From contig CANXME010000853.1 in NCBI GenBank assembly GCA_948144175.1, positions 1,054,001 through 1,118,000 on the forward strand: a DNA stretch of 64,000 nt, given 5' to 3'. Within the stretch, counting starts at the first letter, position 1. Each line of letters opens with the position of its first letter. The DNA is from Closterium sp. NIES-65 (Eukaryota; Streptophyta; Zygnematophyceae; Desmidiales; Closteriaceae). Below, in pieces: positions 1-64,000 of the stretch. The notes below the pieces were generated by a model. That model saw nothing but the letters and a program-made list of their open reading frames with translations, was not told where the DNA came from and searched no databases. Position numbers and translations under genes: made by a program.

Positions 1-3000
1 TTGGCATGGTCATGGACGTCGCTCGTACGTCCATGATGCATGCGGCTGCTCCCCATTTTCTGTGGCCGTTTGCGGTCAGGTACGCTGCGCACCAGATCAA
101 CCTCCACCCCAGGGTCTCTCGACCGGAGACCTCCCCAGCCCTGCTGTGGACCGGGAAGGTTGGCGATGCGTCGGCGTTCCGGGTCTGGGGATCTCGGGCG
201 TTTGTTCGCGACCTGTCTGCGGACAAGCTGTCCCCTCGTGCTTCTCCCTGCGTCTTCCTGGGGTTCCCCCCCGACGCCCCTGGGTGGCAGTTTTACCACC
301 CCACCTCTCGACGTGTTCTGTCCTCCCAGGACGTCACGTTCGATGAGTCGGTGCCCTACTACCGCCTCTTCCCCTACCGCACTCCGTCCCTCCCCCCACC
401 CCCGCTCTTCTTGGTACCAGGTCCCCCCCCGGTAGTCCCCCTCCCCCCTCAGGGTCCTGCCCCTTCAGGTGTGTCCCAGGTAGACGCGGTCGAGCCTGTC
501 GAGGTCACTGGTGACTCTGGTACTGCTGCGGGAGCTGAGCCTGGGGGTGCGGAGTCTGGGGGTGCTGAGCCTGGAGGTGCCGAGTCTGGGGGTGCTGAGC
601 CTGGAGGTGCCGAGTCTGGGGGTGCTGTGCCTGGGGGTGCTGAGCCTGGGGGTGCTGAGCCTGGGGGTGCCGTGCCTGGGGGTGCTGTGTCTAGGGGTGC
701 TGAGCCTGGAGGTGCTGTGCCTGGGGGTGCTTCGTCTCGCCAGGAGCCACTCTCCCCACAGGAGCTGCGTGAGTGGTTTGCCGGGCGCTGGAGGCGTGCT
801 GCTGGTGCTGGTGGTTCTTCGACTGCAGAGGGTACTGCTGCTGCGCGCCCCGCCGGCGCTCGTACTGTGGGTGCTGGAGCTGCTGAGTCTGAGAGTTCTC
901 CTGGAGCTGGTCCTACTGAGGGTGTTGGCGCTGAGCCTGCCGTTGGCGGCCCTACTGACAGTGCTCCTGGTGCTGCGGCTGGAGGTTCTAGAGCTTCTGG
1001 TGGTGCTGCTGGAGGTGCTGCTGGAGTGGGTGCTCCTGCCGGGGCTGCTGGTGCTGCTCCTGCAGTTTCTAGCGTCGCCGCGCGGCCCCGACCGTACTTC
1101 GTTCCGCTCCTGCAGCAGGTTCTTGGTCTTCCACCTCCTCCTCCTCCCTTAGAGGGTCCGCAGCCTGTGCGGTCACAGCCACAGCTACAGCCTGCCTCCC
1201 CTTTGCCTGCTCCTTCTCCCTACGCTGGTCCGACTGGAGGTCTTACTGAGCGTCGTGAGCCTGCGTCTCGTCCTGTGTCGCCTGTTCGTACTGAGCGCGC
1301 TAGTGGTCGCGGGTCGCGTCAGCGTCCTCCTCCTGTCCCTGGCACGCACCGGATGTCACTGCGTCCGTCCACTGCTCCTCTGCGTGCCCCTTTGCCTTCT
1401 CCTCCTGCTTCCTCTCTTCCTGCTCTTGCCGACCCGGAGTCGGACGCTCTTCGTGCTGCCAGTCCTACTGTCACGCGTCTCCTGGCTACTGCTGTCACTG
1501 ACCCCTCCTTCGAGTCGTCTGCTGCGTCTGCCCTTGTCACTGAGCTTGTCGACTTTGCTGCGCGCTGTCGTCTAGACTACGCTGCTCGTCTTGTCACTGA
1601 GTCTGAGTCCGCCTGTCCTCCGTCCGTCGGGGGTGAGTGTGCCCTTGGCACGGACGTCCTTGAGGACAGGCAGGAGGAGTTCCAGTGTCTAGCCGCCGCT
1701 TCACCTCGTCTCGCGTCTGTACTGCTAGCCCCTAAGGGAGACCCGGATGCACCAGACATCCCGACTCCGCGCTCTTACGCGGAGGCGATAGAGGGTCCCT
1801 ACTCCTCTCAGTGGCAGGCAGCTATGGATGCAGAGATGGCTTCCTGGAAGTCCACAGGCACCTACGTTGACGCTGTTCCCCCTCCTGGGGCGAACATCGT
1901 CAGTGGCATGTGGATCTTCAGGGTGAAGCGGCCGCCGGGTTCTCCGCCTGTCTTCAAGGCGCGTTACGTGGCTCGTGGCTTCAATCAGCGGCAGGGGGTT
2001 GACTACTTTCAGACCTTCTCCCCCACCCCGAAGATGACCACTCTTCGGGTTCTGCTACACGTTGCTGCTCACCGTGACTACGAGCTGCACTCTCTCGACT
2101 TCAGCACAGCTTTCTTGCAGGGCAGCCTGCACGAGGAGATCTAGCTGCGTCGCCCACCTGGCTTCACTGGGTCTTTCCCTCCTGGTACCCAGTGGAGTCT
2201 CCGGCGTCCAGTCTACGGTCTCCGCCAGGCGCCACGTGAGTGGCACGACACACTGAGGACTACGCTCGCGGCACTTGGGTTTGCTCCTTCCACTGCCGAC
2301 CCGTCGCTGTTTCTGCGCACCGACACCTCTCTGCCGCCGTTCTACATCCTCGTGTACGTCGACGACTTGGTCTTTGCCACAGCTGACACTGCTGGACTCG
2401 CCTACGTGAAGTCCGAGCTGCAGAAGAGACACACGTGCACTGACCTGGGTGAACTGCGCAGCTACCTTGGCTTGCAGATCACCCGGGACAGAGCACGCCG
2501 CACCATTACCCTGACTCAGTCACACATGGTGCAGCAGGTCCTTCAGCGCTTCGGCTTCACGTACTCCTCGCCTCAGGCCACTCCTCTGCCTACTCGCCAC
2601 TCGCTCTCAGCTCTGCCTTCGGATGAGTCCGTAGAGTCGAGTGGCCCGTTTGCAGAGCTTGTTGGCTGCCTCATGTACCTGATGACCTGCACACGACCTG
2701 ACCTCGCATACCCTCTTAGCATTCTCGCACGCTTTGTTGCTCCTGGGAGACACCGACCAGAGCACATGGCTGCAGCGAAGAGGGTGTTGCGCTACTTGTG
2801 CAGTACGTCGGGCATGGGACTAGTGCTTGGAGGGCGCAGTCCAGTGGTCCTCACTGGGCACGCAGACGCTACTTGGGCTGACGACCAGGCTACGCAGCGG
2901 TCGTCTCAGGGTTACACCTTCAGCCTTGGTTCCGGCTCTGTCTCGTGGCGGGCCACCCGCTCGTCTTCTGTTCTCGGCTCCAGTTGTGAGGCTGAGATCT

Positions 3001-3338
3001 ACGCTGGGGCTATGGCTGCACAGGAGTTACGCTGGCTCACCTACCTGCTGACCGACCTTGGAGAGCAGCCTCGTTCTCCTCCAGTCCTGTACGTAGACAA
3101 CAAGGCCATGCTGGCCTTGTGTCGAGAGCAGCGACTGGAGCACAGAACGAAGCACATTGCTCTTCGCTACTTTCTTGCTCGTGAGCTACAGCAGCGTGGA
3201 CAGCTGCGACTTGCGTACGTGGCCTCTGAGGCCAACACTGCTGATGTCTTCACCAAGGCACTTGCGCCTTGTGATCATCAGCGTTGCTGCACGCAGTTGG
3301 GTCTTGTGCCTGTCTTGCCTCACTTGCTCTCCTCTTGA
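1..3338 (+). pseudogene. Copia A polyprotein (integrase end, RT, RNase H), one nonsense codon
   Basis: One reading frame runs from the window edge to TGA at 3336-3338 with a single in-frame TAG at 2142-2144. There the intact relative E has TGG, within the reverse-transcriptase stretch EEIWLRRPPGF. Visible parts, in order: the integrase C-terminal part with the VFLGFPPDAPGWQFY motif (about 240-310), a long linker of GGAEP/GGAES pentapeptides (about 540-735), RT starting near WQAAMDAEMASWK (about 1810), the RT catalytic YVDD near 2355, and RNase H with the DNKAML and RTKHIALRYF motifs (about 3090-3170). Apart from the one stop the frame is undamaged, so the copy is young. It cannot make a full polyprotein without readthrough. 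Confidence 0.9.
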
Positions 3339-3537
3339 CCTTGCTTGTACCTTCACATATATATATACTCTTGCTCTTGTATATCTCTATATATGATCTT
3401 GCATGTGAACTGGCCTTGTGGCCTTTGAACTTGTGCTCGGAATGCGTGGTGACTTTGTGATCCACCCTGAGCTTTGCTTTGCTTTGCTTGACTGGTCTTG
3501 TGACCCCTTGTTCTCCCCCACTTTGCCTATGGGGGTG

Positions 3538-3669
3538 TGTCAGAACATATAGCTTACTTGTTTCTGTAGGCTATAGTGGGGTATCCCATAGGGGGTACAA
3601 CCCAATTAGGGTTTCCTATTTGTACTCTCTTCGTTCATAGTCATTCCACTTCTCGTTCGTACTTTCTCA
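3538..3669 (+). repeat. 3' LTR of copia A
   Basis: Begins TGTCAGAACATATAG directly after the purine-rich tract GGGGGTGTG and matches the 134-bp LTRs of element E over most of its length. The last 30 bases are more diverged and end TTTCTCA, so the right border is accurate to a few bases. Confidence 0.85.
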
Positions 3670-5776
3670 TCAAGCAGCTCCTCTCTCTTCCCTACGCCCA
3701 TCAGCAGCAAGGTGTAGCAGAAAGAATGAACAGGACTCTGCAGAACAGCATGCGCAAACTGTTACGTGGCACGCGGCTACCCAACCACCAGTGGCCTGCA
3801 GCAATGGACCACGCCGTCATGCTGCACAACTTGCTGTCGTCATCATCGCTTCCGAACAACGCATCACCGCATCTACTATGGACAGGGAAACAGGGCAGCA
3901 CAAAAACGTTACGAGTTTTGGGATGCATGGTACAGTACCGACCCCCAGCAGCACGAGCGGGCCGATTTTCTCAACGCGCACAGTGGGGACTACACCTCGG
4001 CATCGAAAAGAACTACAACGCGTGGAAAATCTTTGACGTCCACTCCAAGGAAACAGTAGCAGCACGCGACGTCATTTTCTACAAACGACTCACGCTCCAG
4101 ACATACCTTGCCAACCTGCAAGAGGACCAAGATCCCACAGGTGGTTTTCGTGGTGACCGAGCCTTCGCCTCAACAGCGGACGAAGCTGACTGGGACGAGC
4201 AAAATGTGGCCAACGCATCAGAAGAAGCTGGACCCCTTCCGTTCTGCTCCGTCGACGTCCCCATGGACGAAGATAACCCTCGCGAAAGTGTCAACGCCGA
4301 AACCTTCTACTACTTCGCCGACAACGGTTACGTAACACCTGCGACAGTCAACACCAACGAAGCAGAATGAGTAGGACCAAATTTCATACCTGATCCAGAA
4401 GCGGGAGATAAAGCCGCTTATCCCGAGGATGCAACTCTTCCCCGCTACTCACAGAGTGGACTGCAGATTCTCAGACTCGTCACCGCAGTCCACGGCAACA
4501 CTCTTCCTAAGGAGCATGCGACGGTTCAGCAGGCTCTGGGGGGGGAACACAGGGAAAAATGGCGTGAAGCCATGGACAGAGAGTTGAAGGCGCTGGAGGA
4601 ACGGAACACCTGGAAAGTTGTCCCCATCAGCGTGGCAAGGAACAAGACCATTCTCACCGGGAAATGGGTCTTCTGCGTTAAAACAAATGCAGACGGCACA
4701 ATTGAGAAGTTCAAAGCACGCTGGGTTGTGCGTGGATTCGATCAGGAGCACGCACGGGACTTCACCGAGACATTCGCCCCGGTTAGCCGACATACCTCAC
4801 TTCGAATCCTCCTCGCGAGCGCCGCCATGAAGAAAAGGAAGCTACGGCAAATCGATGTCGCCAACGCGTTCCTCTACGTACCTGTCGACGCGGAAATCTT
4901 TGTCGAGCTCCCACACGGTACCAACGAGGAACCTAACCAAGTCTGTCAACTGCTGAAATCACTTTACGGGATCAAGCAAGCTCCGCGGCTATGGCAACAG
5001 TACCTACACGCTCGCCTCATTCGCATCGGATTCTGCCAACTACCTCACGACCAAGGAATGTACCGACTCACTAAAGACACCGACTACATTCTGCTGATCA
5101 TCTACGTAGACGACCTACCCTACATCGGCTCCACTGACGACATCACCATCTGGTTCGAAGGGGAGCTACAGAGGGACCTCACACTCACGGTCTCCTCTAC
5201 CGTCACACAGTACCTCGGCTTAAACATTCGGGAAGAAGAAGGCGCGATCTACCTCAACGCCACTAAGTACGCCGACACCATCGCCAAACGCTTCGTGCTC
5301 ACACCTACCACCATCTCTACGCCCTACCGTTACGCGACAGGAAACCACAAGGAAGGATCCTCTCTACTCAAATCCGCCGGGATACGCGACTACCAGAGAA
5401 AGCTGGGCTGCCTTCTCTTCGCAGCTGTCACCTGCCGCCCAGATCTATCCTACTCCGCAAGCCAGCTTGCCACTCACCTCAAGAAGCCTGAAGTAGAAAA
5501 CCTGGCGGAGCTCGACCGCGCTCTCCACTACTTTGTCAGTACCTCAACGATCGGCCTAACATACTACAAGAACACAACCACACCGACTAAATTAATCGGC
5601 TACGTCGACGCTGATCACGCTGGCGACTCAGACAATAGGCGCTCCCGCACTGGCTACATCTACCGCCTCGAACCTATCGGACCGATCCCCTGGCAATCGA
5701 GCAAGCAGGAATTAATTGCTCTCTCGTCAGCTGAAGCAGAATATATTGCACTCTGCTCAGCCACCAAGGAAGGACT

Positions 5777-5907
5777 TGTGAAACAAGTGAACAGGAATGA
5801 GAATGACTAAGTCAGAGTTGGGTACAAATACAACCCTAGAAAGCTGTACCCCATATGTGCTACCCCACTATAGCCTACAAACATGCATCAGCTATAATAC
5901 TCTGACA
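5777..5907 (-). repeat. 3' LTR of copia B
   Basis: 131 bp, identical by eye to 12904-13034. On the coding strand it starts TGTCAGAGTATTATAG and ends GTTTCACA. The adjacent tract towards the coding side is the polypurine tract. Confidence 0.93.
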
Positions 5908-6119
5908 CACCCCATAGGCTAAGTGGGGGAGAACAAGGGGTCACAAGACCAGTCAAGCAAAGCAAAGCAAAGCAAGCTCAGGGTGGATCACAAAGTCACC
6001 ACACAGTCCGAGCACAAGAGCAGGGCCAGAGGCCAGTTCACATGCAGGAGTACAGACATATATATAAAACTAGACAAGCAAGAGCAGGTATATATATATA
6101 TGTCACAGTACAAGTGAAG

Positions 6120-9100
6120 TCAAGAGGAGAGCAAGTGAGGCAAGACAGGTACAAGACCCAGCTGGGTGCAAAAGCGCTGATGGTCACAAGGCGCGAGTGC
6201 CTTGGTGAACACATCAGCAGTGTTGGCCTCAGAGGCCACGTACGCAAGTCGCAACTGACCACGCTGCTGCAGCTCACGAGCAAGGAAGTAGCGGAGAGCA
6301 ATGTGCTTCGTTCTGTGCTCCAAGCGCTGCTCTCGACACAAGGCCAGCATGGCCTTGTTGTCTACGTACAGCACTGGAGGAGAACGAGGCGGCTCTCCAA
6401 GGTCAGTCAGCAGGTAGGTGAGCCAGCGAAGCTCCTGTGCAGCCATGGCCCCGGCGTAGATCTCAGCCTCACAACTGGAGCCGAGAACCGAAGACGAGCG
6501 AGTAGACCGCCACGAGACAGAGCCGGAACCAAGGCTGAAGGTGTAACCCTGTGACGACCGCTGCGTAGCCTGGTCGTCAGCCCAAGAAGCGTCCGCGTGG
6601 CCGGTAAGGACCACTGGACTCCGCCCTCCAAGCACTAGCCCCATGCCCGACGTACTGCACAGGTAGCGCAATACCCTCTTCGCTGCAGCCATGTGCTCCG
6701 GTCTGTGTCTCCCAGGAGCAACATAGCGTGCAAGAATGCTCAGAGGGTATGCAAGGTCAGGTCGTGTGCAGGTCATCAGGTACATGAGGCAGCCAACAAG
6801 CTCTGCATACGGACCACTCGACTCTACGGACTCATCCGAAGGCAGAGCTGAGAGTGAGTGGCGAGTAGGCAGAGGAGTGGCCTGAGGCGAGGAGTACGTG
6901 AAGCCGAAGCGCTGAAGGACCTGCTGCACCATGTGTGACTGAGTCAAGGTAATGGTGCGGCGTGCTCTGTCCCGAGTGATCTGCAAGCCAAGGTAGCTGC
7001 GCAGTTCACCCAGGTCTGTGCACGTGTGTCTCTTCAGCAGCTAGGACTTCACGTAGGCGAGTCCAGTAGTGTCCGCTGTGGCAAAGACCAAGTCGTCGAC
7101 GTACACGAGGATGTAGAACGGCGGCAGAGAAGTGTCGGTGCGAAGAAACAGCGACGGGTCAGCAGTAGAAGGAGCAAACCCAAGAGCCGCAAGCGTAGTC
7201 CTCAGTGTGTCGTGCCACTCACGCGGTGCCTGGCGGAGAGCGTAGACTGGCCGTCGGAGGCTCCACTGGGTGCCAGGAGGGAAAGTCCCAGTGAAGCCAG
7301 GTGGACGGCGAAGCCAGATCTCCTCGTGCAGGCTACCCTGCAAGAACGCAGTGCTGAAGTCGAGAGAGTGAAGCTCGTAGTCGCGCTGAGCGGCTATGTG
7401 CAGCAGCACCCGAAGAGTAGTCATCTTCGGGGTGGGAGAGAAGGTCTGAAAGTAGTCAACTCCCTGCCGCTGACTGAAGCCACGAGCAACGTACCGTGCC
7501 TTGAAGACAGGTGGAGAGCCCGGCGGCCGCTTCACCCTGAAGATCCACATGCCACTAACGATGTTCGCCCCAGGAGGGGGAACCGCGTCAACGTAGGTGC
7601 CTCTGGACTTCCAGGAAGCCATCTCTGCATCCATAGCTGCCTGCCACTGAGAGGAGTAGGGACCCTCTACGGCCTCCGCGTAAGAACGCGGAGTCGGGAT
7701 GTCTAGTGCATCCGGGTCTCCCTCAGGGGCAAGCAGTACAGACGCGAGATGAGGTGAAGCAGCCGCTAGACACTGTAACTCCTCCTGCCTGTCCTCTAGG
7801 ACGTCCGTGCCAAGAGCACACTTACCCCCGACGGACGGAGGACAGACAGACGCAGACTCAGCAACAAGACTAGCAGCGTAGTCGAGACGACAGCGAGCAG
7901 CAAAGTCGACGAGCTCAGCGACTAGAGCAGACGCAGTAGTGGACTCAAAAGAGGGGTCAGTGACGACAGTAGCAAGCAGACGCGTGACAATAGGACTGGC
8001 AGCACGAAGAGAGTCCGACTCAGGGTCGGCAAGCGCAGGAAGAGAGGACTTAGGAGGAGAAGGCAAAGGGGCACGCAGAGGAGCAGTGGACGGACGCAAA
8101 GACATCCGGTGCGTGCCAGGGACAGGAGGAGGACGCAGACGCGAACTGCGACCACTAGCGCGAGCAGCACGAACAGGCGACGCGGGACGAGACGCAGGCT
8201 CACGACGCTCAGCAAGACCTCCAGTAGGACCAGTGTAAGGAGAGGGAGCACGCAGTGGAGAGGAAGGCTCCAGCAGGGACTGCGACTGAACAGGCGGTGG
8301 ACCCTCTGCTAGAGGAGAAAGACCAAGAACCTGCTGCAGGAGCGGAACGAAGTACGGCCGAGGCCGCGCGGCAGCTCCAGACTCAGCAGGGACAGCACCA
8401 GCACCCTCAGCGACAGCACCAGCGCCACCCACACCTCCAGCGGCAGGACCAACAGCAGTAGGCTCAGCACCAACGCCCTCGGCAGCTCCAGCTCTAGGAG
8501 GACCCGCAGGTCCAGCAGCTCCGGGACCGGCAGCACCCGCACCCCCGACGGTCGAAGAAGCACCAGCTCCAGCTCCAGCAGCACCTCCAGACTCAGCAGC
8601 ACGCCTCCAGCCGCGAGCGAACCACTCGCGCAGCTCCTGTGGAGAGAGGGGCTCCCGGCGAGACGCAGCAGCATGAGAAACCCCAGGCTCAGCAGCTCTA
8701 GACGCAGCACCCCCAGGCTCAGCAGCTCCCAGTTCAGCACCCCCAGGCTCAGCAACTCCCGAACCAGCACCCCCAGACCCAGCACCTCCAGGCACAGCAC
8801 CCCCCGGCTCAGCACCCCCAGGCTCCGCACCCTCCGCAGTAGCACCCTCAGGCTCAGCACCCCCGCGCACAGCACCCCCAGAGTCAGCACCCCCAGGCTC
8901 AGCACCCGCAGCAGCACCAGAGTCACCAGTAACCTCGACCGGGTCAACGGCGTCTACCTGGGACACACCTGAGGGGGCAGGAACCTGAGGGGGGAGGGGG
9001 TCTACCGGGGGGGGAACCGGCACAAGGAAGTCCGGGGGAGGGGGGAGGGAAGGAGTGCGGTAGGGGAAGAGACGGTAGAAGGGGGCTGACTCGTCGAACG

Positions 9101-12002
9101 TGACGTCCTGGGAGGACAGAACACGACGAGAGGAGGGGTGGTAAAACTGCCACCCTGGGGCGTCAGAGGGGAAGCCAAGGAAGACACAAGGAGCAGCACG
9201 AGGGGACAGCTTGTCCGCAGACAAGTCGCGGACAAACGCCCGAGATCCCCAGACACGGAACACAGACGCATCGCCAACCTTCCCCGTCCACAGCAAGGCT
9301 GGGGACATCGCAGGACGAGAGACCCGGGGGTGAAGGTTGAGCTGATGCGCCGCGTACCTCACCGCAAACGGCCACAGAAAATGGGGGGCAGCCGCATGCA
9401 TCATGGACGTACGAGCGACATCCATGACCATGCCAATGCGGCGCTCAGCAATCCCATTTTGCTGTGGTGAGTCCGGAAGCGTGAAGGTCTGGCGAATCCC
9501 CCGTGCACGACAGTAGTCCCGCAGAAGGCGAGAAGAGAACTCTCCGCCTCTGTCCGAGTGCAGACGCAGAACAGGAAAGTCCGAGCCGAAGCTCTTCCTG
9601 AGCTGGAGACGAGCCTCGCGGATCCAGTCGATCAGCACCTCAGTGACCGCACCCTTGCTGCGCAAGGGGAGGACTGTGGTGTAACGCGAGTAGTCGTCAA
9701 CCACCAACAGGAAGTAGCGCTCGTGACCCTGCCCACGGACGGGGGCTGGGCCCCACACATCCATGTGAAGCGTCTGCAGGGGAGCCTCTGTCGGGGGGAA
9801 GTGGGAGGAGTGAGGAGTAGCCCGGAGGCGACCCTCGACACAGGGGACACAGGAAGGTCCTGGCCCGGAGGGGAGAGGAGGGAGAGACTGGGGAAGACCA
9901 GAGACAAGGACACGGGAAGCCATGCTCCGAAGACGGGGCAAGGAGGGGTGGCCAAGACGGTGGTGCCACAGGAGAGTCTCGTGAGACAGGAGGCGACAAG
10001 AACAGGGGGCAGACTCAGGACCTGACCGGGACGCAGACGCAAGCACCTGACCTGACGCAGCCACCTGACCAGACGCAGGGACAGGAGGAGACTCAACGGT
10101 CAGGGTGTAGAGACTCGACCCCGGCCGACGCGAGAACGTGGCCAGGTGTCGGCCTGTGCGTGCCTCCGTGCAGTGGGTCACCCGCTGACTCGTAGGAGTG
10201 AACTGGTGAACCCCCACATCCTGCAGGTCCGCTCCACTCACTAAGTTCGTAGAGAACGAGGGAAGGTACAGACCAGACAGGGTGCCCGAAGGGGCAGCCG
10301 GACACGGGAGGACAGTGGAGAAGTGAGACAGGACAGGACCCCCAGAGGGGTCAGCAAGGGAGACCGCAACCGGCCGGCTGAGCGGCGTAAGGGTAGTGCG
10401 GTCTCGAAAGAAGGAGCGAGAAGCCCCGGAGTCAAGTGTGAAAGTGAGGGAGGACGAGGACGACGCAGTACCTGAGAGCGCAGTCTCACCAGTACCTGAG
10501 AGCACAGACGCACTGGCACCTAGAGCAGCAGCCTCACAAGCACCTACCGCAGCGGTACCAATGCCCGGGTCAGGCTGGAAACACCGGTAACCCTCATTCT
10601 CCTCACTATAATCCACAGCATACATAGCAGCAAGGATAGCATCAAAATCAAGATCAAAGATCGCTACACCAGCCCTTAGAAGCTCATCCCAGCGAGGGAT
10701 CTCACTAGCCCCAGGGAACTGCTGGCGCCAAGCGTCCGTCAGGCGGCCAAAGCAGCGCTGGGTGGCGTGGGCACCCCCACACTGCTCACCCGCGCGGTCG
10801 CCGGAACGAAGAACGTAGGTGCAGGGACCAGTACCCCCACCCCTCTGACGCCCAGCGTACCACTCACGAAGCTGCTGAGGCGGAGGGATGTCCCGCGAGC
10901 GCTGCTGCTGCTGCCGCTGCGAGCGCTGGCCACCACCACCGCCGCTACGCTGCTGGGTACCACCCCGACCAGCTCCACCTCCTCCACCACCACCGCCTCC
11001 TCCGCTGCCGCCTCCACCGCCTCCACCTCCGCCGCCTCCACCTCCGCCGCTGCCTCCACCACCACCACCGTCTCCGCCGCTGCTGCCACCACCACCACCA
11101 CCCCCGCCACTAGTCCCGCCGCCACCCCCACTCCCTCCGCCGCCACCGCCGCCACCGCCACCGCCCCCTCCAGCTCCACCTGCGCCCTTGCCCCCCTTGC
11201 CCTTGCTGGAGCGACGTCTCCCACTAGGGGTAGACGCCGCGCCGACCGACTCAAGACCAAGCAGGTCGGCAGCAGCAGCAGAGGCAACAGAGGGCAGCAA
11301 GGGGGAAGGAGAGCACCCCTCAAAGATGGGGGTGCGAGGGTCACCACGAGAAGCACCTACAGCGACTATGCTCTTCTCCGCTGCGAGGAGGGCCTTCTCG
11401 AGGAGGTCGACGGTGAGGGTGGTGGGACAGACTGCGAGAAAGTGGTCCCTGACGACGCGAAGGGAGTCAGGGAGGCGCGCGACTACGTAGTAGAGAGCGA
11501 TGTACATGGGGGGTGGGTTCTTAGCGCAGAACTCAGCAAGAAGGGCGGCGCGGTAGCGAGTGTCACTAGTGCGGAGGTGCGTAATGAGGTCAGCAACAGT
11601 GGGAAAGGCAGAGAGGTCAGGAAAGAGGTAGGGAAGCATGAGACGGCTCAGTGCAGCAGTGGCAGGGGAGGAGTAGCGCGCAACTACAGCGTCGTACAAG
11701 GTCTGAGCACTCTTGTACTGACTAAAGTGCGCACGCTCAGAGGTAGGGAGGTGGCGACGCACAGCAAGACGTGCAGCAGCATCGCGGGTGGCCCACTGAG
11801 AGCGGACAGTGGGATCAGCATCAGCAGCAGGAGCAGGAGAGGCGCCAGAGGTGAGGTCAAAGAGAGAAAGGTCGTCAGCCCTGTCGCACTGTAAGAACAG
11901 TTGCAGGTCGTCTAACCAGACCTCAAAATCAATGGCGCGACCCTCAGCGTCAAAAGCTAGGACACTAGGGGTAGCCATGGCGACGACAGCGACGCAGTGC
12001 AA
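6120..12002 (-). pseudogene. Copia B Gag-Pol polyprotein, single nonsense codon in RT
   Basis: A single frame of 1961 codons interrupted once, by TAG at 7041-7043, where element E has GAG (motif YVKSELQKRH). Shared sequence with E begins at MATPSVLAF, so the likely start is the ATG at 11976-11978 rather than the one 8 codons earlier. Order: Gag domain (about residues 1-230), a glycine-rich tract, a CCHC-like finger (C-x13-C-x3-H-x4-C), aspartic protease with LDSGAS, GAG-pre-integrase His/Cys region, integrase core (MDVWG, LHSDRGGEF, QQNGIAERR), a proline/GGAEP-rich linker, RT (YVDD) and RNase H. The stop falls just after the RT catalytic motif, so a truncated product would lack RNase H. Confidence 0.92.
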
Positions 12003-12059
12003 GCAGTAGGGAAAGAGCTCGCAGTGTCAGTGGGATTGTGCTCACCAGGCAGGGCAGGT

Positions 12060-12790
12060 CGTGCAGCTCTGCAGAAAGGCGGCTCAGCGACCGGGCGGCT
12101 CGGGTGCACAGTGGCTCGGCTCCCGGGCGGCTCGGCGGCAGGGCGGCTCGGGTGCAGGGCGGCTCGGCTCCCGGGCGGCTCGGCGGCAGGGCGGCTCGGG
12201 TCCCGGGCGGCTCGGCGTTGGGCAGCTCGGCTCCCGGGCGGTGCAGGGGCGGGGCCGTCAGGTGCAGCGGCGGGTCGACCGGTGCAGCGGCGGGCCGACA
12301 GGTGCAGCGGCGGGGCCGTAGGGTGCAGCGGCGGGCCGACCAGGTGAGGCGGCGGGCCGTAGGGTGCAGCGGCGGGCCGTAGGGTGCAGCGGCGGGCCGG
12401 CAGGTGCAGCGGCAGGGCCGTCAGGTGCAGCGGCGGGGCCGTCAGGTGAAGCGGCGGGCCGCTGGGTGCAGCGGCGGGCCGTAGGGTGCAGCGGCGGGCC
12501 GGCAGGTGCAGCGGCGGGCCGGCAGGTGCAGCGGCGGGGCCGTCAGGTGAGGCGGCGGGCCGTAGGGTGCAGCGGCGGGCCGGCAGGGCCGCGTCAGAGC
12601 CGGCGGCGGGGCCGCGTCAGTGGAGGCGGCGGGGCCGCGTCAAGCAGGCGGCGGGGCCGCGACGAAGCGGGCGGCAGGGCCGCGTCAGAGCCGGCGGCGG
12701 GGCCGCGTCAGTGGAGGCGGCGGGGCCGCGTCAAGCAGGCGGCGGGGCCGCGATCAGGAGAGGTGGCGGGGCCGCGTCTGAGGGACAGCG
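12060..12790 (-). repeat. GC-rich leader array of copia B
   Basis: Between the primer-binding site and the Gag start lie about 730 bp of imperfect short repeats built on GGCGGGGCCGCG and GTGCAGCGGCGGG. They read open in several frames because they lack A/T-rich stops, but composition and position argue for an untranslated leader. A similar array lies at the same place in E, X and the non-autonomous element. Confidence 0.8.
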
Positions 12791-12833
12791 GGGCCGCGAG
12801 GGAAATGGCGACCCGAGGGGTCGCTAAAAAAAA

Positions 12834-12852
12834 GGCGCGCCTCGGGGCGCGC
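12834..12852 (-). other. Leader hairpin of copia B
   Basis: GGCGCGCCTCGGGGCGCGC can fold into a short stem of GCGC-type pairs closed by a CTCG/CGAG loop. It lies about 50 bp from the 5' LTR and recurs at the matching place in elements E, X and the non-autonomous copia. A role in RNA packaging or dimerisation is inference only. Confidence 0.5.
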
Positions 12853-12903
12853 TTCGGTGGGCCCTAAAAAAAACGGTCCTAAGGAAGGACCCGCTCTATA
12901 CTA

Positions 12904-13034
12904 TGTGAAACAAGTGAACAGGAATGAGAATGACTAAGTCAGAGTTGGGTACAAATACAACCCTAGAAAGCTGTACCCCATATGTGCTACCCCACTATAG
13001 CCTACAAACATGCATCAGCTATAATACTCTGACA
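12904..13034 (-). repeat. 5' LTR of copia B
   Basis: 131 bp, identical by eye to 5777-5907, and followed on the right by the duplicated target GGACT. Confidence 0.93.
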
Positions 13035-13355
13035 GGACTCTATCTTCGCGAGTTGCTGGAAGAAGCGAAGTTAGCCGAGTTACCCAACTTCACTCTGTTC
13101 TGCGACAACCAATCTGCAATTCGCATCGCCAACAAAAATGGATTCGCGAACAGAACGAAGCATATCGCTCTGCGATATTTCTTCGTGAAAGACGAGATTG
13201 AGAAGGGGAGACTTGAACTATCCTACTGTCCCACGTCCGAGATGGCAGCTGACTACTTGACCAAGAAGCTCGGAAAACAGAAGTTCGAGTACTGCATGCT
13301 GCTGACTGGACAAAGCCACGTCACCAGCAGCGACACTCCAGAAAGCGAAGGGGAG

Positions 13356-13690
13356 TGTTGGGAACAAACAATCTTAAGCGCCTCTGTCGTGTCGAAACAC
13401 CAAGGCACAAGCGAAGCAGAGCATATCGAGGCACCAGCAAGTCAACCCTCGGAGGTTGAAGTAACCGCTGGAGGTTACGCGAAAGTCAAAGGTCAGCGAG
13501 CTTTGACTTGACAAATGCAGCGCGACAGCAAGGACACACAACTGACTCGACATTGAGCAGTTGCCCGAGTCGCACTGTATCGAACCGCAACAGTAAAACA
13601 ATTTAATTACATCTCTTCGTATTCTTTGTACTCTTATATAAGCCTTTGTACTTGCTTGTTTTAAACAACTTACTTTGCCCTCACATACAA
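13356..13690 (+). repeat. 3' LTR of copia D (right end approximate)
   Basis: Starts TGTTGGGAAC, a common start for copia LTRs, preceded by the purine tract GAAGGGGAG. It contains a TATA-box-like TATATAAG at 13635-13642, where an LTR promoter would lie. The end is a guess: several CA dinucleotides between 13660 and 13695 would serve, and no second LTR or target duplication is available to decide. Confidence 0.55.
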
Positions 13691-14337
13691 GCGCAAGGTG
13701 GTTAAGGACTTCATTTAAACGCTTCCACTACTACATCACTCTAATCAGAGTTTAACCCTACCAAAGATCCTAAGGGGCACTCAGCCCAACAGCACGGAGC
13801 ACATGGGATGGCACACGACACAAGGCTTACACCTTGCGCGGATTTTTAGACTGATGTCCCGTCATTGTCCCGAGACGCGAACCACTTCTTGAGCTTCAGG
13901 TCTTCTCATTCTGGATGAGGCGAGCTTCAGCGACCTGAATGGACAGACCGAAAGAACACTTGGAAGGCAGCTGTGCGACTTAATTTTTGTATTTGGGACA
14001 GATTTCACATTTAGCCTCTGCTCATCCGGGACCGTTCTTCCCAATGAACCTACCCCGAACCCTTTTGTCCCTTCCTTTTCCCGCTCCTCTCCCTTCCTCC
14101 GCCTACCCACTCTACTTCCCCCTTTCGCCCTCGCCTTGTTCAGTTGCCCCCCAGTGCGAGTGGGCCTGCTCGCACTGGCGAACTTTCACAGAGCTTTGCG
14201 AGTCTTTCAGAGCTTTTTGAACCTGCTTTTCCCACTCACTCGTCCTCCTTTTCCCGCCCTCTCTCATCTTGTTCTGCTGCTTCTATAATCCAATGCACTG
14301 AAAATACACTGTAAGCCACGTCAACCTCACTTCACTG
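13691..14337. other. Spacer between copia D and the F-box/LRR pseudogene
   Basis: No convincing coding sequence. C/T-rich runs near 14060-14130 and 14230-14280 could be 5' regulatory sequence of the + strand gene that follows, but no clear promoter motif was found. Confidence 0.5.
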
Positions 14338-15790
14338 ATGGGCTTTAGAATCTTCCAGGGATTTAGACGGTTCTTTAGTCGACAAAAAAAACCAGCTTTA
14401 GAGTCTTGTCGAGCCCAGCTAGTGGATTCTTCCATAAACATAGAAGATTTTCCCGATGACATTCTCGCGAGGATCTTATTCCGTGACGAGCAACCCGCGC
14501 TTAGGAAGTCGGACCGTGACGAATCATTGGGCGTCCTTCCCTTGACGCTGAATGACCTTCGTTTGATTCGCATTGAGAAAGGGTCACTATTACCAACACC
14601 TCCTCCTTCTGCGAATCTTTGCGAAATTCTTCTCATCTCCGCCGTCTGCCGTCGCTGGAGCAGCCTTTCGCGAAACTGCGTCACCACGCTTCACCTCGCC
14701 GCCAACGACCAAGCCGCCGTTTGTAGCGAAAAACTCGCAGATTCTCTTGCTTCCTTCCCGAACCTCACCCACCTCCATATTAGCGACGGCTGCGTGAGGA
14801 CTCTGAATGACGCGTTTTTCGCTCGCCTCGCCTCATCATGCTGGAGTCTCAAGATTCTCCACATCGGAACCCCATTGGAGCCGGAGGATTCGTTTGAATT
14901 AGAAAAGGAAGAGCGCCCAATCACAGACGACGGCTTGGATCTGTTTTTCCAACGGTGTTCTCAGCTCGAGCAGCTTTCGCTCTACTGCCTCCATCCAGAT
15001 GTTGAGCTCCGCGCTTCCTTCTACCAGCTAGCGCACCTGCATACTCTCCTTCTCCCGAGTGTTTCAGTGCTCGAAGCTCCCGGGCTTGCAAACCTCACTT
15101 CGCTCACCCATCTTCACATCCTTCCCGGTCAAATATTGATCAATAAGCACCTCGACAGCCTCGCTCGCCTCCCAAGCATCGCCACTCTTTCCATGTCCGG
15201 CAGTGGCACACGATATTGCGGTCATTGCTAACAAGGATTTTGCTAAGATCGTTGGGGTCAGATAACTTTTGAGTCGGACGGACATGGAGATAAGCAGCTG
15301 CAGATAAACAGCACCTTCATGGCGACTTAGGATTGCTGCTGCCATGTCTCCGCGAGTTGACGTCTCACCGCAACCTAGATCGTAGCTCTGACTGGTGCTG
15401 CAGAAGCTGTTTCTCTCAGGCCTCCCAACTCCATGTTCCGGCTTTCTGCCCTGGAAACACTGGTGCTGCACAGCATGCCTCTTTCCCACCTCCCTGACTC
15501 CATCTGCCAACTCCCTGAAACCTCTGGGGTTGTACTACTTGCGTCGCCCTCTCTCTTTCTAAAGACAATCTTCTCGGAAATCTGCATCACCAGCAAACTC
15601 TGGTGCTTCCAGCTGCAGGAGAAATTCTGCTGCCTTGCTGCTCTTCAAACCAAGAGTCCCAAAGAACATCGAGCATCTGCATAAGCTGCACACGTTTTTC
15701 CTCAAAACGCTTCTCAAGCAACCGCATCTGCCGTCAATGTTTACTCGTCCTTTCTGACACAGCTTGAACTGAGCAACTGCAGGACTTTCG
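14338..15790 (+). pseudogene. F-box/LRR protein, paralogue 1, decayed 3' half
   Basis: An open frame of 297 codons starts at ATG 14338. It shows the two halves of an F-box, DFPDDILARILFR (about residues 38-50) and LLISAVCRRWSSLSR (about 98-112), separated by about 45 extra residues. Leucine-rich repeats follow (FPNLTHLHISDG, LEQLSLYCLHP, LANLTSLTHLHIL). The frame stops at 15229-15231. Beyond it, only broken pieces of the LRR region found in the paralogue at 23567-25449 can be followed: LSALETLVLHSMPLSHLPDS near 15440, then remnants at 15600-15790. The known family role is substrate choice for SCF ubiquitin ligases. A truncated protein could still be made, but the missing LRR half suggests a pseudogene. 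Confidence 0.7.
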
Positions 15791-16233
15791 AAAGGGTGTG
15801 AATACATGGATGGTAGGAGGCCTGGGGGCAAAGCAGCACTAGCATTGCAAGCGTCCATCTGGTCTTCGGGCTGCTTGTCGGGTGGCATGGGATGAGTGCA
15901 TGTCTCAAGTGGACAGGACCATACTCTGTCCATGACTGCACTCATCCGTCGACTATGATCCTGTGAATGGATGGATGGGTGCAGGGAAGCACTAGCATTG
16001 CAAGTGTCCGTCTGGTCTGGTCTTTGAGCTGCTTGTCGGGTGGCATGGCGTGAGTGCATGTCTGATCTGACTGAACCTGAGTGATCCGTCCACGGTTCTG
16101 TATACTGCATAGTGGATTATCAAGCCAACCCACCATCCTCCTTATCATCTGATCTACCATGGTTGATACAGGTACGGTAAATTTTGCCTAGAAATACCGT
16201 TTTTCATAGGACAAATACGGGCAAATGATAATT
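15791..16233. repeat. Tandem duplication of about 150 bp, otherwise empty
   Basis: Two diverged copies of one segment lie side by side (about 15826-15960 and 15981-16130). Both contain GCACTAGCATTGCAAG and GCTGCTTGTCGGGTGGCATG. No gene was recognised; this is the 3' flank of the prefoldin gene on the - strand. Confidence 0.6.
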
Positions 16234-19200
16234 TCAGGCAGCAATCTCCTCCCTCAAGGCACTGGTGCTGCTTCCAGCCCCGGCTGCTCTTCTGCGCTGA
16301 ACGTCCCAATTGTGCACCCTCGCTACAGTCACCTGCGATACAGCGGAAATATGGAAAAAAGGAGTAAGAGTTCTGGCAACAGAGATTATTTACGTATGTG
16401 CGATTTGGATGCCACATTCAATGGAAGAAAACACTCTTAAAGCCCGCTGCCCAAGTTGTTCAACCTTACTAAGGTTGACCATTGGGTGGTGGGGGAGGTG
16501 GAGAAAGAATAGTCGAGGTGTTGGGGGGGTGGGTGTAGTTGGTTTCGCCCAGATTTTCGCCACGCTTTGTTTTTCTTGCTGACACAGCAAACACCAGGGG
16601 CCAGCTCGTGTTCAGTTGCGAGAGTCCCATGTTGCACAGATAATAACATTGAAAGTTTCCCCCTGCTCACGTTTCGCAAACTCAGTGGAAGTGCGCTGGC
16701 CAATCAGATTTCTTCTCACAATCCGTAACCCTAGTTCGTGCAAGAAAGAAACCCAAAGCAACCCTCGATCAAGAATAGTAAGGTTGACCAGCGCGACCCG
16801 CAACTTGGGCCGCGGGCTTTAAAGAGGTTTAGACAGGGTGCCGTGCACTAAATGAAACTGTGTATCCTTGCTACAGTCACATTACAAAATGTGAAGAAGA
16901 AATGCACTGCGCAGTCACTTGTGTACTGTCAATAAACTCACCAGTACCACTAGATGTGAAAATATGGAGATACCGATGTCTTTGCCCTTAGATATGATAA
17001 CATGCTGATATTGTGTGTACTACTGTCAGTGGTACCACAAGATGTGTTGCGATCAAAGTACCATCTGTAACTGTGAGAATATGGAGATTGCCGAACTGTA
17101 TGTACCTCTGTGATGACATGGAGACCAGATGTCAACACTTCACCTCAGTAATGTTGATTTGATCTCGCACGAACAGCAGGTCACCATCGATGTTTGCAAG
17201 GCTGCTTGTGGCATTCTCCTCATTGCGCGCCAGCAGAGCCAGAGCCTGGTTGCATGGGTGGGAGGGAGGGGCAGGGCAGGCAGACACGTGCGCATGTGTG
17301 AAGGGGCACAGCAGGTCACCATCAATGGCTGCAAAGCTGCTTGTGGCATTCTCCTCATTGCGCGCCAGCAGAGACAGAGCCTGGTTGCATGGGTGAAAAT
17401 TGGTTGGAATTGGGAGAAGGGGAATGGAGTGAACTGACCCGAAAGAAGTACCAAAAAGCACATGAAAAGAAGTTTTAAGGGTTTATTGATTGAATCCAAC
17501 ATTTACAACGCTTACGCGTTAACATCATCAGCGCATGCTGGCATCATCAAGGCATGCATGCATGCATTCCCATCCCATCATCGCCCTTTGCTTTCACCTC
17601 CAGGTTCTTTTGACGCCCTTGGGAATAGAACTATCGCCACAATGAAACCGCGTGATGCTGTCACATGATGACGCCATGAAGCTGTCACATGATGACGTCA
17701 TGAAGCTGTCACATGATGACGTCATGAAGCTGTCACATGATGACGTCATGAAGCTGTCACATGTTGACGTCATGATGCTGTCACATGATCCACATCATCA
17801 CGTTTCCCTTGGCCCACCAGCCAGCCACACAGATACACCGAGTCAGTAGCCGTCACGCGTGAATATGCATGAATTTTATCTCGCTCTTGCGCAATCATGA
17901 TGCCATCAAAGGACATGCTGCTGACATCATGCTGCTGAAATCATGCTGCTGACATCATGCTGCTGACATCATGCTGCTGACATCATGCTGCTGACATCAT
18001 ACTGCTGAAATCATGCTGCTGACATCATGCTGCTGACATCATACTGCTGACATCATGCTGCTGACATTATGCTGCTGACATCATGCTGCTAACATCATAC
18101 TGCTGACATCATGCTTCTGACATCATGCTGCTGACATCATACTGCTGAAATCATGCTGCTGACATCATGCTGCTGACATCATACTGCTGACATTATACTG
18201 CTGAAATCATGCTGCTGACATCATGCTGCTGACATCATGCTGCTGACATCATGCTGCTGACATCATGCTGCTGACATCATGCTGCTGACATTATACTGCT
18301 GAAATCATGCTGCTGACATCATGCTGCTGACATCATGCTGCTGACATCATGCTGCTGACATCATGCTGCTGACATCATGCTGCTGACATCATGCTGCTGA
18401 CATCATACTGCTGAAATCATGCTGCTGACATCATGCTTCTGACATCATGCTGCAGACATCATACTGCTGAAATCATGCTGCTGACATCATGCTGCCAACA
18501 TGCTGCTGACATCATGCTGCTGACGTCATGTCCGCATCCTTCACTTCACACTCGTAATGCATGCACTCACTCGCGCTGATACCACAATTTGTTCTCATCC
18601 TCACCTCATAGCACCTCATCAAAGGGGTATTCGACCATGACATTTGCCCCCAGCCACAGGCACACCGAGTCTGCATCACACTTGCGTTGCATGCACTCAC
18701 TCACTCTGAAACCACATCTTGCTCGCATCCTCACCTCATCAAAGGGGTATTCCACCATGACATTCGCCCCCAGCCACAGGCACACCGAGTCTGCATCCTT
18801 CACGTCTGCTCGGGCGAACACGCCATCGGCTAAGACATAGTCCAAACGCACTTGCTGGCAGGAGCAGGAGCAGGAGTGGGGAGGGGAGGTAAAGAAGTTA
18901 ACCGTGAGCTACAAGCGTCCTTCACGTCTGCTCGGGCGAACACGCCATCGGCTAAGACATAGTCCAAACGCTGGCAGCAGGAACAGAGGGGAGCAGAGGG
19001 GGGGGGAGCAGAGGGGAGGGGAGGAGGAGCAGCAGAGGGGAGGGGAGGAGGAGCAGCAGAGGGTTGGCCCCCAGCCACACACAGGCACACCGAGCCCAGC
19101 CACACACAGGCACACCGAGCCCAGCCACACACAGGCACACCGAGCCCAGCCACACACAGGCACACCGAGCCCAGCCACACACAGGCACACCGAGCCCAGC

Positions 19201-22200
19201 CACACACAGGCACACCGAGCCCAGCCACACACAGGCACACCGAGCCCAGCCACACACAGGCACACCGAGCCCAGCCACACACAGGCACACCGAGCCCAGC
19301 CCGCATCCTTCACGTCCGCTCGAGCAAACACGCCATCGTCCAAACACACTTGCTGCCAGCACGGGAAGGGGGAAAAGGGAGGTAAAGAAGGAAAGAAGTC
19401 AACTTTGGCATATGCATAGGCGTCCTTCGCGTCTGCTCGGGAGAACACCCCATCGGCCAAGACATAGGCCAAACGCACTCGCTGCCAGCAGGGGAAGAAA
19501 GGTAAGGGGATGGAAGAAAAGAAGTTAACCGTTGAGCTACAAGCATCCTTCACATCTGCTCGGGCGAACGAACACCCTGTCAGCCAACACATAGTCCAAA
19601 CGCACTTGCTGGCAGCAGGAGGAGAGGGGATGGGAGAAGAGGAGAGGGGAGCAGAGAAGAGGAGAGGAGGAGAAGCAGACAGGCACACCGAGTCCGCATC
19701 CTTCAGGTCTGCTCGAGCAAACACGCCATCAGCCAACACATAGTCCAAACGCACTTGCTGCCAGCAGGAACAGAGAGGAGGAGAGAAGCATACAAGTTAA
19801 CCATTAGACCATAAGCATCAGCATCCTTCACGTCTGCTTGGGAGCACGCACACCCCATCGGCCAACACATAGTCCAAACGCACTTGCTGGCAACAGAAGG
19901 AGAGATGCGGGGAGGAAGTGAAGCTTAATCAACGGTGCAACATTCAGCATCCTTCACATCTGCACAGGCAAACACCACATCGGCCAACACATAGTCCAAC
20001 CACGTACTGCAAGTACGAACAGAAGGGAGGAGGGGATGGAGCAGAGAGGAAACGGGGAGTGAAGAGGTTAACCCGGTAGTCCAAACGAACTTGCTGCCAG
20101 CAAGAGAGGGGAGGAGAGATGCGGGGAGGAAGTGAATTCAGTCAACTGTGCAACATTCCGCATCCCCTTCGCATCTGCACATTCAATTCAAACACCCCAT
20201 CGGCCAACACATAGTCCAGTCCAACCACTAACTGCTCTTCCTCTCTCTCTTCTTTCGCCTTCCTCAGAGTGTAAAATTTCAAAATCAACCCTCACAAATC
20301 AGGCCTCGGGAATGAAATACCGGAATTTCAAATCTCAGGGATCAAACCATCAAACCGCCCTTCCTGCTTCTCCTCTCTCTTCTTCACCAGCGTCTGCACT
20401 GCAAAAGTCTTTGAGTGAACATCTGAGCACGTAAGACATTCATTCAGACGTATGAAACTTACCTGCTTCTCCTCCCGTTTCTTCACCAGTGTCTGCACGA
20501 TCTCCTGGCTCTTCTTTATGTCACACACCACTTGGGCGACATGAAAAGCCTACCCTAACTACTTTATCAGAACGTGCAGCAACTCATAGCCACTCCACCG
20601 TACCTGCTTTTCTTCCCGTTTCTTCACCAGCGTCTGCACAATCTCCTGGCTCTTCTTTATGTCTGGCAGCTTCGACTGGTGTGAGGGACAGGGAGGGACG
20701 AGAGGGACGAGAAGGAAGGGAAGGGAAGGGAAAGGAAGGGAAGGGAAGGGAAGTTAGGGGAAGGAAAGGGAAGGGAAGGGAAATAAATAAATAAACGGAC
20801 GAGAAAAGTAAGGAGAAGTGCAGAGGAAATAAGGAGAAGCAAGGAAGGGCAAGGAGAAGCAACTTGCGCGTTAATTTGGAGGGCCTTCTGGAGGAGAAAG
20901 AGAGGGCTTTAGCAGCAGCTGCTGCTGCTAGACGACTCTCTTTCTCTTCCGTAAGACCTTGTAAATCAACCCGCAGCTGTGCTGCTTCAGCAGGGCTTCT
21001 CTCGCACTCAGCACCACTCCTCACCAACTATGCCTGCCATGCCTCACATGCCTGCCATGCCTCACATGCCATTTCGGCTCGACCCAGGCCATTTTCGGCT
21101 CGACCCAGGCCATTTCGGCTCAACCCGAGTCATTTCGGCTCGACCCAGGCCATTTCGGCTCGACCCAGGCCATTTCGGCTCGACCCAGGCCATTTCGGCT
21201 CGACCCGGGCCATTTCGGCTCGACCCAGGCCATTTCGGCTCGACCCAGGCCACTTCGGCTCGACCCAGGCCATTTCGGCTCAACCCAGGCCATTGTGTGA
21301 CTGTAAGCCGTACCACTGCTGCCACCACTACCTGCAGCAGCACCAATGGTTGCCTCTCGGGCCATTTTCGGCTCGACCCAGGCCATTTCAGCTCGACCCA
21401 GGCCATTTCGGCTCAACCCCAGGCCATTTCGGCTCAACCCAGGCCATTTCGGCTCGACCCGGGCCATTTCGGCTCAACCCCAGGCCATTTCGGCTCAACC
21501 CAGGCCATTTCGGCTCGACCCGGGCCATTTCGGCTCGACCCGGGCCGCGATGCGTAGCAGGCCATTTCGGCCAGACCCCTAACCATGGGCCGAAACCGAA
21601 CCAAAATTGGTTCGGCGGGCGGAGCAGCCATGCCAAATCAGAGGTTCGGCCTGGGAGTCATACGAACCGGCCTGACCCGGGCCGGGCCAGCCTGACCCAG
21701 GCCGGACCAGCGTGCTCATTCTTGGTTAAACCATACCGGATGCCTAGGCATCGTTCATATGCTAATGCATACTGGAAATTTCTCTTCTGTGTGAGCGCAT
21801 ACCTGCAGGTCTCTCTTCTGGGTGAGCAGCTTGATTTCCAACAGCTTGTATTGCTGCATCCTGACAGGTGGGGATGGGTGGGGTGCGGTGAGATGCGGAG
21901 AGGAACAGTGAGAGAAAGGAAACTCGACTGATGGTCACTCAATGTAAAATATGTAATGCCCAGAGACAGATACGACAAACACATGGATAGCAGTGGCAGA
22001 AGAGGCAATAACAGACAATAACAGGAAGGGCAATGACAACAGAGGCAGCAGGAGTAGATTAAATAATGATATGACGATTTCAGGATACTATTCGTGTACC
22101 AACGTAAGGTGCAAATCCAGTGCGACTGAAAGGATGCTACACATCTAGTTCAAATGACATAATGGTGTTAATCCTGTACCATCGAAACAAAAAGACCGCA

Positions 22201-22650
22201 AAACGATGGTGCGATTCGAGAACCATGGAACGACGGAGGAGAGCGGCGGAGAGCGGCGGAGAGAGGAGAGCGAAGGAGAGGGGAGGAGAGGGGAGGAGAG
22301 GGGAGGAGAGGGGAGGAGAGGGGAGGAGAGCGAAGGAGAGCAGAGGAGAGCGGAGGAGAGCGGAGGAGAGCGGGGGAGAGCGGAGGGGAGCGGAGGAGAG
22401 AGCGGCGGAGAGCGGTCGAGCTGAGAAACAACAATGATCGAAATCCGAACGTAGATTACCTCTCCTCCAATGATTGTATGACACCTGGCGCTTCTCTGCC
22501 CGCCAAAAACGCCTCCACGTCAGCAACGAATTGCGCCACGGGAATGCCTCGTCGATGCTGCTCGCCGTCAGAAGCGGGCGACGAGCCGCTGAAACTTGCG
22601 GCATTCGCGGCGGCATCCGCGGCGGGTTTATCGATCTCCATGGCTTGCAA
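16234..22650 (-). CDS. PFD3: Prefoldin subunit 3 (VBP1-like), six exons, apparently intact
   Basis: Cytosolic co-chaperone subunit of the hexameric prefoldin complex, which delivers unfolded actin and tubulin to the CCT chaperonin. Exons on the - strand: 22650-22460, 21860-21803, 20675-20604, 18854-18735, 17245-17144 and 16332-16234 (stop TGA). All introns are GT..AG and all phases join. The product is 213 residues against roughly 190-200 in plants. Marks: RRGIPVAQFVADVEAFL (exon 1), QQYKLLEIKLLTQKRDLQ (exon 2), LPDIKKSQEIVQTL (exon 3), the family signature SVCLWLGANVMVEY (residues 130-143, exon 4), LLFVRDQINITE (exon 5) and VTVARVHNWDVQRRR (exon 6). The helical N- and C-terminal parts should form the coiled coil. 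Introns are swollen by satellites, a MITE and truncated copies of exons 3, 4 and 5. Exons 3 to 5 were chosen from the copies that keep both splice sites and the full family motif. Confidence 0.93.
16441..16818. mobile_element. MITE with TTAA target duplication in prefoldin intron 5
   Basis: Ends are inverted: AGCCCGCTGCCCAAGTTG at the left, and the reverse complement of the right end reads AGCCCGCGGCCCAAGTTG. Both sides are flanked by TTAA (16437-16440 and 16819-16822). A TTAA duplication is typical of piggyBac-type transposition. Length is 378 bp with no coding capacity. Confidence 0.75.
17309..17380 (-). repeat. Truncated upstream echo of prefoldin exon 5
   Basis: Copies the splice acceptor and the first two thirds of exon 5 (ALSLLARNEENATSSFAAIDGDLL) but lacks FVRDQINITE and the donor. 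In transcript sense it lies just before the real exon (17245-17144). Confidence 0.85.
17652..17795. repeat. 24-bp tandem repeat, about 6 copies
   Basis: The unit contains GCTGTCACATGATGACGTCA and lies in prefoldin intron 4. Each unit carries the CRE-like palindrome TGACGTCA or a near match. Confidence 0.9.
17895..18530. repeat. 14-bp satellite, roughly 40 copies
   Basis: Unit GCTGCTGACATCAT with small variants (ACTGCTGAAATCAT, GCTTCTGACATCAT), filling much of prefoldin intron 4. Confidence 0.95.
18615..18676 (-). repeat. Truncated downstream echo of prefoldin exon 4
   Basis: Copies the 3' part of exon 4 (DADSVCLWLGANVMVEYPFDE) up to a weak donor GTGCTA. In transcript sense it lies after the real exon. 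Confidence 0.85.
18906..20221 (-). repeat. Array of truncated upstream echoes of prefoldin exon 4
   Basis: About nine diverged copies of the 5' half of exon 4 with its splice acceptor (peptide RLDYVLADGVFARADVKDA). They lie near 18909-18972, 19308-19362, 19421-19492, 19546-19618, 19699-19768, 19821-19893, 19949-20012, 20070-20100 and 20160-20220, separated by purine-rich spacers. None keeps the complete exon and donor; the real exon is at 18735-18854. Confidence 0.85.
19070..19300. repeat. 25-bp minisatellite derived from prefoldin exon 4, about 9 copies
   Basis: Near-perfect head-to-tail units. Read on the - strand each contains CTCGGTGTGCCTGTG, which is the exon 4 sequence coding SVCLW. 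The array appears to have grown from an exon 4 fragment. Confidence 0.9.
20364..20522 (-). repeat. Two truncated downstream echoes of prefoldin exon 3
   Basis: 20463-20522 copies DIKKSQEIVQTLVKKREEKQ and a good donor GTAAGT. 20364-20400 copies only VQTLVKKREEKQ. Both lie after the real exon 3 (20675-20604) in transcript sense, and both lack its acceptor and its first residues SKLP. Confidence 0.85.
20692..20790. repeat. GGGAA-type simple repeat
   Basis: Purine-only run of GGGAA/GGGAC units in prefoldin intron 2. The complementary strand would give the intron a pyrimidine-rich stretch before exon 3. Confidence 0.85.
21064..21560. repeat. 20-bp minisatellite, about 20 copies
   Basis: Unit CATTTCGGCTCGACCCAGGC with variants (CTCAACCC, CCCGGGC), interrupted at about 21297-21360 by unrelated sequence. 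It lies in prefoldin intron 2 and is open in several frames on both strands, but it is not a gene. Confidence 0.93.
22229..22420. repeat. 10-bp GGAGAGGGGA / GGAGAGCGGA repeat
   Basis: Tandem purine-rich decamers in prefoldin intron 1, between exon 1 (ends 22460) and exon 2. Confidence 0.9.
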
Positions 22651-23566
22651 ACTCGCGACGCGACTCGTCTAAGAGCTGACCCGCTGTTGCGCAGAGGACC
22701 TTAGCCCGTTTTGAAAGCACGATAATTGCCAATCACTGCCTATTTCTTCGTTGCTCGACGATCAGGGTACTAGGAGTAATCTGGTATGAAATCAGTGCCG
22801 ACACTGGTTATTAGAAGTGTCTGAAACAGTCTCTGAACGAGTGAGGTCATACGAGCTCATTTGATTGCGGTGGGATGCGATGCACAGCGTGTCAGAGTGG
22901 CGTGCTAAGGCTTCTCTACGTTTGGGTAGGGTTCGAGCAAAAACAAATTCATACCACACGCCCCCTGAGGTGCCGTTGTGTGCGTGTGAAGTGACACAAA
23001 CATGACACATCGAGAAATGCGCGAAAACAACCGAAAACGGTAACACCACCCTGACCCCCCGCTTCGCCACTCTCTTCCCCCATTTTCCCCCATTCTCCTT
23101 CGCACCTGCTCCCTCCTTTTTCCCCTCTTCCCTTCCCCTTTCCCCTTCTCCCCACCCCCCTTCTTCCCACCCCAGCTCAGCTCACAGAATCGGCTTCACC
23201 TCGTTAGCTTTTAGCTGAACTGTACCAGAATTTAGAATTTGCCATGCACAGGAATACCCTAGTAGGAAATCCACCGTTGCATAGCCAACTCCGACCAGTG
23301 ACACTTGCAAGCCTAGAACAACCTCTCGTAACATGATAGAATCTAACAATGCACGGCATCAAGGCGCTAAGCCAAGATGCCGTGAACAAACAGAGACGCG
23401 ACGCGGCACAATTTCCATTCCGAGTCGCTCGCCTTCTTTCTAGAATAAGTAGCTCTTCTGGCTGGCTTGTGTCATTTTTATCTCTAAACCTGAACCTTTT
23501 TATCATCTTGAACTTTCTCTTCATCCCCTATCAAACCTCTCTTCTGTCCAGACCCAGCAGGAGCTA
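22651..23566. other. Shared upstream region of prefoldin (-) and F-box/LRR paralogue 2 (+)
   Basis: 916 bp between divergent starts. It contains a C/T-rich tract (about 23060-23170) but no clear TATA box or coding sequence. It probably holds the prefoldin promoter. Confidence 0.5.
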
Positions 23567-25449
23567 ATGGAGACTCCCACAAACATAGATGCACTTCTTG
23601 ACGACATACTCGGGAGGATCTTATTCCGCTACGAGCAGTACAACCAGCCCATGCCCAGGAAATCGGAGAGTGACGAGTTTTAAGATTTGTTTTCCTTGTC
23701 TCCGTCTCCGAAGTACTTTTCTGCATACAGTTCGAGTGAAAAGGCACGGTGTCGTGAGAGGGAGACGCCGTTGCCGAAGCTTCTCCCTTCTGCGAGCATC
23801 CACCGCGTTCTCCAAATCTCCTCCCTCTGCCGCCGCTGGCGCCGTCTTTCCCGCCACTACGTCAACGCGCTTCTCGACAACGATAAACCCTCCGTTTCTA
23901 GCGTAGCATTAGCAAAAAGTCTCGATTCCTTTCCGAACCTGACCCATCTCCATCTGAGTGACGGCCGCGTGAACACTGTAGATGACGTCTTCCTCTCTCG
24001 CCTCGCCTCGTCATGCCCGCAGCTTAAGATTCTTCACATCGGAATCTCAACGGTGACGATTGCAGCTACGAAAGACGACTTCCCAGTCACAGATGCAGGC
24101 TTGGATTCGTTTTTCCAACGCAGCTCTCAGCTGGAGCAGCTTTCACTCTACTGCCTCCATCCAGACGTAAAGTATCGCGCTTCTTTTTTCCAGCTAACGC
24201 ATCTGCACACTTTCCTTGTCCCAACTGTTTCGATACCAGACGCTCCGGAGTTCACAAACCTCACCTCTCTTACCCACCTTCACTTCCTTCAAAATCAAAG
24301 GCCAACTCATCAGCAACTGGCCGATCTCGCTCGCCTCCCAAGCATCACCTCTATTTCCGTTTGTGACAACATTAACTATCTGGTATGAGTGAGGTTCCCC
24401 CTGAGTTCGATCTCGCACAGCTGCCTAACCTCAAATCGTTGAAATTTGACCTCTGCTTGCCGTTGTCATCGCCTTGCACAAACATGGAACGGCTGGAAAT
24501 CCACAGGATGGGTCAAGTAGAGTGGCTGCGCCTTCCAAGTGACTATGGACACTTGCTGCCTTCTCTCCGCGAGCTGACGTTTCACGGCACGATACGTTGC
24601 ACGTTCAGCTGCCCTCAAATATTCCTGCCTTGGACCCTCACTTCCCTAGCGCTATTAGAAAGCCTGACCATTTCCCACTGCTCTGGGCTTTCCAGGCTGC
24701 CCGAGGGATTTGGGAACTTGCATGCCTTGCAGACGCTGGTGCTGCGGAATCTGTCTCTCTCCAACCTCCCTGGCTCCATCATTCAGCTTTCAGCCCTGAA
24801 AACGTTGGTGCTGCACGTTCTTCCTCTCTCCCGCCTCCCTGATTCCATCACTCAAATCACCTCCTTGAAAACACTTGTTTTGTCTAACCTTCCACTCGCC
24901 TTCCTTCCCGACTCCCTCTGCCAGCTTACCTCCCTAGAGACATTCCTTTTCATAGACTGCAACAGCAGAACACAGGGAGTTGTCCAGCTGTCTGGAACCT
25001 TCTGCTACCTTACTGCACTCCAGACCCTTTGCATTGTGCACATGCCGCAATTGAGGCTCCCAGAGGATATCGGAAACATCTCTAAACTGCATACATTTTT
25101 TCTGGACGGATTGCTGCAGCAGCCGCGGCTGCCGTCAACTTTCACCCGGCTGTCCTCCCTGACACGGCTTGAACTGAGCAGCTGCATGATTCAAGAGCTT
25201 CCTGACAACTTGGAAGATCTGACCAACCTGCAGGAATTGCACATCCATTCCTGCCCGAAACTTGAGAAGCTTCCAAAGTCCCTGACAAGGCTTTCAAACC
25301 TTGAGATTCTCATCATTGAGAACTGCAAAATGTTGGATTCTTTTCCCGAGAGCCTGGAGAGCCTTAGAAGCTTAAATGGCCTGAGTCCATCAGGGGAGAG
25401 GGTCAAGGTACAGTTGACCTGCCAGCTATCTCCTTGCTGCCGAAGTTGA
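23567..25449 (+). pseudogene. F-box/LRR protein, paralogue 2, one stop and one frameshift
   Basis: The likely start ATG is at 23567 (METPTNIDALLDDILGRILFR, first half of an F-box). The frame meets TAA at 23681-23683 and continues open in the same frame with QISSLCRRWRRLSRHY (second half of the F-box) and LRRs to 24388. It then shifts by one into the frame ending at 25449. This last part holds about ten plant-type LRRs of the form LTSLETLxLxxLPLxxLPDSxxQ. No GT..AG intron that would repair the stop was found. Paralogue 1 at 14338 has the same structure with different damage. Either both are pseudogenes or this one is functional with sequence errors; the LRR half itself is well preserved. Confidence 0.7.
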
Positions 25450-25697
25450 GAAAGCTAGTCTTGGCATCTCCGGTTGTAACATCCCCCCGCAGCCCCAAAA
25501 TGTGGGAGATGATGAATGCATGGTCGGCGTGGTGAAGCATGGTGCATGGCCAAGCCGACGTGATGTCTAAGCATATGGTGTTGGCCTTGTAAGATCCTGT
25601 GGTGAGGATCCGTGCGGAAAACAGGGCGTGTATGGATGTACCTGTAAATATCATCTTGTAAGGTTTACTTCAAACTGCTCCTCCTGAAGTACCGATA
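25450..25697. other. Spacer between F-box/LRR paralogue 2 and pogo-like copy A
   Basis: No gene or repeat recognised. It ends at the TA dinucleotide (25696-25697) that borders the transposon. Confidence 0.4.
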
Positions 25698-27139
25698 CCG
25701 TCATACCCCGGATATAAGCACCACCCGCGGATAAGCGCCTGGCGCTTATAATTGGCGTGTGGCGCTTATATCCGGAGCTCGATTATAAGTGCATACCTAA
25801 AAGGCTTACAAATTATAACCGCATACCTATACCGTACACATTATAACCGCCACCCTGTTTTTTTGTTGTTTTTTTAATTTGAAGACATTTTATACATTTA
25901 ATCCACTAGCATATCATGTTAGTTAATCTACAACTAGTTTATCTACTTCTAGTTAATCTACTTCTACCTACGAGCCTCACACAGGCTTCACCATTTTCTA
26001 GAAATCTACCCTACTCTAATCATCAGCTGCAGTGGGGTCATCTGGGTCGGCCTCAGAGTCCGACTCAGGTTCCTCTACGTTGTTGCAGAAGAATCCGTCT
26101 GCTGCAATTTCATCATCCACGTCGACCTCCTCGCCCTCGAGATCGTCTCGCCTGTGTTTGAGGCAGAGCTTGTCCTGGGACCCATCCAGGGCGTTGCTGA
26201 TGCCGCATGTGAGGAACGCCCGTTGAATAAGCTCCTTGGGCACGGACTTCCAGGCCGCCGAGATCCACTTCAGCGTCAGCTCGACAGGAGGCTTCTTGAT
26301 GTTGCCTGCCACGCAAATCCAGAAATAGAGTCAACACGGGTGAAATAAATAAAAGCATAAACAGAGAGGCTGCACATCTCACCTTTCTTCGTCAAGATGT
26401 CGACCCCCTCACGCTCAAACCACTCCTGGTAGAGCTGGCAAACGGCGGCCTTGAAGGAGCGGTTAACCGCGACGTCGAGGGGCTGAATCTCCGAGGTGCA
26501 GCCAGCAGGGATAACCACAGGGACCAGGTTGAGCTCGCCAAACTTCTTCTTCACCTCCGGGGTCAGGTGCCTGCGGTACGAATCAAGGACGAGCAGAGCC
26601 TTGCGGGGACAGACTCCGAACTTGGGGTTGATGTACGGCTTCACCGCCCCGTCCAGCCACTCGATGACCCCGTCCGCGTCCATCCAACCGTTGGGATGGA
26701 CCCCCACGTGGATATCTGCACAACATAAAAACCACGATGTTAGTTACCGTACGTTTAACACCTGACATGAACATGCCACCGCGTAATCGACGTGTGCTTC
26801 ATATTTGAAGGAAAATCTCCTTTGGGGACGGTCTTCCTTTTGAAGAAGACCCACGGCTTCAACTTCTCCCCGCTGGCGGTGCAGGCGAGCATCACGGTAA
26901 CCCGCTCTTTCTGGTAGCCGCCGCTGCGGACAGGCACGGAGCGCGAGCCAACCTCTTCAACGGTGCGTTCGGATGGCATCTCGAGCCAGAGGGGCGTCTG
27001 GTCCGCGTTTAAGATCCACGACAGGTCGATCTTGTACTGGCGGCGGGAGAGACGCACGTACGCCCAAAAGTTCTTGACATCAGTCTCGCAGTCTGGGACA
27101 CGGGATGGGAGGAACAGAAAGCACAAACACAGAGTGAGA

Positions 27140-27268
27140 TGTCAGAGCATTATAGCTTATGCTTTTGTGTAGGCTGTAGTGGGGTAGCCTATATGGGGTA
27201 CAACCCAATTAGGGTTAGTACTTGTACCCAACTCTTTCATAGTCCATTCATTCTCGTTCATTTTCACA
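27140..27268 (+). repeat. 5' LTR of copia X
   Basis: TGTCAGAGCATTATAG at the start and TTTTCACA at the end, followed directly by the primer-binding site. It shares the core GTAGGCT(G/A)TAGTGGGGTA with the other copia LTRs here. Confidence 0.88.
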
Positions 27269-27387
27269 TGGTATCAGAGCACATATGCTCCTGGCCTGTG
27301 GGCCCTACTACTGCTTCCGCTGCTACTCGATCTGTCGCACGCCCCGTGGCGTGCGACCTATTTTACATCTCGCCGCGCGCCTCTCTG

Positions 27388-28290
27388 GCGCGCGCCCCGA
27401 GGCGCGCAGCCCCGTTCCTTCTAGGCGCGCCACTCCCCGCTACCCCGTCGCGGCGCCCAGGGGAGCCGCGTGCGACCCCTCGCTGCCCCGTCGCGGCCCC
27501 ATCTCGTCGCGCCGCCCTAGCGGCCGCGTCGCGCCGCCCTCGCGGCCCCGATCCGCCGCCCTGGCGGCATCGTCACCTACCCATGCGGCCCCAGCGCCGC
27601 CCATCCCGGCCCCGGCTCCGCCCTTCCTGGCCCCGGCGCCACCTCGGCTGGCCTCGTCGCCTACCCCGGCGACCCCGACGCCGCCCTTCCCGACCCGGCC
27701 CCGCCTCTGCTGGCCCCGTCGCCTACCCCTGCGGCCCCGGCGCTGCCCTTCCCGGCCCCGGCGCCACCTCTGCTGGCCCCGACGCCGCCCTTACCGGCCC
27801 CGGCGCCGCCTCTACTGGCCCCGTCGCCTACCTCTGCGGCCCCGGCGCCGCCCTTCCCGGCCCCGGCGCCGCCTCTGCTGGCCTCGTCACCTACCCTGCG
27901 GCCCCGGCGCCACCTCTGCTGGCCCCGTCGCCGCTCCACCCGGCCCCACCGCCGTCCCCAAGCGGCCCCGCCGTCACCACCGAGCCGCCGGCGCCGCCGA
28001 GCTGCTACCGAGCCGCCCGAGCCACCCGAGCCGCCCGAGCCGCAGCGCCACCTGAGCCGCCCGAGCCGCCGGGTCGCCGAGCCGCCGAGCTGCAGTTGCT
28101 GCCGAGCCGCCGTACCGCCGAGCCGCCCGAGCCGCCCGAGCCGCCGAGTCGCCGAGCCGCAGTTGCCGCCGAGCCGCCCGAGTTGCCCGAGCCGCCGAGC
28201 CGCAGCTGCTGCCGAGCCGCCGTGCCGCCGAGCCGCCCGAGCCGCCCGCACCGCCGAGTCGCCGAGCCTGCTCTTCCCACCACTGGTGAG
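27388..28290 (+). repeat. GC-rich leader array of copia X
   Basis: Starts with the hairpin GCGCGCCCCGAGGCGCGC near 27390. Imperfect GCCCCGGCGCCGCC and GAGCCGCCC repeats follow to about 28290. The long alanine/proline/arginine-rich open frames here are judged compositional, as for the other leaders. Confidence 0.75.
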
Positions 28291-28299
28291 CCCCTGCCC

Positions 28300-31200
28300 T
28301 GCTAGCGCGCTGCCCACCGCCTGCTTGCCTGCCTGCCTGCCTTTCCGCCTGCCTGGCTGCTCGCCTTACTGCTGCTACCCCTGCTCCTGCCCCTACTGGC
28401 GGAGCCAGATGCAGCCCCAGCGACGTCCGCGTGAGTCCCTCACGCCCCAGCAGCTGCGTGAGTGGTACGCTGGTTGGGGTTGTAGAGGTGGCGGCGCTGC
28501 TACTGCTACCACTACTGCTGCTACTACTACTGGCGGCGGCCAGATGCAGCTCCAGCGACGCCCACGCGCGTCTCTCACGCCCCAGCAGCTTCGTGAGTGG
28601 TACGCTCAGAGTAGAGGGTCTCTCAGTTCTGTTCGCTGCTCTTACGTGATTCGCACTGGTGCTCGGACTGGTCAGCCTTGTGGGACACCTAGTCACACAC
28701 AGTCCCGCTGCTTCGCCCGTCTGAGCGACGCCTGGCGTACCGAGTTTGGCGACGAGGCTGAGCTCCCCGACTGGGTGGAGTTGCTTAGGCAGAGGGTAGA
28801 TATATTTGCTCTTGACTATGATGCCATTCTCACTGCCATGTATGCATTGCCTACTAGTGCTGACCGTGCCGGTCACCTGTGCGTACCGCCTGACCCGGGT
28901 ATAGAGCCTGCTGCTCTAGTTGCTGGTGAGGCTGCTGCTCTGGGTGCTAGTGAGTCTCCTGCTCCAGGTACAGGTGCGGCTGCTGCTCTAGGTGCTAGTG
29001 AGTCTGCTTCCTCAGGTGCGGGTGAGTCTGCTCTCTCAGGTACCGCGTCAGCTCCGGCCTCTCACTCCTTCACTCTTGACTCGGGGGCTTCCCGCTCCTT
29101 CTTTCGAGACCGCACCACACTCACGCCGCTTGGTCGGCGAGTTGCAGTCTCTCTAGCAGACCCCTCTGGGGGTCCTGTCCTTGCTCACTTCTCCATTGTC
29201 CTCCCGTGTCCGGCTGCCCCCTCTGGCACCCTGTCTGGTCTTTACCTCCCCTTGTTCTCTACGAACTTGCTGAGTGGTGCTGACCTACAGGGTGCGGGGG
29301 TTCACCAGTTCACTCCTGCGAGTCAGCGAGTTACCCACTGCACGTGTGCTCGAACAGGCCGACACCTGGCCACGTTTACACGTCGGCCGGGGTCGAGCCT
29401 GTACACGCTGACCACTACGTCTCCTCCAGTCACTGCGTCTGGTCAGGTAGCTGCGTCGGGTCAGGTGTTTGCTGCAGCGTCCAGGTCCGGTCCTGAGTCT
29501 GCCCCCTGCTCGTGTCGTCTCCTGTCTCACGAGACTCTCCTCTGGCACCACCGCCTTGGTCACCCCTCTCTGCTCTGGCTCAAAGGCATGGCCTCCCGTC
29601 TTCTTATGTCTGGTCTCCCCAGGTCCCTCCCTCCCCTTCCTCAGGGCCCTGGTCCTAACTGTGTCCCCTGTGTCGAGGGGCGCCAGCGTGCTGCCCCTCA
29701 CTCCTCCCAGTTTCCTCCGACAGAGGCCCCACTGCAGACGCTTCACATGGACGTGTGGGGCCCGGCCCGCGTCCGTGGACAGGGTCACGAGCGCTACTTC
29801 CTGCTGGTGGTTGAAGACTACTCGCGTTACACCACAGTCTTCCCCTTGCGCAGCAAGGGTGATGTCACTGGGGTGTTGATCGACTGGATCCGCGCAGCTC
29901 GTCTCCAGCTCAGGCGGAGCTTCGGCTCGGACTATCCTGTTCTGCGTCTGCACTCTGACAGAGGCAGAGAGTTCTCTTCTAGCCTTCTGCGAGCCTACTG
30001 TCGTGCACGAGGCATCCGCCAGATCTTCACGCTTCCCGGACTCTACACAACAAAATGGTATTGATGAGCGCCGCATTGGCATGGTCATGGACGTCGCCCG
30101 TATGTCCATGATGCATGCGACTGCCCCCCATTTTCTGTGGCCGTTTGCGGTCCGGTACGCGGCGCATCAGATCAACCTTTAGCCCAGGGTCTCCATGCCG
30201 GAAACCTCCCCAGCTTTGCTGTGAACGGGGAAGGTTGGCGATGTGTCTGCGTTCCGTGTCTGGGGATCTCGCGCGTTTGTCCGCGACTTGTCTACAAACA
30301 AGCTGTCCCCCCGTGCTAGTACCTACGTCTTCCTTGGCTTCCCCCCTGACGCACCAGGGTGGCAGTTCTACCACCCCACCTCTCGCCGTGTTCTGTCCTC
30401 CCAGGACGTCACGTTCGACGAGTCGGTCCCCTACTACCGTCTCTTTCCCTACCGCACTCCGTCCCTCCCCCCGCCACCGCTCTTCCTTGTGCCAGGTCCC
30501 CCCCCGGTAGACCCCCTCCCCCCTGAGGGTACTGCCCCTTCAAGTGTGTCCCAGGTAGACGCTGTTGAGCCTGTCTAGGTCGCTGGTGACTATGGTGCTG
30601 CTGAGGATGCTGAGCCTGAGGGTGATGACTCTGGGGGTGCTGAGCGTGTGGGTGCTACGCCTGGGGATGCTGAGCCTGGGGGTGCTGAGCCTGGGGGTGC
30701 TGAGCCTGGGAGTGCTGAGCCTGGGGGTGCTGAGCCTGGGGGTGCTGAGCCTGGGGGTGCTGAGCCTAAGGGTGCTGAGCCTGGGAGTGCTGAGCCTGGG
30801 GGTGCAGAGCCTAGGGGTGCTACACCTGGGGGTGCTACGCCTGGAGGTGCTGAGCCTGGAGGTGCTGAGCCTGAGGGAGCTGGGCCTGCTCGGGTGGCGT
30901 CTGGCGGTGCTGTGCCTGGCGGTTCTCCGGGTACTTCGTCTCGCCGGGAGCCACTCTCTCCACAGGAGCTGCATGAGTGGTTTGCCCGGCGCTGGAGGCG
31001 AGCTGCTACAGCTGGAGGTGCTGCGGGTACTGGAGGTTCTGCAGCTGCTGGGGGTGCTGGTGCCGCGGGTCCCGGAGGTGCTCGTACAGGGAGTACTGGA
31101 GCTACTGGGCCTGCGGGTACTTCTGGAGTTGGAGCTGCAGCGGGTGTTTGCGCGGAAGCTACTGCTGTCGGTCCTGGAGGCTGTCCTGCTACTGGTGCTG

Positions 31201-33070
31201 CTGGAGGTACTGGAGCTGGAGGTGCTGCTGGTGGTGGTGCTGCCGCTGGGGGTACTGGTGCTGTCCCTGCTGTGTCTGGAGTCGCCGCGCGGCCTCGGCC
31301 GTACTTCGTTCCGCTCCTTCAGCAGGTTCCAGGTCTCCCGCCTTCTACTTGTCCTCCTCCTCCCTTAGAGTGTCCACCGCCTGTCCCATCACAGTTACAG
31401 TTATAGCCGGCCTCCCCACTGCATGCTCCGTCTCCCTACACTGGTCCTACTAGAGGTCTTGCTGAGCGTCGTGAGCCTGCATCTCGCCCTGTGTCGCCTG
31501 TCCGTGCTGCTCGCACTAGTGGTCGCGGTTCGCGTCAGCGTCCTCCTCTTGTCCCTGGCACGCACCGGATGTCTCTGCGTCCATCCACTGCTCCTCTGCG
31601 TGCCCCTTTACCTTCTCCTCCTGAGTCTTCTCTTCCTGCTCTTGCCGACCCGGAGTCGGACTCTCTTCCTACTGTCACGCGTCTCCTTGCTACTGTTGTC
31701 ACTGACCCTTCCTCTGAGTCCACTGCTGCGTCTGCCCTAGTTGATGAGCTCGTCGACTTTGCTGCTCGCAGTCGCCTAGACTACGCCGCCAGTCTTGTTG
31801 CTATGTCTGAGTCTGTCTGTCCTCCGTCCGTCGGGGGTGAGTGTGCCCTTGGCACGGACGTCCTTGAGGACAGGTAGGAGGAGTTCCAGTGTCTGGCTGC
31901 TGCTTCACCTCATCTTGTGTCCGTACTGCTTACCCTTGAGGGAGACCCGGATGCACTTGACATCCCGACTGCGCGCTCTTACGCGGAGGAAATAGAGGGT
32001 CCCTACTCCTCTCAGTGGCAGGCAGCTATGGACGCAGAGATGGCTTCGTGGAAGTCCACAGGCACCTATGTAGACGAGGTTCCCCCGCCTGGGGCGAACA
32101 TCGTCAGTGGCATGTGGATTTTCAGAGTGAAGCGGCCGCCGGGTTCTCCGCCTGTCTTCAAGGCGCGTTACGTGGCTCGTGGATTCAGTCAGCGGCAGGG
32201 AGTTGACTACTTTCAGACCTTCTCTCCCACCCCGAAGATGACCACTCTTCGGGTACTGCTGCACGTAGCTGCTCACCGTGACTACGAGCTTCACTCTCTT
32301 GACTTCAGCACAGCTTTCTTGCAGGGCAGCCTGCACGAGGAGATCTGGCTGCGCCGCCCACCTGGCTTCACTTGGTCTTTTCCTCTTGGCACCCAGTGGA
32401 GCCTCCGGCGGCCAGTCTACGGTCTCCGCCAGGCACCGAGTGAGTGGCACGACACACTGAGGACTACACTTGCGGCTCTTGGGTTTGCTCCCTCTACTGC
32501 CGACCCGTCGTTGTTTCTACGCACCGACACTTCTTTGCCGCCGTTCTACATCCTCGTGTACGTCGACGACTTGGTCTTTGCCACAGCTGACACTGCTGGA
32601 CTCGCCCACGTGAAGTCCGAGCTGTAGAAGAGACACACGTGCACAGACCTGGGTGAACTGCGCAGCTACCTTGGCTTGCAGATCACCCGGGACAGAGCAC
32701 GCCGCACCATTACCCTGACTTAGTCACACATGGTGCAGTATGTCCTTCAGCGCTTCGGCTTCACGTACTCCTCGCCTCAGGCCACTCCTCTGCCTACTCG
32801 CCACTCACTCTCAGGTCTGCCTTCGGATGAGTCCGTAGAGTCGAGGGGCCCATACCCAGTGCTTGTTGGCTGCCTCATTTACCTGATGACCTGCACTCGA
32901 CCTGACCTTGCATACCCTCTTAGCATTCTCGCATGCTATGTTGCTCCTGGGAGACACAGACCGGAGCACATGGCTGCAGCGAAGAGGGTGTTGCGCTACT
33001 TGTGCAGTACCTCAGGCATGGGGCTTGTGCTTGGAGGGCAGAGTCTAGTGGTCCTCACTGGGCACGCAGG
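28300..33070 (+). pseudogene. Copia X polyprotein, Gag N-terminus lost, multiple stops and a frameshift
   Basis: The N-terminal Gag domain (about 230 residues in B and E) is absent. Recognisable sequence starts with a duplicated block LTPQQLREWYA (about 28435 and 28575), then a CCHC-like finger (about 28645-28710), protease LDSGAS (about 29080), His/Cys region, and integrase MDVWG (about 29750) with HSDRGREF. A one-base insertion near 30035 (CTTCCCGGACTC against CTTCCGGACTCA) shifts the frame. After it, the integrase C-terminus, linker and RT (YVDD near 32565) continue in one frame. Stops interrupt it at about 30180, 30576, 31404, 31875, 32625 and 32718. Sequence ends in RNase H at TGHAG. The damage marks it as older than B and E. 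Confidence 0.88.
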
Positions 33071-35088
33071 TTCAAGTTGCGCGTGTCAAGAAGCACCTGA
33101 TCTCTGACTGCTAGTGAGTGATCACGTCGCTGACGATCGGCATACTGCTTCTGGGAGTTCTGCATCGTGGTGAGACGTCGCTGAGTCTTCTCCCATAGCT
33201 GCTGCATGGTGGTGACGAAGTCATGTGCGGCTTGGACGTATGCTGGTGTGGTTGGCTGCTGTGGTGTGAGTGGTTCCCGTCCGTAACACAGGAAGAAAGG
33301 AGTTTTCCCTGTGGCCGCATGTGATGCGTTGTTGTAAGCGAACTCTAGGGTTGGTAACTGTGTGTCCCAGTGGCTGACGTCGTCCTTGCAAGCTGTGCGC
33401 AGTAACTGTTCAACCACTTGATTGAGTCGCTCTATCTGTCCGTCAGTCTGAGGGTGGTATGCTGAAGACATTGCAAGCTTTGTCCCCAACAGTCCCATGA
33501 GCTCCTTCCAGAACTTACTCGTGAATTTGGGGTCTCTGTCTGAGATGAGTGTAGCGGGGATGCCGTGGATGGTGATGATGCGGTCGAAGAAGAGTCGAGC
33601 AGTTGCTTCGGCTGTAGCTGTGGCGTTGGTCGGTATGAAGTGACCCATTTTGGAGAACTTATCGATCACCACGAGGATAGAATCATGTCCCCGTGGGGTC
33701 GAAGGAAGTCCTGTGATGAAGTCGAGGCTAACGACCTGCCATGGCTGCTCCGGTACGGGTAGAGGCTGAAGTAACCCTGCTTTTTTCTGCTTGCTGCTCT
33801 TCATCCGCTGGCACGTGTCGCAAGAGGTGACGAACTGCTGCACGTCTGCTGTCCTCCCGGGCCAGTAGTAATACTTCGCTATCCCTGCTAACGTCTTGTT
33901 GCTCCCGAAATGTCCCGCGTAAGGTACGTCGTGAAACTCCTCCAATAGGATCTGCCGTAGCGGGGCGTAATTCGGTACCCAAATCTTTCCTGAACCCTTC
34001 CTTACAGCTAAGTCTTTCTCCCACTGTAATAGCTTCTTGGTCTGTGCTGTAGCAATCTCTGCGTCCACGGAGTACCCATGTTGGAATAGACCCTTGAGCA
34101 GAGGGTTCATCCCGTCGAGCTGGATGCCTGCTACATGTCCGGGGCGGCTCAACGCGTCTGCCTTGTTGTGAATGGGGTAGTTTAGTTCTGCTCCGTGTAG
34201 CTTCTTACTGAGGTAGGCGATGGGCTGCAAACCGCGTCCGTGATCCTGCATCAGTACTGCTCCGACTGCTTGGTCACTAGCGTCTGCTTCCACCACGTAG
34301 TCCTTGTCTTGATCCGGCAAGATGAGTACTGGCGCTATAGTCAGTGCTGTCTGTAGCTGCTCCATGGCTTGCTGATGAAGGGTATCCCATTTGTAGGGCG
34401 TATCCTTTTTCAGTAGGTCGGTCAGTGGCGCTGCTATCTTAGCGTAGTGCGGCACGAACCTGTTGTAGTAGTTGGCGAAGCCTAGGAACTGCTGTAACTC
34501 CTTCACGTTCTCTGATACTTTCCACTTCTAGACGGCTTCGATCTTCCGTGGGTCCACGTGTACGCCCTCGGCACTCACCATGTGCCCGAGAAACTGCACC
34601 TTCTTCAGGGCGAAGTCGCTCTTTGTCAGCTTCACGTAGAACTTGTTTTTCCATAGGATCTCGAACACCTTCCGCAGGTGCTCCACGTGCTCCTTCATGT
34701 TCTTGGAGTAGATGAGAATGTCGTCCAGGTACACCACCACGCACTCGTCCAGCAGGGGTCGTAAGATGTGATTCATCTCCGCCTGAAACGTTGCTGGTGC
34801 GTTGCAGAGTCCGAACAGCATCACCAAGTATTCGTAGGAGCCGTATCTGGTACGGAACGCTGTCTTGTGGACGGAGTTGTCTGCCATCTTGATCTGCCAG
34901 TAGCCCGATCGTAGGTCCAGCTTCGAAAATACTGTTGCTCCACGCAGTTGATCGAGTAGGTCGTCTATGCGCGGTATGGGATATTTGTTTTTGACTGTCT
35001 GTTTGTTCAGTGCGCGGTAGTCGATGCACATCCGTAGACTGCCGTCTGGTTTTGGAGTGAAGAGAACTGGTGCACTGTGTCGTTTCAA
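33071..35088 (-). pseudogene. Gypsy Pol: RT, deleted RNase H, integrase
   Basis: The frame begins in RT ([19 protein letters not shown], about 35085), with [11 protein letters not shown] as the catalytic motif (about 34720). A TAG lies at 34528-34530, and the frame continues (QQFLGFANYYNRF). In RNase H the sequence jumps from ELNYPIHNK directly to ADALSRPGHV (about 34160), so roughly 80-100 residues that normally lie between them are missing in frame. Integrase follows: HHCC region (YAGHFGSNKTL, CDTCQRMK) and the DDE core (LDFITGLP, LISDRDPKF, YHPQTDGQIERLN). The N-terminal Gag-protease part and the start of RT are absent. Not functional. Confidence 0.88.
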
Positions 35089-35271
35089 GAACGCTCCCTG
35101 TATCCATCAAGCTTCGCAGCTACACTCGTTTCCCGTTGTTGTAGATGCACGTTTTCCGGTACCGGTTTAATTTCTGACTCTCCCTTAATAAAGGCTTGAA
35201 ACCCACGAGAAGTAATATTCTTACTTGTCGGGGTATACGGCTGGAGTTTCCCGGTCGGTGCAGGGTCTTGT

Positions 35272-35401
35272 TGTCAGAATATTATCTTATTATTCTAGCC
35301 TGTAGTGGGGTGCTCTATAGCGAGTACAACCCTTCTAGGGTTTGCTATTTGTTTCCTCATTCTTGCTAGTTCAACCCTCTTTCTTCCTTCTGATTCTGAC
35401 A
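35272..35401 (+). repeat. 5' LTR of non-autonomous copia
   Basis: 130 bp, TGTCAGAATATTATC to TGATTCTGACA. One difference from the 3' LTR (A against G in TTATT(A/G)TTC). Confidence 0.92.
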
Positions 35402-35480
35402 TGCTATCAGAGCAGGTCGATCCCCTTGGATCGATCCTGTGGGTGTGTCCCCACCTTGCTTCCGCTGCTACTTTTTCATC

Positions 35481-35990
35481 CCGCCGTGCGCCCCGAGGCG
35501 CGCGGCGGTTTTCTGCCCGCCGTGCGCCCCGAGGCGCGCGGCGGTTCATTGCCCGCTGTGCGCCCCGGGGCGCGCGGCGGGCTTCTCCTCTACGTCGCGG
35601 CCCCGCCCCGGCCCGTCGCCGCCCGTGCGCCTGCCCGGCTCGGCCCCGCCCTTCGTCGCGGCCCCGCCCCGGCCCGTCGCCGCCCGTGCGCCTGCCCGGC
35701 TTGGCCCCGCCCTACCTGTCGCGGTCCCGCCCCTCCATCGCGGCCCCGCCCCGACCGTCGCGGCCCCGCCCCTCGTCGCGGCCCCGCCCCTGCGTCGCGG
35801 CCCCGCCCCTCGAAGCGGCCCCGCCCTACGTCGCGGCCCCGCCCCGGACCCTATGCGGCCCCGCCCTACCTTCTCGGCCCCGACCTGTCGCGGCCCCACC
35901 CTACGTCGCGGTCCCACCCCGACCGTCGCGGCCCCGCCCCGCTCGTCGCGGCCCCGCCCCTTGTCGCGGCCCCGCCCTCCCCTCAGGTCC
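35481..35990 (+). repeat. GC-rich leader array of the non-autonomous copia
   Basis: Three hairpin-containing units (35481-35508, 35519-35544 and 35553-35580), then many GCGGCCCCGCCC repeats. The arginine/proline-rich open frames on both strands are compositional. Confidence 0.8.
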
Positions 35991-36687
35991 GTGGTGGGCC
36001 CCCCCCCTTTCTCCCCTTCCCCCATTTCCCGTCGTCCGTCGTGGCGACCTGAGGGGGCCGAGCTGTGGGGTGGCGGGTATGGGGGTGGCCGGTGTGCCTT
36101 CCTCCCTTTCTCCTCCTCCTCCTTTGTCTCCCACTGCTGCAGCTGTCGCTGAGGGGGGTGGTTGTGTGGGAGACTGGGGTTTAGGGTTTTAGGGGGGTGC
36201 GTGGGAGTAGAGCTAGTGGTGTAGCAGTGGGTGTGTATCAGGGGGGTGGGACTGTGTGCGGGAGGATGAGCGGAGGTTGCCAGTTTGTCGTCAGCAGCAC
36301 CTGTAGTCCGGGGCGCTGTCCCGGTAGCCCAGTCGTAGCCAGCTGTGCCAGCCGTCCGTGGGTCCGTTGCCCGTCCGCCGCTATTTGAGCCGCGGGGCCT
36401 GTTACCCCTGTAGTCCGGGCGCAGTCCGGTAGCCGCTGTGCCAGTCTGCCTCCTGTTGCCCGTGTGTCTGCAGCTTCAGCCGTCGCCTCCTGTCTCCTCT
36501 CCCCTCACTCTCCCTCCTCCTCCTCACTTGCCCATTGTGACTACCACTAGCTTTGCTTATAATTGTAAACTCTAAACTATTTCTTCTTGAACTTGTGCTC
36601 AGAATGTGTGGTGACATTGTGATCCACCCTGAGCTTGTTTTGCTTTGCCTGCTCTGCTGATTACACCCCACTTTGGCTATGGGGGTG

Positions 36688-36817
36688 TGTCAGAATATTA
36701 TCTTATTGTTCTAGCCTGTAGTGGGGTGCTCTATAGCGAGTACAACCCTTCTAGGGTTTGCTATTTGTTTCCTCATTCTTGCTAGTTCAACCCTCTTTCT
36801 TCCTTCTGATTCTGACA
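36688..36817 (+). repeat. 3' LTR of non-autonomous copia
   Basis: 130 bp, preceded by the polypurine tract and followed by the target duplication CTTGT. Confidence 0.92.
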
Positions 36818-36822
36818 CTTGT

Positions 36823-37001
36823 TTCGCGGATCCTCCATTAGTCTCGGCGATTTCCCCTGGTGCCGGCTGGTCGTGACGTTTAAAATTTGCGCCACCATAT
36901 TCTCCTTTTTTCGCCCTCTCAGAAGTTGCCACGTTGTCTGTTTTCTGCTTCGGGGGTGCCTCACTGTTCTTGTCCTTCAGCTCCGCACACCTTCGCTCCA
37001 A
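36823..37001 (-). pseudogene. Gag-like remnant of the gypsy element
   Basis: A short lysine/glutamate-rich frame (MERRCAELKDKNSEAPPKQK and on) between the gypsy primer-binding site and the nested copia. By position it would be Gag, but no zinc knuckle or known domain is visible. Confidence 0.4.
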
Positions 37002-37248
37002 ATTCCAACTTTTTTGGGCAAAATTCTCTGGGCCGTTGAGATGAAACTCGATCGAACGGTCGAAACTCCAACCTTTCCACCAGTAAATCTGAGGGGTGTT
37101 CGAAAACCGAATCGAGGGGGACTTAGAAAAATTGCGCGGAACTGGTTTTACATACCCGTATCGGCGCTTTCGTCGTCGCCCCCGCGGTTTTTAAAGGCCG
37201 AAACTAAGCGGTTGAAGACCTCGCGTGTAAACCCGCTCTGATACCAAG

Positions 37249-37605
37249 TGTGAGGATCTAGGATCGAGCTCAGAAAAGATGATTCAAATTGAATTGAATT
37301 GAATGATCACCTGGGTACAACACGAGGCTATATATAGGCTCGACACAAGGCCCCGTAACCAGGTGTTACGGGAAGGTTCCGCGGGTCGCGAAGCGTCCCG
37401 AACAGATCCTTGCCGAATTCGGTAGAAGGCAATTCGGTGGCAACCGAAAAGCCAGAATTCGGTGCACGCAACCTAGCTCGGTGCTATAACTATAATAAAA
37501 TATAATCAAGCAATTCATGCATGCATATGATTATCCTATGCTAGAAATAGCATTATAAAGTAAAGGCAAGCAAGCATAGCTGGCATAAGCCGTCGTACTC
37601 TCACA
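37249..37605 (-). repeat. 5' LTR of the gypsy element
   Basis: 357 bp with 6-bp inverted ends TGTGAG/CTCACA. On the - strand it is followed by TTGGTATCAGAGCGG. A possible TATA sequence (CTATATATAGG on the + strand) lies at about 37330. No second LTR is present. Confidence 0.8.
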
Positions 37606-38412
37606 CTGGTCATGCAGACACTTTTTGGGCTGACGACCAGGCTACGCAGCGGTCGTCACAGGGTTACACCTTCAGCCTTGGCTCCGGCTCTGTTTTGTGG
37701 CGGTCTACTCGCTCGTCTTCTGTTCTCGGCTCCAGTTGTGAGGCTGAGATCTACGCGGGGGTCATGGCTGCACAGGAGCTACGCTGGCTCACCTACTTGC
37801 TGACTGACCTAGGAGAGCTGCCTCGTTCTCCTCCAATTCTGTACGTAGACAACAAGGCCATGCTGGTCTTGTGTTGGGAGCACAGACTGGAGCACAGAAC
37901 GAAGCACATTGCTCTTCGCTACTTCCTTGCTCGTGAGCTGCAGCAGCGTGGTCAGCTGCGCCTTGCTTACGTGGCCTCTGAGGCCAACATTGCCGATATC
38001 TTTACCTAGGCACTTCCGCCTTGTGATCATCAGCGCTTCTATACGATGCTAGGTCTTGTGCCTACTTGGCCTCACTTGCTCACTTCTTGACCTTGCTTGT
38101 ACTGTGCTTTTTCTATACCTGCACTTGCTTGTTTACCTTTATATGTGATCTTGCATGTGAACTGGCCTTGTGGCCTTGCTCTTGTGCTCGGACTGTGTGG
38201 TGACGTTGTGATCCACCCTGAGCTTGCTTTGCTTTGCTTGACTGGTCTTGTGACCTCTTGTTCTCCCCCACTTTGCCGATGGGGGTGTGTTAAACTTATA
38301 TGCTATAGTCTGTGTAGGCTATAGCTGGGTAGACAATATGGGGTACAACACTTTTAGGTTTTCCTACTTGTACCCACCTGCTTGCTAGTTGATTCATCCT
38401 CGTTCTCTCACA
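37606..38412 (+). mobile_element. Copia Y, right part of the chimeric element
   Basis: Resumes in RNase H (WADDQATQRSSQGYTF, DNKAMLV, RTKHIALRYFLA) with a TAG at 38007-38009, where relatives have TKAL. A decayed C-terminus, the conserved 3' untranslated region and an LTR at 38288-38412 follow. Its LTR matches the solo LTR at 62698-62823 rather than the LTR of X. The flank after the LTR, CCTTC, has no partner next to the X LTR. Confidence 0.8.
38288..38412 (+). repeat. 3' LTR of copia Y
   Basis: 125 bp, TGTTAAACTTATATGC to CTCTCACA, preceded by GGGGGTGTG. Clearly diverged from the 27140-27268 LTR across its whole length. Confidence 0.85.
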
Positions 38413-39654
38413 CCTTCGGGAGATGCCGGATTCGCGAGACATGCGCCGCACACACATCTCTCCGGCTTCGAGCTTTAGAATCCATTGCAGCTTCTCATGC
38501 GAGGTGTAGGAATTGCGCCTGTGCTTTGTCGGCTTGTGCCTGGGGGAGGGAGGACGGGCATCACGATTATCGCGAGATGGGTGGGGCCTTTTTTATTCTG
38601 AGGGGGGAAGGAGGGAATTGGAAGGTGCTCGGGGAGACCGTCAGCAGCCCAGAACTCCACGTCGTCGTATGCACTGGTTGCGGATTCGTCCAACGGGCAA
38701 TTAGCCGGCACTCCCCACCGTGGCTCTGGTGCGGAGGAAGATCCTTCGCCGCCGCTGCGTTCAGGCTCGGACAGGAAGGCGTCGAACGCCGAGTAGCCAG
38801 GCAGGAGGAGAAGCTGCAGAACCCCCTGTCGCGGAACACCAACAGCAGGCGGGACAAGAGGGGCCGGAGGAACGGGAGGAATAGGAGGCGCCGGGGGAGC
38901 AGGAGGGGTAGGAGGCGTAGGAGGAGTGGGAGGAACGGCAGGCACTACAGGTTGTGATGGAGGGACGGGCGCAGGGCGCGACTGCCATTGAGAGTAGTCA
39001 CGGGTGTCTCTGCGGGTACTTTCTCTAGCAGCAGGTTGGCGGCGGAACAAGAAATGCGTGCCTGGAAGGCCCGCCATGGCGACGGCAGGCCAAACGAACG
39101 AAGAAAACTGAATCAAAAGCTGAGAATGAGGGCCGTATGAAGCCCTCGCCCGAGACCCCTTCAGTTTTGCGGCCCGGCTTCCTCTGCGGGGAAAGTCCAG
39201 CCAGAGTCAAGATTCCACGCAGAGGAGCTGAGCTGGGAAGCTCTTTGCCTCTGTGGCAGGGAATCTTGATGTTGATGGGCACGTCGTGGCTGAACCACGA
39301 CGTGCCCACGATCGCATGCAACCATGATTGGGCCGCTGTGATGCGAAGTACGTGTGCGCTGGCATCGGCCAGGTTCACGTTCGATGAACCTGGCCTGGCC
39401 AACAAGGCGTGGAAGGCGTCATGCCACGCCTTGTTGGCCGTTTCACGCGCAAAGCATGCACAGTTTCGAACATTCTCGACTCAGGTGAATTTGCCTTTGA
39501 GAATGCTTCGATTTGGTATATTTAAAAACAAATTTCATTTTTGACATAACATAAACGCCGGCGCTTATAATTTTTCTATATTATAAGCCCACCCCCTTAA
39601 AAAAACATGTTTTATTAGTGCCCCCCATGGGGGTATATCCGGGGTATGACGATA

Positions 39655-40004
39655 CCTTACCCAGTCAGCTCAGAGATATGAAATATTTTGTAAGTGTGAA
39701 ACACTTTCTAAAAATGTATATTTTGAAAGCGCAGCTGACTGTAGTGAAGCAAGGCAACTGCAAATGCATATTCCCGAGTACATATCGAGGGTTGGAGGCC
39801 ATTTGGCCTCCACCCACGTCTTCATTTCGGAACTTTACAGTTCCGCTTCACCCCCCACCCGCCCCTAGTTGATCTCTATGTAATGTTTACCGTAGTTGGA
39901 CGAGAATGATGTAATTACCCAATTGAAATGAAGCACGTTGCCTTGCAAGAAACAGAAAGCAAGCTTTCTGAATTTAACATGTGTGAGTGCATGCGTGCGT
40001 GTTA
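39655..40004. other. Spacer between pogo-like copy A and the outer MITE-like element
   Basis: About 350 bp with no gene recognised. Confidence 0.4.
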
Positions 40005-41016
40005 GGGCGTATTCCTACGGCTTCTTATCAAGAAACCTCCTATCAAGATTGTACCCGTCATACCCCGGATATAAGTGTCAGAAAAATATATAACTCTATA
40101 TATTGTTTTGTAACTGCCTATAGTTTATCTACTTCTAGTTAATCTAATTCTACCTACGAGCTTCACACAGGCTTCACCATTTTCTAGAATTCTACCCTAC
40201 TCTAATCATCAGCTACAGTGGGGTCATCTGGGTCGGCCTCAGAGTCCGACTCAGGTTCCTCTACGTTGTTGCAGAAGAAACCGTCAGCTGCAATTTCATC
40301 ATCCATGTCAACCTCCTCGCCCTCGAGCTCGTCTCGCCTGTGTTGCGGGCAGCGCTTGTCCTGGGACCCATCCAGGGCGTTGCTGATGCCGCAGGTGAGG
40401 AACGCTCGTTGAATGAGCTCCTTGGGCACGGACTTCCAGGCCGTCGAGATCCACTTGAGCGTCAGCTCGACAGGAGGCTTCTTGATGTTGCCTGCCACGC
40501 AAATCCACAAACCGGGTCAGCACGGGTTAAAGAAATAAAAACGTTATCAGTGCTGCACCTCTCACCTTTCTTCGTCAAGGTGTCGACCCCCTCACGCTCA
40601 AACCACTCCTGGTAGAGCTGGCAAACGGCGGCCTTGAAGGAGCGGTTAACCGCGACATCGAGGGGTTGAATCTCCGAGGTGCAGCCAGCAGGGATAACCG
40701 CAGGGACCAGGTTGAGCTCGCCAAACTTCTTCTTCACCTCCGGGGTCAGGTGCCCGCGGTACGAATCGAGGACGAGCAGAGCCTTGCGGGGACGGACTCC
40801 AAACTTGGGGTTGATGTACGGCTTCACCGCCCCGTCCAGCCACTCGATGACCCCGTCCGCGTCCATCCAACCGTTGGGATGGACCCCCACGTGGATATCT
40901 GCACAACATAAAAACCACGATGTTAGTTACCGTACGTTTAACACCTGACATGAACATGCCACCGCGTAATCGACGTGTGCTTCATATTTGAAGGAAAATC
41001 TCCTTTGCGGACGGTC

Positions 41017-41150
41017 TATGGAAACAAAGAACGAGGATGGAATGACTATGAACGAAGTGAGTACAAATAGGAAACCCTAATTGGGTTGTACCCCCTATGG
41101 GATACCCCACTATAGCCTACAGAAAAACAAGTAAGCTATATGTTCTGACA
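41017..41150 (-). repeat. 3' LTR of copia E
   Basis: 134 bp; differs from the 5' LTR only in its terminal trinucleotide (TAT on the + strand instead of TGT). That change alters the conserved LTR end ACA to ATA. Confidence 0.93.
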
Positions 41151-41362
41151 CACCCCCATAGGCAAAGTGGGGGAGAACAAGGGGTCACAAGACCAGTCAA
41201 GCAAAGCAAAGCAAAGCTCAGGGTGGATCACAAAGTCACCACGCATTCCGAGCACAAGTTCAAAGGCCAGAAGGCCAGTTCACATGCAAGATCATATATA
41301 GAGATATACAAGAGTCAAGCATGCAAGAGCAAGAGTATCTATATGCGAAGGTACAAGCAAGG

Positions 41363-44300
41363 TCAAGAGGAGAGCAAGTGAGGCAAGACAGGCACAAGAC
41401 CCAACTGCGTGCAGCAATGCTGATGATCACAAGGCGCAAGTGCCTTGGTGAGGACATCAGCAGTGTTGGCCTCAGAGGCCACGTACGCAAGTCGCAGCTG
41501 TCCACGCTGCTGTAGCTCACGAGCAAGAAAGTAACGAAGAGCAATGTGCTTCGTTCTGTGCTCCAGTCGCTGCTCTCGACACAAGGCCAGCATGGCCTTG
41601 TTGTCTACGTACAGGACTGGAGGAGAACGAGGCTGCTCTCCAAGGTCGGTCAGCAGGTAGGTGAGCCAGCGTAACTCCTGTGCAGCCATAGCCCCAGCGT
41701 AGATCTCAGCCTCGCAACTGGAGCCGAGAACAGAAGACGAGCGGGTAGCCCGCCACGAGACAGAGCCGGAACCAAGGCTGAAGGTGTAACCCTGTGACGA
41801 CCGCTGCGTAGCCTGGTCGTCAGCCCAAGAAGCGTCTGCGTGCCCAGTGAGGACCACTGGACTGCGCCCTCCAAGCACTAGCCCCATGCCCGACGTACTG
41901 CACAAGTAGCGCAACACCCTCTTCGCTGCAGCCATGTGCTCTGGTCGGTGTCTCCCAGGAGCAACAAAGCGTGCGAGAATGCTAAGAGGGTATGCGAGGT
42001 CAGGTCGTGTGCAGGTCATCAGGTACATGAGGCAGCCAACAAGCTCTGCAAACGGGCCACTCGACTCTACGGACTCATCCGAAGGCAGAGCTGAGAGCGA
42101 GTGGCGAGTAGGCAGAGGAGTGGCCTGAGGCGAGGAGTACGTGAAGCCGAAGCGCTGAAGGACCTGCTGCACCATGTGTGACTGAGTCAGGGTAATGGTG
42201 CGGCGTGCTCTGTCCCGGGTGATCTGCAAGCCAAGGTAGCTGCGCAGTTCACCCAGGTCAGTGCACGTGTGTCTCTTCTGCAGCTCGGACTTCACGTAGG
42301 CGAGTCCAGCAGTGTCAGCTGTGGCAAAGACCAAGTCGTCGACGTACACGAGGATGTAGAACGGCGGCAGAGAGGTGTCGGTGCGCAGAAACAGCGACGG
42401 GTCGGCAGTGGAAGGAGCAAACCCAAGTGCCGCGAGCGTAGTCCTCAGTGTGTCGTGCCACTCACGTGGCGCCTGGCGGAGACCGTAGACTGGACGCCGG
42501 AGACTCCACTGGGTACCAGGAGGGAAAGACCCAGTGAAGCCAGGTGGGCGACGCAGCCAGATCTCCTCGTGCAGGCTGCCCTGCAAGAAAGCCGTGCTGA
42601 AGTCGAGAGAGTGGAGCTCGTAGTCACGGTGAGCAGCAACGTGCAGCAGAACCCGAAGAGTGGTCATCTTCGGGGTGGGGGAGAAGGTCTGAAAGTAGTC
42701 AACCCCCTGCCGCTGACTGAAGCCACGAGCCACGTAACGCGCCTTGAAGACAGGCGGAGAACCCGGCGGCCGCTTCACCCTGAAAATCCACATGCCACTG
42801 ACGATGTTCGCCCCAGGAGGGGGAACAGCGTCAACGTAGGTGCCTGTGGACTTCCAGGAAGCCATCTCTGCATCCATAGCTGCCTGCCACTGAGAGGAGT
42901 AGGGACCCTCTATCGCCTCCGCGTAAGAGCGCGGAGTCGGGATGTCTGGTGCATCCGGGTCTCCCTCAGGGGCTAGCAGTACAGACGCGAGACGAGGTGA
43001 AGCGGCGGCCAGACACTGGAACTCCTCCTGCCTGTCCTCAAGGACGTCCGTGCCAAGGGACGGAGGACAGGCGGACTCAGACTCAGTGACAAGACGAGCA
43101 GCGTAGTCTAGACGACAGCGCGCAGCAAAGTCGACAAGCTCAGTGACAAGGGCAGACGCAGCAGACGACTCGAAGGAGGGGTCAGTGACAGCAGTAGCCA
43201 GGAGACGCGTGACAGTAGGACTGGCAGCACGAAGAGAGTCCGACTCCGGGTCGGCAAGAGCAGGAAGAGAGGAAGCAGGAGGAGAAGGCAAAGGGGCACG
43301 CAGAGGAGCAGTGGACGGACGCAGTGACATCCGGTGCGTGCCAGGGACAGGAGGAGGACGCTGACGGGACCCGCGACCACTAGCGCGCTCAGTACGAACA
43401 GGCGACACAGGACGAGACGCAGGCTCACGACGCTCAGTAAGACCTCCAGTCGGACCAGCGTAGGGAGAAGGAGCAGGCAAAGGGGAGGCAGGCTGTAGCT
43501 GTGGCTGTGACCGGACAGGCTGCGGACCCTCTAAGGGAGGAGGAGGAGGTGTAAGACCAAGAACCTGCTGCAGGAGCGGAACGAAGTACGGTCGGGGCCG
43601 CCCGGCGACGCTAGAAACAGCAGGAACAGCACCAGCAGCCCCGGCAGGTGCACCCACTCCAGCAGCACCTCCAGCAGCACCACCAGAAGCTCCAGAACCT
43701 CCAGCCGCAGCACCAGGAGCACCGTCAGTCGGACCGCCAACGGCAGGCTCAGCGCCAACACCCTCAGCAGGACCAGCTCCAGGAGAACTCTCAGACTCAG
43801 CAGCTCCAGCACCCACAGTACGAGCACCGGCGGGGCGCGCAGCAGCAGTACCCTCTGCAGCCGAAGAACCACCAGCACCAGCACCACGCCTCCAGCGCCT
43901 GGCAAACCACTCACGCAGCTCCTGTGGGGAGAGTGGCTCCAGGCGAGACGAAGCACCCCCAGGCACAGCACCTCCAGGCTCAGCACCCCTAGACACAGCA
44001 CCCCCAGGCACAGCACCCCCAGGCTCAGCACCCCCAGGCTCAGCACCCCCAGGCTCAGCACCCCCAAGCACAGCACCCCCAGACTCGGCACCCCCAGACT
44101 CGGCACCTCCAGGCTCAGCACCCCCAGACTCCGCACCCCCAGGCTCAGCTCCCGCAGCAGCACCAGAGTCACCAGTGACCTCGACAGGCTCGACCGCGTC
44201 TACCTGGGACACACCTGAAGGGGCAGGACCCTGAGGGGGGAGGGGGACTACCGGGGGGGGACCTGGTACCAAGAAGAGCGGGGGCGGGGGGAGGGACGGA

Positions 44301-47290
44301 GTGCGGTAGGGGAAGAGGCGGTAGTAGGGTACCGACTCGTCGAACGTGACGTCCTGGGAGGACAGAACACGTCGAGAGGAGGGGTGGTAAAACTGCCACC
44401 CAGGGGCGTCGGGGGGGAACCCCAGGAAGACGCAGGGAGAAGCACGAGGGGACAGCTTGTCCGCAGACAGGTCGCGAACAAACGCCCGAGATCCCCAGAC
44501 CCGGAACGCCGACGCATCGCCAACCTTCCCCGTCCACAGCAGGGCTGGGGAGGTCTCTGGTCGAGAGACCCTGGGGTGGAGGTTGATCTGGTGCGCAGCG
44601 TAACTGACCGCAAACGGCCACAGAAAATGGGGAGCAGCCGCATGCATCATGGACGTACGAGCGACGTCCATGACCAAGCCAATGCGGCGCTCAGCAATCC
44701 CATTCTGCTGTGGTGAGTCCGGAAGCGTGAAGGTCTGACGGATGCCTCGCGCACGACAGTAGGCACTCAGGAGGCCAGAGGAGAACTCTCCGCCTCTGTC
44801 CGAGTGCAGACGCAAAACAGGGAAGTCAGAGCCAAAGCTCCTCCGAAGCTGGAGACGAGCTGCGCGGATCCAGTCGATCAACACCTCAGAGACCTCACCC
44901 TTGCTGCGCAAGGGGAAGACTGTGGTGTAACGCGAGTAGTCGTCAACCACCTTCAGGAAGTAGCGCTCCTGACCCTGTCCACGGACGCGGGCTGGGCCCC
45001 ACACGTCCATGTGAAGCGTCAGCAACGGGGCCTCTGTCGGAGGAAACTGGGAGGAGTGAGGGGCAGCACGCTGGCGCCCCTCGACACAGGGGACATAGGT
45101 GGGGCCAAGGCCCGGAGGAAGGGGAGGGAGAGACCGGGGAAGACCAGACACAAGGACTCGCGAGGCCATGCCTCTGAGCCGAAGCAGAGAGGGGTGGCCA
45201 AGGCGGTGGTGCCAGAGGAGGGTCTCGTGAGACAGACGACGGCACGAGCAGGGGGCAGACTCAGGACCAGACCTGGACGCTGCAGCAAACACCTGACCAG
45301 ACGAAGGGACCCTACCAGACTCAGCACCTGGAGGAGAAGCAGTGGTCAGTGTGTACAGGCTCGACCCTGGCCGACGTGTAAACGTAGCCAGGTGGCGACC
45401 TGTATCCGCCTCCGTGCAGTGGGTCACCCGCTGACGAGCAGGGGTGAACTGGTGGACACCCGCATCCTGGAGGTCAGCACCACTCACCAAGTTCGTCGAG
45501 AACGAGGGGAGGTAAAGACCAGTCAGGGTGCCAGAGGGGGCCGCCGGACACGGGAGGACAGTGGAGAAGCGAGACAGGACAGGCCCCCCAGAGGGGTCAG
45601 CCAGGGAAACCGCAACCGGCTGACTCAGCGGCGTGAGAGTGGTGCGGTCCCTAAAGAAGGAGCGAGACGCTCCAGAGTCAAGGGTGAAGGTGTGAGAGGC
45701 CGAAGCCGACACAGTACCTGAGAGGGCAGACTCACCAGCACCTGAGAGCACAGACGCACTGGCACCTAGAGCAGCAGCCTCACTAGTACCTGACGCGGCA
45801 GTACCAATGCCCGGGTCGGGCGGGAAACACCGGTAACAGTCATCCTCATCACTACCAATCGCAGCATACATAGCAGAGAGAATATCATCAAAATCAAGAT
45901 CATAAATAGCTACACCAGCCCTAGACAGCTCTCCCCAGCGGGGGATCTCAGCTGCCTCCGGAAACTGCTGACGCCAGGCGTCAGTCAGGCGGCCAAAGCA
46001 GCGGCGGGCTGTGTGGGCGCCTCCACACCTCTCCCCTGCACGGTCACCGGTGCGAAGAACGTAGGGGCAAGGACCAAGCGCACCACCACGCTGACGCTGC
46101 GAGTACCACTCACGGAGCTGCTGAGGGGCGGGGACGGTGCGAGAGCGCTGCTGCTGCTGTGGCTGCTGCTGCGGCTGCTGCTGCTGCTGCTGGCGCTGAC
46201 CACCCCCAGAGCTGCTCCGCTGGGACGAGCCACTCCGACCCCCGCCTCCACCGCCACCCCCGCCTCCACCGCCACCCCCGTCTCCACCTCCACCTCCCCC
46301 ACCAGGACCGTCGCTCCCACCGCTCCCACCGCCTCCTCCGCTACCACCTCCGCCGCCACCTCCGCCTCCACCGCCGCCACCAGTACCTCCACTCCCGCCA
46401 CCACCCCCACCGCCACCCCCACTCCCCCCGCCACCCCCACCGCCTCCTCCACCGCCCCCTCTAGCTCCACCCGCTCCCTTGCCCCCCTTGCCCTTGCCAG
46501 AGCGGCGTCTGCCGCTGGGGGCAGACGCCGCGCCGACCGACTCAAAACCAGTGAGGTCGGCCGCAGCGGCAGAGGCGACAGAGGGCAGCAGGGGGGAAGG
46601 ACCACACCCCTCAAAGATGGGGGTGCGAGGGTCACCCCGAGAGGCCCCTACAGCGACAATACTCTTCTCAGCCGCTAGCAGGGACTCCTCAAGGAGGTCG
46701 ACAGTGAGAGTGGTGGGATAGACAGAGAGAAACTGGTCCCTAACGACACGAAGGGACTCAGGGAGACGGGTGACGAGAAAGTAGAGAGTGATGTACATGG
46801 GAGGAGGGTTCGCAGCGCGGAACTCAACAGGAAGGGCAGCGCGGTAGCGGGTGTCACTAGCACGGAGGTGGGTGACGAGGTCAGCGACAGTGGGAAAGGA
46901 AGCGAGGTCAGGGAAGAGAAACGGTAGCATGAGGCGGCTAAGGGTAGCGGAGGAAGGGGAGGAGTAGCGTGCAACTACAGCGTCGTACAAGGCCTGAGCG
47001 GTCTTGCACTGACTAAAGTGGGCACGCTCAGAGGAAGGGAGGTGGCGACGCACAGCAAGACGTGCAGCAGCATCGCGGGTCGCCCACTTGGAGCGAACGG
47101 CAGAGTCAGCATCAGCAGGTGGGGCAGGGACAGCGCCAGAGACAAAGTCAAAGAGAGAGACCTCATCTATCGCATCACACAGTAAGTACAGCTGCAGGTC
47201 TTCAATCCAGACGGCAAAGTCAATGGCCCTCCCCTCAGCGTCAAAAGTAAGAACATTGGGGGTGGCCATGGCAGCAGCTGAAAGTCTCAC
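41363..47290 (-). CDS. Copia E Gag-Pol polyprotein, intact 1975-codon frame
   Basis: A single uninterrupted frame. Alignment with B suggests the true start is MATPNVLTF at 47269. Approximate residue positions: Gag 8-230; glycine tract 267-367; CCHC-like finger C-x13-C-x3-H-x4-C 407-430; aspartic protease LDSGAS near 537; GAG-pre-integrase His/Cys region near 697; integrase with MDVWG 761, LHSDRGGEF 830 and QQNGIAERR 863 (the DDE triad); GGAEP/proline-rich linker about 1000-1300; RT from WQAAMDAE 1467 with YVDD near 1650; RNase H 1810-1975. The integrase-before-RT order defines Ty1/copia. No frameshift separates Gag from Pol, so both would come from one polyprotein cut by the protease. All catalytic motifs are present. 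Confidence 0.95.
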   Translation of the reverse strand: MRLSAAAMATPNVLTFDAEGRAIDFAVWIEDLQLYLLCDAIDEVSLFDFVSGAVPAPPADADSAVRSKWATRDAAARLAVRRHLPSSERAHFSQCKTAQALYDAVVARYSSPSSATLSRLMLPFLFPDLASFPTVADLVTHLRASDTRYRAALPVEFRAANPPPMYITLYFLVTRLPESLRVVRDQFLSVYPTTLTVDLLEESLLAAEKSIVAVGASRGDPRTPIFEGCGPSPLLPSVASAAAADLTGFESVGAASAPSGRRRSGKGKGGKGAGGARGGGGGGGGGGGGSGGGGGGGGGSGGTGGGGGGGGGGGGGSGGGGGSGGSDGPGGGGGGGDGGGGGGGGGGGGGGRSGSSQRSSSGGGQRQQQQQQPQQQPQQQQRSRTVPAPQQLREWYSQRQRGGALGPCPYVLRTGDRAGERCGGAHTARRCFGRLTDAWRQQFPEAAEIPRWGELSRAGVAIYDLDFDDILSAMYAAIGSDEDDCYRCFPPDPGIGTAASGTSEAAALGASASVLSGAGESALSGTVSASASHTFTLDSGASRSFFRDRTTLTPLSQPVAVSLADPSGGPVLSRFSTVLPCPAAPSGTLTGLYLPSFSTNLVSGADLQDAGVHQFTPARQRVTHCTEADTGRHLATFTRRPGSSLYTLTTASPPGAESGRVPSSGQVFAAASRSGPESAPCSCRRLSHETLLWHHRLGHPSLLRLRGMASRVLVSGLPRSLPPLPPGLGPTYVPCVEGRQRAAPHSSQFPPTEAPLLTLHMDVWGPARVRGQGQERYFLKVVDDYSRYTTVFPLRSKGEVSEVLIDWIRAARLQLRRSFGSDFPVLRLHSDRGGEFSSGLLSAYCRARGIRQTFTLPDSPQQNGIAERRIGLVMDVARTSMMHAAAPHFLWPFAVSYAAHQINLHPRVSRPETSPALLWTGKVGDASAFRVWGSRAFVRDLSADKLSPRASPCVFLGFPPDAPGWQFYHPSSRRVLSSQDVTFDESVPYYRLFPYRTPSLPPPPLFLVPGPPPVVPLPPQGPAPSGVSQVDAVEPVEVTGDSGAAAGAEPGGAESGGAEPGGAESGGAESGGAVLGGAEPGGAEPGGAEPGGAVPGGAVSRGAEPGGAVPGGASSRLEPLSPQELREWFARRWRRGAGAGGSSAAEGTAAARPAGARTVGAGAAESESSPGAGPAEGVGAEPAVGGPTDGAPGAAAGGSGASGGAAGGAAGVGAPAGAAGAVPAVSSVAGRPRPYFVPLLQQVLGLTPPPPPLEGPQPVRSQPQLQPASPLPAPSPYAGPTGGLTERREPASRPVSPVRTERASGRGSRQRPPPVPGTHRMSLRPSTAPLRAPLPSPPASSLPALADPESDSLRAASPTVTRLLATAVTDPSFESSAASALVTELVDFAARCRLDYAARLVTESESACPPSLGTDVLEDRQEEFQCLAAASPRLASVLLAPEGDPDAPDIPTPRSYAEAIEGPYSSQWQAAMDAEMASWKSTGTYVDAVPPPGANIVSGMWIFRVKRPPGSPPVFKARYVARGFSQRQGVDYFQTFSPTPKMTTLRVLLHVAAHRDYELHSLDFSTAFLQGSLHEEIWLRRPPGFTGSFPPGTQWSLRRPVYGLRQAPREWHDTLRTTLAALGFAPSTADPSLFLRTDTSLPPFYILVYVDDLVFATADTAGLAYVKSELQKRHTCTDLGELRSYLGLQITRDRARRTITLTQSHMVQQVLQRFGFTYSSPQATPLPTRHSLSALPSDESVESSGPFAELVGCLMYLMTCTRPDLAYPLSILARFVAPGRHRPEHMAAAKRVLRYLCSTSGMGLVLGGRSPVVLTGHADASWADDQATQRSSQGYTFSLGSGSVSWRATRSSSVLGSSCEAEIYAGAMAAQELRWLTYLLTDLGEQPRSPPVLYVDNKAMLALCREQRLEHRTKHIALRYFLARELQQRGQLRLAYVASEANTADVLTKALAPCDHQHCCTQLGLVPVLPHLLSS

Positions 47291-47339
47291 CGGGCTGGGA
47301 GAGTCGGGTAGGTCAGCAGCAGAGGAACACAGCTCAGGA

Positions 47340-48060
47340 ACAGCAGTACGGCTCCTCAGGCGGCTCGGGCGGCTCGGGCGGCTCGGGCGGCTCGGGCGGC
47401 TCGGGCGGCACGGGCGGCTCGGGCTGCTCGGGCGGCGGCTCGGCCGCAGCTCAGCGGCGGCTCGGGCGGCGGCTCAGGTGGCCCGGGCGGCGGCTCAGGC
47501 GGCGGCGGCTCGGCTGCTGCTGGGCGGCTCGGCTGATGCTGGGCGGCTCGGCGGGGCCGCGTAGCAGAGGGCGGCGGGGCCGCGTAGCAGAGGGCGGCGG
47601 GGCCGCGACCGAAGAGGGCGGCGGGGCCGCGTAGCAGAGGGCGGCGGGGCCGCGTAGCAGAGGGCGGCGGGGCCGCGTAGCAGAGGGCGGCGGGGCCGCG
47701 ATCGAAGGGCGGCGGGGCCGCGTAGCAGAGGGCGGCGGGGCCGCGCAGCAGAGGGCGGCGGGGCCGCGTAGTAGAGGGCGGCGGGGCCGCGTAGCAGAGG
47801 GCGGCGGGGCCGCGTAGTAGAGGGCGGCGGGGCCGCAATCGAAGGGCGGCGGGGCCGCGTATCAGAGGGCGGCGGGGCCGCGTGGCAGAGGGCGGCGGGG
47901 CCGCGTAGCCGAGGGCGGCGGGGCCGCGATCGAAGGGCGGCGGTGGGGCCGCGTAGCAGAGGGCGGCGGGGCCGCGATCGAAGGGCGGCGGGGCCGCTAG
48001 GGAAGGGCGGCGGAGCCGCTAGGGGAAGGGCGGCGCAACGGGCCGCTAGGGGCGACACGA
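47340..48060 (-). repeat. GC-rich leader array of copia E
   Basis: Two parts. Near Gag (47350-47510) are GGCTCGGGC repeats. Further out (47550-48040) are more than 20 units of about 22 bp around GGGCGGCGGGGCCGCG(T/A)AGCAGA. The antisense proline/arginine-rich frames are compositional. Confidence 0.85.
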
Positions 48061-48078
48061 CGGGTCGCTAAAAAAAAA

Positions 48079-48095
48079 CGCGCCTCGGGGCGCGG
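48079..48095 (-). other. Leader hairpin of copia E
   Basis: CGCGCCTCGGGGCGCGG lies about 50 bp from the 5' LTR, next to an A8-9 run and the shared sequence TTCGGTGGGCCCTA that is also found in B at 12853-12866. Confidence 0.5.
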
Positions 48096-48145
48096 TTCGG
48101 TGGGCCCTAGAAGCAGTCCCTAGGAGGGAACCTACTCTGATTCCA

Positions 48146-48279
48146 TGTGGAAACAAAGAACGAGGATGGAATGACTATGAACGAAGTGAGTACAAATAGG
48201 AAACCCTAATTGGGTTGTACCCCCTATGGGATACCCCACTATAGCCTACAGAAAAACAAGTAAGCTATATGTTCTGACA
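48146..48279 (-). repeat. 5' LTR of copia E
   Basis: 134 bp; on the coding strand it starts TGTCAGAACATATAG and ends GTTTCCACA, with the primer-binding site next. Confidence 0.93.
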
Positions 48280-50298
48280 CGGTCTTCCTTTTGAAGAAGA
48301 CCCACGGCTTCAACTTCTCCCCGCTGGCGGTGCAAGCGAGCATTACGGTAACCCGCTCTTTCTGGTAGCCGCCGCTGCGGACGGGCACGGAGCGCGAGCC
48401 AACCTCTTCAACGGTGCGTTCGGATGGCATCTCAAGCCAGAGGGGCGTCTGGTCCGCGTTTATGATCCACGGCAGGTCGATCTTGTACTGGCGGCGGGAG
48501 TGACGCACATACGTCCAGAAGTTCTTGACATCAGTCTCGCAGTCTGGGACACGGGATGGGAGGAACAGAAAGCACAAACACAGAGTGAGAGCCGTGAATA
48601 GATGGGAACAGACAAACAACAATACCACCAAATAACAACTCACTGGACGAGAGCTTCTGGCCGACCCGGGTCTTCGCTCTGGTCGTCAGGTTCCAGCGGC
48701 GGCGAAAGCGCTGAGTCCACCGCTGAGAGCCGGCCCACTTTTCACCTGGGTGTAACTCTTTCATCACCTCGTGCGACCACTTCTGCAGTCGTGCGATCGA
48801 GACGGCGAGGCACTTCTTGCGGTGGGCGAGAAACCTCCGGTACACCTCCGCTTCCATGTCGCAATACCACGAGCTCCTTCCGCGGCCGTGCAGGCGACAG
48901 CGTGCACCGTGCGCGCCCTCAAGCTCAGCCTTCCGGCTCTTCCACTCCGTGAGACACCTTCGAGAGATGCCGGATTCGCGAGACATGCGCCGCACACTCA
49001 TCTCTCCGTTTTCGAGCTTCAGAATCCATTGCAGCTTCTCATGCGAGGTGTAGGAATTGCGCCTGTGCTTTGTTGGCTTGTGCCTGAGGGAGGGAGGACG
49101 GGCATCACGATTATCGCGAGATGGGTGGGGCCTTTTTTTATTCGGAGGGGGGAAGGAGGGAATTGGAAGGTGCTCGGGGAGACCGTCAGCAGCCCAGAAC
49201 TCCACGTCGTCGTCTGCACCGGTTGCGGATTCGTCCAACGGGCAAGCAGCCGGCGCTCCCCACCGTTGCTCCGGTGCGGAGGAAGATCCTTCGCCGCCGC
49301 TGCGTTCAGGCTCGGACAGGAAGGCGTCGAACGCCGAGTAGCCAGGCAGGAGGAGAAGCTGCAGAACCCCCTGTCCCGGAACACAAACAGTAGGCGGGAC
49401 AGGAGGGGCCGGAGGAACGGGAGGAATAGGAGGCGCCGGAGGAGCGGGAGGGGTAGGAGGCGTAGGAGGAGTGGGAGGAACGGGAGGCACTACTGGTTGT
49501 GATGGAGGGACGGGCGCAGGGCGCGACTGCCATTGAGAGTAGTCACGGGTGTCTCTGCAGGTACTTTCTCTAGCAGCAGGTCGGCGGCGGAACAAGAAAT
49601 GCGTGCCTGGAAGGTCCGCCATGGCCACGGCAGGCCAAGCGAACAAAGAAAACTGAATCAAAAGCTGAGAATGAGGGCCGTATGAAGCCCTCGCCCGAGA
49701 CCCCTTCAGTTTTGCGGCCCGGCTTCCTCTGCGGGGAAAGTCCAGCCACAGTCAAGATTCCACGCAGAGGAGCTGAGCTGGGAAGCTCTTTGCCTCTGTG
49801 GCAGGGAATCTTGATGTTGATGGGCACGTCGTGGCTGAACCACGACGTGCCCACGATCGCATGCAACCATGATTGGGCCGCTGTGATGCGAAGTACGTGT
49901 GCGCTGGCATGGGCCAGGTTCACGTTCGATGAACCTGGCCTGACCAACAAGGCGTGGAAGGCGTCATGCCACGCCTTGTTGGCCGTTTCACGCGCAAAGC
50001 ATGCACAATTTCGAACGTTCTCGACTCAGGTGAATTCGCCTTTGAGAATGCTTCGATTTGATATATTTAAAAACAAATTTCATTTTTGACATAACATAAA
50101 CGCCGGCGCTTATAATTTTACTATATTATAAGCCCACCCCCTAAAAAAACATGTTTTATTAGTGCCCCCCATGGGGGTTTATCCGGGGTATGACGGTACC
50201 TTTTGCCTGGTAAAAGTAGCGAGAGATTTCGGGTTTAGGGAATTTTCCAGTGAGAGCTTGATAGGAGGTTTTCCTGATAGGAGGATAGGAATACGCCT

Positions 50299-50582
50299 TT
50301 ATTACGGTATTACGGTATAGTTATTTTATTATGTACCCGTAGTCTTAAAGTTTGTGGCAAAAATACTCCAATGCACATTCCCCAGTGCCACATGTCTTCA
50401 CGGTACCAACCCACTGTTCACAGACCAGTTCTCTCAATGTCAGTAGGTACCAGCAGAGCAGAGTTGATTGAAGTACCTAGAGACAACTAGTAGAATGACA
50501 ACGAGTGCACTAAAGATTACCGGTAAGTGAACCCTCAACCCGAGACTAGAAGCTTTGACATGGAGTTCTCCTCCATTGCTTC
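50299..50582. other. 3' flank of the PTPA gene
   Basis: Nothing recognised between the MITE-like element and the PTPA stop codon. Confidence 0.4.
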
Positions 50583-51935
50583 TCAAACTCTTGATGTCAC
50601 ACCTGATACAGTTTCACCTGATTCTTGCACAGCAGCTTCTGTTTCAGCAGCTTCTGTTACACCTGCTCCGGCTACAGGTGTTTCCGCTACAGGCGATCCA
50701 GCTACATCCGTACTTCTTACAGATGTCCCTGCTACAGCCGCTCCTGTTACAGCTGCGCCTGTTACCCCTGCTGCTGCTCCAACCGCTCCAGACTCACCCC
50801 TCCTTGCTGCTCCCTCTCCTCCTGCCATTCTCCTCCTCTCACCAGCCGTCTCTGGCCAAGGAATGATGGACCCAAACAAGAAGTGCTGCATTATAGGCAC
50901 CTTCTCCAGCACTTCCGCTCTGTACATTTTAAGCATTCCGCTGTTCACCTTGTTCCAATTCGGTACACCGCTTATGTCGTTGATCATGGGCGAGTGCTCC
51001 GCTAAAGGCCCCTTCTTCACCTTCTTAACGAACACCACGCTGGAAAAATACAGATACTCCTCTGCGAAATTCTCCAGAATGTCCGGATTAAGGATCGACT
51101 TAGGACGGAGGTATTTATGACCAATTAGTTGCGAGGAGCCGAAGATGAAAGGCAGGAAGTGGTAGTCGTCTAAGCCCCACACCCCGTGCGACCCGGCGGG
51201 TTCCAGCCAGTACGTCAGCTGCAGCTTCCGCATTAAGGCGAGGTATTTAACAAACACGCGGGAAACTAACGCTTGATAGTCGTCAGGGACTAGGAGGCCG
51301 AGCCGCACTAAGCACATCAGCCACGCCGCGAAATTCGTCTCGTGACCCGTGCCGAAATCTATCCTGGTCCAGTTGCCGAAGCTGTCAGCTAGGTACGGAA
51401 AGGTCTCCCCCACAGCTGCTTTGAGATTCTCGGGGAAGATCATATCAGCCACGAGGTTCGGGCCCCGTTCCTGTAACCGGTCCTGCCAGGTTCGGTAAGA
51501 AGGGTTACCGTACCGAAGCAAGGTCTCGCTTGGCGGAATTTCGTCAACCCATGAAATCAGCGTCTCGAGGAAAGCGACAATCTTCTCGCACGTCGGCGAC
51601 ACGTGGCACGGATCCGAAATCTTCTTCCCTTGAATCGACTCGCTCAGCCCTACGATGAAACCTAGAAACCACCTCCCGGATTCCCCCTCCAGAAACGACT
51701 GAGTATCCCCGGTAGAAGCAATCCGTTTTTGGGGAATACAAAACCGATACGGCGGATCCAGTACTGGAACAAAAAGGGCCTTGGGCAACGGAACGAGGTT
51801 GCCAGGAACCCGCTGGTTCGGCGCGCTTCCTGGCTGCTGCGGAGGTCCTGCAAAGGCCCAAGGCGCGACGCCGCCGGGAATATCTGGTAGATTAGGAGGA
51901 GGGCCGAACCCGCCACTATATCCTCCGGGATTCAT
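50583..51935 (-). CDS. PTPA: Serine/threonine protein phosphatase 2A activator (PTPA), intronless
   Basis: PTPA is a cytosolic/nuclear protein that activates PP2A catalytic subunits and has peptidyl-prolyl isomerase activity in known members. The 450-residue frame shows the family core without a break: ETLLRYGNPSYRTWQDRL (about 137-154), GNWTRIDFGTGHETNFAAWL (187-206) and GVWGLDDYHFLPFIFGSSQL (251-270). The core ends near 365. The first 45 residues are glycine/proline-rich, and the last 80 are rich in Ala, Thr, Val and Glu (GVTGAAVTGAAVAGTS), which is not typical of the family. The start MNPGGYSGG was chosen over an in-frame ATG 38 codons upstream because the family core lies well downstream and the upstream part is basic and unlike it. 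The gene has no introns, unlike its neighbour, so it may be a retrocopy. It is divergent from the methyltransferase gene. Confidence 0.92.
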   Translation of the reverse strand: MNPGGYSGGFGPPPNLPDIPGGVAPWAFAGPPQQPGSAPNQRVPGNLVPLPKALFVPVLDPPYRFCIPQKRIASTGDTQSFLEGESGRWFLGFIVGLSESIQGKKISDPCHVSPTCEKIVAFLETLISWVDEIPPSETLLRYGNPSYRTWQDRLQERGPNLVADMIFPENLKAAVGETFPYLADSFGNWTRIDFGTGHETNFAAWLMCLVRLGLLVPDDYQALVSRVFVKYLALMRKLQLTYWLEPAGSHGVWGLDDYHFLPFIFGSSQLIGHKYLRPKSILNPDILENFAEEYLYFSSVVFVKKVKKGPLAEHSPMINDISGVPNWNKVNSGMLKMYRAEVLEKVPIMQHFLFGSIIPWPETAGERRRMAGGEGAARRGESGAVGAAAGVTGAAVTGAAVAGTSVRSTDVAGSPVAETPVAGAGVTEAAETEAAVQESGETVSGVTSRV

Positions 51936-53064
51936 GGCGACAGTTGCGAGCGGGGGTCTAGGGGTACAGTAATGGTTCCGAGAGGGTGTCTCGGAGATTC
52001 GTCTAAATTTCAACCGCAGGACTCGTCGAGGGCTAAGGTGGGTCTGCAACTGGCTTGAGCTTTCGCGACACGGTCAATGGAGACGGAGAGGAATGTTGTC
52101 GAAAGTACAATAAGGTGAAGAAGAACACCGTGAGTTAAAAACAGCGATGTTTTGAACTTGAGTAAGGGAGTTTATGCCGTACCAGCTGAGAACGAGACTA
52201 GCGTTTATGTTTTCTTCTCCCCATATATTCAGGGTCTAGAACTGCCGATAGCTATGCTATAGAGTAGTAGCAGAGAGAAGGACTCTTCCAATATAGAGAT
52301 GGGATCGTGCGCAGCATCCCTTCAGGACAGTCACAAACTCACCGCTAGCTCACCATTTCATACATGCTGTTTAACCAAGAGGTGTAGCAATTCGCTACTA
52401 AACAATTTCGTAGTCTCCAGTGTAGGGTATACCGATCTGTCAACGTGCCATGTGGAACGAAAGTACTGGTGCTTCGCACGCGTCACCTCCATAACCACAG
52501 GAAAAGCAGGCAAGTCCTCCCTAGGGCCCAACTGCCTTGCCACGCCAGCATGCGAAGCCTCGAAGAACCGTCATTGCTGACGGTAGCTACTCACCGAGCC
52601 TCGTCTCATACCGTACCAGTCGCCAGACTTTCATTCTTGGTTCGATTTCAGGCTCGCGAAGTCTCATTGATTCCTATCAGCCGTCAGATCCTCTCACAAA
52701 CCAATTTGGGGCGAGGTATGTACAGTAGGGAGGTATCTAGCTCGTTTGGTATGAAGGCGTGTCGATCTGGGTACAGCTACTTGCAGTGGTTGACTACGGT
52801 GGGGTACCATTATTGCTTTGTCTGTTTTCTGACACGTGAATAAGAAATAAACTCTTGTGACATGTCCCGTTTCTCCAATATTATCGAATACGCTTAGGGT
52901 TTGACTCCTTGCACTGTCTTCAGTCTGTGATCATTCTTAGCATTCTGGTTCTGACAAGAAAAGCAGTTGTACCCCACAAGAGCTTTGTGCTTTCCTCCAG
53001 GAGAAGTGGCTGCGGCTGTTTCTGGTTGAAGATCGCGAAAAGGAAATCACCAGTGACAATCATC
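51936..53064. other. Shared upstream region of PTPA (-) and the methyltransferase gene (+)
   Basis: About 1.1 kb between divergent starts. Short open frames on both strands (for example 52299-52580) show no recognisable protein. It probably holds both promoters and perhaps a 5' non-coding exon. Confidence 0.45.
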
Positions 53065-56000
53065 ATGGGATCGCTTTTGCGACAGTCGTACGATCTCGCA
53101 GTGCAGGCAGGACTGCGTACGATGGAGGCGAACGTGATCCCCGACCGCGCTCTGCGACCAGCTTGCCGTTACCTCATGTCGCAGCGTATCGCCATGTCGC
53201 GAAAGGAGACCGTGGAGGAACAGCTTCAGGACCTGGTCGAATTCGCAGAGTGTGAGTGCATCGAAGAGGCCTCATGCTCCTCAGAAGGATCCGTGAGACA
53301 TTTCGATTGAAGCATCGCGTACAAATTCAGGTCCTGGTCGAATTCGCTGAATGTGAGTGCATTTAGAGGTCTCATGCTCCTCAAAACGATTCTTAAGAAT
53401 CTTCTAACATCGCGTATAGCTTCAGGACGTGGACGGGTTTGCAGAGTGTGGGTACATTGCTGAAAACCTCCGCATTTCTGAGACCACCTGCTGAGAGTAA
53501 TGGTGAAGTTGCGTAAGCGACTAGCTGCGACTCGCTGTTCAGCCGTCAATTCGATTTCCAGCAGCAGCGAACGAGCGGCATTACAAAGTTGCGTTTTATT
53601 CCATGTTTCTGTCCGTCTATCCAACACCCAATTCCATTTGATCAGCTCTCAAGTCAATGCCCATCGCTCTCAGCACGGCAGCAGCCAACGAGCAGCACTA
53701 CGAGGTCCCCACGGAGCTCTTCCAGCTGTGCCTGGGGAAGCGACTTAAATACAGGTGAGACCCTTTGAGTGCACTGCAGCTTTGGCTGACGATCGTTGTG
53801 GTGAATCCAGTGCAGGTGAGTCTCAACGGAGAGCAGCACTACCCACAGAGCTCCCAACAGAGCTCTTCCAGATGTGCCTGGGGAAGCGACTCAAGTACAG
53901 GTGGGAATCAATGCGCGTGGCTCAGGTGAGCGTGAGCCCTACCCACTGATTGCAGGTGAGCGTGAGCCCTACCCACTGATTGCAGGTGAGCGTGAGCCCT
54001 ACCCACTGATTGCAGGTGAGCGTGAGCCCTACCCACTGATTGCAGGTGAGCGTGAGCCCTACCCACTGATTGCAGGTGAGCGTGAGCCCTACCCACTGAT
54101 TGCAGGTGAGCGTGAGCCCTACCCACTGATTGCAGGTGAGCGTGAGCCCTACCCACTGATTGCAGGTGAGCGTGAGCCCTACCCACTGATTGCAGGTGAG
54201 CGTGAGCCCTACCCACTGATTGCAGGTGAGCGTGAGCCCTACCCACTGATTGCAGGTGAGGGAGACCCAGTGAACTTGCGGCTGCGTGCAGGTGAATCTC
54301 TGAGCAGGCTCGTCTTAGTGCAGCCAACGAGCAGCACTACGAGGTCCCCACGGAGCTCTTCCAGCTGTGCCTGGGAAAGCGACTCAAGCACAGGTGAGAC
54401 CCAGAGGTAGGTGCACCTACAGCTCAATGCAGCAACCAGCAGCTCCGTCAAGTCCCAACAGAGCTCTTCCAGCTGTGCCTGGGGAAGCGACTCAAGCACA
54501 GGTGAGATGCAGGTGGACCAGTGCAGGTGAGACCCAGAGCAGGTGAGACCCAATGCAGGAGAGACCCAGAGCAGGTGAGACCCAGGGAAGGTGAGACCCA
54601 GTGCAGGTGAGACCCAGAGCAGGCGAGACCCAGTGCAGGAGAGACAGACGATGAGCTCTTTCCGCTTCCCACTTGTAATCTACCTCTTTGCAGAGCTCCC
54701 TCCTCCTCATCTCATCTTAACTGACCCCCCACCCCACCCCAGACCCAGCCGCCCTCCGCTCTCGTCATCTCGGCTGGGCTTCTCTCTCTGGGGGCCTTTT
54801 CCGCAGCTGCTGCTGCTCCCCCATGGCGAAGACCACTCTGGATGAAGCAGAGGAGCTGATGCCGGCCATGTACTGCAAGAGTGGCAGCTTTCGGCGCAGC
54901 TGGCTTGCTGATGACTGAGCTTTGAGCCTTTTAAGAGAGGACAGCTGGCTTGCTGATGACTGAGCTTTGAGCCTTTTAAGAGAGGACAGCTGGCTTGCTG
55001 ATGACTGAGCTTTGAGCCTTTTCTGTGCCCTTCCCCTCCCCTACCAGCTGCTGCTACTTCCCCACGGCAAAGGCCACTCTGGATGAAGCCGAGGAGCTGA
55101 TTTTGGCCATGTGTACTGCGAGAGGGCTCAGCCCGCGGATGAGCAGCACGTGTTGGAGCCGAGCCGAGGTCCCCCTTCCCTACCAGCTATGTGGATTTTA
55201 CTTTTGAGAATTCTCAAATGTAAAATCCACACGGATGAGCAGCACGTGCAGGAGCCCCGAGCCGAGGTCTCCCTTCCCTACCAGCTGCTGTCATGGCAGG
55301 ACGTGCTGAGTGTGCTCTTCCCTCCTCTGCCATGTATTCCCCCGTTTGCCTCCCCCGCAGCTGCTGCTACTTCCCCACAGCCAAGACTACTCTGGATGAA
55401 GCAGAGGAGCTGATGCTGGCAATTTACTGCGTGCGGGCGCAGCTGGTAGACGGACAAGATGTCATGCCCCCCCACTTCCCTGTGTGTTTTGAGTCGACTC
55501 AAAACATGCCCCCCCACTTCCCTCCCCTTCTATCCCCCTTTGACTCCAACGCAGCTGCTGCTACTTCCCTTCCCCCAAGACCACTCTGGACGAAGCAGAG
55601 GAGCTGATGCTGGCAATGTACTGTGAGAGGGCTCAGCTGGCAGACGGGCAGGATATCTTGGAGCTGGGGTGCGGGTGGGGCAGCCTGTCGCTGTACATGG
55701 GGGAGAAGTACCCCAACAGCCGCATCGTTGGGGTGTCCAACTCTAGCACGCAGAGAGCCTACATTGAAGGCCAGTGCAAGTAAGCCCCATTTCGCTTCCT
55801 CGTAAATGGTCCGTTTGTTCCCTTGTTACAAGAGCCTGATTGGAGCTGGGGTGCGGGTGGGGCAGCCTGTCGCTGTACATGAGGGGGAAGTACCCCCACA
55901 GCCGCATCGTTGGGGTGTCCAACTCGAGCACGCAGAGAGCCTACATTGAAGGCCAGTGCAAGTGAGTCGCCTTGAGGGGTAGCTTCTTTCTCTCCCTGTG

Positions 56001-59000
56001 TTTCTCTCACTTTGAGTGGTGCGAGGAGCTGGGGTGCGGGTGGGGCAGGCAGCCTGTCGCTGTACATGGGGGAGAAGTACCCCAATAGTCGCATCGTGCG
56101 GGTGTCCAATTCGAGCACGCAGAGAGCCTACATCGAGGGGCAGTGCAAGTGAGTGGGTGGGGCAGCCTAGCGTGCTGAAGCTGACGGGTGGGTGGGGCAG
56201 CCTAGTGTGCTGAAGCTGAGGGGTGGGTGGGGCAGCCTAGTGTGCTGGAGCTGAGGGGTGGGTGGGGCAGCCTAGGGTGCTGGAGCTGAGGGGTGGGTGG
56301 GGCAGCCTAGTGTGCTGGAGCTGAGGGGTGGGTGGGGCAGCCTAGTGTGCTGGAGCTGAGGGGTGGGTGGGGCAGCCTAGTGTGCTGGAGCTGAGGGGTG
56401 GGTGGGGCAGCCTAGTGTGCTGGAGCTGAGGGGTGGGTGGGGCAGCCTAGTGTGCTGGAGCTGAGGGGTGGGTGGGGCAGCCTGTCGCTGTACATGGGGG
56501 AGAAGTACCCCAACAGCCGCATTGTTGGGGTTTACATTGAGCACACAGCGAGCCTACATTGAAGGCCAGTGCAAGTGAGTCACGTTGTTAGTGCCAATGA
56601 CTTTGCCTTGGCATCAGCAACACATCAGCAGGTATTTCCAACTCCCGCTCGTTTCACAGCATGCCCATTATCAGGAACCACTTCTGCTCGTTTCACAGCA
56701 TGCCCATCTGAGTCACATGGGGAATCCACACAAGTGAGTTGCCTTGGCATCAGCGGCGTGCATTGCAGCATCCCATCTGCAGGTGTCTCTAACTCCTGCT
56801 CTTTTTACTCACAGCATGTCCGTCTCCCAAAAGAGTCTGGTGCACTCTCTCTCTTCCAGCAAGAAGCCGGCAACTTCCGTTGCTGATGGGCAACGTGCGA
56901 ATTATCATAGCAGCATTGTATAGGTGCTTCTAACAACTCCCGTAAATCCTCTCAATAGTCTTCCTTGCACCCCCTCTCCTGTAATGGCAGTGGGGCGTAA
57001 GCAGCATGTGCAGTGCATTATCTCTTTGACGGCTTCATAAGTCTCTTTTCTACTTCCACTCGCTTTTCTATGCCAGGAAGCGGGGCATCAATAACGTGCG
57101 AATCATCACAGCAGACATGAACACGTTTCAGGCAGAGGGCACCTTCGATAGAGTGGTGTCTGTTGAGATGTTTGAGGTGAGTAAGACGGGGTAACACCGT
57201 AGTGGCAGTTGGCGTTTGGAGCACTAGAGAGACGTACAACGTTCGGTACACTGGAAGAAATATTCAAGCAGAGGGGACGTTTGACAGGATGGTGTCTGTT
57301 GAGATGTCCGAGGTGCGTGCGTTGGGGTAGGTGTGGCTGTGTGGAGGGTTGGTTGGCAGGAGTGAGTGACAGAGTGTGAACCGAATGCGCGTCATCACTG
57401 CAGACATGAGCTCGTTTCAAGCAGAGGGGGCATTTGACAGAGTGGTGTCTGTGGGTTTGTGTGGCTGTGTGGAGGGTTGGTTGCTGCGGAAGGTGGCTTT
57501 AGTAGACCTCGTTCTGTCTCACAGACGGCCCTTAGTGTTGATACGATGACCATCTCATGACCCCCACCTCCCCCACCTCTTCCACCTCTCCAACATCCCG
57601 CACAGCATGTGAGGACTTTTGAGGCGCCCCAAAAAAACCGCGTGAACTGAGACGACTTTCGAGGCGTGTCAAAAGACCTCCCCCTCCTCTTCCACCTCCC
57701 CAACATCCCGCACAGCACGTGTGGGCTACCATGGCCCCCTTCCTCCTTCCTTCCTTCCTTCCTTCCTTCTCATCATGTCTCAAGGACGGTCCTCTGTGTT
57801 GATGCGGTGTCCAGATGCTGCTGCTTGACTTGGCCTCGATTCTCACTCAATTCACCTCATTGTGTCTCTTCCTCTCGCCCTACTCTCTTTCCTATCTCCC
57901 GCCCTCTCCCTCCCTCTTTTTCAGCACATGAAGAATCACCAGCTGCTGCTGGAGAAGGTGGCTTCATGGATAGTAGCTTCAGTTAACCCCATCATCTCTT
58001 TCACCCTCACTCACACTCTCTCTCTTATCCCCCTCTCTCCCCCACAGCACATGAAGAACTACCAGCTGCTGCTGAAGAAGGTGGCTTCAGTATACCTCAT
58101 TCTGTGTATCACAAGCCTTTGGTTTTACTCATCGGCATGTCTCTTATACCCTCCCTCCCCCTTCCTCACATACAGCACATGAAGAACTACCAGCTGCTGC
58201 TGAAGAAGGTGGCTTCAATAGTCCTCATCCTGCCCCTCTCCTCCCCTTGCTTATCAAACTATCTTATGCATTGATCCATTGACACTACGTGCCCTCTCCT
58301 CCCGCTCCTCCCCCACATACAGCACATGAAGAACTACCAGCTCCTGCTGAAGAAGGTGGCTTCCGCAGCAAGCTTCATTATGTGTCTGACGAACAGCCAG
58401 TTGTATTGTTCCAGTAACGTAACGTCCCCCCCTCTATATCTCTCCCTTTTCGTTCCCCCACAGCACATGAAGAACTACCAGCTGCTGCTGAAAAAGGTGG
58501 CTTCCTGGATGAAGCCAGAGGCGCTGCTCTTCATTCACATCTTCACACACAAGGACTTTGCATACCACTTTGAGGTATTAGCACCAAGAACATGCGTGTA
58601 GGTGACTATGCAACTAGAACAGATCACAAGAACTTTCACTGAACACGTTGCCTGTTTTTATTTTTCAGGTTGGGGGACCAGCGATGGCATGGCGCTGGCA
58701 CAATGCCTTTTTAATGGTATTTATTTATCATTGATTTTTTCTTTCTTCAGGATGCGGGGCCTGACGACTGGATGACTCGCTACTTCTTCACGGGGGGCAC
58801 GATGCCGGCTGACAAGCTGCTGCTCTACTTCCAGGACGACCTGAGCATCGCCAACCACTGGTGCCTGAACGGCACTCATTACCAGCGGACTAGGTATGCG
58901 TTTGTTGTGTGGTTCTGCATGGTTCTCTGTGTGTGCATTGGTGCGAGTGACAAGCTGCTGCTCTACTTCCAGGACGACCTAAGCATTGCCAACCACTGGT

Positions 59001-59595
59001 GCCTCAATGGGACTCACTACGAACGGACCAGATGGGTGTGAGGGCGTGAGGTTCTGTGTGTGCATGTGGGTAGTTCTGTGTGCATGTGGATAATTGTGTA
59101 AATGGGTTGAAGGGGTGTGCTCTACTCTGGGCTTCTGAACTAGACTCACTACCAAAGAGAAAAATGCGAGGTGTGAAGATCCCTTGCAAAGGTCAGTGGG
59201 TATGGTGCATGCATGCATGTGGGTCCGATTACTGGGTTGCAGGAATCTGCAGGGATGTGTTTGTCAAACAGTGGATGCACATGTTTGCATGTATTCTCTC
59301 CTGCCCCATTCCCACACCACCATTACACACTAAAAGTTTCTTGAAACATAGTAAAAAGCCCTTTCCTTTTCGCCTTTACTCGTGTTTGTTGCACAGTGAG
59401 GCGTGGTTACACAACTTTGACGCCAACATTGTGAAGCTCCGGCCGATCCTAGCGGAGACGTACGGCAAGGAAGCGGCGACCAAGTGGACGGTGTACTGGC
59501 GCACATTCTTCATTGCCGTGGCTGAGCTCTTCGGCTACTCCAAGGGACAAGAGTGGATCATTTCCCACTACCTCTTCCAGAAGAAGCAAGCATAA
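53065..59595 (+). CDS. Coclaurine N-methyltransferase-like enzyme, seven exons, apparently intact
   Basis: SAM-dependent methyltransferase of the plant coclaurine-N-methyltransferase / cyclopropane-fatty-acid-synthase-like family; the substrate here is unknown. Exons: 53065-53251, 53646-53754, 55555-55779, 57077-57176, 58464-58574, 58751-58893 and 59397-59595 (stop TAA). All introns are GT..AG and all phases join, giving 357 residues, the usual family length. Motif I for SAM binding is [14 protein letters not shown] (133-146). Others are [18 protein letters not shown] (exon 3), [11 protein letters not shown] and [11 protein letters not shown] (exons 4-5), [15 protein letters not shown] (exon 5), [22 protein letters not shown] (exon 6; first 20 residues conserved) and [14 protein letters not shown] at the C-terminus. 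Where exons have several copies, the complete copy with both splice sites was taken. Introns 1 to 6 carry truncated copies of exons 1 to 6. Confidence 0.92.
53323..53470 (+). repeat. Two truncated downstream echoes of methyltransferase exon 1
   Basis: Each repeats the last 25-30 bases of exon 1 (CAGGTCCTGGTCGAATTCGC and GTTTGCAGAGT) with donor GTGAGT or GTGGGT. The first also repeats the start of intron 1. Confidence 0.8.
53828..54501 (+). repeat. Three truncated downstream echoes of methyltransferase exon 2
   Basis: 53828-53900, 54320-54393 and 54429-54501 repeat the 3' half of exon 2 (GAGCTCTTCCAG to ACTCAAG(T/C)ACAG) with donors GTGGGA, GTGAGA and GTGAGA. All lack the 5' part [10 protein letters not shown] and its acceptor. 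Confidence 0.88.
53926..54255 (+). repeat. 30-bp minisatellite, 11 exact-length copies, each starting GTGAGC and ending TTGCAG
   Basis: Each unit begins GTGAGCGTGAGCCC and ends CCACTGATTGCAG, so every unit boundary reads CAG/GTGAGC. A splice-donor-like start, a CTGAT branch-point-like element and an acceptor-like end recur every 30 bp inside intron 2. Confidence 0.95.
54500..54650 (+). repeat. GCAGGTGAGACCCAG short repeat
   Basis: Irregular tandem copies of a 15-16 bp unit matching the exon 2 donor region (CAGGTGAGACCC), following the last exon 2 echo. Confidence 0.85.
54807..55450 (+). repeat. Three truncated upstream echoes of methyltransferase exon 3
   Basis: 54807-54880, 55048-55150 and 55361-55450 each follow an acceptor (CCGCAG, TACCAG, CCGCAG). 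They copy the first part of exon 3 ([20 protein letters not shown]), but none reaches the SAM motif. A 45-bp direct repeat occurs three times between the first two (about 54894-55022). Confidence 0.88.
55842..56574 (+). repeat. Three truncated downstream echoes of exon 3 and an exon-derived 35-bp minisatellite
   Basis: 55842-55961, 56024-56148 and 56468-56574 copy the 3' half of exon 3 ([18 protein letters not shown] to EGQCK) with donor GTGAGT. Between the last two, 56150-56480 is a tandem array of about eight 35-bp units containing GGGTGGGGCAGCCT, the exon sequence coding GWGSL. Confidence 0.9.
57265..57450 (+). repeat. Two truncated downstream echoes of methyltransferase exon 4
   Basis: 57265-57312 copies [16 protein letters not shown] with donor GTGCGT. 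57379-57450 copies [22 protein letters not shown]. Confidence 0.85.
57925..58365 (+). repeat. Four truncated upstream echoes of methyltransferase exon 5
   Basis: 57925-57969, 58048-58090, 58176-58217 and 58323-58365 each follow a pyrimidine tract and CAG and copy [14 protein letters not shown]. The complete exon is the fifth copy (58464-58574). Confidence 0.92.
58948..59034 (+). repeat. Truncated downstream echo of methyltransferase exon 6
   Basis: Copies the 3' part of exon 6 ([20 protein letters not shown] to HYERTR). The donor is changed to AGATGGGT, so it is probably not usable. Confidence 0.9.
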
Positions 59596-59845
59596 TCTGC
59601 AAGTGTCGCACTTTATACGCTAACACAATGCAACGGCAATGGAGCAAAGAAAAAAAAATATTTGATTGTGAATGCCGCTATTGGGCAGCTTGTAATTTTG
59701 TTCGATGTTTCTTCATTCTAGTCAACTGAGGACAACCCACACACAGCATGTATATCCTTGGTGAATATACAAAGCATGTGGAAAATCATAAACCTGATTT
59801 CTGTTTTCTATGAGCACATACCCTACGTTTTATTCATCTACGTTC

Positions 59846-59851
59846 AATAAA
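59846..59851 (+). terminator. Polyadenylation signal AATAAA of the methyltransferase gene
   Basis: AATAAA lies 251 bp after the stop codon. It is the only good match before the LINE sequence. Assignment is by position only. Confidence 0.45.
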
Positions 59852-59869
59852 GATGTAACCAGGATGATG

Positions 59870-60280
59870 CTGGTAATCTCTCTCAGAAAGCCATGGCGGG
59901 CCTGGCAGAGCAGCTAGGAAGCAGCGGGGCTGCTAAGCTTGCGTTGAAGGCAGTTGGTGCTCTTCCTGCCCTCTGGAACAGACTGCTGGGTTTTCCGACG
60001 GTTCTCCCCAGCTCGGCTGACTCCCCCCCGCAACTGCTGATTTTGGAGGAAGGGCGGATTATCCCCATGATGCGGATGAGAGAGGGGTGGAAGGGCACGC
60101 AAACGGAGTCATACAAGCGTGCAAAATGGGCGGCAAGATGGAGTGGTCATATTGATTGGAGAAAGGCGGGGAACACGCGTGACTCTCTGACAGTTCCCAG
60201 CCGTCCACGTGACGTACTCGTCCGAATCCACGATCTGAACCTCCGAGTAATACATTGCATGTAAGGCTGCAGATATCGCC
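59870..60280. other. Unassigned sequence before the LINE
   Basis: A 123-codon + strand frame (59893-60264, MAGLAEQLGSSGAAK...) has no recognised domain. It may be a LINE 5' remnant or chance. Confidence 0.35.
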
Positions 60281-63200
60281 ATGAAGGCAAAACTCAAGGA
60301 AGAAGGAGCAAAGGATATGGGATTGCCCTCCTTCCTAGTGAGACTCACCTCTAGGAACAAAGCTGCCCTAATCACTCGCCTCACGCTTCCATCAGGACAA
60401 CATACGTCTGACCTGCGCGCCATGTCAGACCTCTGTTCCACCTTCTACGAGAACCTCTACAAGGGAGGCACATGTAACACTACTAAGAGTTCCTTTTGGG
60501 ATCACATTTACCCCTCTTCGCTGCCAGCCCGCATGTGCACCAGAATTGCAGCACCCATCTCCCTCTCTGAAGTCAAGACAGCAATGTCAACCCTCTCCAA
60601 AGGAAAAACGCCGGGACACGACGGTCTAGCTGGGGATTTTTACCGCACACACAGCTCCACCCTCGTTCCTGCCCTCCATTCCTTATTCTCTTCAATAGAA
60701 GCCAATCAATCTATGCCTACCGCAAATCAATGCTGATGGGATGCACTGTCCTCATTTCTAAAAAAGCGGACGCGACTTTTGTTGAGAACCTCCGCCCAAT
60801 CACACTCATGACGTCTGATTACAAGATCCTCGCGATTTGCTTGGCAAAACGACTCCAACTTACCCTTAGACGTATCATTCATCCTGCGCAGGTTGCCTTC
60901 ATTAAGGGACGTCGCATCGGCGACACCATCAACGACTCGCTTGACCTTATGGAATGGGCCAAAGCTAAAAACCTACCACTGCTCATGCTTACCGTGGACA
61001 TCAAAAAGGCCTTTGACATGGTTGATCGCGAATTCATGTACACATGTATACGCCATCTCGGCATTCCACAACCATTCATCGCTTGGGCGAAGCTCCTGCA
61101 CAATGACGCACATACCCAGATCTTAGTAAACAACCTGGCCGGGCGCCCACTCCCAGTTCTCTCTGGTGTACGTCAAGGCTGCCCCTTGGCTCCCCTCCTC
61201 TTCATCTGTGTCATTGAAGTGCTACACCGACACCTCTCTGTCTACCTCCCCAGCTTCACCTTCGCCCAAGCCCAGCGCCGGTTGGCAGCATGCTACGCTG
61301 ACGATATGTCCCTATTCCTCAATTATGGAGAAGAACTGCAGTCAGCCATGCATCACTTACAGTCCTTCGCAGAAGTGCCCGGCGAGCATGCTAATTGGGC
61401 CAAATGCTCCATTCATCTTATAAATATCTCGGCAACCACATTACCGCCTGACTGCCCCATCCCTGTTCGCCAACATAACGAGGCAGAAAGGATCCTGGGT
61501 ATATACATCCAAAACGATAACCCTGGAGCTGCCACATGGGATATAGCTCTCACCAAGGTCAAAGGTACTGCTTCCTGTCTAGCGAAGTTACACGCCATAT
61601 CTACATGTCGTTCTGCCCTTTCCTCCGAACGGCTCGTGTCCCTCTTCGGTTAGGCGGACGCTTTCAACCTCCTCCTGATAAAGCATCCAAATACAAAGAG
61701 GAAGGCATGGCTATGAGATTCATCCCGACCGCATATTATTTAATACAAGGCGGGATGGAGGCGTCGGCGCTATAAAACCCTCCCCCTACTTACAGGCCCT
61801 GTAGGTCCAACGAGCTGCCAGTCGCTTTGGCCCCACCCCCCTGGAAGATATTGCACGATCATGCTGACCGCTCCCCTTTGGCCTCCATTGCTTCCTTGCG
61901 CAGAAAGACATCCTGAAATTCCTACCTCAACATCTGCCAGCGCGGGCCGTCGCGGAGCTAAAAGCAGTCCTTGAACTACCCTGTGCTATCCACCCTCCCC
62001 GACTTGAACCATAGGTACTGATGGCGCCTTCAACAGACTCATTAAAAGGAAAGATGGCCTTTCCTTCGGACGCATTAAAGGAGACAAGTTCTTACTAACA
62101 CAAGAAGTTCGAGTGGGCAACATCCTTCACCGCACACCAACTGGTGCTCGCGAGCTCTCCGAAGACGAGATTCTCTCCAAATACCCCACCACGAACTTTC
62201 CGGGGGGGCGCACTCTCCTTAAAGCCATATACAAAGCCATACCCGACGAATGGTGGACAGTACTCTGCTCCTTTATTCCATCCTCATCCTACCTATCAGT
62301 GGACGACTGGGTTATACGGGCGAGACAGATAGCAGGGACAGAGCGACGGGTGTTACAGTTCCGGGAACTACTCTCCAACGGCACGGCTCGTCTCCGCAGC
62401 TTCGAGGTCGACGAATGCCGCCGAGTAGCCGCCACCTCCTCTGGAAACTGTATATGTCACGTTAACGAAAATCATCCCCGTATACGTAACAAACGGCTGA
62501 TATGCTGGGACTTTCTGCTCCGATGCCGGTCTAGGCAGCAGACTCGACTTTCTCCAACATGCCACCTCGCTAGCCAGCCTCAGACGCCTAAGCTACTCGG
62601 CTCTACCGCTGAACCACCTCGACAAATGGAACGAGATTCTTCCCTCTCCGCTCACCGCCCTACCCTCCTTGAAGCAACCATTTTTATAGGAACAGCCTGT
62701 CAAACTCATATGCTATAGTCTGTGTAGGCTGTAGTGGGGTAGACAATATGGGGTACAACACTTTTAGGTTTTCCTACTTGTACCCACCTGCTTGCTAGTT
62801 CATTCATTCCTCATTTCTTCACACAGCCCAGTCGACAAAGAGACGTGCTACTTCAACTACACACGCTGTCTCTCTCGTGTGGTGCGTGATTTCGCTTCTC
62901 GGCCTCTGGAAACATCTGCCCGTGCTGCTCCAACGACTGCGTCGAGACCCTCACCCATATCTTCACAGAATGTGGAAACGCTCCTACCATCACAACGGCA
63001 CTTCAACGTGCTGCGAAAGACCATCTTGGTGTCTCAATCTCAGCAGAAGTTGTCACTATTTCCTCTCAACTCATCGGCCGGGAGCTGTGCCCCATGGAGC
63101 CTACTAGTGGGAGCTGTTGCTAAAACTCTATGGAACGAGAGGTGTTCAGAAATCTATGACAACGCACACTCATCTGAGATATCAACCCTACATAGGGTGC

Positions 63201-63577
63201 TCGCCACCTTCCTCATGGCATGCAAAATCTTCTTCGCCAAGAGAAGCAAGCAGGCGGCCAAGAAACAACGCGGCACGGCCTCACGAGTCAAATATGGGAC
63301 GACGAAACAACTACTGCATTTCAACTCTGAGGACGCCCCTGACATTCACCCTGACCTGAGACGTACCTGGTTGAGAAGGGAAAATTTCCATCCCCCGTAA
63401 AGTCTGAACCCCTCACTCGAATAGTGTTGGACTGGTGGAGATTTACACTCCCCTGTTTGCATAGGCAAAACAGTCAAGCGTCGTAGGCGCATACCTCTTA
63501 GGTATCGGGATAGAGCCCGTTCACTGTTCCAACACTGTATGTATGGTTACGACCATTCAATAAAACTTAAAACTTAA
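60281..63577 (+). pseudogene. LINE (non-LTR retrotransposon) reverse transcriptase, 5' truncated, several frameshifts
   Basis: Order: the region before RT (KTPGHDGLAGDFYR near 60610); a frameshift near 60730; RT core (NLRPITLMTSDYKILA, AFIKGRRI, VDIKKAFDMVDR, GVRQGCPLAPLLF and the catalytic CYADDMSLFL near 61290); a stop at 61651-61653; C-terminal pieces at 62113-62697; then, after a solo LTR, a zinc-finger RVT remnant (CVETLTHIFTECGN near 62940) and a basic C-terminus to 63400. The 3' end has an A-rich tail (AATAAAACTTAAAACTTAAA, 63560-63579), as LINEs do. No endonuclease domain is visible, so the 5' end is lost. Confidence 0.88.
62698..62823 (+). mobile_element. Solo copia LTR, target duplication CAGCC
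   Basis: 126 bp from TGTCAAACTCATATGC to TTCTTCACA, with CAGCC at 62693-62697 and 62824-62828. Same subfamily as the Y LTR at 38288-38412. No internal sequence remains, the usual result of LTR-LTR recombination. It is inserted in the LINE. Confidence 0.92.
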
Positions 63578-63591
63578 AAGTGAACCTCCAA

Positions 63592-63906
63592 GTAGGGGAG
63601 CGCCTGGCTTTTCTCAGCAGCAAGCTGGTCTGCCCGTACTGCGGAGACACGGAGACGCTGTAACACTGCTTGATGCTCTGCCCCAAAATTCAAGTGGTGT
63701 CCACTGCTCTTCGGCGCGCTCTGAGCATGCTCAACCCTGGCCGCGTGACGGACTCGTTGAGGGACCTACTGTTCCGAGATATGGGCACCGGCTCGGCTTT
63801 TCCGGAGCTGACATTAACGTCTATTACACTGCACCAACTGTGGCTTGAACGGTGTGATGGCGTTTTCAGAGGAAAGAAGTTCGGAGCGCAACGTACAAAG
63901 GATTGA
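63592..63906 (+). pseudogene. Second LINE fragment (zinc-finger RVT end)
   Basis: Contains LVCPYCGDTETL, a TAA at 63661-63663, then HCLMLCPKIQ, matching the CxxC..H..C pattern of the LINE zf-RVT region. A short helical part follows (TLHQLWLERCDGVFRGKK). It is different from the end of the preceding LINE, so it is a separate copy. Confidence 0.7.
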
Positions 63907-64000
63907 GATGGCTTTCCGGCAGCATGTGAAACTGTACACCCATCATTTCGGGTCGACGTGGCGAAAACAGAGGCGGCGATACACATCGGAGGAGTGAGAC

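Follow-up and report, generated by a model that had tools for sequence, protein, structure and literature searches.

We have found that introns of Closterium sp. NIES-65 carry exon echoes, that is, truncated copies of the nearest exon edge. The echoes are real and more extensive than an earlier sequence-only reading of this DNA held. Their one-sided pattern is common to unrelated genes and suggests that exon edges have repeatedly been duplicated locally and recopied. Single duplications that cross an exon-intron junction are already known; here there are dozens of copies, at many exons of several genes. No report of such a pattern in Closterium was recognised in the literature, judged from titles and abstracts, with most subscription papers lying outside that scope.

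The window, a 64-kb stretch of NIES-65 DNA, holds a methyltransferase gene at 53065-59595 and also contains copia-type reverse transcriptase frames. Each methyltransferase exon, with 40 nt on either side, was searched against positions 52500-59700 on both strands using blastn; the exon 2 query began later than the corrected start of that exon (53646). This gave 18 clear direct echoes around exons 1-6 with E values from 8e-7 to 1e-56 (two at exon 1, three at exon 2, three upstream and three downstream of exon 3, two at exon 4, four at exon 5 and one at exon 6; Table 1) and none at exon 7, bearing out the original count of about 18 same-orientation partial copies. Two weaker echoes (53561-53584, E 8e-4; 56892-56913, E 3e-4) and exon-3-like minisatellite units come in addition. 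The same search found no inverted exon copy, the sole inverted pair reported in the gene being a 21-nt palindrome at 55190-55231. Rfam yielded no match at gathering thresholds, and no spacer family was prominent in a self-comparison of the window. The 541-aa NIES-65 model of this gene contains translated echoes, which probably explain it.

Upstream echoes had been described as acceptor plus 5' exon part and downstream echoes as 3' exon part plus donor. This polarity fits 17 of the 18 echoes; the remaining one, at exon 4 (57386-57452), is an interior piece, and at exon 6 the donor GT of the echo has been lost. In 14 of the 18, the splice-site end of the homology lies no more than 10 nt from the junction rather than deep inside the intron. 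Several origins were rejected: chance similarity, by E values down to 1e-56; full-exon duplication, since echoes cover only part of the exon; processed retrocopies, since echoes are local, single-exon and carry intronic splice-site bases; and introner-like insertion, a 134-nt exon 3 query having matched only its gene's two copies among the candidates scored.

That the echoes are assembly artefacts is refuted by a second methyltransferase gene copy, which carries the same echo array on another contig, and by a NIES-64 gene model that contains translated echo pieces (by eye). The two copies show 99.4-99.5% identity except in a central, repeat-rich stretch, where it is 95.9%. Their tandem arrays are unstable: the 30-nt array differs by +750 nt, the 35-nt array by -210 nt and the 45-nt array by +45 nt. 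Three of ten minisatellites tested match an exon or donor at P 0.005 and a fourth at 0.045; derivation of the array from exon sequence is clear only for three of the ten.

The pattern was also sought in other genes, as the sequence-only reading had proposed, and is present in prefoldin subunit 3 and the TCP-1 family. The prefoldin gene, the second in the window with this architecture, was searched with its exons on one strand only; all 12 of its echoes follow the polarity rule, a short fragment and one weak match (E 0.004) being excluded. The NIES-65 and NIES-53 models of this gene leave the echoes out; deposited gene models disagree in their treatment of echoes.

Table 1. Exons, echoes and associated arrays of the two window genes (MT, methyltransferase; PFD3, prefoldin subunit 3)
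Feature	Position	Strand	Remark
MT exon 1	53065..53251	+	
Exon 1 downstream echo A	53326..53390	+	3' part + donor; intron homology ~40 nt
Exon 1 downstream echo B	53418..53457	+	
MT exon 2	53646..53754	+	start corrected via NIES-67 protein
Exon 2 downstream echo A	53831..53906	+	
30-nt minisatellite	53923..54260	+	11 units (CAGGTGAGC...); second gene copy 750 nt (25 units) longer
Exon 2 downstream echo B	54320..54402	+	56-nt exon-identical tract, then 4 differences
Exon 2 downstream echo C	54429..54507	+	
16-nt minisatellite	54508..54645	+	CAGGTGAGACCC; matches exon 2 donor
Exon 3 upstream echo	54802..54881	+	acceptor + 5' part
Exon 3 upstream echo	55045..55159	+	
Exon 3 upstream echo	55317..55466	+	nearest exon 3; ~38 nt intron sequence shared past junction
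MT exon 3	55555..55779	+	
Exon 3 downstream echo A	55840..55966	+	3' part + donor
Exon 3 downstream echo B	56025..56153	+	third codon positions hold 8/9 exonic differences
35-nt minisatellite	56153..56483	+	matches exon 3 from +104 (the echoes' inner breakpoint); second copy 210 nt shorter
Exon 3 downstream echo C	56456..56579	+	
MT exon 4	57077..57176	+	
Exon 4 downstream echo A	57263..57329	+	
Exon 4 downstream echo B	57386..57452	+	interior; ends 13 nt short of exon end/donor
Exon 5 upstream echo 1	57922..57971	+	
Exon 5 upstream echo 2	58038..58088	+	
Exon 5 upstream echo 3	58172..58216	+	
Exon 5 upstream echo 4	58319..58364	+	
MT exon 5	58464..58574	+	
MT exon 6	58751..58893	+	
Exon 6 downstream echo	58948..59031	+	donor GT lost; third positions hold 8/9 differences
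MT exon 7	59397..59595	+	no echo found
PFD3 exon 1	22460..22641	-	no echo found
PFD3 exon 2	21803..21860	-	no echo found
PFD3 exon 3	20604..20675	-	start placed from P0121/P0122
Exon 3 downstream echoes (two)	20355..20522	-	20460-20522 and 20355-20399
Exon 4 array	18912..20218	-	eight upstream echoes + fragment; most units 120-150 nt apart
25-nt minisatellite	19070-19301	-	interrupts exon 4 echo array; matches exon 4 too
PFD3 exon 4	18735..18854	-	
Exon 4 downstream echo	18565..18677	-	3' part + donor
Exon 5 upstream echo	17308..17395	-	~15 nt intron sequence shared past junction (at 17395)
PFD3 exon 5	17144..17245	-	
PFD3 exon 6	16238..16341	-	limits approximate: tblastn 16288-16341; stop by eye + P0122 C-terminus

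The TCP-1-family loci were the best 30 of 93 listed matches, of which 16 were used, one per gene-copy group (our own grouping). Echoes occur at 11 of these 16 loci and in 9 of the 11 genes to which they belong, or at 11 of 15 loci if L043, which overlaps the exon stretch of L020, is merged with it, as against 25 of 240 random control queries. The controls came from the window outside both genes and from ~98 kb of flanking contig of unchecked gene content, under an overlap rule slightly stricter than that for exons; by the TCP-1 distances, every exon locus would pass the stricter rule as well. In the larger set, 23 of 30 loci had echo matches, and two loci of one proteasome gene had none. All 30 TCP-1 echoes, in 18 exon-side families, obey the polarity rule by midpoint (14 upstream copies of the 5' side, 16 downstream copies of the 3' side). 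The near edge of the profile match is reached to within 15 nt by 19 of them and the far edge is contained in none; 11 are interior pieces short of any profile-match edge. Beyond 17 of 20 edges at these loci there is no further homology. Inverted or snap-back templated insertion was rejected, as no inverted exon echo appeared in the methyltransferase gene, at the 16 TCP-1 loci or among all 30. One locus, L048, is a fresh junction-crossing duplication, its units lying 174 nt apart with 96.3% identity over 298 nt including intron.

Repeated tandem duplication of segments that have one exonic and one intronic end, as first proposed, is thus upheld by the polarity in both window genes, by the 30 TCP-1 midpoints and by L048. 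The further claim of a recurring process tied to splice junctions stands as to recurrence across genes. A process aimed at the junctions is unsupported, because one-sided survival, with a single splice site kept per echo, and visibility, with exon halves remaining recognisable, could give the same concentration at exons, and short-range direct repeats also occur in the 25 of 240 control queries.

As a full account, tandem duplication explains the geometry but not the state of the copies. Nine echoes are at least 93% identical to their exon (93-98%), and their adjacent 45 nt of intron have a mean identity of 0.51, the same as shuffled sequence (0.51), none of the nine being significant. Among 28 window echoes, 7 keep intron homology and 21 do not at P<0.05; both halves are homologous in L048, in echo A of methyltransferase exon 1 and in some units of the array at prefoldin exon 4. 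Differences between exon and echo fall mainly at third codon positions, both in the window genes (40/671, 25/671 and 132/660 by codon position, short echoes added) and at the TCP-1 loci (65/908, 55/911 and 203/910); poorly matching echo ends were trimmed by the local alignment. Columns polymorphic between echoes are codon-structured too (25/22/54 of 171/174/171, P 2e-5), and a CpG check rejected CpG hypermutability as the source of the excess. The third-position ratio of 2.03 is ~2.5-fold the neutral expectation of 0.8 and was reached in 0 of 400 simulations at equal mutability, although descent by a single lineage is rejected in them only while the mutation rate at third positions stays below ~2 times that of the other positions (P 0.025-0.06 at 2-fold). 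Plain recurrent duplication followed by neutral decay, with the concentration at exons due to visibility and one-sided survival, would account for the geometry, the direct orientation, the fresh case and the minisatellite instability, and in the prefoldin exon 4 array the echo-private changes (3/7/3) indeed lack a third-position excess. It predicts homologous intron halves and codon-blind differences, and both are contradicted. We therefore regard it as unlikely to suffice, and a later exon-confined copying or other homogenising step seems needed.

Third-position divergence beside diverged introns would also be expected of decayed remnants of whole tandem-duplicated, mutually exclusive exons. 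Such an origin is scarcely credible here, because the echoes are partial with the missing end depending on the side, no TCP-1 echo contains the far edge, and truncated units within one array share their breakpoint yet differ at third positions.

A template of spliced RNA, through cDNA-mediated conversion, could renew the exon parts and would account for homology ending at splice junctions, as in the 14 methyltransferase echoes above; the reverse transcriptase frames would fit this also. Intron sequence is, however, shared past the junction at 53326 (~40 nt), 17395 (~15 nt) and 55317 (~38 nt), and DNA conversion bounded by diverged introns yields identical edges. We consider an RNA template decidedly improbable. 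Selection on the echoes, for instance as decoy or regulated splice sites or as alternative exon parts, appears very improbable. Exon halves are conserved where intron halves are not, many echoes retain GT or AG (by eye), and NIES-65 and NIES-64 models translate some of them. Against this, 10 of 27 echoes examined have frameshifting indels, the two prefoldin models skip the echoes, and selection on RNA signals is not expected to track codon positions. In addition, the short-term echo rate is indistinguishable from that of introns: between gene copies, echoes differ at 6/2944 sites and introns at 86/24188 (P 0.24). The intron figure omits the pair L034/L035, whose 186 differences probably come from a misaligned array; with that pair the full non-exon, non-echo count is 272/26354. 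Exons differ at 2/2904; exon and echo counts include L034/L035.

Recopying from exon to echo is suggested by one comparison. In the second gene copy (L009), the echo at 55840 shows the exon base at all four sites where the copies differ, which is probably an exon-to-echo conversion, although three of the four differences could have arisen by mutation in the window echo alone. Exon-echo differences are also clustered into tracts (P 0.0016, 20 echoes tested). Distance from the exon is of little use as a clock, the trend for older echoes to lie farther away being weak (28 vs 17 pairs, P 0.145).

We consider the best explanation, and a fairly probable one, to be recurrent junction-crossing duplication combined with tolerance of one-splice-site copies and exon-confined gene conversion from functional copies. 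Echoes would arise by short local tandem duplications across an exon-intron junction, in units of ~95-190 bp where measured. In the duplications that survive, the true exon would retain its two splice sites and the copy would have just one; such a copy would survive because it is unrecognised as an exon, and the fixed polarity of echoes would follow. We infer this splicing filter, as we do conversion as the renewing step, of which the echo at 55840 is the one probable event. Unequal exchange or slippage could multiply units with the same inner breakpoint and spin off minisatellites. Intron halves would disappear fast, and exon halves would at times be renewed by conversion from functional exons, probably including diverged gene copies, which would keep them alike and give their differences a third-position coding signature. 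Conversion from diverged copies would need recombination of the kind that a study of the Closterium psl. complex reports in the hybrid strain NIES-4550, where sequences differing in origin have recombined (PMC10407611). That study, which includes the present strain, also reports widespread gene duplication and extensive copy-number variation; it concerns whole genes and segments, and the parts of it covered here do not mention exon fragments in introns.

More tentatively, and with the balance against it, the echoes may form a genome-wide layer in two-way exchange with functional exons. Exon edges copied into introns would be overwritten, within exon limits, by conversion from current or diverged exons and would occasionally return variants to the exon, so that each gene would keep a local archive of what its exons once were, next to many splice sites that are nearly functional. 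A hint of import into an exon is a cluster of four substitutions within 31 nt of exon 3 between the gene copies, of which two match echo states and two do not.

One-sided self-copies at 11 of 16 TCP-1 exon loci offer, in place of isolated rare events, a whole set of natural experiments. They permit measurement of the duplication rate, of the choice of true sites among near-identical decoys, of a possible start of intron gain and of exon-limited conversion. Automatic annotation in the Closterium group may add echo exons.

The echoes are direct local copies holding one splice junction of the neighbouring exon, which is what marks a junction-crossing tandem duplication. One published account describes such a genomic duplication, which covers the 3' portion of an intron together with the 5' portion of the exon that follows, with an upstream copy of acceptor and 5' exon part like that of our upstream echoes; it also mentions an 83-bp duplication within an intron. 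There one copy became a spliced exon and intron, whereas the Closterium echoes mostly have exon-only homology and flank many exons on either side. In intron gain by intragenic tandem duplication, the duplication likewise supplies splice signals; the Closterium segments differ in spanning existing junctions. Tandem exon duplication, as in mutually exclusive exons, also places local direct exon copies inside one gene; the echoes, in contrast, are truncated, with a polarity that depends on the side. Minisatellites in introns are a known kind of tandem array, from which echoes differ by having few units, of greater length and tied to a single exon edge.

The protein assembled from the methyltransferase gene of the window matches the Pfam CMAS and methyltransferase families in a profile search, is similar to plant (S)-coclaurine N-methyltransferase-like proteins in protein comparison, and shows a 100% match, over 75% of the query, to an unnamed Closterium sp. 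NIES-65 protein of 541 aa. Its open reading frame comes from seven exons, all with GT-AG limits, and the start of exon 2 was shifted upstream to 53646 in order to fit the protein of another strain, NIES-67. NIES-65 is placed in the Desmidiales (Zygnematophyceae); PMC10407611 describes an 876-Mb long-read assembly of the strain, sampled in its haploid phase, and reports duplication in over half of the 5,400 ortholog groups in common.

Around exons 1-6 we found 18 clear direct echoes, i.e. truncated copies of exon edges in the neighbouring introns, in agreement with the count of the sequence-only reading. As it had proposed, the upstream echoes (seven, at exons 3 and 5) hold the acceptor and the exon 5' part; its claim that downstream echoes generally hold the exon 3' part is correct in 10 of 11 cases, the exception being 57386, an interior piece. 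Echo units of one exon have a common inner breakpoint at exons 3 and 5: in the downstream echoes of exon 3 it lies at +103 to +105, where the units start, and in those of exon 5 at the end of the unit, at GGTGGCTTC or slightly beyond. An extra degenerate exon 5 echo that includes intron tail lies at 57482-57517 (86% identity to 58070-58105 across 36 nt). The sole inverted pair reported in the gene is a 21-nt palindrome at 55190-55231.

The pattern extends beyond a single gene. Window self-comparison revealed a second dense repeat region at 16-22 kb, the prefoldin subunit 3 gene (protein P0122), in which exon 3 is echoed twice downstream, exon 4 eight times upstream (with one further fragment) and once downstream, and exon 5 once upstream (the weak match 17821-17857, E 0.004, is left out). 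All have the same polarity as in the methyltransferase gene. No short-range repeats were found by self-comparison near the PTPA gene, the one apparently intronless gene considered. PTPA and the methyltransferase have adjacent gene numbers in NIES-67 (CLOP_g24376/24377), so this neighbourhood looks conserved. Among the leucine-rich-repeat frames beside prefoldin, 24385-25449 alone is above Pfam cut-offs.

Features of the window and the second methyltransferase gene copy
Feature	Position	Strand	Remarks
Prefoldin subunit 3 gene	16240-22641	-	echo architecture as in methyltransferase gene
PTPA (PP2A activator) gene	50583-52049	-	one open frame, apparently intronless
Retroelement frames (Copia-type, integrase/RNase H, RVT_1)	7041-12002, 41363-47290, 3576-5810, 33055-34506, 60730-61653		between host genes
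Leucine-rich-repeat frames	14338-15231 and 23687-25449	+	either side of prefoldin gene; related by eye
L009, second methyltransferase gene copy	G000:C2153:175000-184900		same echoes, other minisatellite lengths

Echoes also occur in other regions of the genome. A search for the TCP-1 family (PF00118) gave 93 matches, the best 30 of which were taken as loci, and each match was aligned to its own 3-kb surroundings. Echoes were present at 23/30 of these loci and, with gene copies collapsed, at 11/16 exon loci (11/15 with one overlapping pair merged) in 9/11 genes, so that the same pattern is found in other genes, as the earlier reading had asked to be checked. Length-matched random control queries, from a pool that was partly flanking contig of unchecked gene content, gave direct matches in 25/240 and inverted matches in 8/240 (Fisher P 3e-7 for 11/16 versus 25/240). 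The collapsed sample from the best 30 matches holds 30 echoes in 18 exon-side families, none of them inverted. By midpoint, 14 upstream echoes derive from the 5' side and 16 downstream echoes from the 3' side; the near edge of the profile match is reached to within 15 nt by 19/30, the other 11 being interior pieces, and the far edge is present in 0/30. In a proteasome gene aligned in the same way, echoes were found at 0/2 loci. Separately, proteasome-family matches to 98-159 and then 115/116-159 at G000:C2059:200398-200758 and C2400:3667845-3668209 suggest a downstream exon echo in a proteasome gene too.

Tandem duplication across an exon-intron junction would leave the side-dependent truncation. 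A fresh junction-crossing duplication is seen at locus L048, where the exon 3' part and intron are repeated at 174-nt spacing with 96.3% identity over 298 nt; a third copy, next in line, has 93.5% identity in its exon part (123 nt). Polarity would partly also be a product of survival, because one splice site does not make an echo an exon, and other geometries would damage the message.

Plain tandem duplication is not enough to account for the intron halves and the codon positions. The 28 window echoes compared average 0.892 identity in the exon and 0.547 in the adjacent intron (45 nt next to the echo, the first 6 nt at the splice site skipped); shuffled intron gives 0.511, and the intron identity is above chance at 0.05 in 7/28. 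In the nine closest to their exon (identity 0.93 or higher), the intron value equals the shuffled one (0.51 and 0.51; 0/9 significant). Further homology is absent at 17/20 TCP-1 echo edges (from the best 30 of 93 matches), many of which end at visible AG/GT. Exon-echo differences at codon positions 1/2/3 number 40/671, 25/671 and 132/660 in the window genes and 65/908, 55/911 and 203/910 in TCP-1 (again from the best 30 of 93). In the window genes, third-position differences are 2.03 times those at the other two positions combined, versus a ratio of ~0.8 predicted for neutral echoes with a single gene lineage; the observed ratio was reached in 0/400 neutral simulations with equal mutability of codon positions, and P rises to 0.025-0.06 if third-position mutation is 2x faster. 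The bias is also present at non-CpG sites (6.6, 6.2 and 21.6%), in echo-to-echo comparison alone (25/22/54 polymorphic columns, P 2e-5), and among changes that a single echo alone carries (25/23/41, with 0.46 of them at third positions; P 0.013 versus one third); exon-private changes number 3/0/13. Frameshifting indels occur in 10/27 echoes, which are therefore not coding now.

If the exon halves are recopied from functional exons, including diverged ones, and the intron halves are left to drift, this would reconcile the diverged intron halves with the codon-position bias. Such recopying is supported by clustering of differences in tracts (longest identical runs in 20 echoes sum to 551 versus 455 +/- 30, P 0.0016) and by the L009 counterpart of echo 55840, the first downstream echo of exon 3, which has the exon base at 4/4 sites differing between gene copies and a donor that is still echo-like. 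At one of these sites, 55926, all three window exon 3 downstream echoes carry a non-exon base. Exon 3 itself has four substitutions within 31 nt between the window and L009, two of them echo states and two not. Over ten gene-copy pairs, short-term differences are 2/2904 in exons, 6/2944 in echoes and 272/26354 elsewhere, or 86/24188 elsewhere without the pair L034/L035, otherwise near-identical TCP-1 copies whose 186 aligned differences outside exon and echoes probably reflect a differing, misaligned repeat array. Counting against renewal, echo and intron rates show no significant difference (P 0.24, with L034/L035 left out of the intron count), and echo order by distance from the exon is weakly related to divergence.

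L009 is 99.4-99.5% identical to the window gene except in a repeat-rich middle stretch (95.9%), and 9/1074 exon positions differ, per base no fewer than in introns. Relative to the window gene, its 30-nt, 35-nt and 45-nt arrays differ by +750, -210 and +45 nt; the minisatellites in echo-bearing introns are unstable. Exon or donor sequence is matched by 3/10 arrays at P 0.005. In the array at 53923-54260, every 30-nt unit reads GT...CAG followed by GTGAGC, giving ~11 AG/GTGAG sites, which we take to resemble the consensus of recursive splice sites.

By eye, the translated sequence of the NIES-65 methyltransferase model includes exon 3 echoes as well as minisatellite units, among them part of the 53923-54260 array. 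Several of the same echoes are translated in the NIES-64 model (also by eye) and are therefore older than this strain pair, or shared between them. No echoes are present in the NIES-67 model, and for prefoldin the NIES-65 and NIES-53 models leave them out. The window exon 3 encodes PSPK; NIES-67 and two of three exon 3 upstream echoes have PTAK, so these two echoes may hold an older exon state.

Judged by titles and abstracts, no account of the echo pattern in Closterium was found in the literature. In potato RdRp (PMC4974935), the same elementary event took place once and the copy is spliced, whereas in Closterium it recurs on either side of many exons and mostly leaves homology in the exon alone.
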